From assembly GCA_023374045.1 (NCBI GenBank), contig CM041779.1, positions 144,337,485 through 144,401,484 of the forward strand: a DNA stretch of 64,000 nucleotides, read 5' to 3'. The translations under genes were made by a program, and so were the position numbers. This DNA comes from Limonium bicolor (lineage: Eukaryota; Streptophyta; Magnoliopsida; Caryophyllales; Plumbaginaceae). Positions 1 through 64,000 of the stretch are shown one piece after another (the stretch's first letter is position 1; each line of letters starts with the position of its first letter). Below the pieces are notes generated by a model. That model worked only from the letters and a program-made list of their open reading frames with translations. It had not been told where the DNA came from and ran no database searches.

Positions 1-2037
1 TGCTGTCAGTTGGGACGTCAGCGACATTGTTTTAATTGCCAAGGACAAGGAAGTCTTTCGATTAATTAATTAAGGTAATTAATTATTGATTTATAAGGAA
101 AGGAATTCCTTATTTCTTTTCTTTTCCTGATCATTGTTATTCACGTCAGTTCATGAGGAGCGTCTCAATCGTGGTGCTGAGCGACAGTTTTTCCCCTCTT
201 CTTCTCTCTCTAATTCTCCCTCTGCTGGAACTGTGAACATTACTGCTGCAACCAGATTGGAGGTTTCCGTTGCGGTGTGGTCCTTCCTCCTTTACCAGGT
301 TTGAATTGCAGAATTTGGGTCTTCGTTGTCTACTTTGTTTTTCTTCTGTTCTCTGATTGAGGGTTCTGATTGTGTTCGAATCAGTTGTCGTCGGCCGCAT
401 TCGGATTGGGATTCTGCTGCAGTATTTCGTCTGGTCTTGATTTCAGGTTTGTGATGCAGAGTGTTGCAGTTTTGAATTTCCAAGTTCTAGGGTTCTTCCT
501 CGTTCTGATTTTGGATTGTTGTTGTGGGAATTCAGTGATCTTTATTCGTGCCTGGCTGCTGGGTTGTTCGGACTGCGCTTGTTGATTCAGACCGTTGTTT
601 TTCTTCTGCTAATTGAGGTAGGTGGTTACTCGATTCGGTTTGGAAGTTCAGCCATGGGGATTGCAACGGTTCTGTTTTGGTGTGAATTCTGTTTGTTGTC
701 TGTTTGGTTGCGTTTTGGAATGGTTAAAACCCCATGGTTCTCTGTTTTCTCTCTGTGATTTGGTGTGTGTAACAATTTGGCAATTCGTGATGATGTTTTT
801 GCACAAGTTTCTGCTCTGTTCGTCTTCTGGAAAAGGCAGTTTTCGCACTGTCCGAACTTCCGTCCGAGCTTTGATGTTCGGACACGCCCTTGGGTTCTTC
901 TCTGATTTTAGTTCGACCTGTGTCCAAACTTTGACGTCCGGACACAAGGTCGGACCTTCCGCGTAACTCTTTTCCGTAACCCGTCCGAACATCAGTCCGA
1001 ACATTGATGTCCGGACCTTCTGAATTCCTCTATCTGATTTCAATTTGACTTGTGTCCGAGCATTGATGTCCGGACATAAGTTCGGAGATTTGACAATCTT
1101 TGGTTTCCGAGTCTCGACTTGCGTCCGAACTTCGACGTCCGGACACAAGTTCGGACACCCCTCTGTTTTCAGCTAACTTCTTCGTTTGAACTCCGATTTG
1201 AGTGCCGTCTGCGGCGTTGGGTCCCTTATGACCTGTGCTACTGATTTATGATGTTTTGGCATATTTAAATGCAATCTTGCTTCTGTTTAAGCAACCCTTC
1301 TGTTTTGGGACATTTCACATTGTTTCTGAGCCGTGAATGGCTGGGTCGAGCTATTCCGTGGTATACCATGTAGACGTCGTTCTGAGTGTGGGTCATTCCC
1401 TTTCTATTCTGTGGGGTTGACGAACCCTTTGGCTCTTTCGAGTCATTTCTGCGTTGCCGAGAGACCTGTCATGGTCTATGGGTCTTCGACCTTCTGAGTG
1501 TGTGCATCGTGTCTTGTCCCTTCTCTGTTTAAGAACTCTGACTGTTTCTGCACCGGGGGCTCTTGTGTCCCTTCTGTTTCTGATTTTGAAAGCTTCTGAC
1601 TGTTTGAGGAATGTGGATATTATTTTTCTCTTCTCTTCTTCTGTTTCCAATTGTTTTGAGCGACCTTGCTGACGGTCGCTGCTTACTGGGCATAGTTGTG
1701 TGCTCATTCCCCTACTTCTAACATTTTTGTAGATTGATCAGCGAGGATCATCTTAAGATTCTGGAGCTATAGAGTTTAGCTTTTTGTTTTGTCAGACTAT
1801 TATTTATGATGTTGTAGCCTTAGGGCCTTACACTATTTTGACTTCTGTTTCTGACTTGGATATGTATTTGGGATTTCGTATTACTTCCGCTGTAATTGAG
1901 TACCTTGGTTTATAATGCTTAGTGAACTCTGTTTTGGGCCTTTATTGCATTTGAGTGTTTTAGAGCCTTGCGTTATTGATAGTAATACGCGGCGTGTAAT
2001 ACCCTTAACTCTTAGGCCGGTTTTTAGGGGTGTTACA
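1..2037 (+). mobile_element. LTR family 1, copy 1 (5' end off window)
   Basis: This is the 3' part of a long terminal repeat. It matches 39519-40857 and 42893-43273 nearly base for base, which shows it is a repeat, and it ends with GGGGTGTTACA at 2037, where element A's AlkB exon begins abruptly. By comparison with the second copy, about 70 bp of its start lie outside the window. A CT-rich leader-like stretch (180-240) suggests plus orientation. No primer site follows the end, so it is a solo LTR or a 3' LTR. Open frames inside it (for example 648-1148 minus) are low-complexity and are not considered genes. Confidence 0.75.
848..1160. repeat. GTCCGAAC/GTCCGGAC inverted-repeat cluster in LTR family 1
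   Basis: About five units each carry GTCCGAAC or GTCCGAGC followed by GATGTCCGGAC or GACGTCCGGAC. The arms are complementary and can form hairpins. Unit starts are about 60-73 bp apart. The same cluster is present in the second copy at 40372-40682. Confidence 0.75.
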
Positions 2038-2345
2038 TGCTTCGCCTTCTGCTCGCACGTCTTGATATGACTTAGTGTAAGGATTCCAGTCCTTACCCAT
2101 GCACATCATCTTCAGCTTCATTTTCAGTCCGTCGGTACTCGGGTGTGTATAAACCTCCAGTGCTGCTCCAAGTTCGTTGCATCGCCTAATGATGTGGATT
2201 TGTGCTTCCGGTGTCAGGTATCCATTTAAGAGTATCATACCTGGCTGGATAACCTGACATTGCTCCATTGGAAATTCGGTGATGTTTGATGGTTGTTCTT
2301 CAGGGTTCGGTGTGGGCGGGATTGGATAACCGATATTGAAGGTTC
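2038..2345 (-). pseudogene. AlkB exon (exon 4) of element A, truncated
   Basis: This is the N-terminal part of the AlkB-like exon. It starts after the conserved acceptor CTTAG|GAACC and runs through the conserved MEQCQVIQPGM and MMCMGKDWNPYTKSY segments. A small deletion shifts the frame near 2150, in the segment that reads GGFYTPEYP in D. The catalytic half (HxD, distal His, RxNxTxR) is absent because an LTR interrupts the exon at 2038. It cannot encode an active enzyme. Confidence 0.85.
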
Positions 2346-3869
2346 CTAAGTTTTCAAATTACCTAATTTAGGTGACTTTCACGTTATACTTTAACTCATT
2401 ACTTATGTGGTTGTACACTTAGACTTGCTAACACTCATGCATGAAGTGCGGTAAGCAGTCAATTATTTTACTCATAAGTTAAGGTAGTTCCTGGTCTAGA
2501 AGAGGGTCCTGCAAGCCTCAGACCGGTCTAACACATCAGGGCGGCCTTGCCGGTTCCTGGCCCCTTCCCCTTCTGGGATTCATGTTCCCCTTGTCAGAGG
2601 ATTGCTGGTTAGTCGCTTTCGAGCCTTCGGTGGTCGCGGCGGCCTTACCCTTCCACTGCCCCTTTGGCCTGTAGTTCCTGCCATTGGGGTTCTGCCAGCA
2701 CTCATAGTCGTGTGCCCCATCTTCTGGCAGTAACGACACTGCACATCGTTTCCCTTGCAGTCCTTGCCAGGGTGGTCTCCGTTACACCACTTACAGTAGT
2801 AGTGGCGCTCCGGTCCAGAGCCCGCGCTAGCTGCTAACACATTACACTTTCAGTACACACTTCACATTATAACTTACAACACCTTAAACTCGGTATTCAG
2901 AACTAATTGTTTACCCTGAATGGTTGAGAGTGCAGGGGCTTAGCCGCGTATGCGTAGGTGAGCTGCAACGGCTCCTCAGTAGTGGTGGTCTGGGCTTGGC
3001 CCTTGCCACCCTGTTGCTGTCCTTTCTGGGACTGGGGGTATGGCTTTTTTCTACTTTCCTCCCCCGTACCCTTGCGTGCTTTGACCCTCGCTCGTGGCCT
3101 TACGCTTGGGCGCATTCTCCTCGTCCCTCAGACGGACGGTGATCTCTACAATAGCAGCGGCATGATAGCACTCCTATATTAGGGTGTTAGTTATGCCCCG
3201 CAAATCAAACTCATAATTACATTCATACACTGTACATACTTATTCACATCACACTGTGGTTCATTACCTGCAAAGTAGTATATCCGCTAGGCCCCATACC
3301 ATAGCGTAGGCGGTAGCTCAGTCCGTTGTAGAAACGGTTCACCAGTATCCGGTCTGAGTAACCCAGATCTGGTAGCAGGTGGATGAGTCCGATGAAAGCG
3401 GAGTAGTACTCATCTACCGTCATCTTATTTCCTTGTCTCAGATTGTCCAGCTCTAGGCTTGGCCTCTTGCACATGTATCGGGTAGTACTTGGCTCGCAGC
3501 AGAGCCGTGTACTCCCTCCACTGAAAGGTAGGGTCAGCAACTCTGCCCTCTCGTACTAGCTTCCACCAACTCTGTGCGAACCCTTCAGGTAGTTGATAAG
3601 TGTCCAAATGAGCATGATTTATAGGTGTATTTCATATATAATATTAGCACTTTTCTTGCTCTTCTCCACTTCAGTTAGTTTTCCTCTAGTTTATGTCTTA
3701 TTGTTTATCTCACGAATTTATTGGTTTAAACATGAGGAAAACCAAGCTGGGAGTAAAGTAGATAAAGAGACGAACACATAGACGCAAACGGCTCAGAAAA
3801 CGGAGTCCAAACGAAGAAGAATCTAGAGCCGGTTAAAGAAAGTCACGCGACGAGCACACAACAGAGGTA

Positions 3870-4085
3870 TGTCCGCCCCTGCAACAGCCTAGAACCGCCG
3901 ATTCACAGGCGGACAAGAGAGCACAATGCAACCGCGCCACTCACAGGCGGTTGTGCAGGCGGACGGCCAGGAGGACGGCGGGACAAGAGGGCACAATGCA
4001 ACCGCCTTGTTCCTGGGCGGTTATGCAGGGGACGTCGCGCGCAGAGCAAAGGAACCGCCTCCCAGACAGGCGGACGCTGAGGCGG
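3870..4085. repeat. GC-rich imperfect repeats in the 2.0-kb insertion
   Basis: ACAAGAGNGCACAATGCAACCGC occurs twice (about 3913 and 3983), interleaved with several copies of CAGGCGG and GGCGGAC. This resembles the repeated enhancer-like part of an LTR U3. Confidence 0.6.
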
Positions 4086-4330
4086 ACACGTGTAAAATCC
4101 AGATCTGAAATTAACGCGAGCGAGCTTTTCTTCTTCGCCCGTCGTAGTCTCCAACTTGCCTAGCCGACTCTCTGCAACTCGTCCACTGTCTGCTTATCCA
4201 TCTACTCTGCACGCTCTTCCCCTGCAATAAATGAGAGCAATCAATGAGCAATCAATTGAGCAATCAACTGGCCTCCTTATCTTCACGCGTGATCCAGCCG
4301 TTTCTCCTTCCTTCCTCTTCTTCCCTTCTC

Positions 4331-4336
4331 TATAAA
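4331..4336 (+). promoter_or_regulatory. TATA box candidate of the 2.0-kb insertion
   Basis: TATAAA within CTTCTCTATAAACCC follows a GC-rich repeat block and precedes a CT/CA-rich leader, the usual order in a plant LTR promoter. Confidence 0.4.
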
Positions 4337-6154
4337 CCCACGCCCTCTGCTCAAATAAATTCATTCCCTTCCTCACAATCCAAAGCAGTAGACGTATCAT
4401 CCCATCCAGTAAATAAACCATCGCTCACCCCACGATCCATTCCATCCTCTTATCTCCCCACTTCCCATTTTAGTTTTATTCTTCATTCCACCACGAAGCA
4501 ACAGAAGCGCGATAAGAAGAACAGAAGAAAAGGGAGCTGGAGCAGAAGCGAATCGCAGTCCAGTCTCCGCCGGGCAGTCTCCAAATTATGGCTATTTCTG
4601 TTTCCTTTTTATTACTGTTAATGTCTGAGTGATTTTACTCGTATCCTAGGATGGGGTTTGACCTTAAATAATTCGACTTATATTAATTAACCAAGTTTGC
4701 TTTAAATATTTGTTTTGTCTCTCTAAATTATTAAAGCTTAAGAACTGATCATTTTATGCATTTACGGTTTCTCTTATTTCAATGATTTTGTAAATCTGAG
4801 AATAGACCACAAAGAGAGAAAAACGTTAGATATATCTCCTTGATTAGCAGATAAAATCCATCGCTGTTATAAAAAGAATTCTCATTTAAAGCTAATTAAT
4901 GATTTTAGACTTTTTCTGATTGTAAAAAGTCTATTGATTTAATTAAGAGGTTGTCCTTATCTATGATTTAGGAAGGCCACAAGATTAATTCTTAAAAACA
5001 GACAAAAGAGCAAATTAGGATTATAATTATTGTCTGTACTTAATAAATATTTATCACTGTTTCACTTTAAACTGTTTTAACTCCTTTCAGCAAATATTGT
5101 TAAATGCTTATTCTGACAAAATACTGCACTTATTTGGTAGCTATCAATATATGATTTGAGATAGTCAAAGTACCACAAAGGAATTAATCTTGGTATTTAC
5201 ACTCCGGATTGAGCAGGAGGAAAATACTAAGGCTATTAATAGGAGTTTCGTAACTGACAATTATTAACTCTAATAGGCAATAAATATTGAGACAGGATTA
5301 TAAAATTGTTTAAGTGATTTAGGAAATTCCCCCGCTATCCTAGGATACCTTTTTCCATCCATTTACTTTATTTACTGTATTTATTATTTCTGTACTAAAT
5401 TCTGAAAATCAAGCTTGCCTCCGGCTAAACCAATTTACATTTATGCATTTTTATTTGCCTTTTTGTACATTGCTAAACTGGATAATTAATTAGATAATTG
5501 CGAAGTCTCTGTGGATACGACCTTGTTGTACTACAAAGATTGGTTCATGCCCATAATTAGCAAGATAGTTTAAACTACTATTTTGCCAAAAAGTAGTAAG
5601 CGGCAAGACGGACCTTGACCTCCTCGGGCACATTCAAGGTCTCGTAGGCGGTCTCCATCTCGGAGATGTACGCTACAATTACTAGGGCCGGTCTCCACAC
5701 TAACGACGGGGGTCTCAAATCCGCCAACGCCTTGACCAGTTGGTCGCGCAGGGCTTGTGGTTGCGGTTGTGGCCCTTGTTGATCCGCACCGCCCTACTGC
5801 TGCTGCTGAATCACAGCCATAAATGGCACGGTACCATATGGGCTACGGCGGCTGCTACTGCCTCAGCCATAACCTTGCCTATCGTGTTCTCGCCCTGGCC
5901 ACCCGTATCACCAGTACCGCGTCCGTGGCCTCTACCTCATGGTTGACCTGACATCTGGATTCACATGAACATTCATTAGCATTATGCTTGCACACTTATC
6001 GGTTCAACAGTTGTAACATCTTCCCGACAATAAGGTATCTCCACACTTAGTTAGTGGTTAACCTTTCCATAACCGTTTACTTAGGTAACTATGGTTAGGT
6101 TTCCTAACTCGGTATATTCCTAAGCTTGGTATTCTAGTCATCAGAGCATACTTC

Positions 6155-6166
6155 GCTCTGATACCA
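6155..6166 (-). other. Primer binding site, element A
   Basis: On the minus strand this reads TGGTATCAGAGC, the complement of the 3' end of plant initiator methionine tRNA, five bases after the LTR end (TGTTACA at 6172). Confidence 0.8.
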
Positions 6167-6171
6167 CTTTT

Positions 6172-7335
6172 TGTAACACCCCTACTACGCACTTAACAAC
6201 TAACCGAAATCGCGCGGAAATAAAAATAAACAATAACAATAACTAAACGGTTCGGTGCTACAAACGCCGTTAACCACCCACGTGGTTAACAAGACAAAAT
6301 AAATACAAGTGTATCGGTCTGATGATCAGACTCCCGAGCATTAGGTACTAACACCCATATATACATAACCAGCAATACCAAGTATTTACATCACAACATC
6401 ACTATAAACTGTAAACCATAAACTGCCACTGTAAACTGTCAACAACCGCCACTGTCAAAAAATAACGGTGCCAAATATAACACCGCGGGAGCACAGGCGC
6501 ATCCCGGGCTCAACATCCAAAATAAACCAAAAGTATAACACGACCTAGATCTATAGCCAATCTGCTTCTTCGATCCTCATCCTGTAAATAAAAATGGAGC
6601 CCCCGAGGGGGTCAGCAACCCTTGGCTGGTATGGTTAACGCGCAGCCCATCGGCTACCGGGATACGCACAACTATTTGTCATGATTACATGGCAATGATT
6701 TTAAACAAACAACATATATAGCATAGCAAGAGATATTGCATAGCACAACAACACACACAACATAACAAGAACAGTTTTCTTTAGGAACCAAACCAACATA
6801 GTTAAATCACATGGAGAGCCTAGAGAATGTTGCCAAACTCATGCTAAGCTCGTTACATAACTCGTTACCGTCCTGTTAGATTGAACGAATAACTTAACCC
6901 CAAGGTGCGTCGGATATAGTAATCTAAGCACACCGAACAACATAGTATGCCCCTGTGGCCCGACGTGAGTCAGTAAAATAGCCTTGGATAAGCTAAAGGG
7001 AAGGTTGAAACCAAATTGGAAAACAACCATAACATACAAAGAGAATCAAACCGGATATGACATCGACTCCCATACTCACACGCGTGGCCGGAATAGACCG
7101 GACTCCTCACTTCCCCGGTTAGCACTTGTTAGAAACCCCATTATTGAAATTTAAACAATTAATGCACAACATGTGTTTAGGTCAAGTTTGACACACACAA
7201 GGGAAACGAGTCACATCTTAACAACATAATAATATAAACAACTGTAAACTCTTTACATGACTTAAGTCTTACAAGGTCATAAACACATAGAAAAACAAAC
7301 AACACACAAACCGGTGTAAACCGGTAGGCAACAGA
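6172..7335 (-). mobile_element. LTR shared by elements A and B, left part
   Basis: This matches B's 5' LTR from 22878 to about 24034 closely. After 7335 the match stops and unrelated sequence starts; the rest of the same LTR resumes at 14971. The conserved U5 hairpin is at 6269-6290. About 1.1 kb of LTR equivalent to 24035-25125 is missing. Confidence 0.85.
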
Positions 7336-8559
7336 TTTTACTTACAAGCCGGCATTATGGCTTATGGTTAATGGCACGAATTACCACTGATGCCACTAGG
7401 GCAATAGCACTTATTACTAGATAACCGATACCATGAACTATTAAACAAAAAAAGAGGTTGAAGAAGAGAAGAGAAAACAGGATATCCATCAGAGGGATAT
7501 TGACAACAGAATACTTCACAATAACCGTGTGACAGACATTACCAGTTTACTAAACGAGACATGGGACGACCGCACTCTGATAGGAGCATGTGGGCCTGCC
7601 AGACTTATTTATGAGTTAGTCGGGTAAGTAGTAATGTATCAATACGGTACCCCATGCAAGTAGACAAGTAGTGTTAGGAACACGAGAAGTAGTCAACTCC
7701 GTACTACGGACAGTAAGACAGATTACCTCAAAGATGGACGAGAAGAGCCGCAGTTAAAGCAACAGGCTAGTGAAATCAAGAACTTTTAACACACGGAACA
7801 GTAGACAGTATACAGAGAAGACAAGGAAACCTTTCAAGGACGTGAACACTAAGGAAAGAAACATGAAAATCCATTATGGATGAATGATATGTAGAATCCT
7901 CATAAGGATCGAGTAAACTCTTGCAATCCAGAGGAAATCTACCAGATGATATGGACAGAAACGCGTGACTACGCAAGGATAAAAGACAAAGCTATATAGT
8001 AGCAGATACCTTAAGAAGGAATAATGGATTTGGAATGTACCACTCACAGGATAATTCACACATCTTATCTGTTTGACTCATTAGATATTAGCTGCTGAGA
8101 GTTTACGCCTCTGCACTCTGTAGGACTGAGTGTTTTGGTATTGCTCTTGTGCAGCTATTAATCTAGTGGGAATGCAGAAAGATAAAGCGGATATCAACAC
8201 GAGTGTGGAAAAAAAAAGAACTATAACAGTGTGTTACTCCGGAACAAAACCACCAGGAGACATAGATGACAAACATCATCTTTGTGGACATATAGGATGG
8301 TACGTCTTAGTATTACAAGACAAGTGCAAAGAGCACTAAGTACTAATAGTAGCCAATGTCATATTATACCTCAAGCTGAATATCAGTGAGAGAAGACACA
8401 CACACGTATGCTAGTGATCCAAATGAGAGGATACACAGCAATGGAAAGGAGGAAAGTTGAGCCTATGTTCATGGGTCTGCACCTCATACAGAGCGAGTGG
8501 GCCCATTATAATGAACTTGGGAGAGAGCACAAATAGATCAGTGCCTCACCTTTATATAT

Positions 8560-8670
8560 TGTGGAGCCCAAAAGGGCTAGAGTCGTACCCGTCTTTCTGA
8601 CATGAGAATAATCCACGAGTTGGGTAACTCTTTGAGAGCCAAGTATCCAGCGCTCCTTGTTGAGCGGCTG
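8560..8670 (+). pseudogene. pol: Remnant of pol C-terminus (chromodomain-like tail)
   Basis: The frame around 8614-8664 reads HELGNSLRAKYPALL, matching the end of Del/Tekay pol (WELEDKMKAKYPSLF in element B). It lies just upstream of a polypurine tract, exactly as pol does in B and D. The preceding sequence is broken by stops. Confidence 0.55.
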
Positions 8671-8707
8671 TTGTATACTTGTTGGGTACGGGGGCGTAAC
8701 CATTTTT

Positions 8708-8719
8708 AAGGGGGGTAGA
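8708..8719 (+). other. First polypurine tract of the 7336-14970 element
   Basis: AAGGGGGGTAGA just after the pol end, in the same context (TTTTTAAGGGGGGTAGAGCC) as in element D at 53462. Confidence 0.6.
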
Positions 8720-8764
8720 GCCTCTTGGCTGTGCACATGTGTGCACTAAGTTTGGTTGTTTAGT

Positions 8765-8905
8765 ATGCATTACATACAAAGAATTGGTGGTGTGCGGGGC
8801 ATACGAGGTTGTTTGTTTAGTAAGCATGGCATACAGTGAATTGTTATGTATGCATGGCATACAGTGAATTGGTTTTGTTGGTTATGTTTGGTACGCAGGG
8901 CGTAC
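8765..8905. repeat. Imperfect GCATGGCATACAGTGAATTG repeats
   Basis: Two near-perfect copies (about 8825 and 8852) and two diverged ones (ATGCATTACATACAAAGAATTG; GCAGGGCGTACG) lie between the two polypurine tracts. Confidence 0.55.
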
Positions 8906-9357
8906 GTTGTTTGGTTTGTTTTTGTGTAATGTGCACTTGTATGTATGTATCTCATGAGATACTTGTTTGAATGTTGTATTTACACCATGTGTGTAGTACC
9001 TTTCTTATGCTATTTGTGATATGTATTCATATTGCTTTATAGAATGATTACATATGGTATCGCCTAGATACGAAATGAATCATTAGATATGGAATGTGGA
9101 ACAATGGAATGTTATGGACACCTCAGGGAGGTTGTCAGGGGTTGGTAGAACTGATAGGAAATGATGGTGCTGATGGATCACCTATATCCATATATGATTG
9201 AACTAACGCCACAAAGTGATGGCTATGTGCTGTATAAGCGCAATACGATATGTGTAAATGATATATCACATAGATATACATTATGGGAGCAATGGGTAGT
9301 TATACATTTATATATACTCACCTACTTGATTAAGAGACTTCGGGACGAAGTCTTTTT

Positions 9358-9369
9358 AAGGGGGGTAGA
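9358..9369 (+). other. Polypurine tract at the LTR border
   Basis: AAGGGGGGTAGA directly precedes the LTR start TGAAACACCCC at 9371, the plus-strand priming site. Confidence 0.75.
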
Positions 9370-9370
9370 T

Positions 9371-12300
9371 TGAAACACCCCAAACTAATAAAATATGGAT
9401 TAAATATCTAATCACATTAATTAAGGCCTAAACATACCTTAAAAGTCAACTGAGAACAACAATGGTCAACACAAAGCAAGATGTTGCACCCTTTGACTGT
9501 TTAGGGTAAATAAATACCCAAATGAACTTCTTAGGACATAAAAATTTGTCCTAAGCTTATTAACACATTACTAAACATATTACAATTGTTGGAAAACACC
9601 CCAACACAAAGAACAAGCACTTTCATGCTTCAAGGTCAAGTAGGGCAAAATGTGCTCTAACAAACCTTAAAGGTCTAATGACCTCTAAATGATATAAAAT
9701 TGGATATCATGATCAAATATCATGTAAGGAACACAACAAAATCGTTGTCAAAGAAAACCAAGCTCAGAAACAGAAACCTTGTGACACAAAATGTGCACTA
9801 AAACTCCTTAAAGCACATTTTTGTGTAATTGCCTTCTAAATTGATTTTTAATGGGCATAAAGGTCATAATTACCTTTAAATATGATAAAATATCATATTA
9901 TATCATATTAGGAATTTAATTCCAAGAATTTACAAATTTTTACAAATTTAATATTAAAATATTAATAAAACCCTAAAAGGGGGCCCGTTTGGGTCAACAT
10001 TGACTAAGTTGGTCAATGTTGACCATTGACCACGAATTGGACCACATAAAATCAGTTCATTGAGTCTCCTAACAGACCATGTGACAATTTCCATGTGACA
10101 ATTAAATATACCACCTTACTTTTACATAAAATAAGGAAAAGTAAACTTTAACATATTAAAACACAAAAGTTGCTTACCACTTGCTTACCCATGTGAGACA
10201 GCCGATTGAGGAGCCTCCCTTCTCCTCATTATACGGTGGCTCCAAGCAAGAACAAGACAAGCATGATGAGTCACCTTTCACTAATTGATTTAAGTAACAT
10301 TAACACTCCATTATTGAATCAAATAGGCACCAATTATTCACCACCTTTATCAATCATGGCCAGCTTCCTATGCTTCTTGTCTCCACCGATTATGCAACAC
10401 CAATCAACCATTTTTTCGAGTCATCAAGTCATTAAAATCATAAAATATGCAAAAAATGACTTTAAGGACAATTTAGGTCATTCTTCTTCATTTGCTCATT
10501 CAAACTGAGATTGCTCTTGCCTTGAGCTCTCTTTGGCTCCTCCTCAACCGTAGGTAACCTTCTAAGCTCCATTGATGAGAGCTCTTGCTCTAGGTAAGCT
10601 CCTAAGGCATAAAAATGCCCATTTTCTTCATCTTTCTTTCCTTTTTCCATTGATCTAGACTCCAACCTTTTCTATACATTTATGTAGAGTGATTTGGAGG
10701 TTAAAGGAAGGATTATTTTCGGATGAAACAAGATCTAAGGAGAAAAGTTCAAGTTTTGACCATTTAAGGTAAAAATGTGCTTTAAGCACATATCTCTTCT
10801 TCCTTGTGAATTTTGGTTGTAAACCTTGGTTCCCTAGCTTTATTTTCTTCTCCTTGTCATGTGGATTCAGTTGGTATACCAAGATCTACAAGGAGTAGCT
10901 AGATCCAAGCCAAAAACACCATTTTTGGCATCTTAAACAACGTAAATCTAAGCCATCTTCCAAGCTAACTACCCACGGTTTTATACCTTGTTTTTAAGAG
11001 TGTTTTGATACTCTTTCTCTACTGGAAAAATAGGGCCGAGGTAGATCTACAACAAGCTTGAAGATCTAAGGTAAAAATTCATGATTTTCATGACTTAAAT
11101 TACTTCTCATGGTTAGCTCATGTGTGGAGTTTAATCATGTCTTGTTTTCTACATGAAGACAAGTAAATCAAGCTGTGGAGAAATTCTCCTTAAGGTGGCA
11201 AGACCAAACAAGGTCTTAACCTTGCTAAATCAAGGTATACATTACTTAAAACCTTAACTTGATACATTAATACAAATTTAAGCTTGTGAATATTAATTGC
11301 CGTGAGTGAAGAAGTATATTAAGGTCATGTTTGACCTTAAAATGATTAAGGAATGGTTTAATAAATTTTATAACTAATTAAACAAGCATAATTGTCAAAT
11401 TTAAGACATTATGTGGAAGTTTGGTAATTAAATGAAAAATATATGGTGAGGTCGAGATTTATAAGCATTTTTGGGACATTTATGTGTAATTTATTTTGCA
11501 AGCCAATGTTTGTAATAAGTCCATGTACTTTAGGCCATTTTATTTATGCATTTATAAACTTTTAATTAAGTTTAAGTGGTGAAAATGCATTACCGAAAAG
11601 AAATGGGGTCTTAGATGTAATTAAATTAAATTTGGGGGCTTTATAATAATAAGGCCGAAAATTAGAGGTTAAAAGGATTTAAAATAAAGTTTATAAGATT
11701 TTATAAAGTTTTGGGGTTAAATGGTGAATTTTGGAAACTTAGGGGTTAAAACCGTAATATAAGGAGATAAATGGTCAAGGAAATATTAAGGTGGTCAACC
11801 TTGACCATATGGTAGGTTTTGACCAAATTAGATAAGTTAAATAACTTATTTAAGGTTTTATAATAAGTTATGTATTTAATTGTAACAATTTTATAACATA
11901 TGTGGTAAATATGTTATTACCGAAAGTTAAGGGTGTAAAATGGTATTATAAACACCAATGGGCTATAGGAATTAGGAATTTTTAGGAATTTATTGGGTTG
12001 TTTTTGGATTTAAAATAAACTATGTCTGTATAATATATAGTTATTATGTCATTATGACATTTTGGAGAAATATAGGTGGAAGATTTATAAATACCGAAAG
12101 TATATGGGTTAATAAGGATATTTATAACCCTTTGGAGAAATTTGGTGATTTTTAGAATTATATAAGAGTACTTATTAAGATATGTATAATATATGGTTTT
12201 AATGAATTATAAAACTATATGTTATAAAATGGGCCAAATGGCAATATAAAATATATATTGAGGTCTGTTCGGTTATTAAATAAAATAACCATAGGTTATA

Positions 12301-14970
12301 CTTTTTTATAAGTTAGAAATGTTATATTTAATGGTATGTATAACATGGTATAAATAATGGGGTGATTTTGTAAATAAAGGAAAGTATGGATTATGGAAAA
12401 GAATAAGATTTTCTTATGGTGCCTAAGCGGCAATATAAAATAGTTTTGTATAAAAACTATAGGTCATAAATTAAAAGAAATAAGAATATCATATCAAATG
12501 ATATTAGCATATGGAATAACATTACATAATGTTGTGTGGTCAAAATAGAATTTAAATAAATTCAAGGGCTGTAACGAATTAACAAGAGTTGGAAAATGAA
12601 TTTTAGACTAAGGTCTATAATGCTATGAATGTTATAACAATTATATGGTTTAGATGGAATTAATATAAGTAAGGATATTCACATAAAATAATGTGACGAA
12701 CTATAAATAAATAGGATTTATAAACTATGGTGTTTATGGAATAAACCTTAGGAGTTGTAATTATACAACATAAAATGTTAATCATGTTAGGGTAATAATC
12801 TTAATATAAGTTGTATAATATAATACAACTAATGGAAATAATCATCTAATAAAAGATGATAAAAGTAACATAAAATACAAGAGTTTATTTAACTCATGGG
12901 AATTACCTACGTGGTAAATATATACATACACAAGAATAATGTATATAAGGATGGATACATATTATGGTGGGAAACTATATAATATAATGGTGGTGGTTAT
13001 TTAAAAAAAATATATAGTTACAAACTATAAGTTATGAGTTTTGGAATGCAAATATAATTTGCTAATATAATGGAGTATATAATACAATGTATTATAATGG
13101 ATGGTGGAAAATGATACAATATGAAAATAATACAATATAATATAATAATGCATGCATACATGCAACCATAGGTTATGTACCTATATTAATGGTGGATAAG
13201 ATTAAAGAAAAATATTGAATTAAACTTAACAGTTGAAATATTTTGACATACGAGTTTTAAAGTAACAAAGCCAACCGGTTTAGATAAACCCGTAACAAAC
13301 AACTGTAGAAAACAGGGGTGAACTGTCGGGGTACTTATTATTCGGAAATACCAGATGTAGTTAGTCATGGAGACTGACTTATAGTTTATTACCGTTTAGA
13401 TCATACTTCAGACAAGGACGCTTGACGAGTTAGTGGACTACACTGCGCATCCTAGGTCTTGGTGAACGGTATGTAAAGGGGTTTGATCCGAGTTGTCCTA
13501 AGGAAGCTCCTTGGGCTCGGATTTGGTTGATATAACTTGTGTGTTATGTGTGTGGATACATGTATGTGCTTAAGTGTTACTGCATTATTTATTATGCACG
13601 AGCGTCCTACGGGACTAACACTATGTCAACTATAGATCGACTTATATAAACATACATATACGTTGATGTGATAACATGATGGTTACTTGATATAATACCA
13701 TAGTATTAATATTAAGTATAAGGGAACCTAAGTAAAACACTTAGGTATGAGTCACGACATTGTCGGTCTCTAGAGCATGGATCTCGAACATGAATATAAC
13801 CTAGATTACTTCTAGGTATGCGTGAGACCCATTGGACAGCTAATTAATAATTATATTCTCCATAAGACTAAGAGCATATCTTAAACATTATGAGAGAGAG
13901 ATGGTATGAGTTGAGTTGAGTTGAGTTGAGGAATCCCGGTAGTTTACGAACTACTTGGTTGCGCATTTGTGATCACTGAGGGGTACCCGATTGGGTTCCG
14001 CTCCAGGTTATACCCAACGAGCCCAAACTGGATCGTGGGTCAGGTGGCTACGGCCTTTATATGGACGTCTTACGAGACATAAGAGAGTCAGGGGCCTCCG
14101 GACCTCTGGCGAAATGAGCACCTTTGTGTGTACGGGAGGACTACTGTCCATGGTGAGGATATCGGGTTGTCCTAACATGACGCCCAACTGGTATTAATTA
14201 AACATGGTTGGATGGAGCTTACAAGGCTAAGGTAAATTAAATATGAAAACTGTACGCCACGGCGAATGTACATTGTACATAAGGATGGGGCCTTGAAGGC
14301 CAAATTAACTTGTAATTAATAAAGGATGGTATACACTACGGCGAATGTACATGGTACATTATATTACTCGGTACGTTCGATATACAAATGTTGTTTGTGG
14401 TATTAAATGAATATTTGGATTGGATGGATGATTAAATGTTTATGAATAATTGGATGGATGATTATGTATATTGTACATTTATATTACAGTACTGATTATA
14501 ACTGTAAAATGGTAAAGCATGAAAGCAATCTAATAACAAGATGGTTAAAATGACAAGTGACCATTAGGGTCCAGGCCCGGCATACTCAGCGTCTATCGCT
14601 GATACACACTCATGCAGGTTGTGATTATCGCCGGAGCCGAAGTGCGGGAATAGAGTAATTAGAGTTCATCTTAATTACCGCACATGGAGTTGTATTATGG
14701 TAAGGGTATGTATTTTCAGGATTGGGTAGACGCTCACTTGTCGTTGTTTATGATTTATGGTCTTAGTATTATGTATAGGAGTTTCTTGTTATCACGGCGG
14801 TTAGTAGTTTGTTTATGTTGGAAGTTGGATGTAGTTTGGCTTCGTTGCTTGCATGGGTGAGTAATGGCCGGTGACACCCGAGTGAGTATTGTTATTTATT
14901 TTCCGCTGCGAGACGTTTTATTTATTGCTACGTGAGAGATTATATCGTGTTTAAGGAGAGGGGTGTTACA
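9371..14970 (+). mobile_element. 5.6-kb LTR, TGAAACACCCC...GGGGTGTTACA
   Basis: Both ends are canonical TG...CA with the family's CACCCC/GGGGTGTT inverted termini. It has AG|GTAA sites at 10593, 10768, 11070 and 11234. The stretch 11250-13200 is very AT-rich. A run of five TTGAG units lies at 13910-13930, and near-copies of CGGCGAATGTACAT at 14260 and 14340. Small open frames here are spurious. Confidence 0.75.
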
Positions 14971-16462
14971 CTTAGGCCCTTAAAATGCATAAACCTTAAA
15001 CACTGAATTTCCCACAATATATTTGCCTTTGACCTGCAAATTCATACAACAATACATATGCCCTTTAATAGTCTCCTTGAGAACATTTTACTAAGTCATT
15101 CACCATTGGCTCCTTAGGTAGTTTTAATAAGCAACATAAGCTCATTTCTCCTAAGACTTTTAAACTACATTAGGTTAACACATTTACCTCTTTTCCTCAC
15201 AAACTTCTTCCTTGCCTTCTTGACTAAAATCGGCAAGGCTTTAGTTGCTTGTCAACTTCTAATCAATATACAAGCAATGTAATGAGTATTCAAGCTCCAT
15301 GCTTAATCTCATTATAAACCCTAGGTTATATATTATCTTAAAACATTAAGATAGTTGTTTTACCTTGGTAATGGAAGAGAGTTTGAATAAGTGGCAAGAG
15401 AGGACTCCACCAAGCCCTTGAAAGATTGAAATGAAGCTAGAACAAAGCAAGGTAAAGAACACCATCAATGGTGATTTTCGGTCAACACTAAAAATGGAGG
15501 AAATGTTGTTTTTCTTTGAGTTTCCTTACCTTGAAGAAAAGGAGAACAATGAGATGTTAAAAGATGAGCTCAAGCTCCTCCCATGGAAATTCCTCTTGGA
15601 ACCGAAATGGAGCTCTTGGAATTTTGAGCAGACAAGGTTGAAGAGCTTGATGAGACTAGAAGAATGGTGGTCTTGGTTTTTGATTTAGTAATGGGAGCTA
15701 GGAGAAAATGGCAATGGAAGATGGTGTTGGTGTTGTTGCTGTAGCAACCGTGAATGGAGAAGGTAGAAGAGAGGTTGAAGGCGTGGGAAATGAAGAAGGA
15801 AAGAAGAGAATGAAGATAACTTAGCTAGTTTAGATATTTAAGTAAAAGTAAATAGTGATTTGCTTTATCAATTTTCTATCTTATCAAATTAACAAGGGGA
15901 ATGACTCACCCCTTATAAAAACAGGCCCCCATTAAGTAATAAGGGGTATTTTAGTCTTTGTTGACCAATTAACTCACTTATATTGACTTATGTTATAAAC
16001 TAGCTTATTTTAGTTACTATTCATAAAACTAGGCACATAATTGTGAAATTTTTGATTTCCCATTGATTTAGACTTCATAATGTGATACTAAGTAGTACAC
16101 ATGTTAAATAAAGAGTAATGATGGACATTTAGCCACTCAAAACTCATTTACAAGACAATTTTTCAAAAATGTGCTTTAAGACTCCTTAACGCACATTTTG
16201 TTTTAACTTGTTTTCAAGCTTGGTTCTCTTTGGTAATTGGTTTAATATGTTCATTAACATATAAATAAAGTCTTGGTAAGCTTATTAGGTCTTAACCAAA
16301 CTTATCCCAAGCTTAGAGCACATTTTTGCCCATATTGACCTTAAGGTATTTATTTGTGTTTTCTATGGTTTAAATTGTTTACTAATGTTTCTAAGACACT
16401 TTTTAGTCTTAATATACCATAGTTTAATATTTAAAAAACATACCTAGGTTTGGGGTATTTCA
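14971..16462 (-). mobile_element. LTR shared by elements A and B, right part (3' LTR of B)
   Basis: On the minus strand it begins TGAAATACCCCAAACC at 16462, next to B's polypurine tract, and matches 25127-26620 of B's 5' LTR with few differences. It holds AG|GTAA leader sites. It is cut at 14971 by the inserted element. The open frame at 15431-15688 is on the strand opposite to the LTR and is not considered real. Confidence 0.85.
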
Positions 16463-16475
16463 ATCTACCCCCCTT
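16463..16475 (-). other. Polypurine tract of element B
   Basis: The minus strand reads AAGGGGGGTAGAT directly before the 3' LTR start. A second copy lies at 16705-16716, just after the pol stop. Confidence 0.75.
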
Positions 16476-16704
16476 AAAAGAACTTTGTCCCCAAAGTTCA
16501 CACTTCCCACATATCTTAAATATTAGAACACGGGGAATACTTATAAAACAATACTTCCAAACAACATTAACAACATACTTACATAACATCGGACTTAAGG
16601 TCCAAACAACATAACACCATCAACGGTCTGTAACACAGTAAGATAACAACATAACATAGACAATGTATTTAAATACATGTCGCACACACATAACCGAAAC
16701 AGGC

Positions 16705-16716
16705 TCTACCCCCCTT
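16705..16716 (-). other. Second polypurine tract of element B
   Basis: The minus strand reads AAGGGGGGTAGA about 40 bp after the pol stop codon and about 240 bp before the LTR-adjacent tract, mirroring element D. Confidence 0.65.
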
Positions 16717-16754
16717 AAAATAGGGGTACGCCCCGTACCCTATACATACAAAGA

Positions 16755-19700
16755 CTAAGAAGTAAACAACGATGGGTACTTTGCCTTCATTTTATCTTCC
16801 AGCTCCCAAGTGGCCTCCTCGACGTCCTGGTTAGACCAGAGGACCTTCACCAGTCTCATAGACTTATGGCGAGTGTCTCGAGTCTTAGTGTCCAGAATCC
16901 GTACGGGAGTCTCCACTGATCGCATGGTCGGCTCTAAGGTTAGCCTTTCAGGCTGAAGTACATGAGACATATATTTCTTCAACTGGGACACATGAAATAC
17001 ATCTTGTACCTTGCCCAGCTCGGCGGGTAGATCAAGTCTGTAAGCTACCGGGCCTATCCGCTCCGTCACAAAATAAGGCCCCACATACTTTGGGCTCAAC
17101 TTGCCTTTCTGGCCAAAACGAAACACTCCCTTCATGGGGGATACCCTAAGAAATACGTGATCGCCCACGGCGAACTCCAGGTCACGTCTGCGCACATCGG
17201 CGTATGATTTCTGTCTGTCCTGAGCTGCCTTCATGTTAGCCCGGATCTGGCGTACTTCCATCTGAACTTGTTCCAGATACTCTGGTCCTATAATGACCGT
17301 CTCACTCGACTCATCCCAGCATAATGGCGTGCGGCATGGTCTACCGTACAAAGCCTGGAAGGGAGACATCTTGATCGAAGCATGGTAACAGTTGTTGTAG
17401 CTAAACTCGATCAGATGTAACTTGTCAATCCAGCTGGTCTGAAAGTCAAGTGCACATGCACGTAACATATCCTCGAGTGTCTGGATGGTGCGCTCACTCT
17501 GACCATCAGTCTGTGGGTGGAATGCCGTACTCAGCTTCAGCTCGGTACCCAGCGCTTCTCGTGTGGATTTCCAATACCTCAAGAGGAATCTGGTATCCCT
17601 GTCAGACACAATTGTCTTCGGTATCCCATGATGTCTTACAATCTCTCTGTCGAAAAGCTCTGCAAGCTTTGTCACTTTCCAAGTGTCCTTCATCGGAATG
17701 AATCGGGACACCTTGGTCAGTCGGTCAACAACAACCCAAATCATATTCAGACCTCTCTTTGTAGGCGGAAGCCCTACTACGAAGTCCATAGAAATGTCAT
17801 GGAACTTCCACTCAGGCACTGGCATTGGCTGTACCATACCACCAGGCCGTCGGTGCTCGAACTTGACCTTCTGACAAGTGAGACACCTCAACACATAGTC
17901 ATTTACATCCTTTTTCATGCCTGTCCACCAAAAATAACGTTTCATACCCTTGTACATCTTTGAAGCTCCAGGGTGGATCGAAGTCGTAGAATAGTGGGAT
18001 TCACTCAGTATGCGCTCCTTCAGCTCAACGCTACTCCTCGGAATACACAATCGGCCGTTAAGCCTAATCAGGTCATCATCGTGGAGTTGGAAGTCGTACT
18101 TCTGACCCTCGAACGTGCCATCAATAAGCTTCTGCCTGATCTCCAACATATACTGATCCGTCATCTGAGCACTCCGCACCTCTTCAACCAAGCTAGTATG
18201 AGAGACTAGCGAATAGAGAGAGTGTGCTCGGCGACTCAATGCGTCAGCTACCACATTTGCTTTTCCCTACTTATACTGTAAATTGATGTCGTAGTCATTT
18301 AAGAACTCGACCCACCTTCTTTGTCTCATGTTCAACTCCTTCTGAGTGAACAAGTACTTTAAACTCTTGTGGTCGGAGTAGATTGTCATGCTTACCCCAT
18401 ACAAATGATGTCGCCATATCTTCAGTGCGAAGACAATGGCACCCAATTCTAAGTTATGGGTAGGGTAGTTCTCTTCATGCTTCTTCAGCTGTCCGGAGGC
18501 GTATGCTACGACCTTCCCGTGTTGCATCAACACACAACCCATACCTCTGCCTGATGCGTCCCAGTAGACCTCAAAACCATCTGGACCGTCTGGTATAGTC
18601 AGGACTGGTGTAGATGTCAGAGCATCCTTGAGACTCTGGAAAGAACTCTCACAGTCGTATGTCCACTCGAATGGTGCATCCTTCTTCATTAAGGAAGTCA
18701 TCGGCTTCGAGACACTGGAGAAGTCCTTCACAAATCTCCTGTAATATCCTGCCAGACCGAGGAAGCTCCTGATATCGGTAACTGTCTTCGGTCTAGGCCA
18801 GGTGCGCACTGCATCTATCTTTGCCGGATCAACAACGATCCCGGCCTCATAAATCACATGTCCAAGAAAGGATACTTGGTTCAACCAAAACTCACACTTT
18901 GAAAATTTAACATACAACTAATTCCTTCTCAACGTTTGCAACACACTTCTCAGGTGGCTTTCGTGCTCATCCTTCAATTTCGAATACACAAGAATATCAT
19001 CGATGAAGACTACGACTGACTTGTCCAACTGATCTTGGAACAAGCGGTTCATTAAGTCCATGAACTTGGCTGGTGCATTGGATAAACCAAACGGCATAAC
19101 CGTAAACTCATAATGTCCATATCTGGTTCTGAATGCGGTCTTCTCAATGTCACTCTCACGGATGGCAATCTGATGGTATCCGGATCATAGATCTATCTTG
19201 GAGAATACTGATGCTCCTTTCAACTGATCAAATAAGTCGTCGATGCGTGGTAAAGGATAACGGTTCTTCACCGTAACTGTATTAGTTCTCGATAATCAAT
19301 ACAAAGGCGGAGACTACCGTCCTTCTTCTTCACGAAGAGGACCGGCGCTCCCCATGGTGAAACACTAGGGCGGATGAATCCCTTGTCGAGTAGGTCTCTC
19401 AGCTGCTCCTTGAGCTCTGTCATCTCTGCTGGAGCCATAGGATAGGGCGCCTTCGTAATAGGTCCGGTGCCCGGAGCCAAATCAATCTCAAACTCAACTT
19501 CCCACGCTGGCGGCATGCCCGACAGTTCCTAAGGAAATAAATCAGGAAATTCCGACACTACCGGCATATTTGGGCTAAACTTTGGGTCTCTCTCTATGTC
19601 CTGGACATAGCAGAGGTATACATCATTCCCTCGTCGTAGTTCACAATACATGGCCATGGCGGTGATGATCTGAGTTGAAGGCTCCCTGGGCCTCTAGCGG

Positions 19701-20124
19701 TATGATATGGTAACCCCAGACGGACTCCGAAGAAGCAGACGATGCTCGGCACATAGGATTCTGCCCTTGTACCGCTCCAACCAGTTCATCCCGACAATCA
19801 CATAAAAACCAAGTCCCTCAAACTCTATCATGTCGATCGGAAACTCTTCATCTCTGATTCGTGCAACAGCATCTCGGTAGTAGCAGGTACACTTGATCCA
19901 CTCTTTCGACGGGAGAGTGACTAGGAAGTCAGGCATCTCTTCACCGTTTAACCCCAGCCTCTTCGCAAATGATAGCGAGATGAACATATGTGAGGCCCCG
20001 GAGTCGAACAAGATCGATGCGTCCACGTCATTCGCTGGAAAGGTACCGGTGAGGATTGTGCCACTCTTGCCGGCTTCTGCCTCATTGCAGACACTCAGTA
20101 TACCTCCCGTTCCGAGTGCACAGC
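16755..20124 (-). pseudogene. pol: pol of element B (protease, RT, RNase H, integrase, chromodomain-like tail)
   Basis: The region starts after a conserved acceptor (AATTAG|GCTGTG, 20124). Protease has LFDSGASH near 20010. Reverse transcriptase and RNase H follow ([17 protein letters not shown] near 19300; [11 protein letters not shown] near 18360). Integrase (18254-16755, 499 codons) is open, with an HHCC zinc domain, the three catalytic acidic residues ([23 protein letters not shown]), a GPY-like module and the tail EEATWELEDKMKAKYPSLF typical of Del/Tekay chromoviruses. The rest is broken by stops near 18258, 18915, 19187, 19528 and 19694 and a one-base deletion near 19282. The element cannot make a full polyprotein. 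Confidence 0.9.
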
Positions 20125-20311
20125 CTAATTCATTGACAAACTTATAAGTACACGGTAGTAACACGATTGATATACTCCAAAACAACATCTCTTTATTCAT
20201 TAGCACACTCTTTACACCATAAGTCGGTTTACATTGTAGACATAGCTAAATATAGCATTCCTTAACATACAGCTGGCTTAACACATTACATGATTACACA
20301 AGGCTTGAAAA

Positions 20312-21046
20312 CTATGTGAAAGTCAAATTCAAACGTCCGGGCTTCATGTGTGTGGCATTGATCACTGTCGATGGTGCGGTATTCAGTTTGATCTTCTTGA
20401 TACCATGATATAACATCCTTGACTGTCCACCCATGATTAGCACATCTCCCGATTTCAACACTAACTTCCTTGCGAGATCAGCACGCTTCTGCTCGCCATA
20501 TATAAACACTGCGGTATCACCAATGGACCAAGACACCACGGGTACTCCCTTACTTAGAGACTCGGGTGACTCGTCCTTATCTTGGTGTAACCCTAATCAT
20601 CCACCTTTTTGGTAGAAGTTCACAATACACAGACCTGCTTTAACACTTGGTATTGAATCCGATTCAACTTGCTGAGCAATTCCCACGGCGTGGTTAACAA
20701 CCGCAAGGAACTCCTCAGGTATACTTGATATAGTTGCTCCGTCTTCTGCTCACACGTCTTGATATGACTTGGTGTAAGGATTCCAGTCCTTACCCATGCA
20801 CATCATCTTCAGCTTCATTTTCGATCCGCTCGGGTACTCGGGTGTGTAGAAACCTCCAGGTGCTGCTCCAAGTTCGTTGCATCGCCTGATGTTGTGGATT
20901 TGTGCTTCCGGTGTCAGGTATCCATTTAAGAGTATCATACCTGGCTGGATAACCTGACATTGCTCCATTGGAAATTTGGTGATGCTGATGGTTGTCTCTT
21001 CAGGGTTCGGTGTGGGCGGGATTGGATAACCGATATTGAATGGTTC
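20312..21046 (-). pseudogene. AlkB exon (exon 4) of element B
   Basis: This is a 2-oxoglutarate/Fe(II) dioxygenase domain of AlkB type, between gag and pol. It begins after CTTAG|GAACC. Iron ligands are still present: LGLHQDKDE (HxD) and MLYHGIKK. It is inactivated by two CGA-to-TGA changes (one just before LGLHQDK), one extra base near the exon start, and a changed C-terminus in which the last Arg of RxNxTxR is Thr followed by a premature stop. Both CGA changes look like methyl-CpG decay. Confidence 0.9.
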
Positions 21047-21192
21047 CTAAGTTTTCAAATTACCTAATTTAGGTGACTTTCACGTTATACTTTAACTCTT
21101 TACTTATGTGGTTGTACACTTAGACTTGCTAACACTCATGCATGAAGTGCGGTAAGCAGTCAATTATTTCACTCATAAGTTAAGGTAGTACC

Positions 21193-22659
21193 TGGTCTAG
21201 AAGAGGGTCCTGCAGCCTCAGACCGGTCTACCACATTCAGGGCGGCCATGCCAGTTCCTGGCCCCTTCCCCTTCTGGGAGTTCATGTTTCCCCTTGTCAG
21301 AGGATTGCTGGTTAGTCGCTTTCGTCTTCGGTGGTCGCGGCGGCCCCTTACCCTTCCACTGCCCCTTTGGCCTGTAGTTCCTGCCATTGGGGTTCTGCCA
21401 ACACTCATAGTCGTGGTGCCCCATCTTCTGGCAGTAACGACACTGCACATCATTTCCCTTGCAGTCCTTGCCAGGGTGGTCTCCGTTACACCACTTACAG
21501 TAGTAGTGGCGCTCCGGTCCAGAGCCCGCGCTAGCTGCTAACACATTACACTTTCAGTACACACTTCACATTATAACATTACACACTTAAACTCGGTATT
21601 CAGAACTAATTGTTTACCCTTGAATGGTTGAGAGTGCAGGGGCTTAGCCGCGTATGCGTAGGTGAGCTGCAACGGCTCCTCAGTAGTGGTGGTCTGGGCT
21701 TGGCCCTTGCCACCCTGTTGCTGTCCTTTCTGGGACTGGGGGTATGGCTTTTTCTTCTTTCCTCCCCCGTACCCTTGTGTGCTTTGACCCTCGCTCGTGG
21801 CCTTACGCTTGAGTGCATTCTCCTCGTCCCTCAGACGGATGGTGATCTCTACAATAGCAGCGGCATGATAGCACTCCTATATTTAGGATGTTAGTTATGC
21901 CCCGCAAATCAAACTCACAATTACATTCATACACTGTACATACTTATTCACATCACACTGTGGTTCATTACCTGCAAAGTAGTATATCCGCTTGGCCCAT
22001 ACCATAGAGTAGGCGGTAGCTCAGTCCGCTGTAGAAACGGTTCCCAGTATCCGGTCTGAGTAACCCAGATCTGGTAGCAGGTGGATGAGTCCGATGAAGC
22101 GAGAGTAGTACTCATCTACCGTCATTCTTATCCCCTTGTCTCAGATTGTCCAGCTCTAGGTGCTTGGCCTCTTGCACATGTATCGGGTAGTACTTGGCTC
22201 GCAGTAGAGCCGTGTACTCCCTCCACTGAAAGGTAGGGTCAGCAACTCTGCCCTCCCGTACTAGCTTCCACCAACTCTGTGCCGAACCCTTCAGGTAGTA
22301 AGCGGCAAGAGACCTTGACCTCCTCGGGCACATTCAAGGTTCGTAGGCGGTCTCCATCTCGGAGTGTACGCCTCCAACTTACTAGGGTCGGTCTCCCCAC
22401 TAAACGACGGGGGTCTCAAATCTGCCAACGCCTTGACCCAGTTGGTCTCGCGCGGCTGTGGTTGCGGTTGTGGCCCTTGTTGATCCGCACCGCCCTGCTG
22501 CTGCTGCTGCTGCTGCATCGCAGCCACTAACTGGGGTACCATCTGGGCTACGGCGGCTGCTACTGCCTCAGCCATAACCTGTGCCGTCGTGTTCTCGCCC
22601 TGGCCACCCGTATCACCAGTACCGTGTCCGCGGCCTCTACCTCTTGGTCGACCTGACAT
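21193..22659 (-). pseudogene. gag: gag of element B, three exons
   Basis: Exons are 22659-21972, 21876-21618 and 21534-21193, separated by introns of 95 and 83 bp. All borders are GT-AG, and intron 1 has a CTAAC branch-point motif before its acceptor. Exon 3 is 342 bp, the same as in D. Exon 1 encodes the MSGRPRGRGRG start and Gln run and then shifts frame near 22370. Exon 3 encodes the two zinc knuckles. Donor and acceptor of intron 3 (21192-21047) are intact. Confidence 0.85.
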
Positions 22660-22844
22660 CTGGATTCACATGAACATTCATTAGCATTATGCTTGCACAC
22701 TTATCGGTTCAACGGTTGTAACATCTTCCCGACAATAAGGTATCTCCACACTTAGTTAGTGGTTAACCTTTCCATAACCATTTACTTAGGTAACTATGGT
22801 AAGGTTTCCTAACTCGGTATATTCCTAAGCTCGGTATTCTAGTC

Positions 22845-22872
22845 ATCAGAGCGATACTTCGCTCTGATACCA
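22845..22872 (-). other. Primer binding site within a hairpin, element B
   Basis: The minus strand gives TGGTATCAGAGC (22872-22861). Positions 22845-22868 form a perfect 10-bp inverted repeat (ATCAGAGCGA / TCGCTCTGAT) with a 4-base loop overlapping the primer site. Confidence 0.8.
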
Positions 22873-22970
22873 CTTTTTGTAACACCCCTACTACGCACTT
22901 AACAACTAACCGAAATCACAGCGGAAATAAACAACTAAACAATAACTAAACGGTTCGGTGCTACAACGCC

Positions 22971-22992
22971 GTTAATCACCCACGTGGTTAAC
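22971..22992 (-). other. U5 hairpin of element B LTR
   Basis: GTTAATCAC, a 4-base loop and GTGGTTAAC form a 9-bp stem (one G:T-type pair), 93 bp from the LTR end. It is conserved with compensating changes in A, C, D and the solo LTR at 34965. Confidence 0.7.
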
Positions 22993-24311
22993 AAGACAGA
23001 ATAAATACAAGTGTATCAGTCTGATGATCAGACTCCCGAGCATTAGGTACTAACATCCATATATATACATAACCAGCAATACCGAGTATTTACATCACAA
23101 CATCACTGTAAACTGTAAACCATAAACTGCCACTATAAACTGTCAACAACCGCCACTGTCAAAAAATAACGGTGCCAAATATAACACCGCGGGAGCACAA
23201 GCGCATCCCGGGCTCAACATCCAAAATAACCAAAAGTATAACACGACCTAGATCACGCCACTCTGCTTCTTTGATCATCATCATGTAATAAAAATGGAGC
23301 CCCCGAGGGGTCAGCAACCCTTGGCTGGTTTATGGTTAACGCGCAGCCCATCGGCTACCGGGATACGCGCAACTATTTGTCATGATTACATGGCAATGAT
23401 TTTAAACAAACAACATATATAGCATAGCAAAAGATATTGCATAGCACAACAACACACACAACATAACAAGAACGGTTCACTTTAGGAACCAAACCAACAT
23501 AGTTAAATCACATGGAGAGCCTAGAGAATGTTGCCAAACTCATGCTAAGCTCGTTACATAACTCGTTACCGTCCTGTTAGATTGAATGAATAACTTAAGC
23601 CCAAGGTGCGTCGGATATAGTAATCCAAGCACACCGAACAACATAGTATGCCCCTGTGGCCCGACGTGAGTTAGTAAAATAGCCTTGGATAAGCTAAAGG
23701 GAAGGTTGAAACCAAATTGGAAAATAACCATAACATACAAAGAGAATCGAACCGGATATGACATCGACTCCCATACTCACACGCGTGGCCGGAACAGACC
23801 GGACTCCTCACTTCCCCGGTTAGCACTTGTTAGAATCCCCATTATTGAAATTTAAACAATGAATGCACAAAGTGTTTAGGTCAAGTTAGACACACACAAG
23901 GGAAACGAGTCACATCTTAACAACATAATAATATAAACAACTTTAAACTCTTTACATGACTTAAGTCTTACAAGGTCATAAACACACAGAAAAACAAACA
24001 ACACACAAGCCGGTGTAAACCGCTAGGCAACAGACTGCAAGAAAACCATACCTTGGTCCTTGCTTCGACTGGTTTCCACCGTTGGAGAGTCCTATACACA
24101 TTTAGTAACGTCGGTTAATTAACGCACTAGTCCGTTGTTAACTTATTACTTCACATATCTAGTTATTTTATTTTCACACTTTGTTTTAACTTGTCACCTT
24201 TTAAATTGTCATTATAACACTCCTAACATGTCTTAGACAACCTTATAACATCATTACTAACTAATCCCCATCATTAGACATCATTATTTAACCTTAAACT
24301 AAGTTTTTTAA

Positions 24312-24494
24312 GTGGTCCGGGACTTGGTCCCCATCTAAGGTCCCGGACCTACACTTAACTAACTCTCGGGTTGTTTTTATGGGGTGGTCCGGGACTTCAT
24401 ACAAGTCCTAAGTCCCGGACCAATATGGTAGGTGACTCTCGGCCCTTTTTAATGCATGGTCCGGGACCTTACCCAAGACCTAGGTCCCGGACCA
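24312..24494. repeat. 72-bp hairpin array in B LTR
   Basis: Three units start GGTCCGGGAC at 24314, 24386 and 24458, exactly 72 bp apart, and each closes with GTCCCGGACC. Units 2 and 3 have perfect 12-bp stems. Confidence 0.85.
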
Positions 24495-26620
24495 CTGCTA
24501 CAGAATTAACATTTTAACATTTTCTAAGTCTTGTTGCAATGGTTCTCCTCACCCATTATGTATATAAACTTCCCAAATGATCTTAGGTATATTCTAATGC
24601 CAAAATATCATCTTAAACTCACCTAGTTCCTTGTCTAACTTGTTACTCAATTTCTTATAAAATTTACCAACACTTATAACATTTCTTACTAGGTTTCTAA
24701 ATGGTGTTTCTCACCTATGATAACCACTATCCCAAAATGCTTTCTCACCACCCTAACATCATCTCCCAAGCATCTTTTCTTACCAACCTAAACTCCTAGT
24801 TGATGCCTAAGCCCTTTTTGCTTCCTAGAACACCTTAAGACATTCTTTCTTCTCTAGTAAAACACCTAGTTATTTTTAACACTTCCTAGTTCATCAAAAC
24901 TTATTTAAACACTTAGAACTTCTTGTACATTACCTAAATTTTGACATGGGTTCTCCTAGAACATTGCTATGCCAAAACACATTGTTTTCACCATTGAGCA
25001 TTCAAGAACACCTAAATCCATCAAGAGCATTCTCACACACAAAACTTCACCCAATTTACACTACATCACAATATAGTGCATAATTTAAATTGCTTGGCAC
25101 TTAGGCCCTTAAATAGCATGGCTCGTAGGCCCTTAAAATGCATAAACCTTAAACACTGAATTTCCCACAATATATTTGCCTTTGACCTGCAAATTCATAC
25201 AACAACACATATGCCCTTTAATAGTCTCCTTGAGAACATTTTACTAAGTCATTCACCATTGACTCCTTAGGTAGTTTTAATAAGCAACATAAGCTCATTT
25301 CTCCTAAGACTTTTAAACTACATTAGGTTAACACATTTACCTCTTTTCCTCACAAACTTCTTTCTTGTTTCCTTGACTAAAATCGGCAAGGCTTTAGTTG
25401 CTTGTCAACTTCTAATCAATATACAAGCAATGTAATGAGTATTCAAGCTCCATGCTTAATCTCATTATAAACCCTAGGTTATATATTGTGTTAAAACATT
25501 AAGATAGTTGTTTTACCTTGGTAATGGAAGAGAGTTTGAATAAGTGGCAAGAGAGGACTCCACCAAGCCCTTGAAAGATTGAAATGAAGCTAGAACAAAG
25601 CAAGGTAAAGAACACCATCAATGGTGATTTTCGCTCAACACTAAAACATGGAGGAAATGTTGTTTTTATTTGAGTTTCCTTACCTTGAAGCAAAGGAGAA
25701 CAATGAGATGTTAAAAGATGAGCTCAAGCTCCTCCCATGGAAATTCCTCTTGGCGCCGAAATAGAGCTCTTGGAATTTTGAGAAGACAAGGTTGAAGAGC
25801 TTGATGAGACTAGAAGAATGGTGGTCTTGGTTTTTGATTTAGTAAAGGGAGCTAGGAGAAAATGGCAATGGAAGATGGTGTTGGTGTTGTTGCTGTAGCA
25901 AAACCGTGAATGGAGAAGGTAGAAGAGAGGTTGAAGGCGTAGGAAATGAAGAAGGAAAGAAGAGAATGAAGATAACTTAGCTAGTTTAGATATTTAAGTA
26001 AAAGTAAATAGTGATTTGCTTTATCAATTTTCTATCTTATCAAATTAACAAGGGGAATGACTCACCCCTTATAAAAACCGGCCCCCATTAAGTAATAAGG
26101 GGTATTTTAGTCTTTGTTGACCAATTAACTCACTTATATTGACTTATGTTATAAACTAGCTTATTTTAGTTACTATTCATAAAACAAGGCACATAATTGT
26201 GAAAATTTTGATTTCCCATTGATTTAGACTTCCTAATGTGATACTAAGTAGTACACATGTTAAATAAAGAGTAATGATGGACATTTAGCCACTCAAAACT
26301 CATTTACAAGACAATTTTTCAAAAATGTGCTTTAAGACTCCTTAAAGCACATTTTGTGCTTTAACTTGTTTTCAAGCTTGGTTCTCTTTGGTAATTGGTT
26401 TAATATGTTCATTAACATATAAATAAAGTCTTGGTAAGCTTATTAGGTCTTAACCAAACTTATCCCAAGCTTAGAGCACATTTTTGCCCATATTGACCTT
26501 AAGGTATTTATTTGTGTTTTCTATGGTTTAAATTGTTTACTAATGTTTCTAAGACACTTTTTAGTCTTAATATACCATATTTTAATATTTAAACAACATA
26601 CCTAGGTTTGGGGTATTTCA

Positions 26621-26712
26621 ATAAGACATTGGTTTGTCAACTGTTCCAAAGAAATTAGGCAGTTGTGTGGGCTCAATAGTGAGAATATAAGAGGAGGAAT
26701 GAAGTTTGTAGT
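26621..26712. other. Unassigned 92-bp sequence between elements B and C
   Basis: This lies between the start of B's LTR and the start of C's LTR and belongs to neither. On the plus strand it is open in one frame throughout (about 30 codons, beginning IRHWFVNCSKEIRQL). It may be a trace of the original target DNA or of an older element. I do not recognise it. Confidence 0.5.
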
Positions 26713-28769
26713 TGAAATACCCCAAACCTTAATGTGTTAATTAATTATGTAATTATTATATTCTAAGGCTAATTAAGTCCTTAAGATCATTGGTGAAGAA
26801 CAAAAAACCAAAAAGAAAAAGAAAACGCGTAAAAGTCACAAAACGTAAAAAACACGTGTTAAGTAATTATAGTAAGTACATAATCTTAACTAGTGTCCCA
26901 AATGGATTCCTAGGACTTATTTAGTCACTAAGAACATGTGGGAAAATTTCCCGAAGGAAACGGATCCAAATAATGGCTTAAAACCGCAAACGAAGCTTCA
27001 AAGCACATTTTTCGAGAAAACCAAAAAACGTGACCTTAAGCGGTTAAAATTGACTTGTATAAATTTTAGTTAATTTTATAACTATAATTATACTCTAATT
27101 AAAGTCTAAGATTTCTTAGAATAAAAAAAAATCCGGAAACCAGACCCGGACTGCTAAATACTGACAGTTCGGGATTTACGGGTGTTATCTGCTAAATGAC
27201 CATGTGCCACCTCCTCTCTACTTTTACAAAATTCTGATTTTCCCCCTTGTGTGAGGGTGTCTCACGTTTTGGCCCCCTTCTCTTGCTTGATTACTTTATT
27301 CTATTAGCTAAAGGACAAAAATAATAAAGTACAATGTTACTTTATTTCCCCCTCTCACACACATACTCACTCTCTCACATTTCTCTCTCCCCCATTATAT
27401 TCTCTGCCGATTTCTCTCTCCAATTCCCAGCATATTCTTCTTGATTTTGCTCCTCCATGGCAATTTGCTAAGCTTCTCCAACTCCATCCTTTTCCCTCCT
27501 TGTTCCTCCACTAAATCAAGTCAAAATAAAAAACTAAATACACCAAAATACTCACCTTGCTTTGGAGATCGTTTTGCACCTTTCAAAATCTTCAAACTCC
27601 ACATTTTATTTCCATGGGTGTATCTCACTTTGAAGAGGAAATCACCCATTCTTGAAGCCAATCAACCCTTTGATTGTTTAAGGTAAGAGACAACTCAAAA
27701 ATTCATCCATTTCTCCATTTCTTCTTGGCCGGTTTTGCCCTGTTTTGAGTTCCACTTCTGTTCTTCATTTTAGCTTGTTTGAATCTTCATTAAGTGCTGG
27801 AGCTTGCCCATCTTTATTCCCAAACACCCCATTGTGAAGTAGAAGGTAAATTCTCTTCATTTCAATGATTAAACACCCTCTTGTTCTAGGGTTGTTACAA
27901 GAACTTCATTTAGTTCCTTGGTGCTCATTAGCATTCATTGTATTTGGTCATTAGTGTTGAAAATAACCCCCATTGAAAACCGGTTGTGGAACAAGAAGTA
28001 AGGAGGAGGAAGTTTTGAAAAAATATATAAGGTAATCAACTTAAACTAATGTGTGTTTTATGAATGTGTTTGTGTTTGAGCAAAGTAAATGTGATAAATG
28101 TTGAGTGTAATGCAGGTGTTGCTATTATTATAAGGAAATTCAGTGCTTAATTTAATGTTGTTTGAGGGCCTAGGAGCCAAGCTTTGAATGTTTATGTACA
28201 TTGAGGTGATTGTTGTTAAAATGATGGAATTGATGTGTGGATTAGTGCCTTGAATGAGTTTGATGGTTGGAGTTCTTTGGTGGATAAATAATGTGTGGGA
28301 ACATGTTAGGATTATGGGGAGACCATGTCAAAATTTGTATAGAAATTCAATGGTTTAAGTGCATTTCAAAGTAGGAACAACCTAGGGAACTACTAGTTAT
28401 TTTGGGAGGTAAAAGTTAGTATAAAATCGGTTTGAAACTAGATAGATGGGAGATGGGTAAATGAGTGAACCTTAAGGTAGGAATGTGGCATTATATGTGG
28501 GCTAGTAAGTGGGTGAGAGTTGTGAGAAAAATCTGTAACATAGTACTTAGCAAAACTAAGCCTTAGTTCTTGTAAAATGAGAGTGGGAAATTTGGGTGAA
28601 TTTAATCAAGAATTGGGTAACAAGTTTAGATGATGACTTAGGCCAGTTTAAGAGGTTATATTAGTGTTAGAAAATACCTTAATACATGTAGGACGCTTGG
28701 GGGCAACAATGGGTGAAGAGAACAAGTAGTACAAGACTTGAAAAATGTCAAATTTGAACCTTTGTAGCA

Positions 28770-28953
28770 GTGGTCTGGGACTTAGGTCCCATGTTAAGTC
28801 CCGGACCATACCTTAAAACCGTTCGAGAGTTACCAGGCATACTGGTCCGGGACTTGGGGTGAGTGTAAAGTCCCGGACCACCTCTGTTTTTAGGCCGAGA
28901 GTTACCTCCATGTGCTGGTCCAGGAGTTAGGACCCGGACAAGGTCCCGGACCA
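28770..28953. repeat. 72-bp hairpin array in C LTR
   Basis: Units start at 28771, 28843 and 28916, each with GGTCCGGGACTT-like and AAGTCCCGGACC-like arms (units 1 and 3 slightly decayed). Each is followed by a CGAGAGTTACC element. Confidence 0.8.
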
Positions 28954-30421
28954 GCACCAGAATTGAAATTAATGTTTGTTTTTGAATCTAAACAAGGGGA
29001 AATGAATGGGGATGATGTTATATGATTAGTTAGGACTTGTTAAGACTATATAATGACTATTAAGAGGGTAATTAATGGTGAGTTTAAGTGTGAAAGTGTA
29101 CAACATAATTATGTGAAGTAATTACCTAATCAAAAGTTAAATACGGTAATTAACCGACATGATTAATTATGTATAGGAGCTGCATTCGGTGGTCAACGAA
29201 CGCAGCAAGGACCGAGGTATGGTTTTCTTGCAGTCTGTTTGCTACCGGTTTACACCGGCTTGTGTGTTGTTTGTTTTTCTAAGTGTTACGACCTTGTAAG
29301 ATTTAAATCATGAAATGAGTTTACAGTTATTCTTTTATTGTGGCGTGTATGTTCCGATACCGTCTAACCTTGAATACGTGCTAACCCGTTAGCTAACCAA
29401 TGTTAGGAAGACGTAAGAGAACGGTATTCGGCTTTTAACGTTTCAACTTACGAAACGTTCTTGCTACGGCTATTTGTGTATCGATTGCTGCTTGTTGTGT
29501 GTGTTTATATATTTCCTCCCCGGTGTGACTAACCAAACCTGGTTGATTATAATTTCACACGATGTGATAAGTTTTATAAAAAGGGAATTCTAACCATTGT
29601 ATACCTTGGGGTGAGGAATCCGGGTGTCCGGTCACGCGTGTATGTACGGGGGTCGATATCTGAATCAGATTCGATTCTCTCCATGTTTTGGTTGTTTAAC
29701 TTCATGGAAATCAATCTCCCACGAGTCTAATAAGAGACTCTCCTATCTTGACTTTAGTTCAGGGCTAGGGGGAATTTATGTACGGTGTGCTTGGATCACT
29801 ATATCCAACACATCTTGGGGCAAATCAAACGTTCAATAAACCGAACGGTAATATGTTATGTAACGAGCTTGACATGAGAATGAAATCATTCTCTAGGCTC
29901 GCCAAATTTGGCTAACGTTTATGTGGTTTGTTTCCTAAAGCGTATCGTTCCTGTTTTGTGGTATGTATGTGGTTGTTATGCAGTGAATGTTGTTATATTT
30001 TTGTATGTTGTTGTTGTGCATATCGTTGTTAAATCATGTATGTTGATTGTTCAATGAACCCCATGTTGATTATGAGAAGTAGTTGCATGTATCCCGGTAG
30101 CCGACAGGCTGCACGTTAATCATACCAGCCAAGGGTTGCTGAGCCCCTTTGGGGCACCATATTATTTTTCAGGAGATTGATCGAGGAAGCGGACTCGTTA
30201 TAGCATGGAGTACAAAGGAATACTTTTGTTATTTTTGGATATTGAATCCGAGTAGTGCTTGTACACTCGAGGTCGTACATTTTGGTGAATGTAGGATTAG
30301 ATTGGTGATTTTTGTACATTAACACTCGGTATATTATGATTTTTGGAAGGTAAGTTTGGAAGGTTGTAATTATGCTCGGGATTCTTGTAATCAGATCGAT
30401 ACATTTGTAAGTAACAGCCTT

Positions 30422-30443
30422 GTTAGCCACGTGGGTGGCTAAC
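30422..30443 (+). other. U5 hairpin of element C LTR
   Basis: GTTAGCCAC, loop GTGG, GTGGCTAAC: a perfect 9-bp stem, 93 bp before the LTR end. Confidence 0.7.
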
Positions 30444-30541
30444 GGCGTGTAACACCGCCCTTTTTGGTTAATGTTTAAGTTATGTTTTCCGCTGCAATTA
30501 TTGGTTAAGTGTGGAGATTACGGTTGGGGTGTTACAAAAAG

Positions 30542-30569
30542 TGGTATCAGAGCGAAGTATCACTCTGAT
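30542..30569 (+). other. Primer binding site and hairpin, element C
   Basis: TGGTATCAGAGC at 30542-30553 is the initiator-Met-type primer site. ATCAGAGCGA and TCACTCTGAT form a 10-bp stem with one mismatch. Confidence 0.8.
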
Positions 30570-30753
30570 TGCCTGGTTACCGAGCTTAGGAATATACCGT
30601 GTTAGGAAACCTAACTATGATTGTAATAGTGAACTATTATGTGAGAATTTAAAGGGTGACCACTAATCAAGTGTGGATTCACCTCGTTGTCAGAAGGGAT
30701 TTGACCCGGTAAGTTTGTAAGCACAATACTAATGTGCGTTCATGTAAATTCAG

Positions 30754-32219
30754 ATGTTAGGTCGTGGACGGGAAGAGGCCGCGGGCGCGGTAGAGGAGAA
30801 CCAGGGGAGAACCCTACGACACAGATGATGACCGATGCTGTTGCGGCCGCCGTAGCCCACATGGTTCCCCAGTTAGTCACTGCACTGTAGCAAGGACAGC
30901 AGCAGCCCGTCGGTCAAGATCAACTGGAACCACAACCACAACCCCAACCATGCGAAACCAACTGGGTGAAAGCGTTGGCAGATCTGCGACCCCCATCATT
31001 CAAAGGGGAGACCGACCCTTCCAAACTGGAGGTGTATATCTCTGAGCTGGAGACCGCCTACGAGACCTTGGCTGTTCCTGCTGATGCCAAGGTCCGTCTT
31101 GCTGCATTCTACTTGAAGGGCTCGGCTAGAAACTGGTGGAAACTTGAGCGGGCTGAGAAGGTGGCCGACTCGAACTTTGGATGGGAGGAGTACACGGCTC
31201 TGCTGCGAGCCAAGTACTACCCGGTACATGTGCAAAAGGCAAAACGCCTGGAGCTCGATAGCTTGAAGCAAGGAGACAAGATGTCGGTAGACAACTACTA
31301 CACCGCCTTCACCGACCTTGTTCATCTTCTACCGGACCTGAGTTACTCGAACCGGGTTCTGGTGAATCGATTCTACAGCGGGCTCAGCCACCGCCTACGC
31401 TACGGCATGGGGCCAGCCGAGTATAATACCTTGCAGGTATTTTAAAATGCCGCCTAAGTGTGAATAAATTTATGCTATATGCGAGTGTGTAAATGTGTTG
31501 CGGGGCATGACAAACTCCTTGAACCTCAGGAGTGCTATCATGCCACTGTTAAGGTCGAGATCACTGTCCGACTAAGGGACGAGGAACATGCGCATAAGCG
31601 CAAGGCGTCGGGTGATGGCCAAAGCTCACAAGGGTATGGTGGGGGAAAGAAGAAGGGGAAATCCTACCACCAGCTACAGAAGGGCCAACAGCAGGGCGGC
31701 AAGGGCCAGGGACAGACTGCTAATACCGAGGAGCCACTTCAGCTCACTTACGCTGTGGCGGCCAAGCCCCTGCGCTCTCACCCACCTAAGGGTAATGACC
31801 TACTCCCAAGTACAAATTTAGTGTATATTATTAGTAACCTTTATGAAGTAAGTATTGATAGTGTGTTGTGATAACAACTACTATGGGCTCTGGTTCCGGA
31901 CGCCACTATTACTGTAAGTGGTGCAACAAGGACCACCCCGGGGTAGACTGCAAGGGGAATGAAGTGCAGTGCTATTACTGCAAGAAGATGGGACACCGAG
32001 ACTTCGAGTGTTACCAGAACCCCAACAGCCGTAACTACAAGCCTTAGTGGGAGGACAAGGGTAAGGCCGCAGCGATACCCGAGGGCCCGAAGGTGACGAA
32101 CCAGCCTACACATGATCAAGGGAAGCGTAACTTCCAGAAGGGGTCGGGATCGGGAGCTGGCAAGGCCACCCTTAATGTGGTTGATCGGTCTGAGGGAGTT
32201 GGACCCTCTTTTAGACCAG
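30754..32219 (+). pseudogene. gag: gag of element C, three exons
   Basis: Exon 1 is 30754-31436, exon 2 is 31530-31791 and exon 3 is 31878-32219. The second and third exons have exactly the lengths seen in D (262 and 342 bp). The Retrotrans_gag region (NWVKALADLRPPSF onward) and the two CCHC knuckles are clear. Defects: a one-base loss just after the start, CAG-to-TAG stops in the Gln run (near 30888) and after the second knuckle (near 32045), and loss of the intron 2 acceptor (AA instead of AG at 31876-31877). Confidence 0.85.
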
Positions 32220-32365
32220 GTATTACTTAAAACAATCGAGTGAATTAATTGCTTGCTTGCGGCATTTCATGCATGAGTGTTAGTAAACTAGAATGTATAA
32301 CTACATGAGTAATAAATCGAAGTATATCATACAACTTACCTAAGTTAGATAATTCTAAAACTTAG

Positions 32366-33105
32366 GATCTTTCAATAAATGTTATCCAATCCCTCCCACA
32401 CCAACCCCCGAGGAGACCATCATCGACATCACCGACTATCCGACAGAACAGTGTCAGGTTATCCAGCCAGGTATGATATTATTAAGAGGGTACCTGACAC
32501 CCAAAGCACAAATCCAGATCATCCGACGATGCAACGAATTGGGAGCAGCACCTTGAGGTTTCTACACACCCGAATACCCAAGCGGAGCAAAGATGAATTT
32601 AAAGATGATGTGCATGGGTAAGGATTGGAACCCTTACACCAAGACGTATCAAGACACGCGAGCTCAAGATGGAGCGACTATACCGAGTATACCTGAGGAA
32701 TTCCTTGCGGTTGTTAACCATGCCATGGGAATTGCTCAGCAAGTTGAATCGGAGCCAATTCCGAGTATCAAGGCAGACTTATGTATTGTAAACTTCTACC
32801 AGAAGGGTGGACGACTGGGTTTACACCAAGATAAGGACGATATACCCGAGTCTCTTAGTAAGGGAGTACCCGTGGTGTCTTGGTCCATAGGTGATACCAC
32901 TGAGTTTATTTACGGCGAGCAGAAGCGTGCGGACCTCGCAAAGAAGTTGGTGTTGAAGTCAGGAGACGTGTTAATCATGGGTGGGCGGTCGAGGATGCTG
33001 TATAATGGTATCAAGAGGGTGAAACTGAATACGGCGCATCCGACAGTAATCATTGCCACACACATGAAACCTGGACGTCTGAACCTAACCTTTAGGCAAT
33101 TCTGA
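32366..33105 (+). pseudogene. AlkB exon (exon 4) of element C
   Basis: This is an AlkB-type dioxygenase exon of 740 bp, identical in length to D's. HxD (LGLHQDKDD) and RLNLTFRQF are kept. The distal iron-binding His is Asn (YNGIK, codon 33004-33006) and one GGA is now TGA near 32554. The Met that could start the domain on its own in B and D is Thr here (TEQCQV), which argues that the domain is reached by splicing from gag rather than by its own start. Many differences from D are silent third-position changes. Confidence 0.9.
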
Positions 33106-36100
33106 AGCCATGTGTAATCATGTAATCTGTGAAGTTAGTTGTATGTTAAGCATGTGATGCATTAAGTATGTTAAGCATTAAGCGATGTATACCACTTATG
33201 GTGTAAGGATGGGTTTAATGAATAAAGCAGTGTTGATTTCTTGAGTAAACCACCCGTGTTATTACCGTTATACTTATAAAGTTTATGAAATAAATTAGGC
33301 GCTGCACTCGGAACGGAAGGTACACTGAGTGTGTGTACAGAGGCAGAGGCCGGTAGAAGCGGCACTATCCTCACCGGTACCTTCCCAGTGAATGGCGTGG
33401 ATGCGTCGATCCTGTTCGACTCTAGAGCCTCACATACATTTGTCTCGCTCTCATTTGCGAGGAGACTAGGGTTAGTCGCGGAGGAGATGCCTGACTTCCT
33501 AGTCACTCTCCCGTCTAAGGAGCGGATCAGATGTACCCGTTAATACCGAGATGCCACCGTCCGGATTAAGAACGAAGAGTTCCCGATCAACATGATAGAG
33601 TTCAAAGGGATCGGATTTGATGTGATTGTGGGGATGAATTGGTTGGAGCGGTACAAGGGTCGAATCATATGTGCCAAGCACCGTCTGCTTCTTCGGAGTC
33701 CGTCTAGGGTTACCATTTCATACCGCCAGAGGCCCAGGGAGCCTTCGACACAGATCATCTCCACCATGGCCATGTATCGTGAAATTAGGAGAAAGAATGA
33801 TGTATACCTCTGCTATGTCCAGGACATAGAGAGAGATCCAGAGTTTAGCCCAGATGTGCCAGTTGTGTCAGAGTTTCCTGATGTCTTTCCTAAGGAGCTC
33901 CCAGGCATGCCGCCAACCCGGGCAGTTGAGTTTGAGATTGACTTAGTGCCGGGCACCGGACCGATAGCGAAGGCGCCCTACCGTATGGCTCCAGCTGAGA
34001 TGACAAAGCTCAAAGAGCAGCTGCGAGACCTACTCGACAAGGGATTTATTCGCCCGAGCGTTTCACCATGGGGAGCACCAGTCCTTTTTGTGTAGAAAAA
34101 GGATGGTAGTCTCCGCCTCTGCATCGACTACAGAGAGCTGAATGCTGTTACGGTGAAGAACCGTTACCCATTGCCGCGTATCGATGATTTGTTTGATCAG
34201 CTGAAGGGTGTATCTGTGTTCTCTAAGATCGACCTGCGATCGGGTTACCATCAGATTGCTATCAGAGACAGTGACATTGAGAAGACCGCATTCCGAACCA
34301 GATATGGTCACTATAAATTCACGGTCATGCCGTTTGGTTTATCTAATGCACCGGCGAAGTTTATGGATTTGATGAATCACTTGTTCCGGGATCAGCTGGA
34401 CAAGTCAATGGTTGTCTTCATCGATGATATTCTCATTTATTCTAAGTCGAAGGTTGACCATGAGAATCAGTTGAGGAGTGTACTACAAACATTGAGAGAG
34501 AACCAGCTATATGCAAAGTTCTCGAAGAGTGAATTTTGGCTAGACCAGGTCTCTTTTCTTGGTCATGTCATTTCAGAGGCCGGGATCGCCGTAGATCCGG
34601 CCAAGATTGATGCTGTGCGCACCTGGCCAAGGCCGAAGACGGTTACCGACATCCGGAGCTTCCTCGGTCTGGTAGGGTATTATCGGAGGTTTGTAAAGAA
34701 TTTCTCTAGTGTCTCGAAGCCGATGACATCCTTGATGAAGAAGGATGCACCATTCGAGTGGATAGACGACTGTGAGCGTTCCTTTCAGAGTCTCAAGGAC
34801 GCTCTGACTTCTGCACCAGTGTTTACTATACCACATGGTACAGACGGTTTTGAGGTGTATTGCGACGCGTCAGGTAAAGGTATGGGTTGTGTATTGATGC
34901 AACGCGGGAAGGTCGTTGCTTATGCCTCTCGAAAGTTGAAAATACATGAAGAAAACTATCCTACTGAAATACCCCGAACTTAAATATGGTGATCAAATTA
35001 TTATAATATGGTATTTAAGGGCCTAATAGTGCCTAAGTAATTTTGGTAAGGAAAATAAATCCAAAAGAAATGAGAAAACGCTTTAAAAGCGAAAAACGCT
35101 AAAATAAGCATTATGTAACTATAGGAGGTACGAGACCTCGGTTAGAGTATTATAAGGATTCCTTAGGCTTATTCATGCCTATTTAATATACGGGAATGAC
35201 TCCCGAAGAAAACCGAACCAAATAATGTATTAAAACGCTAATAGAGCTGTAGCGCGCGTTTTTTGAGAAAACCCAAAAACGTGATTTTAAGTGGTCAAAC
35301 GAACCCGTAAAAATTATAAATCATTAAATAACAATAATTAAGAATTAATGTAAGGTTAATAACCAATAAAATTAAAGAAACGAGAAAATTCCGGATAACG
35401 GGCCCAGTTAGTGAATAGTACCGGAATCGGGTAAAATAACGAGCGTTTTTTGTAAAAGACGAAAAATGCTCCAACTAGTAACACTGTAAGGGGGCCGGTT
35501 TTTAATAGGTTAATAAGTCCCTCACACACACATGTAACTAGCTAATTAAATAAAGGGAGTCAAAAGCAAAAAGAGTAAAGTAAAAGCTACTTTACCCCTT
35601 CCCTCCCTCCTTCCTCACCCAGCCGATTTCTCCCTCCTCTCTCTGCTGGTTGGCGATTTTGAGCTCCCCCAACAACAACAATGGCTTCCCTTCTTCCCTT
35701 CCATGCTCTACCTCCATGTGAGCTCCAAATGTAAAAATAATTACATATTCTTACTTCCCTCATCCTCCTCTACACTTCTCTCTTTTCAAAATCCAAAAAT
35801 GAGGAAGTTCATTTTCGTGGGTATACCCCATTTGTGAAGAAAATGGCATCAATGGGTAGCTTGGAGTCTCCTCTCTCCATTAAGGTAAAAATCTCCATAT
35901 AAGATTCAAGTTTCTCCACCTTCTTTTGGTAGCCGATTTTTGGCCCTTTGTAATGCCTTGTTTTCTCTCTCTCTTTTGAGCACCAATTCAACCTTGCAAT
36001 GGTGGTGGATTCACCTTCTTGAACCAAGGGCTAAAACCCCTCTTAAGGATTCAAAAGGTAAACCCTAGAAATTGTGTTTTAAACACTTAAATGAATTAGT

Positions 36101-37088
36101 ATGAAACTAAGGGTTAGTATTTAATTACAATTGTTTTTGTGTTCATTGGGTGATGTGAATGGAGTTTGGCAACTCCATTCCCCACATAACCGATTTTGTG
36201 CAAGAAAGAGAGAAGGAGGAGAAATGGAAAAGAATGGAAGAAATTATAAGCTCAAGGTAAGAGCTTCTTCCTAATGATAAATTTTAGTGCATTCGAGTAA
36301 TGGGAATGGGTAAACTAATTAATGGACCAAAAATATTGTAGTAGTATTGTAGTTGTGGAAGTTTTAGTTTGTGAGCAAGTATGTGAATTGTAGGCCTTGG
36401 AGCCAAATGTAATAAGTATGTGTATTAGTATTGTAGCTTGATGGTGTATTGATGTATTGAGAATTGCTTTGAGTGCTGGTAGGACCCTTGTATGGGTGTG
36501 GCTAGATTAGGAATGAATTTGATGGAAAAGTATGTATGTGGAGAAGCTAGAATTGTAGGTAAACTATGGCAAAATGTTGGTAGGAATATGTACATTTATG
36601 GATGACTTGGTGAATGGGAGAACCAAGGTGTGTATTGGAGTTAGTAGAGATGTTTAGTAGCTATGGAATGGTAATGGTAGTACGAGAAATAAGAAGGTGA
36701 AAATCTGTAGCAAAGAGGTATCAAAATGCATTGTAGAACTAGGAAAAAGTAGTGTGCAAGATTTGGTAAGAAGAGGGTTGTACTTGGGTATAGGTAGTGT
36801 AGTTGATTGGAAAGGAATTGGAATGGTAAGATGAAGTTAGGACAAGATGCAAAATGCAAAGAGAAGTGTAGGAATGCACAAGTGTGCAAAGTGTGAAAAT
36901 GAGAATGGAAAATTTGTAGAATTTGAACAAGAAGTTGAGTAAGTATTGGACCATGGATTTAAGGAGATTAGTGAGTGTTTAAGTGTGTTTACATATGTAC
37001 AAAACATGTGGAAATATTATGGAATGATTGGAGGTGGATTAAGGGTTGATTAGGGGTTAAAAAATCCACTAAGTAGTAGTTTTTAGCC

Positions 37089-37270
37089 GGGTCCGGGACT
37101 TAGGATATGTACCAAGTCCCGGACCGCATTAAAAATAAGTTCGAGACTCAACACAGGGTGTGGTCCGGGACCTTAGTCCAGGACCAAGTCCCGAACCAAT
37201 AGTGAAAATCAGCCGAGAGTACTGTTCTTGTATGGTCCGGGACCTTGGGTGCGGACCAAGTCCCGGACCA
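37089..37270. repeat. 72-bp hairpin array in the solo LTR
   Basis: Units begin GGTCCGGGAC at 37090, 37162 and 37234, exactly 72 bp apart. Unit 1 pairs GGTCCGGGACTT with AAGTCCCGGACC. Confidence 0.85.
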
Positions 37271-38389
37271 CCCCCAAAAACTTGCAGAATGTGATTTTTA
37301 GGGTTTAAATGATGAGGGATTGATTGGTAATGGTTTTAGAAGTTGTTAAGGCCTTGTTTGGTGATACTTAAAGGTCCTAAGAAGTGTAAACAAGTGTAGG
37401 AAATGAATGGGAAGTAAGGACATAGTTTGACATGAGTGAAACTAAGTATACCGGGATAACGGGGTAAGTACGGGAGTAGAAATTATTTGTGTATCGTATG
37501 AGCATAGTACTAATAACAATGTTGGAAACATTATCAGTGGAACAAGTGTGAACCAAGGAACAAGGGGACACACGGTAAAGCTAACTCCGGTGAAAGGTAT
37601 GATTTTCTCATACCCTGAATGCTAACCGAGTTACGTTGATTTGTGTGCTGTATGCCGGCTAATCAAGACTAAAGCATGAAAACGGTTTATTGCATTTCAA
37701 TGTATGTCTTGCTGTATGTTGTATGAGCTAACCCTTCTTGATTGATTGTGTGGCTTCACCTAGTGCGTAGACCGACTCATAGATGAGTCTTGTTGTTTAG
37801 TGACTCGTAGTAAGAGTCATGTTGTGAACTAACGGGAACGCAGAAACGCACTAAACTAACGAACCAATAAACGATAGCGCAACCAATGAACTCACTAGAA
37901 TGTGAGAGAGTGTACGGGAGTTGTAACCTCCCGATAACGGTAGGAGAATCGAAACGAATAATCCACAAACAATATGTAGTGGGAGTGTATAAGTAACCCC
38001 TATCAGAGGAATTAATGTTGGTGCAAGTCATGAACCATGAGAGTAGTAAAGAATGATGAGGGATCTCTAAACCCCTTAGCAATTAGTTGACCCACTATGA
38101 GAGGACCCGACTAATGTAAGTATTGTCCCGAACATGAGAGTATTCGATACGTTGGGGAAACCCTTAAACCTGAGAATACTAGACGGTGGTAATTCCCTAA
38201 GCTAGTGGAGGTTATCAAGAGAGATACTTCTAGGCTAATCCATGAGATTGTAAGATACTCCGGGAGAGGAGTGTTGGGAATTTGAGTAGTCCGGTAAAAG
38301 CGGACATTAGAGTATTGAGGAGCTAGGTGTATAGCCCTTTGTATTTGTAGGCCCGGTGGCGAGTCTTGTGTATGACTCCGCCCAGAGGT

Positions 38390-38645
38390 CAAAGTAATGA
38401 GTATTGAGTATTGCGTATGTATGAGTAAGGTAATGAGTATTGAGTAAGAAGTGAGTATGAGTATGTAATGAGTACCGAGTAATGAGTAAGTACGAGTAAG
38501 GTAAAGAGTATGGAGTACTGAGTATGTGGGAGTAAGCAATGAATATCGAGCGGTGCATAAGTACTAGTATAGTAGCGAGTATCAAGCAAACACGAGTAAG
38601 TATTGAGTAAGGTAAGGAGTGTAGTGTGAGTAAGGCAACACGTAA
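38390..38645. repeat. Degenerate GAGTA/TGAGTATTGAGTA repeats
   Basis: Dozens of GAGTA units with variable linkers (AATGAGTA, GTATTGAGTA, CGAGTAAGG). This simple-sequence expansion creates spurious Leu/Ser/Thr/Tyr-rich open frames on the other strand. Confidence 0.8.
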
Positions 38646-39235
38646 GTAGGACTAAGTTTGGTGTAAAACTTAAGAACCCGAATGGGAAGGAAGAGAATAT
38701 CCGATTAAACCGGACGAATGAATAACTAACATGAACGGGTGACTGAAAAATTGTCTTCCTTAGTAAGTATTGAACCTTGTATATGTATGTAAGTATTGTT
38801 GAATGTATTGTTGTAGTATTAGTATGTATGTATGCATGTAAAACGAACTCCATGTACATCCAACCCAAAGTAGTCGGCGTACCGCGGTTAGCACGCGGTA
38901 TATGCGAATTTCATATGCAGCAATTTTGCTGAGCCCCTAGGGGCACCGTTTTTATTTTACAGGTATTTGAAGCTGACCGCCGTTCGAGAGTGTAGGACGG
39001 GGCTGCTATGTAAGCATGGGTAGTTTAATTATAGGATTTGTATTTGAATTGTAAGGTGAATTTGGAAGTCCAAGCTGTATCGGTAATTTAAGGATTGTAG
39101 TAGACTCGGTATAGTATTGTATTGGAGTTGTATTTGAATTATGGTTGAGTATGTAATGGGAAGTAATGTATTGTGTAGAGTACTCGGTATATTCAATTCA
39201 TCAGACCGATAGTATGTAGTAGTGTAGTTGGCCTT

Positions 39236-39257
39236 GTTAGTCACGTGGGTGACTAGC
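39236..39257 (+). other. U5 hairpin of the solo LTR
   Basis: GTTAGTCAC, loop GTGG, GTGACTAGC: a 9-bp stem with one imperfect pair, 91 bp before the LTR end. Confidence 0.65.
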
Positions 39258-40371
39258 GGCATTGTACACCCACCGTTGAGTATGTATTATCCGCTGTGAA
39301 GGTAAGTATTTGTACAGTAATGACGGTATTAGCGGTAGGGGTGTTACACCTACACATGATCTAGAATTGGGTGCCATCGTCTTCGACTTGAAGATATGGC
39401 GACACCATTTGTATGGAGTGAATGTGACAATTTATTCAGATCACAAGCGTTATAACCCATAGTTCATACCTTATATTATATCCGTTACAATGTTATTCTA
39501 AGTTGGATTTAATTCCTTGCTATCAGTTGGGACGTCGGCGGCATTATCTTAATTGCCAAGGACAAGGAGGTCATTCGGTTAATTAATTAAGGTAATTGAT
39601 TAATCTGATTTATAAGGAAAAGGGTTTTCTTATTTCTTTTCATTTTCTGATCATGGGTAATCACGTCAGTCTATCGTGAGGAGCGTCTCTCATCGTGGTT
39701 TGAACGAGCGTTCTCCCTCCTCTCTCTCTCCCTCCCCTGCTGAGAATTTTAAAGGCTGCTGCTGCAATCAGATTGGCGATCTTCATTGCGGTGTGGTTCT
39801 CTCTTCGATTTCAGGTTTGTATTGTAGAACCGGGACTCCGTTGTTTTCTTCGTTCTTTTTTCTAGTTTTCTGATTGAGGGTTCTGACTATGTTCGAATCA
39901 GTGGTCGTCGGCTGTGTTCAGATTGGAATTCTACTGCAGAGTAATTCGCCTAGTCCCGATTTCAGGTTTGGTCTGGTCTAGTGTTGTGGCTACTGATTGG
40001 ACTTCCCTTTTTCCTGTTTCTGATTTGGGGTTTTTGACTGTCGGTTCAGTGGCTGTTGATTTGTGCCGGTTGTGACTCTGCGTGGATTGCGCCTACAGTC
40101 TCAGTTTGGTGTCGTTTCTGCTGATTGAGGTAGGTGGCTGCTTGATTCAGTTTGGAAGTTCAGCCATGGGGTATTGTGAGGTTTATTGTCTGATTTGGGT
40201 GCAAATTCTGATCGTTGTGGCTTTTCTAATTGCGGATTTGGAATGGTTAAAAGCCCACGGTCTTCTGTGTTTATGACTGATTTGGTGTGTGTGCTGACTT
40301 GGCAATTCGTATTGTCGATTTGCATTGTTTTTCTGCTCTAATTTGACTTCTGGAAACTGCCGTTTTCACAC

Positions 40372-40682
40372 TGTCTGAACTTCTGTCCGAGCTTTGAAGT
40401 TTGGACAGTGCGTTTTGCTCTTCAGATTTTCAAAGTTCGGGGTATGTCCGAACATCTGTCCGAGGTTTGATGTTCGGACCCTCCGCGTAACTTTTTCTCG
40501 TAACCCGTCCGAACATCGGTCCGAGCGTCGATGTTCGGACATTCTGAAGCCCTCTATCTGATTTAAAATCGACTTGTGTCCGAACATTGATGTCCGGACA
40601 CAAGTTCAGACATTTGGCAAACTCTGGTTTCTGAGTCTCGACTTGCGTCCAAACTTTGACGTTCGGACCCACGTTCGGACAC
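40372..40682. repeat. GTCCGAAC/GTCCGGAC cluster, second copy
   Basis: Same arrangement as 848-1160, with substitutions in both arms. Confidence 0.7.
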
Positions 40683-40857
40683 CCCTCTGTTTTCAGCATA
40701 ACTTCTTCGTTTGAACTCCGATTGGAGCACGGTTTGTGGCATTGGACTCCTCTAAGTCTCTTCTACTGTATTATAAGTGTTTTGGTATGTTTGCATGCAA
40801 GGTTGCTTCTGTTTTGCAAACCTTCTGTTTTGGGACACTTTACTCTATTTCTGAGCC

Positions 40858-42887
40858 TGTGAGCCTCGATTTCAAACCCTATCCCGTGTTGATTAAATTG
40901 ATTGGGATCTAGTCGGGTTTTAGGTCCACTTATAACCTAAGATTAATAACTATGTCATCAAACAATAATTATTAAAACCTAAGCTAGCTCACTGGAACCT
41001 ATTATGAGTCGCCACCTAATTTTTACCTAGATCAAATTAGGAAAGGAGAGTTCGGGTTCAGGGGCCTGATATTCGACTTAATTAGGGTTCAATTACTTTC
41101 ATTACCCCTAGAAGTCGTTTTTCCTCTACTTAGTTTAATTACGGCTTATTACGAGTCGTTTTAACTTAAGTGCGCGAGCTTCTGTTTTTTTTGTGTTTTT
41201 TAGCATTTTTTGACAGAAAATTAAAATAAAATTAAAGATTCCTAAACTAGGGTTTCGGAGGCAGAATTAGGTCAAATTTTGTTTCCGTCTGTGGCTGCGG
41301 ACCTAATGTCCGAACCCACGGACCCTAGTTAACCTATGTGTACATAAAAGTCGAATTGAACAGAAAACACAATTTTGCAACGTCCGGGGCCACGGACAGG
41401 ATGTCCGTGGGCCCGGACATTATTTTAGAAAACCTAAATTTTGAATTTTTAAAAATCCCGCCGCCGTCCGTGGGCGTCCGGGCTTACGGACAGGGAGTCC
41501 GGGACCCCGGACATGACGTCCGTGGGTGCGGACCGCCCTCGGACAGCGGCGTTGAGGCTGTTCCGAAGGTGTTTTTGGCTCAAATTTTATGGGTGTGTAG
41601 CCTGAAAGATGTACAAGACGTTAGTGATTGAAAGTTTTCAATTTGAAATCGAATTTAATGTGAAACTTAACGAACAAGTTAGAAGGCAGAAACACAAACA
41701 AACCTTAATTCAGAAGCAAGGAAAAATCGATTCGGTTAGAAATTTCAACCAGAATTGTATTTTGACCAGAAGGGTTAGAGAATTTGGTTTTTACCCTGTT
41801 TTGATTTCGAAAACTTGTTGTTCCTTCACGTCGGGAATCTCTGAAAGCTTCGTTGGTGGCCGATCCGGTTCGACTTTGACCTGAGCTTCTGACCTCTTCT
41901 TCCTTGTGTTGTTAAGCACGTTTTGGTTCTGTATTTGTGGTGTTTTGATGCTTGGAAGTTCAATGAGAGAAGAAAGAATGTGTTTTTGGTGATTTGGGGA
42001 TGATTTCGATAGAGTTTCGGTGTTGGGAGTGTTGAAAACGTGGGAGGCAAGTAGACGGCTGTGTTTTCTGACTATGGGGATCATCTACCTTGCCCTAGGT
42101 CGTTTTTTGGAAGGCCTTTTATAGAAAGAGCATGGCCAAGTTGATAGAACAAAATTTTTATCTAAAACCTTGATTTTGTGCTCTAAGAGAATCTGATTTT
42201 TTAAAATATGTTGCAAGCCGATAAAAATTATGAACATTTAACTGAAGGTAAAGAATGATTTTTAGGAATTGTGAGAGTTGGAATCGGGTTATTTTGATAA
42301 ATAACCGATTAGATAAAAATCTCACAATCTGGAATCTCCCAAAATTCATAACTTATTATTGGAAAGTCGAAATTACAAAATTCCAACGGCATTAGTCTTT
42401 AAAAATCATCCTCTATCTTGTGTTAAAATTTCATGGCATTTTGTTTTGATTTCGGTATTTTCCAGAGGAGAGAGAAAATTGCAAAAATGATTGAATTTCT
42501 CTTTTAAATTTTGGGATAAGGTTCCAAATAAAATAATTTCAGGTTTATGACTGTGTGTAGTCATGCTAACCATGTGACAATTTTATTTTAATTTTGAAAA
42601 CCCTTTTATTTCTATTTTGAGGTTATTTCATGTGTTAATTATTAAAGAAATTAGCTTATTAAATGCTTAATTTCCAGAATAAATATTATCAGAAAATCAT
42701 GAAATACCTTTCATAATGACTATGATATTTGGAAGTGTTTGGAGATAATGAACAAGTCATATGAAAAATAGAAAATCCCGAGAATGTCCTTGGAAAATCC
42801 TGCATCGGTGCATTTTGACCATTTTGCCCTTTGTAACACGTATGCCTTAGAGACTACTCCGAGGGGGTTGAAATTTTGGGTATAACA
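40858..42887 (+). mobile_element. 2.03-kb solo LTR nested in LTR family 1
   Basis: The insert TGTGAGCCTCG...GGGTATAACA has TG...CA ends and is flanked by GAGCC on both sides (40853-40857 and 42888-42892). Comparison with copy 1 near 1327 gives the uninterrupted site. It has its own GTCCG/CGGAC palindromes (41283-41540). The short open frames inside (41338-41631, 41609-41884 and minus-strand ones) have no recognisable product. Confidence 0.9.
41283..41540. repeat. GTCCG/CGGAC palindrome cluster in the 2.03-kb solo LTR
   Basis: Repeated motifs such as GTCCGTGGGC / CCCACGGAC and GTCCGGGACCCCGGAC form several overlapping inverted repeats. The sequence differs from the 72-bp arrays but shares the GTCCG...CGGAC core. 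Confidence 0.65.
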
Positions 42888-45539
42888 GAGCCGTGAATGG
42901 CTGGTTCGAGCTATTCCGTGGTATACCATGTAGACGTCATTCTGAGTGTGGGTCATTCCCTTTCTGTTCTGTGGGGTTGATGAACCCTTTGGCTCTTTCG
43001 AGTCATTTCTGTGTTGTCGAGAGATCTGTTATGATCTATGGGTCTTCGACCCTTCTGAGTGTGTGCATTGTACTGTGTCCCCTATCTGTTTGTGAACTCT
43101 GCTTACTTCTGAACTAGGAACTCTGGTGTTCCATTCTGTAATTGTTTCAGTAATGCTCTGTTTATTTTGAGAACCACGTTTTGTGCTAACCTCTGCTTCT
43201 CTTCTGTTTTCAATTGTTTTGAGCGACCTCACTGATGACGGCTGCTGCTTACTGGGCATAGTTGTGTGCTCATGAAATACTGAAATACCCCAAACCTTAG
43301 TATATTGTTTAAACACCTAAATATGGAATATTAAGACTAAAAAGAGTCTTAGAAACATTAGTAAACAAATTTAAACAAAAGAAAACACAAAATGTGCTTT
43401 AAGGTCAATAAAGGCCAAAATGTGCTCTAAGCTTGGGATAAGCTTGGTTAAGACCTAATGAGCTTACCAAGACCTTATTTATGTACTAACGAACATATTA
43501 AACCAATTACCAAAGAAAACCAAGCTTGGAAACAAGTTAAAACACAAAATGTGCTTTAAGGAGTCTTAAAGCACATTTTTGAAAAAATTGCCTTGTAAAT
43601 GAGTTTTGAATGGCTAAATGTCCATCATTACTCTTTAATTAATATGTGTACTATATAGCATCACATTTGGAAGTCTATATCAATGGGAAATCAAAAATTT
43701 CACTTCTATGTGCCTTGTTTTTGTGAATAGTGATTTTAATAAGCTAGTTTGTAACATATGTTGTTATAAGTAATTAAATTGACAAACAAAGACTAAATTA
43801 CCCTTGTTATAATAAAGGGGGCCGGTTTTTGTAGTGAGGAGTCACCAAACATGTTAACTTGTTAAGTAAATAAATGTGACTCATAGGTTACTATTTGCTT
43901 TAAGCCATAAATATCTTCTAAAAAAGCAAAACAAACTCACTTACCTCATTCTCTCCTTTCCTTTCTTCATTCTCACGGTTCTAAACTCCTTCTTCAACCT
44001 CTCTTCTTCATTCTCTCACGGTTTGCAATAGTACACACCACCATCTCCATCTTTGATCTCTTGTAAAATCAAGCTCACTTATCCAAATCAAATTCTGAGA
44101 CCACCATTCTCTTCCTCTCATCAAGCTCTCCAACCTTATCCTTTCAAAATCTCAAGAGTTCCATTTTGGTGCCAAGAGGAATCTCCATGGAAGGAGCTTG
44201 AGCTTACCTTTCTACATATTCTTGTTCTCCTTTGCTTCATGGTAAGGAATCTCAAAGAAAAATCAAGTCTCCTTCATGTTTTTGTGTCCACCGAAAATCA
44301 CCTCTTCATGGTGTTTTCTTTTGCCTTGTTCTAGCTTCATTTCATTCATTCATGGACTAGGTGGAGTCCTCCCTTGTTAGACATTCAAACTCTCTTCAAA
44401 GACCAAGGTAAAACAACTACATTAATGTTTTTGAAATAATGTAAACCTAGGGTTTACAATGAGGTGAAGCTTAAAGCTTGAATACTCATTATGTTATTTG
44501 TATAATGTTTAGTAGTTGACAAGGAACCAAATACCTTACCGATTTTACAAGGAAACAAGAAAGAAGTTGGTGTGGAAAAGAGGTAAATATACTAACCTAA
44601 TGTGGTTTAAAGTCTTAGGAGAAATGAGCTTGCATTTCCTATGAAAATGATCTAAGGAGCCAATGAGAAGTGACTTAGAAGAATGCTCTCAATAGCTTAG
44701 TAAAAGGCATATGTGTGTTGAGTGTATTTGCAGGTCAAAGGCAAATATATTGTGGAAATTCAGTGTTTATGATTTATGCACCTTAAGGGCCTAAGAGCCA
44801 TGTTATTTAAGGGCCTAAGTGCCATGCAATTTAAATTATGCACTATATTGTGATGTAGTGCAATATGTGTAAAGTTTGTGTATAAGAAAGTGCTTGATGG
44901 ATTTTTAGTGTTCTTGGTTGCTTGTTGGTGAAAACAATATGTTTTGGTTTAGTAATGTTCTAGGAGAACCTATGTCGAAATTTAGGTAATAAACAAGAAG
45001 TTCTAAGAGTTTAAAATGAGTTTGATAAGTTAAGAAGTGTTTAGAATGGTTTGGTGCTTTCCTTGGGAAAGAAGCATGCATTAAGGTGTTTTAAGATGTG
45101 AGAAGGGCTTAGGCAATGTACTAGAGGATTTTATAATGCAAGGAATGTTTTGGGATGCACTAGAGTCATTTGGACTTGTGTTAGGATTTAGGCAAACTTT
45201 GGTGAACAAGGAGAAAGTGTAAACTTGAAAAAGGATTTCAAGAATGACATAAGGAGTTAGTGGTGAGAAATGATGCTTAGGAGATGATGTTAAAATGAGG
45301 AGAAAGCATTTTGGGGTAGTAGTTATCATAGGTATGAAACACCATTGGGAAAACTAAGGAGGAAATAACATAAGTGTTAGGAATTTCGGTATGAAATGAG
45401 TAAGTGTTTAAGGTGATAGATAATGAGTTTCATGGATGTTGTATGTGAATATAAGTGTACCAAAAGTTGTTTGGAAACATTAAGAGGCCTTAGGAGAAGT
45501 TTGGTGAAGATTTGACAAAGTTTGGGTAAGTTTAGAGGA

Positions 45540-45940
45540 CGTCCGACCCAGGGGTCCGACCCAAGTTTGGGTCGGACAGCCCTGTTAGACGTCAGGAAAT
45601 TGTTCTGGAATGGTCCGACCCAGAAGGTTGGGTCGGACAGGAGTCGGACGGTCATGTTGGCAAGGCGGAAAAGGTTCTGTAATGGTCCGACCCAGTCGAG
45701 TGAGTCGGATGGGGGTCGGACGGGCATGTTTTGTAGGCGGTAAAGGTTCTGTAATGGTCCGACCCAGTCGAGTGAGTCGGACGTGGGTCGGACATGTATG
45801 TTCTGAGGTCGATAAATTCTCTGGAATGGTCCGACCCAGAAGGTTGGGTCGGACATGGGTCGGACAAGCTAGGTTTTTCCAAACCCGAAAATCACTGGAA
45901 GTGTCCGACCCAGTTGTGGGTCGGACGGTGGGTCGGACAG
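45540..45940. repeat. 72-bp hairpin array in D LTR (six units)
   Basis: Units start GTCCGACCCA near 45540, 45612, 45684, 45756, 45828 and 45902. Each pairs with TGGGTCGGAC or a close variant, then a second GGTCGGAC. The unit length is the same as in B, C and the solo LTR, but the stem is GTCCGACCCA/TGGGTCGGAC instead of GGTCCGGGAC/GTCCCGGACC. Confidence 0.9.
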
Positions 45941-47185
45941 ACCAAAAACTTATAAAGAAAAAAACAGAAAAGAATGTGACTTATGTAATTAACCCTAGGG
46001 TATAATGAAGGTAACCTAGAGTTAGTTGGACATTAAAAACATGTCATACTATCATGTTAAACATTTAGTAAGTTGAAGTTAAATAAATAATTAACCGACG
46101 TTATTAATCATGTATATGAGTGACCTACGGAGGGAATCAATCGAGGCAAGGACCAAGGTATGGTTTTCTTGCAGTCTGTTGCCTACTGGTTTACACCGGC
46201 TTGTGTGTTGTATGTTTTTCTGTGTGTTTATGACGTTATAAGATCTAAACATGTAATGAGTTTACAGTTGTTCATATTATTGTGATGTTATGATGTGACT
46301 CATTTCCCTTGTGTGTGTCTAACATGACTTACCACCTATTGTGTATTGGTTTTTAAGTTCCACTATGAACTTCTAACAAGTGTTAACTGGGAAGTGAGGA
46401 ATCCGGTTGTCCGGTCATGCATGTAAGTTAAGAGTAGATATCTGAATCAGATTCGACTCTTATGTTGTTAAGATTGTTCTCCTTAATTTGGCGTTCGATC
46501 TCCCGCTAGCTTCCTCCAAAGCTTACCTATTCTGACTTATGATCAGTTTAGTGGGAACATGTGTTTGTGTGGTGTGTTCGGGTCACCATATCCGAACCAT
46601 CTGTGACTTAAGTTACTCGTTCGATTAACAGAACGGTAATGAGTGTGTGTAACGAGCTTAACATGAGGGTGAATCATTCTCTAGGCTCTTATGTTATTTG
46701 ACCTTCGTGGTTTGTTATTGTGGAACGAAGATCCACTGTGTATGTGGTGTTGTGCTATGCACTATTGATGCTATGCCACATAATATGTTATGTTATGTTA
46801 TGTATAAAATGAATGCCATGTTATCATGACAATTAGTTGCGCGTATCCCGGTAGCCGATGGGCTGCGCGTTAACCATACCAGCCAAGGGTTGCTGACCCC
46901 CTCGGGGGCTCCATATTTTTACTGCAGATGAGGATCGAGGAGGCAGAGTGGCTGTAGGTTCTAGGCTGCAGTTGTATGCTGGTTTATTTTGGATGTTGAG
47001 CCCGGGATGCGCCTGTGCTCCCGTGGCATTATATTTTGGTTCCGTTAAAATTACTATGGCGGTATATTGACAGTTTACAGTGAAGGAATGTAAGTAATAC
47101 TCGGTATTGTATATGATATTTATGGTTTAGTTTTATGCTCGGGAGTCTGATCATCAGACCGGTACACTTGTATTTATTCTGCCTT

Positions 47186-47207
47186 GTCAACCACGTGGGT
47201 GGTTGAC
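47186..47207 (+). other. U5 hairpin of element D LTR
   Basis: GTCAACCAC, loop GTGG, GTGGTTGAC: a perfect 9-bp stem 92 bp before the LTR end. Relative to C, two stem pairs differ on both arms. Confidence 0.75.
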
Positions 47208-47304
47208 GGCGTTGTAGCACCGAAGCGTTAGTTATTGTTTAGTTATTTATTCCCGCTGCGATTTCATTTAGTTGTTATGTGCGTAGTAGGGGTGTTACAA
47301 AAAG

Positions 47305-47332
47305 TGGTATCAGAGCGAAGTGTCGCTCTGAT
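47305..47332 (+). other. Primer binding site and overlapping hairpin, element D
   Basis: TGGTATCAGAGC (47305-47316) matches the complement of initiator-Met tRNA. ATCAGAGCGA (47309-47318) and TCGCTCTGAT (47323-47332) make a perfect 10-bp stem with a 4-base loop that buries most of the primer site. Confidence 0.85.
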
Positions 47333-47504
47333 GACTAGAATACCGAGCTTAGGAATATACCGAGTTAGGAAACCTAACTACAGTTACCTAAGTGATCAGT
47401 TATGGAAAGGTTAACCACTAACCAAGTGTGGAGATACCTTGTTGTCGGGAAACGTTTCAACCGTTGGAACCGATAAGTGTGTATGCGTAATGCTATTAAT
47501 GTTC

Positions 47505-47510
47505 ATGTGA
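47505..47510 (+). promoter_or_regulatory. Start-stop mini-uORF before gag of element D
   Basis: ATGTGA lies six bases before the gag ATG. All four gag copies have it; in C it is ATGTAA (30742-30747), so the start-stop arrangement persists although the stop codon differs. The following TTCAG just before the gag ATG also resembles a 3' splice site. Confidence 0.5.
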
Positions 47511-47516
47511 ATTCAG

Positions 47517-48191
47517 ATGTCAGGTAGACCGCGAGGTCGAGGCCGCGGAGGCGGCAATGGAGATACGGGTGACCAGGGCGAGAATACTACGGCCCAAGTT
47601 ATGGCTGAGGCTGTAGCAGCCGCTGTAGCCCAAATGGTACCCCAACTTGTAGCTGCGATTCAGCAGGGGCAAACGCCCAGAGTTCAACCACCACCGCCAC
47701 CGCCACGAGAGACCAACTGGGTCAAGGCATTGGCAGACTTGAGACCCCCTTCATTTCATGGGGAGACCGACCCACGTAAGCTGGAGGCGTACATCTCCGA
47801 GTTGGAGACCGCCTACGAGACCATGGCTGTACCTGCAGAGGCTAAGGTCCGTCTTGCCGCTTACTACCTGAAGGGTTTGGCACAGAGTTGGTGGAAGCTT
47901 GTGAGAGAGGACCGGATGATGGATCCTCAGTTTGGATGGAGGGAGTTCACGGCTCTACTGCGAGCCAAATACTACCCTGTGCACGTTCAAGAGGCCAAGC
48001 GCCTGGAGCTGGATAGTCTGAGGCAGGGGGACAAGGTGTCGGTTGATGAGTATTACACTACATTCACCGGCCTTATCCACCTGTTACCGGACCTGGGATA
48101 CTCGAACCGGGTGCTGGTAAACCGTTTTTACAACGGTCTCAGCCACCGTCTTCGCTATAGGATGGGGCCAGCTGAGTATACTACCTTGCAA
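47517..48191 (+). CDS. gag: gag exon 1 of element D (N-terminus and capsid domain)
   Basis: This exon encodes 225 residues of the structural polyprotein that forms the cytoplasmic particle in which reverse transcription takes place. It opens with an Arg/Gly-rich stretch (MSGRPRGRGRG), then an Ala-rich helix, a Pro run (residues about 62-67) and the Retrotrans_gag domain from ETNWVKALADLRPP through QSWWKL, FTALLRAKYYPVHVQ and SVDEYYTTF to LSHRLRY. The start is chosen because it follows the leader and primer site and the same start occurs in A-C. The frame continues only three codons past TTLQ before a stop, exactly where the conserved GT donor of intron 1 sits, so full-length Gag requires splicing. 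Unspliced RNA would give a 227-residue capsid-only protein. Confidence 0.9.
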
Positions 48192-48290
48192 GTAATTTAA
48201 AAGTGATGTGAATATGTGTAGTCTACAAGTGAGTATTAATGTGAATTTGTGAGTATGTTTTGCGGGGCATGACTGACATCCTAAATTCAG
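48192..48290 (+). other. Intron 1 of element D gag (99 bp)
   Basis: GTAATTTAA at the donor, TTCAG|GAGTGC at the acceptor, CTGAC as branch-point candidate. Phase 0: removal joins TTLQ to ECYHAAAK. Equivalent introns in A, B (95 bp) and C (93 bp) have the same borders, with CTAAC in A and B. Confidence 0.85.
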
Positions 48291-48552
48291 GAGTGCTATC
48301 ATGCCGCTGCTAAGGTGGAGATCACCGTCCGTCTGAGGGACGAGGAGAATGCGCACAAGCGCAAGGCCACGAGCGAGGGCCAGAGTCCGCAGGGGTATGG
48401 GGGAGGAAAGAAGAAGAAGAAACCTTATCCCCAGCCCCAGAAGAGTCAGCACAAGGGTGACAAGGGCCAAGCCCAAACCACCACAGCTGAGGAGCCACTG
48501 AAGCTCACATATGCTTATGCGGCAAAACCCCTACGCTCTTACCCACCTAAGG
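48291..48552 (+). CDS. gag: gag exon 2 of element D (basic linker)
   Basis: This exon encodes ECYHAAAKVEITVRLRDEE, the end of the capsid region, then a Lys/Gln/Gly-rich basic linker (KKKKKPYPQPQK) and a conserved LTYAYAAKPLRS segment. It is in frame with exon 1 (phase 0) and exon 3 (phase 1). Length is 262 bp in C and D and 259 bp in A and B. The basic linker probably binds RNA. Confidence 0.85.
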
Positions 48553-48635
48553 GTAATTATTTAATCATGTGTGATAAGTTGAAGTGTATGTTGATAAGTT
48601 GTGAGACAAGTATTGATAGTGTATTGTGATAGCAG
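48553..48635 (+). other. Intron 2 of element D gag (83 bp)
   Basis: Donor AAGG|GTAATT, acceptor GATAGCAG|CTAGC; phase 1. B's equivalent is also 83 bp. C has lost the AG (AA), consistent with its decay. Confidence 0.8.
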
Positions 48636-48977
48636 CTAGCACGGGCTCTGGACCGGAGCGCCACTATTACTGTAAGTGGTGCAATGGAGACCACCCCGGT
48701 AAGGACTGCAAGGGAAATGAAGTGCAGTGTCGTTACTGTGAGAAGTGGGGTCACCGTGACTATGAGTGTTACCGGAACCCCAACAGCAGAGTCAACAAGC
48801 CCAAGGGGCAGTGGAAGGGTAAGGCCACATCAGCTATTGATGGCCCGAAGATGGCTAACCAGCCACCCACAGATCAGAGACACACTTATTCCCAGAAGAG
48901 GAAGGGGTCGGGACCTAGCAAGGCCGCCCTGAATGTGGTGGACCGGTCTGAGGCGCCAGGGCCCTCTTCTAGACCAG
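48636..48977 (+). CDS. gag: gag exon 3 of element D (nucleocapsid, two zinc knuckles)
   Basis: The exon holds two CCHC-type zinc knuckles: CKWCNGDHPGKDC (CX2CX3HX4C) and CRYCEKWGHRDYEC (CX2CX4HX4C), followed by a Lys/Pro-rich tail ending in a conserved LNVVDRSE...GPSSRP segment. Knuckles of this kind bind the genomic RNA in packaging. The exon is 342 bp in B, C and D. It ends one base into a codon at a GT donor (48978), from which two acceptors keep the frame: one into the AlkB exon, the other into protease. Confidence 0.9.
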
Positions 48978-49123
48978 GTACCGCCTAAACTGTTGAATGT
49001 AATAAGTGATTGCATACCGCATTTCATGCATGTGTGTACTAGTGAGTCCAATGTGTCATCATGTGAGTGAAAAGTTAAAGTATAGTATGAAAGTCACCTA
49101 ATTAGATAATTCTAAACTTAAAG
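48978..49123 (+). other. Intron 3 of element D (gag to AlkB)
   Basis: Donor ACCAG|GTACCG, acceptor CTTAAAG|GAACC. The C equivalent has the same length (146 bp). Removal gives PSSRPG then TFNICYPIPP with the frame kept. Confidence 0.8.
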
Positions 49124-49863
49124 GAACCTTCAATATATGTTATCCAATCCCACCCACACCAAACCCTGAAGAAATCACTATCAACATCACCGACTTTCCA
49201 ATGGAGCAATGTCAGGTCATCCAACCAGGTATGGTACTCTTAAATGGATACCTGACACCGAAAACACAAATCCATATCATCAAACGATGCGACGAACTTG
49301 GAGCAAAACCTGGAGGTTTCTACACACCCGAATACCCGAATGGATCAAGAATGCAATTGAAGATGATGTGCATGGTTAAGGACTGGAACCCTTACACCAA
49401 GTCATATCAAGAAGTGCGAGCTGGAGATGGAGCAACAGTACCAAGTATACCTGAGGAGTTCCATGCGGTCGTTAATCACGCCGTGGGAATTGCTCAACAA
49501 GTTGAAACGGATTCAATTCCAGATGTGAAAGCAGATTTGTGTATTGTGAACTTCTACCAGAAAGGTGGACGATTAGGTTTACACCAAGATAAGGACGAGT
49601 CACCCGAGTCTCTAAGTAAGGGAGCACCTGTGGTGTCTTGGTCCATTGGTGATACCGCAGTGTTTGTGTATGGCGAGCAGAAGCGTGCTGATCTCGCAAG
49701 GAAATTAATACTAAAGTCAGGAGATGTGTTAATCATGGGTGGGCAGTCAAGGATGCTATATCATGGCATCAGAAAGATCAAACTGAATACCGCACCGTCG
49801 GCAGTGATCAATGCCACACACATGAAACCCGGACGTTTGAATTTGACCTTCAGACAGTTTTAA
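49124..49863 (+). CDS. AlkB-type 2OG/Fe(II) dioxygenase exon of element D (C-terminal part of Gag-AlkB)
   Basis: The exon adds about 246 residues to Gag (672 in all) and ends with TAA. From the Met at 49201, the AlkB domain shows GGFYTPEYPNG, MMCM..DWNP, NFYQKGGRLGLHQDKDE (iron ligands His128 and Asp130), YGEQKRADLARK, LKSGDVLIMGG, MLYHGI (iron ligand His188) and RLNLTFR, the RxNxTxR 2-oxoglutarate-binding signature (Arg212-Arg218). Every catalytic residue is present. The family oxidatively removes methyl groups from nucleic acids. The sequence looks closest to plant ALKBH1-type proteins, so I infer capture of a host gene; a viral (Flexiviridae-type) source is less likely. The substrate, perhaps the element's own RNA or cDNA or host DNA/RNA, is unknown. 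Confidence 0.9.
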
Positions 49864-50047
49864 AGCCTTGTATAATTGTGTAATATGTTAAGCCAGTATA
49901 TGTTAAGGAAGTTATGTATGTGTTATGTTATGTCAACCGTGTAAACCAACAATGTTGTAAGGGGAATATGTTAATGAATAAAGTGGAGTTATTGAAGTAT
50001 ATCAACCGTGTTGTTACCCAATACTTATTAGTTTGCCAATGAATTAG

Positions 50048-53000
50048 GCTGTGCACTCGGAACGGGAGGTACACTGAGTGTCTGCAATGAGGCAGAAGCC
50101 GGCAAGAGCGGCACAATCCTCACCGGTACCTTTCCATTCAATGGCGTGGACGCTTCGATCTTGTTCGACTCCGGAGCCTCACACACATTTATTTCGCTAT
50201 CTTTTGCGAAGAGGCTGGGGTTAGATGGTGTTGAGATGCCAGACTTTCTAGTCACTCTCCCGTCGAAAGAGCGGATCAGGTGCACCCGCTACCACCGAGG
50301 TGCTGTTGTAAGAATCAGAGGTGAAGAGTTTCCGATCGACTTGATAGAGTTCGACGGACTTGGCTTTGATGTGATTGTCGGGATGAACTGGTTGGAGTGG
50401 TACAAGGGCACAATCCTATGTGCCGAGCATCGACTGCTTCTTCGGAGTCCATCTGGGGTTACTATATCTTACCGCCAGAGGCCTAGGGAGCCTTCGACTC
50501 AGATCATCACCGCCATGGCTATGTGTCGTGAACTACGACGAGGGAGTGATGTATACCTCTGCTATGTCCAGGACATAGAGAGAGATCCAGAGTTTAGCCC
50601 AGATGTGCCGGTAGTGTCGGAGTTTCCTGATGTGTTTCCTAAGGAACTGCCGGGCATGCCGCCAGCACGGGAAGTGGAGTTTGAGATTGACTTAGTTCCG
50701 GGCACTGGACCCATTGCGAAGGCACCTTATCGTATGGCTCCAGCAGAGATGACAGAGCTCAAGGAGCAGCTGGGAGACCTACTTGACAAGGGCTTTATCC
50801 GCCCTAGTGTTTCACCATGGGGAGCGCCGGTCCTCTTCGTGAAGAAGAAGGACGGTAGCCTCCGCCTGTGTATTGACTACCGAGAGCTGAATGCAGTTAC
50901 GGTGAAGAACCGTTACCCTATACCACGCATCGACGATCTATTTGATCAGCTGAGGGGAGCATCAGTATTCTCCAAGATAGACCTACGATCCGGATACCAT
51001 CAGATTGCCATCCGTGACAGTGATATCGAAAAGACAACATTCAGAACTAGGTATGGGCACTATGAGTTCACAGTTATGCCGTTTTGCTTATCAAATGCAC
51101 CAGCTAAGTTCATGGACTTAATGAATCGCTTGTTCCAAGATCAGTTGGACAAGTCTGTGGTAGTCTTCATCGATGATATTCTTGTGTACTCGAAATTGAG
51201 AGGTGAGCACGAAAGCCACCTGAGGAATGTGTTACAGACATTGAGGAAGAATAAGTTGTATGCTAAATTTTCGAAATGTGAGTTTTGGTTGAACCAAGTA
51301 TCTTTTCTTGGACATGTGATTTCTGAGGCCGGGATCGCTGTTGATCCGGCAAAGATTGATGCAGTGCGCACCTGGCCTAGGCCGAAGACAGTTACCGACA
51401 TCAGGAGCTTCCTCGGTCTGGCAGGTTATTATAGGAGGTTTGTAAAGGACTTCTCCAGTGTCTCGAAGCCGATGACTTCCTTAATGAAGAAGGATGCACC
51501 ATTCGAGTGGACAGTCGACTGTGAGAGTTCTTTCACGAGTCTCAAGGATGCTCTGACATCTGCACCAGTCCTGACTATACCAGACGGTCCAGATGGTTTT
51601 GAGGTCTATTGCGACGCATCAGGTAGAGGTATGGGTTGTGTATTGATGCAACACGGGAAGGTCGTAGCATGCGCCTCCCGACAGCTGAATAAGCATGAGG
51701 AGAACTACCCTACCCACGATCTAGAGTTGGGTGCCATTGTCTTCGCATTGAAGATATGGCGACATTATTTGTATGGGGTAAGTGTGACGATCTATTCTGA
51801 CCACAAAAGCTTAAAGTACTTGTTCACTCAGAAGGAGCTGAACATGAGACAAAGAAGGTGGGTTGAATTTCTGAATGACTATGACATCAATCTGCAATAT
51901 AAAGAGGGTAAGGCAAATGTGGTAGCTGACGCATTGAGTCGCCGAGCACACTCTCTCCATTCGCTAGTCTCTCATACTGGCTTGGTTGAAGAGGTGCGGA
52001 GTGCTCAGATGACGGATCAGTATATGCTGGAGATCCGGCAGAAGCTTATTGATGGCACATTCGAGGGTCAGAAGTACGACTTCAGACTCCACGATGATGA
52101 CCTGATTAGGCTGAATGGCCGATTGTGTATACCTAGGAGTAGCGCTGAGTTGAAGGAGCGCATATTGAGTGAATCCCATTGTTCTACTACTTCGATTCAC
52201 CCCGGAGCTTCAAAGATGTATAAGAGTATGAAAAGATATTTTTGGTGAACTGGAATGAAAAAAGATGTAAGTGATTATGTGTTGAGGTGTCTCACTTGCC
52301 AGAAGGTCAAGTTTGAGCAACCGACGGCCTGGTGGTATGGTACAGCCAATGCCAGTGCCTGAGTGGAGTTCATGATATTTCCATGGACTTCGTAGTAGGG
52401 CTTCCGCCTACAAGGGGAGGTCTGAATATGATATGGGTTGTTGTTGACCGACTGACCAAGGTGGCCCGATTCATTCCGATGAAGGACACCTGGAAAGTGG
52501 CAAAACTGGTAGAACTCTTCGATAGAGAAATTATAAGACATCATGGGGTACCGAAAACAATTGTATCTGACAGAGATACCAGATTCTTATCGAGATATTG
52601 GAAGTCTACACGAGAAGCCTTGGGTACCGAACTGAAATTGAGTACACGTTTCACCCACAGACCGATGGTCAGAGTGAGCGCACCATTCAGACACTTGAGG
52701 ATATGCTACGTGCATGTGCACTTGACTTTCATACCAGCTGGATTGATAAGTTACATCTGATCGAGTTTAGTTTCAACAACAGTTACCATGCTTCGATCAA
52801 GATGTCTCCCTTCCAGGCCTTGTACGGTAGACCATGCCGCATGCCATTATGCTGGGATGAGTCGAGTGAGACGGTCATTATAGGACCAGAGTATCTTGAG
52901 CAAGTTCAGGCAGAAGTTCGCCAGATCCGGGCTAACATGAAGGCAGCTCAGGATAGTCAAAAGTCGTACGCAGATGTGCACAGACGTGACCTGGAGTTCG

Positions 53001-53424
53001 CCGTGGGCGATCAGGTATTTTTGAGAGTATCCCCCATGAAGGGAGTATTTCGTTTTGGCCAGAAATGCAAGTTGAGCCCAAAATATGTGGGGCCTTATGT
53101 TGTGACGGAGCGGATCGGCCCGGTAGCTTACAAACTTGATCTACCCGCCGAGCTGGGCAAGGTACATGATGTATTTCATGTGTCCCAGTTGAAGAAGTAT
53201 ATGTCTCATCCGTCTCATGGCTTCAGCCTGAAAGGCTAACCTTAGAGCCGACCATGCGATCAGTGGAGACTCCGGTACGGGTTCTGGATACTAAGACTCG
53301 AGACACTCGCCATAAGTCTGTGAGACTGGTGAAAGTTCTTTGGTCTAACCAGGATGTTGAGGAGGCCACTTGGGAGCTGGAAGACAAGATGAAGGCGAAG
53401 TACCCGTCATTGTTTACTTCTTAG
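50048..53424 (+). pseudogene. pol: pol of element D (protease, RT, RNase H, integrase, chromodomain-like tail)
   Basis: From 50048 the frame is open for about 730 codons to 52248. Protease has [12 protein letters not shown]. Reverse transcriptase has [15 protein letters not shown] and FIDDILVYS; the conserved MPFGLSNAP is MPFCLSNAP. RNase H has YCDASG and [11 protein letters not shown]. The integrase HHCC domain begins, but a TGG codon is now TGA (52246-52248). Small indels shift the frame near 52320, 52365 and 52645, and a 9-bp tandem duplication with an extra base lies near 53205. Integrase motifs [17 protein letters not shown] and [10 protein letters not shown] are still visible, as is the tail EEATWELEDKMK. 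Some indels may be assembly errors. The domain order PR-RT-RH-INT-CHR places it in Del/Tekay. Confidence 0.9.
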
Positions 53425-53461
53425 TGCTTATGTGTATAGGGTACGGGGCGTACTCCTTTTT

Positions 53462-53473
53462 AAGGGGGGTAGA
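53462..53473 (+). other. First polypurine tract of element D
   Basis: AAGGGGGGTAGA about 40 bp after the pol stop, in the same place as in B and in the fragment at 8708. Confidence 0.65.
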
Positions 53474-53499
53474 GCCGTTTCGGTTATGTAAGTACGACG

Positions 53500-53600
53500 T
53501 GTATTTAAATACATCGTCTATGTTATGTTGTATGGACCTTGTGTCCAATGTTATGTACCCGATGTTATGTTGTATGGACCTTGTGTCCAATGTTATGTAA
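53500..53600. repeat. Tandem repeat of TTATGTTGTATGGACCTTGTGTCCAATG
   Basis: A 46-bp unit beginning ATGTTATGTTGTATGG (about 53519) recurs at about 53565. It lies in the untranslated region between the two polypurine tracts and is the source of a spurious repeated open frame. Confidence 0.7.
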
Positions 53601-53699
53601 GTATGTTGTTAATGATGTATGGAAGTATTGTTTATAAGTATTCCCCTGTTCTAACATTTAGGATATGTGGAAGTGTGAACTTTGAGGACAAAGTTCTTT

Positions 53700-53711
53700 A
53701 AGGGGGGTAGA
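53700..53711 (+). other. LTR-adjacent polypurine tract of element D
   Basis: AAGGGGGGTAGA directly before the 3' LTR start at 53713. Confidence 0.8.
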
Positions 53712-53712
53712 T

Positions 53713-54263
53713 TGAAATACCCCAAACCTTAGTATATTGTTTAAACACTAAATATGGTATTAAGACTAAAAAGAGTCTTAGAAACATTAGTAAACAAATT
53801 AAACAAAAGAAAACACAAAATGTGCTTTAAGGTCAATAAAGGCCAAAAGTGCTCTAAGCTGGGATAAGCTTGGTTAAGACCTAATGAGCTTACCAAGACC
53901 TTATTTATGTACTAATGAACATATTAAACCAATTACCAAAGAAACCAAGCTTGGAAACAAGTTAAAACACAAAATGTGCTTTAAGGAGTCTTAAAGCACA
54001 TTTTTGAAAAAATTGCCTTGTAAATGAGTTTTGAATGGCTAAATGTCCATCATTACTCTTTAATTAATATGTGTACTATATAGCATCACATTTGGAAGTC
54101 TATATCAATGGGAAATCAAAAATTTCACTTCTATGTGCCTTGTTTTTGTGAATAGTGATTTTAATAAGCTAGTTTGTAACATATGTTGTTATAAGTAATT
54201 AAATTGACAAACAAAGACTAAATTACCCTTGTTATAATAAAGGGGGCCGGTTTTTGTAGTGAG
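53713..54263 (+). mobile_element. 3' LTR of element D, truncated
   Basis: It matches the first 550 bp of the 5' LTR (43281-43834) and is then interrupted by the LTR of the Ogre/Tat-like element at 54264. Confidence 0.95.
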
Positions 54264-57200
54264 TGTAGAAACCAAAAATTCTCACCCTATAAAGCAAAAT
54301 TCTGAAAAAATAAATAAAATAAGAGGGGTCGTCACCTTTCTTTTCAAAACGTATTAACGTGTGTGCCAAAACGAAACCGTCATTTTTGATAGAATTCTTA
54401 AATCATTTTCAAAGCATTTTAGGAAAAACACAACTTTTTCGAAAATGAATTTCCAACGACAATCCGGTTCTAAACCCCTCCCTTCTTGTCTTATTTACTT
54501 ATCTTATTATTTTTGTATATATTCTGATTTTTATTGCTTATTTGTTTATCTATCTCATTTTCCGCTACTTGTACATAATCCAGTCTCCATTTTTTACATT
54601 CACTCATATTTTTACCTCCGTTATTTTAGTACTATTTCATTATTTCATATACTTTATCATGTTTGCTACTATTAATTTTACTTGTTCCATTCTTTCTAAT
54701 TCACTACAGTGACGTGTGTCTAATTCAATTTCCATTTTCATAGCATTCACTCGCATTTTACCTCTGTCATTCTAATACCGTTTCATTATTTCATGTACAC
54801 ATTATTATACTATTTCATTCATTTGTATTTAGTCATGTTTTATACTTTAGTATTTTACGTTCTATTATTTCATGATTTTTGAGAAGAAAACGATCCATTA
54901 GATAAAACCGTTTCGTCTTACTGTATATTTTCATTTAGAACACTAGCGTTCTTAGAAGGATTACTCATCTCGAGGGAAAGCTTTAGTATTAGTTCTCACA
55001 TACTTTTATTGAGTTCTGTCTTGGTGTAATTGGCCAGTGTATAGATGGAGGAAGCTAGAGGTCTTGATTTTGAAACTTGGTAAGATCCTCAGATTTCTCT
55101 TTTTTCCATTAAATGGTGCTCAGACCCATTTTTTTCAATTCAGTCAAATGTAATTTTGGCCCAGTCTATGGTCAAACCGAGCATGACCAGCCCAATCGGT
55201 TTCTTGCTCCATTCATGCCCAAAAGAAAATAAAAGCCCATGACTCAATAAACCCTAACCAGACATCTGTCTCCATACCACACATTATAAAACATTCTCAA
55301 AACCTACAGTACCCGGACGTTTTTCCTCAGCCGACACTAATCCCAAAAACGTTCCAATTGTTCTGGTCCAAACCTTCTCTTTGTCTGCTCGAGCCTTCAG
55401 ACCCGAAAACTTCGATGTGGTTTCTATCCTTCCACCGAAATCCATCCTTCGCAAGTTTCACACCTAAATTCTGATTCTCTCGTTTTCGAAAATCATCGCG
55501 AGACTCATCACCATTCTCGTCTTCCCCAACCATCCATCGCTGAACCTTAAACCGCCTCATTTTCGACATTCCGGGAGTAGAGTCAGTCGCGTTTCATCCA
55601 GGCAAATGATTTTCACTTTGCTTCCCCCTTCTTTCTCTCTTCTGGCCAAATGAGTACACTGGCGATGGCTAATGAGAAGGGAGAAGCGAATAACTTGGTC
55701 TTATCAGACATTTGTTTATGAAACATGGGTAATCTCCTCCCCTGAGTCATTTAACATTTCACGCAAAAGATGATGTTAGAATTTCGATTTTCTTTTCCTT
55801 TCTCGTTGTTCTGTACATTCGCTTGGACTCATAACCTCGTATCTCCCATGAAACCGCCAGAGGAACCCGACATAAGGGCGATGGCTTAATGAACGACTTC
55901 TTCGGTATTCCGATGTTAGTGTCGTATTTCCCTCTCCCTCTCCCCTACTTTCTTTTTTTTTCATAACTTGCAAAGCACATGACCTGGAAGTCCAGCATTC
56001 TCAAAGTATACATTGCTTCAGAACAAGTTTCGGATCTGTTGGTGGTCTTCGCCACGTCTTATTTCAGCTACTGATTCCTTCTTTAATCATTATTTATTTT
56101 CTTATTGCATTTTACCGAATGGAGCTGAAGCAGTACTCTTCTGGCAGTTCGTTTCTGTTGTTCATTCGTATTCACCTGGTGGTTTAACTTCCCTTTTATA
56201 TCTGTGAATGTCGACTAGAACACCCGAGATCGTCGTGAGTCTAACCAGTAACGTGCATCTTATTTTGGTGTTCATCAGTGAAAGGGAATGAGGATTGGTT
56301 TCTGTATCTTTTCTACTTTCCCTTCTTAGTCTGCTGAAACCTGAATTAGTGTCATGGCAGGCAGTTCTGTTATGTGTTCAGTATATCTTCAAGGAATGAA
56401 CGGTATCGTTGGCGAGACTTTGCCATTCTCTTTGTTTATTTTCCTTGAACTAACCACCACTTTTGTTGATTGTTTGTATCTGTCTATATCTGTCTCATTG
56501 GAGAAATTCATGGTGCTCTCACCAGTACCAAATCTTAAACCTCGTTAGCCATATATTTGTTGAACCACATGTGGGATTTATTATCTTATGGGCACTCTAT
56601 TCTCATTTACTGCTTTATGATGTTCTGAGGTGTATGTGTGATATATGCATATTCATGACAAATATGTATCATCTTCAGTCTTCTGATGCTGTTCGAGTGT
56701 TTGGAATTCTACCTATGACTCTCGATCTGTTATGTTCAAATTATAGCAAGGAAGACTAATGACCTGGTTGATGAATATCATTTCTCTTGGTGTTCTGACT
56801 TGTCCATGCTCAGATCTAAAAAAAAACATATACCCGACTTGAGCAAGAGTATTCGCAAGATTACAGTCATGCTTCATTGTGTGTTACCATTCTCTTCTTC
56901 ATGAGATTAACGTTTAGTGCTTTTCTGTTTAACCAGTAACACTTTGCACAGTCTCCTCTGTATATTTTCATTCAGTGCCAGGAGGGATATCAGGCGGGTG
57001 AATTTGTTGGCTGTTTCGATTCGTGTTGATATTGGGACTAATTCAAGTTCTCAGTTTTGATTAATATAGAACACATACGTAGGAATTTGTATTGATACTC
57101 CACTCTTAGATTACGCTCACTCTGTACATATTGCATACATTTTTCTGCTTTAATGTTTGCTCTGTATTGCTTTGTTTTTCCAAGCTCATTGCAGGTGATC

Positions 57201-57850
57201 GCTGTTGCTTCTTTCTGGTATTTATCTTTAATCTGGATAAGCTCTTTGCTTTATTTAGCTGATGGCGCTACATGATCATTCGTCCAATGTGCATGTTTGT
57301 CTTGTTTCTTTTGCGCGAAAGTCTGTTATCACTTTTTTTATTATTTTTATCACTTGAAGATTGCTACGTGTATTATCCATTTAATGTGCTTTGAGTTTGC
57401 ATCTTCACTGCCGTTGGTGTCTAATCCCGGACTGCCGAAGAATCTTCGTACTAGCTAGTAACTTTCATGGGAATAAAAAGGGAATAAGGTCTTCTTTGAA
57501 ACTGTAGGTTTGAGCTGAATTTCCGGCAGAGTTATTTGATTAATCGAATTTCAACTTAATTTAGTTAGTTCTTGAGGAGATTCATCCTAGGCTTATTCTC
57601 ATCCTCCCGTTTATTTTGCAACCGTAGCAGTAAACAATAGTAATAAAAACAAACAAACAAACAAAAACAGATTTTTTTAGCTCAATTTTTGTATCATGTC
57701 AAAATTTTGCTTGTTTGATTATTTGGTTTATTTTTTTCATTAGTTATGTAATGTTTACATTCATTTTATTGCAACTTATCATTATTTTGATTTCATTTAT
57801 TTAAACCCTAGACTGCCTTCTAGGTCACCTTTTTCATAATCAAAGTCTTG

Positions 57851-57998
57851 GAAGGTACCCCACAGCTAGCTTATTTCTGATTTGCTTTGTGGGGAACAAT
57901 ACCATCCAAAACTTTGAAAATCTCTTGTAAGCCTTTGAAGGTACCCCACAGCTAGCTTATTTATGATTTGCTTTGTGGGGAACAATACCTTCCAAACT
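57851..57998. repeat. 86-bp direct duplication with internal inverted repeat
   Basis: GAAGGTACCCCACAGCTAGC at 57851 and 57937. In each unit the arms GGTACCCCACAG and CTTTGTGGGGAACAATACC can pair, giving two adjacent hairpins. Confidence 0.8.
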
Positions 57999-58950
57999 TT
58001 TATAGCCTATCCCAAACCATCCCTAATTTCATTAAAAAACTTTACAAAAAAAAAACACAAAGAATAAGTTCAAATCCGAATTCATTTGAAGTTCAATTTC
58101 ACCTTCAATCCAAAGGCCTAATTTTCAAGATCCAAACAAGGCCCATATTTGATCCAATTCCAAAGACCATTTCAAAAGGCCACTCCAAGGCCCAATCAAA
58201 AATCCATTTCAGCCCAAATCAATAAGGCCCAAAAGTCCAACAAGGCCCAATTCAGCCCAAAACACCAAACAGGGCCCAAAAGCCCAACAAGGCCCAATTC
58301 GACCCAAAACCCCAAACAAAGCCCGCTTCAACCTCAACCCGAACTTTGACCAACTTGAATTTTGACCTTGACCTGGTCCAACCTTGACCAACCCAAACTT
58401 TGACCTTGACTCAACTTTGACTCGGTCCAACTTTGACCAACCCGACTTTTACTTGGTCTAACTTTGACCCGGCCCATTTTCCAACCCCAACCCAAATTCA
58501 ATTCAAACCCAATTCATTCAGCCCAATTCAATTCAAATCCTATTCCATTCAATTCAAATCCAGATTCAATTCATCCAATTCAAACTCAAGTTGTAAATCC
58601 CATTCTTTTTCGAAAAAATCAAAAATCTTTTCAAAGATTTCAAACAGCTCTTTTATTTCAAACCGAAACCATTTTGTGGAATTTAAAAGGAAAAACTCTT
58701 CTCACATCACAGAAAACTTTTCTCACAACGCAGAAAGTTCTTCTCACATATACAGAAAGTTTTATCCTAAAAACATTTCTCAAAATCAGTGTTTCTTCGT
58801 CGAGAATTCCGAACAAAATTCAAAGTTTTCTAACTTAGATTTCAAACTCGAAATAAGCCGTTTTTGAGGAACAAGAAATGTCTAACATTTTCAAAACATT
58901 TTCTCCTAGTTAGACATCACTTGTCCCTCTTCCGAAATAAAAATCCGAGG

Positions 58951-59095
58951 CGGGGCACTGGGGTCGTAACCTCCCTTGTCGCAGTCTGGATCTCTTTAAG
59001 CGGGGCATTAGGGTGACAAACCTCCTCTAATTGCAGCCTAGATTTTTACAAGGCGGGGTGCTAGGGAAGTAACGACCTTCCTAGTTGCAGCCGGG
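58951..59095. repeat. Three CGGGGC...GCAG repeats in the Ogre-like LTR
   Basis: Units start about 58951, 59001 and 59053. Each reads CGGGGC(A/T)..AGGG...AACCTCC/GACCTTCC...GCAGYC..GGAT. Confidence 0.7.
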
Positions 59096-60395
59096 ATTTT
59101 AGAATCGTCTAACTCCCTTCCGCTCGATTTCAATGTTTTTGGTTTTTAACGTTTTAAAACCCGGGAGTTAGAGACGTTATTAGGGTTCGACCGAGAACAT
59201 CTCCTTCATGGTGTTTCTTTGAATCCTATTTTTCGACATAAATTCATTGCCCCATCTTTCGAGCCTCGGCACTTACCATTAATTAAGTGTCGTGTTCGAG
59301 GGGGTACATAGGGTAATCCCTCGGGATTATCCGCCCTTTTACAATAAAATGATTTTCCTCAATCGCTTTCAGAATCTCAAATCCAAAAAAACCCAGGATC
59401 CTTACCCAAACTTCAATTGCCTCACACACTCAGATCATTATCCAAACTCAAATCATTCAAACTCCAACTCACCTTAAACTCAAATCCTCTTACAAATTCC
59501 AACTTCATTCAAACTTCTAAAGTCTCACAGACCCGAGCGTCTCATAGACTCGAACATCTCCCGAACTCGAATGTCTCACAGACCCCAAAACCCTGAACTA
59601 CGTAAGGTCTGATCTCAAAGGGAGTTGAGTACGTAGGCAGCCCATCTCGGGTGCGACCCCATTCCAAAAAAAAATCTTTTTCCCCTCTAAGGCATTCTTC
59701 ACGCCTCTCGATACACTCAAACCTTCTTCGGCTCCCACAAACTTCAAACCATCAGACTTCAAGTCTTTTCTAATTCACTCAACCTCAGACCATTCCAAAT
59801 CTTCATTCTATACTCATTCGAATTCACCAATTCTTCCTCTTGGCGTTAGCTTGGCAGAAAAGCTCGCCTCATCCACTCTCTCTCTTCCCGTCCTAATCCT
59901 ATCCTTCGGCATTAACTGAATCTCTCTAATAAGGTTTTGAAAGAAGGCAATCCCGACAATTGGAGACCGAGGTTTCCTCGGGCACCAATCCGAAGTCGTG
60001 GTCGTTGCCACTTCTGAGGGGTGTAACCCAGTGTGAACCCACAATAGAATCTCTGATCTGACCAGATAACTCCCATCCATAGGCAACAATCTCAGAGTCA
60101 ATTAACGGTTCTTAGAACCCTCATCTTTCCTTCCTAGTTCCTTAGGTCAAACTAGGTGGCGACTCTAGTCAATTTTCGCCCTTAGGGCATAAGTCCGCGT
60201 GGAGCCCATTGAGAGCGGGTGTAGTGCTCACTAGCGTTCCCCTTATGCTTTCTGGGAAAGACGGACGATAGAGTAGGTATTTGAGGGATGCCATAATAAC
60301 GGGTTTTCACCCTTCACAGAATGGCATTTTAGGATCTAGGCTTTTAGTCATTTACATAGACCCCCCCTCATACCGAAAAATCACCCTCCACAGAA

Positions 60396-60413
60396 TGGCG
60401 ACTCTGCTGGGGA
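60396..60413 (+). other. Primer binding site of the Ogre/Tat-like element
   Basis: TGGCGACTCTGCTGGGGA, three bases after the LTR end. Ogre/Tat elements use a site of this kind, reported as tRNA-Arg type; I could not verify the tRNA. Confidence 0.7.
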
Positions 60414-63012
60414 AAACTTGAGTAAGTTTTTCTCAAACTCAAGGAAGACTGAACTCCATTCAAAATTGTCGGGACTTTCCCCACTTCTTTCAAAACCTTC
60501 AAGAGATTCGTTTCAAAGCCTCTAGGATTATTCTACTCCACACTTAGAGTGTGTATCTGATGAGGACAGATAGGATTTGTTAGATCCTCAGCAAACATTA
60601 CAACAATTGGGTTAATAATTAGCTCACGATTAGAAAGAGACACTTAGGTGTGAATGAAGCTAACTTCCCTTTAGGCTAATAAAAAACAATTTGGAATCAC
60701 TGATCTCATGATAAAGCACTTAGTACATAGGTTGGTGCTAACTTCATTTGGTTTGTTTATAGCTTTCATATTTATATTGCGATTGTGGGGTGCATGGGGT
60801 GGGTAGCTTAGGACATGCATTCCTCTGTGTCACCCGATTTACCCACGATGTCACGGGATCCCCAACCGGTCCACGGTTGATTCCCCAGGAGCTAGGGTCA
60901 CTTTATGAGTGAACAAACCCACGAGGCGGTAAGGTTTCTGACCGACGCCTTGAGCTCATGATCCAAAATCATCCTCCATTATCCGAGTCGATGCCAGCAT
61001 ATAGTGAACTTTGAGCCTTCAGTGTCCAGCTACCTGGTCCGGTGTCTAAGACGGGTTTATGGAAGTCACCCCCTTGTATGCCGCCTGTCTGACCGCCCTT
61101 TTGCCTTACCCTGAAGATTGCATGGGCTCAGTTCTCCATTGTTCCTCTGCACCACATGTGTCTCTAAAGCCCAATGTCACGCTATACGTCCATAGAGGAT
61201 CCCGTATTTACCGGATACCCATACATGGCACAACGTAGTCAGTGAATAATTTGGACTTTAGACACACTTGACCGTCCAGGTGACGAGAGACCCGTTCCCA
61301 TACAATACTTCCCCGACTTTTCTGAAGAGTGGGGTGTTGTCGGATCATCACTGGCCGTGGCGTATGTTTCCTTATCATCTCGGGTGTCCTGACCTTTTGA
61401 ACTTAAGCACTCCGGACTTTCTTGATGACATGCCCCACAAAGGCATAGCAGAGAAAAACCCCGAGAGATGATAGTGAAGGGACGATGGTTCCCCCGGTGA
61501 GACGGAATCATAATTGACCTGGAAAGTGATTATCCCAACACTAAAACTTACAGCTCCACATCAAATATAGCCACGATTTACCATTTGCTATACATGTGTG
61601 CAAACCACTTTTTCAAACCAATCTGTTTTTAAAATGTTCGAAATTTTCTTTTGTGTGTCCCTTAAAGCTTTCTTACGAGCTCGTTTAATTTAGAACCTCA
61701 CCTAAATTTCACTCATAAGCATTCGGGGTTTTAAAACCTGTCACTTCATCTTTAAAAAACTTTATTCTACCAAAATGTTATTTCCAAAACAATTTTCAAA
61801 AAATAGATTTTGAAAAGAACCTACTTTCTACAAACAACAATTTTCAACATCATTTCAAAATAGTTTTCGAAAACAGTTTTCAAAAATTGATTTTCACAAA
61901 CGTATTTCAAAATAAATGATTTAGTCCCCATGTTGTGACCCGCTATTTTTGAAGTTCTGCCCACCTTCAAGAGCAGCGGTCATTACCGTGGAGCGTACTA
62001 GTCATTTCGTGTTTTCACAAAAGTGGTGGATTTTTACATGAGATTTCATGCTCGATCATTCACCTTTCCTTTCTCAAAAATATCCCTCATTCTTATTGTC
62101 GGAGCAAGAGGAGCAGCATGAAGATCGACTACGCGGTTTGAGCCGAAAGCCAGAGACGCACTAACCCGCGGAGCGAGTCAAGCGACATGAAGACTAGCAA
62201 CGACTGTTCGAGTTCAAGCTGTTGAAAGTTAGACGAACACCAGCTTGTATTGCTTGATGGCAGTACCACTTCGCTGCGAAAGCCCGAAGACGAGTGAGCA
62301 TCCGGTCAAGAGCTCGAAGACGAGTGAGCAGCCAACCAGTTGCCCAAGCGTGAGCAGCCAGTCAGAAGCCCGAAGGCGGACCAAAAGAGTTCAGAAGAAG
62401 TTTAGCTCAAAATTCCCCTTTTTAATGACTTTTTAGAATGATGTATAGGTTTTCCCTATGATTCTTTTCTCGCTTGTCCATTTCTCAATAGAGTACATGT
62501 ATAGGTTTATACATTCCCTTTGAATTTGTTTAGATCAATGTGTATAGGGTTCCCCACTCCCTATTTTCTTTGCGAATGACCGAGCGTCAAAATTCATATT
62601 GAGAAAATCCGCCACTTTGAAAACACGGTTTTTTAAAAAAAATTGTTTTCCAAAATCTCGGTTTCTTTTGGCATGCACGTCTTGTTTAAAGAAGGGAACC
62701 AACGTGACGACCCTTCACGTTTTATCTATCGCTCTCAAAACTTTGCTTTATGGGGTGAAGTTTGCGGTGTCTACGGATACATCCCCTTTTAAATTTTTTT
62801 TTGATGAAATAAATTGACACCCATCTCACAACATTTTCAGGATAAATAAAAATCACTAACAATCATTTACATTCATCACACAACAAATTTTTGTTTAACA
62901 AAACATACTGATTTACCTCTTCTTCATTCTAATCCTTGTGCATGCAGGTGTTCGTGACAGTTGACAACTAGAAAGAAAGAAGACCAGTCTACCTATAGCA
63001 ACGGCAGAAAAG
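60414..63012 (+). other. Long untranslated leader of the Ogre/Tat-like element
   Basis: 2.6 kb between primer site and gag with no convincing coding frame. Short GAAGACGAGTGAGCA-type repeats occur at 62280-62340. Ogre elements often carry an extra ORF here; I see none intact. The minus-strand frame at 61239-61511 shows nothing I recognise. TGCATGCAG|GTG near 62948 could be a 3' splice site before gag. Confidence 0.6.
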
Positions 63013-63336
63013 ATGGAGGAAGCCCCTCGACATGATCAAACAGTTGAAGGTCGATTTGTTCATGAAAGATTGATCCATGACCTTGCTGATGACTTGGAGA
63101 AAAACCTGAAGATAGAAGAATTTGTCCAAAGAAGAATAAATAGGGTCTATGCGGGGTCGGATAACAGTTACAAGGACCCTCCAACTTACTCTGCATACGA
63201 TGCCTATGAGTTTCAAGCAATGGATCATCACACTCTCTCTGTCCAATCCCGAACCACACCAAGCATGCCTTCTTCACCTATGTACAGTGCAACTCTGAGA
63301 ACCCCAACCGCCATGAGAGGAATTTGGCAACCATAA
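63013..63336 (+). CDS. gag: 107-codon frame, probable N-terminus of Ogre-like gag
   Basis: It begins MEEAPRHDQTVEGRF and has an acidic, helical start (IHDLADDLEKNLKIEEF) and a Ser/Thr/Pro-rich end. It stops at TAA (63334-63336), and an ATG in the same frame follows at once (TAAATG). It is either the N-terminus of gag cut by one nonsense change or a short separate upstream ORF. Confidence 0.6.
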   Translation: MEEAPRHDQTVEGRFVHERLIHDLADDLEKNLKIEEFVQRRINRVYAGSDNSYKDPPTYSAYDAYEFQAMDHHTLSVQSRTTPSMPSSPMYSATLRTPTAMRGIWQP

Positions 63337-64000
63337 ATGGTCTGTGACGAGGGTAAGACCCAAGGCCCATCTTCCCCCATGGTGCATTCCGACTTAAACC
63401 TCTCCTTGCCCATGCAAGAATATGTCCTTCTTTGGCAAGTACCTCATCACTCATCAAATTCAAGCCAACACCTTCAACCAGGAACAATACTGCCCTCTCA
63501 ATCTCTTGACACCGGCTACCCTGAGAAAGCCATTTCAATCCAAAACCTTGATCTCAGAGCGAGTCCAATGAAAGAATTGGTGAAAGAACTGAAGGCGGAA
63601 CTAGAGCTAGCCCAACGTTTTAAGTCTGCAGGTTGGGAGCCAACTAACCCGTATCTTGATGCTCGTCTGCAAAAAGGCATGAGTCTGCCTGAAATGAAGA
63701 AGTATGAAGGGATTGGAAACCCAAGGCATCACGTTGATAGGTATGATAAGCTCATGGATCTACATGGTCTATCCGATGAGCTGAAGGCCGCGTGCTTTAG
63801 ATTCTACTTAGAGGGGCCTGCTTACTCTTGGATTATGGGTCTGGATTTGAAAGGAAAGTCAAGCAAAGACCTGTACTTTGAATTTCTCACTCAATACGGT
63901 GGTAACTTTCATCATGAAGTTACACACAGAGATTTAGAAATCACCCGTCAAAACCATGGCGAAACTGTGAGGGAATTCATAGAAAGATGGAGGGTGAAGG
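63337..64000 (+). CDS. gag: gag of an Ogre/Tat-like element, runs off the window
   Basis: The frame is open from 63337 to the window end (221 codons). The hallmark region near 63680-63990 (LPEMKKYEGIGNPRHHVDRY, CFRFYLEGPAYSW, FLTQYGGNF, REFIERW) is the Retrotrans_gag domain in the form seen in Tat/Ogre elements. The N-terminal part is Ser/Gln/Pro-rich. The frame is continuous with the one ending at 63336 except for one TAA. Pol and the 3' LTR lie outside the window. Confidence 0.8.
   Translation, partial: MVCDEGKTQGPSSPMVHSDLNLSLPMQEYVLLWQVPHHSSNSSQHLQPGTILPSQSLDTGYPEKAISIQNLDLRASPMKELVKELKAELELAQRFKSAGWEPTNPYLDARLQKGMSLPEMKKYEGIGNPRHHVDRYDKLMDLHGLSDELKAACFRFYLEGPAYSWIMGLDLKGKSSKDLYFEFLTQYGGNFHHEVTHRDLEITRQNHGETVREFIERWRVK

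Follow-up and report, generated by a model that had tools for sequence, protein, structure and literature searches.

Why would a plant retrotransposon carry an AlkB-type dioxygenase between its gag and pol genes? The question is raised by an element at positions 47517 to 49863 (element D) of a 64,000-nt stretch of Limonium bicolor DNA, referred to here as the window. The original prediction recognised four such elements in it (A to D) and proposed that their AlkB domain is fused to Gag and inherited with the element. We propose, with a probability of roughly 0.6, that gag acquired an alternative last exon by capture of the catalytic end of an ALKBH1-type gene and that the resulting Gag-borne enzyme acts on the nucleic acid of the element itself.

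The 5' LTR of element D (43281..47299, + strand; 4,019 bp) begins with TGAAATACCCC and closes with GGGTGTTACA, both ends being read directly. An exact primer binding site, TGGTATCAGAGC, lies 5 nt past the LTR end (47305..47316, +), and a directly read polypurine tract, AAGGGGGG (53700..53707, +), stands 5 nt upstream of the 3' LTR. The latter, delimited by LTR alignment, is broken off after about 550 bp (53713..54263, +), and its start is 98.6% identical to the 5' LTR over 558 nt. The primer site, which we take to be of the initiator tRNA-Met type, is also exact in A (6155-6166, -), B (22861-22872, -) and C (30542-30553, +); with 2 mismatches allowed, 2 extra matches appear elsewhere where chance predicts 3.84. 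The pol gene (50048..52248, +) encodes protease, RT, RNase H and the start of integrase and is interrupted by an in-frame TGA at 52246-52248; the open reading frame list places the rest of the integrase frame at 52571..53239 (+). The matching frame of element B contains SH3_Tf2-1 and, at the integrase end, a chromodomain match (PF00385, E 4e-4) that scores 20.7 bits, under the cut-off of 25.1. With LTRs, primer binding site, polypurine tract, gag and the order PR-RT-RH-INT all present, the element is, as judged from its sequence, an LTR retrotransposon of the Ty3/gypsy group that shows chromovirus features. Its long LTRs may place it in the Tekay clade of chromoviruses. Plant gypsy elements other than chromoviruses are described as not using a tRNA-Met primer (PMC6317226). 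Neither tRNA genes nor Rfam families were found within the 64,000-nt window.

Gag is divided over three exons. Exon 1 (47517..48191, +) opens with the ATG at 47517, encodes the capsid domain (PF03732, 3.6e-17; PF19259, 3.7e-13) and ends in a donor, CAA or CAG followed by GT, that is present in A to D. Intron 1 (48192..48290, +) runs from GT to AG in all four elements, with indels of 7, 8, 6 and 1 nt between D and C. Exon 2 (48291..48552, +), delimited by alignment of A to D, has a dN/dS of 0.13-0.14 and is followed by intron 2 (48553..48635, +), which is missing from some genomic copies. In the predicted spliced protein, exon 3 (48636..48977, +) contributes two CCHC-like motifs (residues 325 and 344) that we assume to be nucleocapsid; a profile search of element D Gag returned no zinc-knuckle match. 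The donor of exon 3, CCAG/GTACC, is common to the joins with AlkB and with pol. When AlkB is used, intron 3 (48978..49123, +), delimited by exon 3-exon 4 junctions in the genome, precedes exon 4 (49124..49863, +), which encodes the AlkB/ALKBH1-type dioxygenase. The pol acceptor, AATTAG/GC, has the same phase as the AlkB acceptor.

Profile search confirmed that the AlkB-type domain of exon 4 is intact in D: PF13532 matches at 1.1e-47 (163 bits against a cut-off of 31.2), the HxD...H...RxxxxxR signature is complete and the frame ends in TAA. Among PDB sequences, the domain matches OsALKBH1 (5xeg, 4.8e-68), E. coli AlkB (about 1e-23) and mammalian ALKBH1 (about 1e-11), with no ALKBH5 chain up to E 10 and one unrelated match at E 0.68; an ALKBH5-type origin was rejected on this ground. 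An AF2 model of the domain (pLDDT 92.7) is predicted to fold like OsALKBH1, its top structural match (TM 0.85, 48% identity). E. coli AlkB is the second-best neighbour in both structure and sequence (TM 0.74), and ALKBH5 is far weaker (rank 50, TM 0.50). The nearest named protein relatives, in the best 120 of 1,255, are from plants, several of them named in the source as DNA N6-methyladenine demethylase or ALKBH1C/D-like, and the element AlkB and plant ALKBH1C/D-type proteins both have an FDIC-like motif ahead of the domain. By these sequence comparisons, ALKBH1/AlkB is the closest of the ALKBH types to the domain. In a midpoint-rooted tree built without an outgroup, the element-like domains (7/7 rows) group together (100/100), and a branch of 0.81 separates them from the remaining 59 rows, which come mostly from named plants. 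No host ALKBH1 gene was recognised in the genome, where the matches (95 and 150) resemble single-frame copies of the element; the best candidate retrieved, L085, turned out to be a diverged element. In IMG/VR, the AlkB alignment picked out 392 pattern stretches, 0 of them confirmed, and no record with both gag and a PF13532 domain occurs in the best 120 of 249 protein matches to the spliced Gag-AlkB query (7,988 candidates scored).

Within the window, the predicted placement of AlkB between gag and pol holds for B, C and D. Element A contains only about the first 108 residues of the AlkB exon (2026..2346, -; 71% protein identity to D) with no pol found; its gag is split by an interruption of about 2 kb, and its exon 3 donor has changed from GT to GA. 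The AlkB exon of B (20309..21067, -; 85% protein identity) has 3 in-frame stops, and small indels occur in the exons of this element. That of C (32365..33102, +; 80% protein identity) has one stop, and element C has lost the intron 2 acceptor and stops inside pol. The 740-nt exon 4 of D aligns to C without gaps, in agreement with the equal exon length first noted. The LTRs had been called different; B and D are 81% identical over 1,852 nt, and the LTRs in the window are, by alignment, diverged versions of one type.

Across the 2.92-Gb genome there are at least 6,275 D-like gag/intron 3 borders, counting one subfamily. The 150 best-scoring of 53,297 first-look AlkB candidates were all at least 94% identical (150/150), and 143 were stop-free. 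We read 68 of these loci (rows 1-8, 9-28, 59-78 and 131-150 of the 150), accepting each piece at a coverage of at least 70%. Gag exons 1-3 lie upstream of AlkB in 66/68 and pol lies downstream in 65/68, so that copies flanked by gag and pol do exist outside the window. Seven cofactor-site residues are kept in 68/68 AlkB copies, a figure inflated by the choice of loci for likeness to the AlkB of element D, and the same holds for the GT of the exon 1 donor (66/68) and of the exon 3 donor (68/68). A possible poly(A) signal, AATAAA, past the AlkB stop (49977..49982, +) is found in 66/68 loci and in B, C and D; this is weak evidence, at least 14 other spacer hexamers being equally conserved in the 68 loci. 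The dN/dS of exon 4 across B, C and D is 0.12-0.19, with bootstrap upper bounds of at most 0.31, and falls in the range of the gag exons; the AlkB domain is thus under purifying selection. L085, although diverged and broken, presents gag pieces, CCHC-like motifs, AlkB and pol in the order of D; its AlkB is 52-72% identical to that of D, varying by segment, and visual inspection shows splice-like signals at introns 2 and 3. These comparisons support the view that AlkB is an inherited and selected part of the family, joined to Gag, as predicted. A chance insertion was rejected on the dN/dS, the gag and pol flanks and the 68/68 kept residues, and the same dN/dS, flanks and residues led us to reject the idea that AlkB is a passenger, a piece of a gene picked up without serving the element. 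Plant LTR retrotransposons are reported to capture genes, for example in sorghum (PMC7264820); exon 4, with its in-phase splice acceptor and its stop, and the gene order retained in the diverged L085 speak against such a passenger, to which we give almost no credence.

How the one gag donor is used can be read from genomic copies. We searched the whole genome for 26-base exon-exon patterns with up to 2 mismatches, using the reversed pattern as a weak control, and found 125 gag2-gag3, 12 gag3-AlkB and 13 gag3-pol junctions against 0 for each reversed pattern. Flanks were read for 8/12 gag3-AlkB, 8/13 gag3-pol and 2/125 gag2-gag3 junctions (L006 and L052), and most of these loci are clean intron losses. 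Intron 1 is exactly missing in L077, L080 and L084; L006 and L052 lack precisely the bases of intron 2, of which L058 retains 3 nt. Intron 3 is absent from 7/8 gag3-AlkB loci, the exception, L074, keeping it and so not being a splice product; in two of the gag3-AlkB loci (L072 and L075) AlkB is broken off after 48 nt. All eight gag3-pol loci lack exactly intron 3, AlkB and the spacer, and 3/8 also lack introns 1 and 2. Because both kinds of junction are found, the one gag donor can splice in frame to AlkB or bypass it and splice to Pol. As read from these copies, both spliced forms of the RNA have passed through reverse transcription and left genomic footprints, which back the exon reading of the element. 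The footprints attest to past splicing and not to its frequency, there being 12 and 13 junctions beside 6,275 or more unspliced borders of one subfamily; nor do the junction counts represent independent events, because they include two near-tandem pairs and spliced copies that have been amplified. The fusion of AlkB to Gag stands in the in-frame gag3-AlkB joins, but Gag would not always be fused to AlkB: splicing appears to select either AlkB or Pol.

The gag3-pol copies could instead be ancestral elements that never had AlkB. We examined this with a tree of 23/68 loci and three loci without intron 2, in which L052 and L058 were entered twice, L074 was kept as an AlkB-bearing copy, and L072 and L075 were left out for having too few columns. 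In keeping with an ancestral form, the AlkB-less copies are more clustered than random labels (6/500 shuffles as low), stem from subfamilies diverged from D and include three, L082-L084, without a close AlkB-bearing sister. They are nevertheless scattered among AlkB-bearing copies, requiring 5 changes on this quick tree, at least 3 of them forced by its starred branches. AlkB-bearing copies are the nearest kin of 5/8 gag3-pol copies and also occupy the outermost branches, and the exact absence of introns 1 and 2 from 3/8 gag3-pol copies further argues against ancestry. We rejected the ancestral form on this tree pattern and regard it as very unlikely.

We return to capture as an alternative last exon. 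In this reading, a Ty3/gypsy element would have taken up the part of a plant ALKBH1-type gene that encodes the catalytic end and retained it, with its own stop, as an alternative final exon of gag. Unspliced RNA would serve as the packaged genome, Gag-AlkB as the abundant and Gag-Pol as the minor form of Gag; because Gag-AlkB would be the abundant form, AlkB would enter the particle beside the nucleocapsid. There the enzyme may work on nucleic acid of the element itself. Most likely it would demethylate single-stranded cDNA or the RNA-DNA hybrid during reverse transcription, the methyl groups being 6mA or alkylation damage. Plant genomic 6mA is itself a matter of dispute. According to one report, rice ALKBH1 removes 6mA with a preference for DNA that is single-stranded or unpaired, and R-loop regions gain 6mA when ALKBH1 is lost (PMC10469495). 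We lean toward a DNA substrate because the reverse-transcription complex would hold nucleic acid of the kinds that rice ALKBH1 prefers; because ALKBH1-type proteins have several reported substrates, the choice of DNA 6mA is a conjecture drawn from kinship. In its boldest form, the host spliceosome would pick the C-terminal cargo of Gag, either RT or a DNA 6mA demethylase, and the particle enzyme would free the element's newly made single-stranded cDNA and the RNA-DNA hybrid of methyl marks or lesions before integration, countering host adenine methylation; this we consider doubtful.

Other activities would fit a Gag-borne AlkB. The domain may remove m6A from element RNA in the cytoplasm, freeing it from m6A-dependent sequestration, in the way put forward for an orchid element and for host ALKBH9B on ONSEN. 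The AlkB of D is fused beside CCHC-like motifs, a retrotransposon AlkB from orchids removes m6A from ssRNA (PMC9289625, the sole biochemically characterised case that we found in print), and host ALKBH9B releases ONSEN RNA from stress granules (reviewed in PMC12786077). Both precedents, however, are of ALKBH5 type, whereas the element domain matches AlkB/ALKBH1-type structures, with no ALKBH5 sequence match up to E 10 and only the weak structural one at rank 50; we hold this RNA route to be possible, on the less likely side. Mending of 1-methyladenine and 3-methylcytosine in element RNA or cDNA, in the manner of AlkB from plant RNA viruses or bacteria, would suit the second place of E. coli AlkB in structure and sequence (TM 0.74) and the RNA demethylation by virus-encoded AlkB cited in PMC9289625; the nearest named relatives in the best 120 of 1,255 are instead plant proteins, several named for DNA N6-methyladenine demethylation or ALKBH1C/D, and such repair seems rather unlikely. 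A non-catalytic or chromatin role, with the domain steering Gag or the integration complex, would recall rice ALKBH1, which alters H3K27me3 by impairing PRC2 binding (PMC10469495). The invariance of the cofactor-site residues in 68/68 copies favours catalysis and makes this role improbable.

The original prediction knew of no well-described chromovirus with an AlkB domain, and our literature searches found none. An AlkB-bearing Ty3/gypsy lineage has nevertheless been published from Phalaenopsis orchids, with m6A demethylase activity in vitro (PMC9289625). Like the present family, this Gypsy_Pa_2799 lineage, with its paALKBH5-like ORF2, is a plant Ty3/gypsy lineage with PF13532, many copies and kept cofactor-binding residues (PMC9289625). 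It is described there as Ogre/Tat, with a tRNA-Arg primer site, Gag-Pol in a single ORF and an AlkB of ALKBH5/9B/10B type in a separate ORF2, whereas the present element has a tRNA-Met-type primer site (TGGTATCAGAGC), a chromodomain-like pol end and an AlkB of AlkB/ALKBH1 rather than ALKBH5 type, placed between gag and pol as an alternative last gag exon. Because the orchid lineage is an Ogre/Tat relative with its ALKBH5-type domain in a separate ORF, the claim survives for chromoviruses, and the present element looks like an independent AlkB capture with a new arrangement. Plant ALKBH1C/D-type proteins, with OsALKBH1 (5xeg, 5xoi) as the best match in fold and sequence, share the FDIC-like motif; the element domain differs in its fusion to Gag and its own tree group. 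AlkB domains of Alpha-/Betaflexiviridae and Closteroviridae belong to the replicase polyproteins of RNA viruses, which have no Gag. They resemble the present element in that the viral genome encodes an AlkB domain (PMC9289625). Ogre elements of pea and Medicago also express their polyprotein through splicing of a partly spliced intron, a single one between the GAG-PROT and RT ORFs (PMC6317226), whereas the present element has three introns and two alternative 3' exons. In EVADE and the short GAG of BARE1, too, splicing separates Gag from Gag-Pol output (PMC12786077); the short Gag of EVADE arises by removal of the protease, whereas the short form of the present element gains an enzyme domain.

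Taken together, these comparisons suggest that plant Ty3/gypsy elements have acquired AlkB on more than one occasion, drawing on different ALKBH types and placing the domain at different sites. Such repeated uptake would point to a real adenine methylation or alkylation pressure on retroelements. An enzyme placed on Gag would likely be delivered in the particle, and the choice of exon would amount to a retrovirus-like setting of Gag against Gag-Pol output in a plant element, legible in its genomic footprints. With its thousands of copies, the family also constitutes a large natural record of the residues that the enzyme needs.

The exon at 49124-49863 of element D, one of four gag/AlkB copies (A to D) in the window, gives a full-profile match to PF13532 (163 bits). 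Against the PDB, the domain encoded by D matched rice OsALKBH1 (4.8e-68), E. coli AlkB (about 1e-23) and mammalian ALKBH1 (best 7e-12), with a single unrelated match besides these up to an E value of 10. The AlphaFold2 model of the domain (mean pLDDT 92.7) likewise has OsALKBH1 as its first fold match (TM 0.85, 48% identity), followed by E. coli AlkB. Among 5.8 billion predicted proteins searched, 1,255 matched the domain; within the best 120 of these, the closest named relatives are plant proteins, several of them labelled ALKBH1C/D-like or DNA N6-methyladenine demethylase, and four nameless proteins (P0001-P0004) are closer than any named one (58-70% identity). P0001-P0004 cluster with the domains of B, C and D in a 66-row tree (support 100/100, branch 0.81), and the remaining 59 rows, mostly named plants, stand apart; the tree was drawn without an outgroup, and the cluster may or may not have arisen within plant ALKBH1C/D. 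P0002 and a pol protein, P0200, are both on contigs 26,561 long, which suggests the same contig of another assembly.

The recurrence of AlkB between gag and pol, first proposed from the window copies, extends across the genome (2.92 Gb). A first look with the AlkB query turned up 53,297 candidates, a raw figure rather than a copy count; identity is 94% or more in all 150 scored matches, of which 143 are stop-free. The unspliced exon 3/intron 3 border, as a 26-base pattern with up to two mismatches, occurs 6,275 times genome-wide (reversed control, 0), a lower bound on D-like copies. We examined 68 loci (rows 1-28, 59-78 and 131-150 of the 150 scored matches) and found gag exons 1-3 upstream of AlkB in 66 and pol downstream in 65. 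Residues N142, Y144, H153, D155, H213, R237 and R243 of the domain are all kept in 68/68, a flattering count because the loci were selected by similarity to the D AlkB. Comparing B, C and D with one another is less biased: the AlkB exon has a dN/dS of 0.19 for D-C, 0.19 for D-B and 0.12 for C-B, no bootstrap upper limit exceeds 0.31, and these values lie inside the 0.07-0.34 spanned by the gag exons, of which exon 1 was compared in part.

Element D is an LTR retrotransposon whose spliced gag gene starts in 47517-49863. The gag frame of the window copies is interrupted at the same three sites by short GT...AG-bordered stretches, except that C has lost its intron-2 acceptor and A its exon-3 donor. 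The alignment of D with C is gap-free in exons 1 (in part), 2 and 4 and has two single-base gaps in exon 3, against gaps of 1-8 nt in the introns; the damaged copy B shows small gaps in its exons as well. Across the 68 loci, GT and AG are found at the borders of intron 1 in 66 and 66, of intron 2 in 63 and 63 and of intron 3 in 68 and 68, and the pol acceptor AG in 67; for dinucleotides within the introns, the mean share of copies that match D is 86-89%. The numbers missing at introns 1 and 2 are the same as those of loci that lack gag (two) or lack gag or intron 2 (five), an agreement of totals and not of individually paired loci.

The exon-3 donor, which lies downstream of the CCHC-like motifs, is in phase 1; the AlkB acceptor (TTAAAG/GA, slash at the border) and the pol acceptor (AATTAG/GC) each continue its frame. 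With one donor, two in-frame acceptors and a stop of its own, AlkB therefore acts like an alternative terminal exon of gag, its inclusion giving a predicted 672-residue Gag-AlkB and its skipping Gag-Pol. AATAAA begins 114 nt past the AlkB stop in 66 of the 68 loci and in B, C and D; because at least 14 other hexamers of this spacer are as conserved across the 68 loci, we regard it as a possible poly(A) signal. From how LTR elements work, Gag-AlkB would be the main product and would be incorporated in particles, and the unspliced RNA would be the genome of the element.

Direct evidence of splicing comes from the genome itself, since an RNA-borne element occasionally copies spliced RNA, resulting in intronless copies. 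Genome-wide searches with 26-base junction patterns (up to two mismatches) found the exon 2-exon 3 junction at 125 places, the exon 3-AlkB junction at 12 (3 perfect) and the exon 3-pol junction at 13 (5 perfect), with 0 for each reversed control. These counts are places and not events since spliced copies may multiply, and the exon 3-AlkB and exon 3-pol sets each contain one near-tandem pair. Intron 2 is absent to the base in L006 and L052, and gone except for three bases, CAG, in L058, which would fit use of a TAG just ahead of the usual acceptor CAG. Eight exon 3-AlkB loci were examined: five are clean (L069-L071, L073, L076), two are spliced copies in which the AlkB match ends after 48 nt (L072 and L075; 1511-1558 of the oriented locus), and L074 retains intron 3 and was ruled out as a splice product.

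Intron 3, AlkB and the spacer are exactly absent from all eight exon 3-pol loci examined, and gag joins pol in frame in 8/8, several having stops or shifts farther away; L077, L080 and L084 also lack introns 1 and 2 exactly. Such copies could instead have survived from before the arrival of AlkB, and in a quick tree of 42 rows L082-L084 do cluster together, with no AlkB-bearing copy as a close sister. In the same tree, the AlkB-less copies require five changes, at least three of them forced by starred branches, five of the eight have AlkB-bearing nearest kin, and the outermost branches are AlkB-bearing too. We read the AlkB-less copies as spliced retrocopies. The original observation is confirmed and its interpretation upheld in part: the fusion of AlkB to Gag, as originally predicted, is upheld by the exon 3-AlkB junctions and the in-frame acceptor, but it is optional, skipping of AlkB giving Gag-Pol.

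A diverged, broken element of the same genome, L085 (1-3501), which turned up in the host-gene search, has gag pieces with CCHC-like motifs, AlkB and then pol. Its AlkB protein is, by segment, 52-72% identical to D and 60-78% to P0002; exons 1 and 2 are contiguous, without intron 1, and introns 2 and 3 have splice-like borders by eye. Since L085 shows the same arrangement, gag-AlkB-pol seems to predate the split of the D and L085 lineages. In D, the 5' LTR (43281-47299; 4,019 bp) is followed by an exact primer site, TGGTATCAGAGC, and the 3' LTR, preceded by AAGGGGGG, begins at 53713 and ends early, about 550 bp in. The LTR pieces of D are 98.6% identical over 558 nt and those of B 98.1% over 1,497 nt. 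Assuming 1.3e-8 or 7e-9 substitutions per site per year, we date D to about 0.6-1.0 and B to about 0.8-1.4 million years, so that the family has been active in recent times.

Within the D 5' LTR lies a 72-bp tandem array (3.8 copies, 45595-45865), and none is listed for the B LTRs. The B 3' LTR is cut off at 14940-14985, where a sequence beginning TGTAACACCCC starts that resembles the start of another LTR. The gag of copy A is split by about 2 kb of other sequence (3593-5593), and a further repeat family (1-1707 and 39518-43273; mutual identity 76-82%) adjoins copies A and D. An open frame at 63337-63999, running past the window end, has a weak Retrotrans_gag match just below the cut-off (5.6e-5) and is probably another gypsy element.

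Alvarado-Marchena and others reported that, of 121 genomes, those of two Phalaenopsis species alone have Gypsy elements with PF13532 domains, and that the element AlkB demethylates m6A in ssRNA in vitro (PMC9289625). The original statement that no well-described chromovirus with AlkB was known holds to the extent that none was found, but an AlkB-bearing Gypsy element is published. That element is related to Ogre/Tat, its primer site is of the tRNA-Arg kind, and it has a single gag-pol ORF and an ALKBH5-like domain in ORF2. The Limonium element differs from it in primer site, AlkB type, AlkB position and expression, and apparently goes back to a separate event in which a plant Ty3/gypsy element took up an AlkB enzyme. 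Introns are generally absent from plant LTR elements, and the exceptions named are Ogre and EVADE (PMC12786077, PMC6317226). A search of largely open-access papers, excluding bioRxiv preprints, yielded nothing on chromoviruses that bear AlkB, on fusions of Gag to AlkB or on skipping of an AlkB exon, and the alternative-exon arrangement is not one that we have seen described.

The main rival for the role of the domain is removal of m6A from RNA. Rice ALKBH1 is reported to take 6mA off DNA and to prefer substrates that are single-stranded or unpaired, and 6mA in R-loop regions is reported to rise when the enzyme is lost (PMC10469495). A reverse-transcription complex supplies both single-stranded cDNA and RNA-DNA hybrid as targets. 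Because of this preference and these substrates, we favour the view that the AlkB domain may act on the replication intermediates of the element itself.
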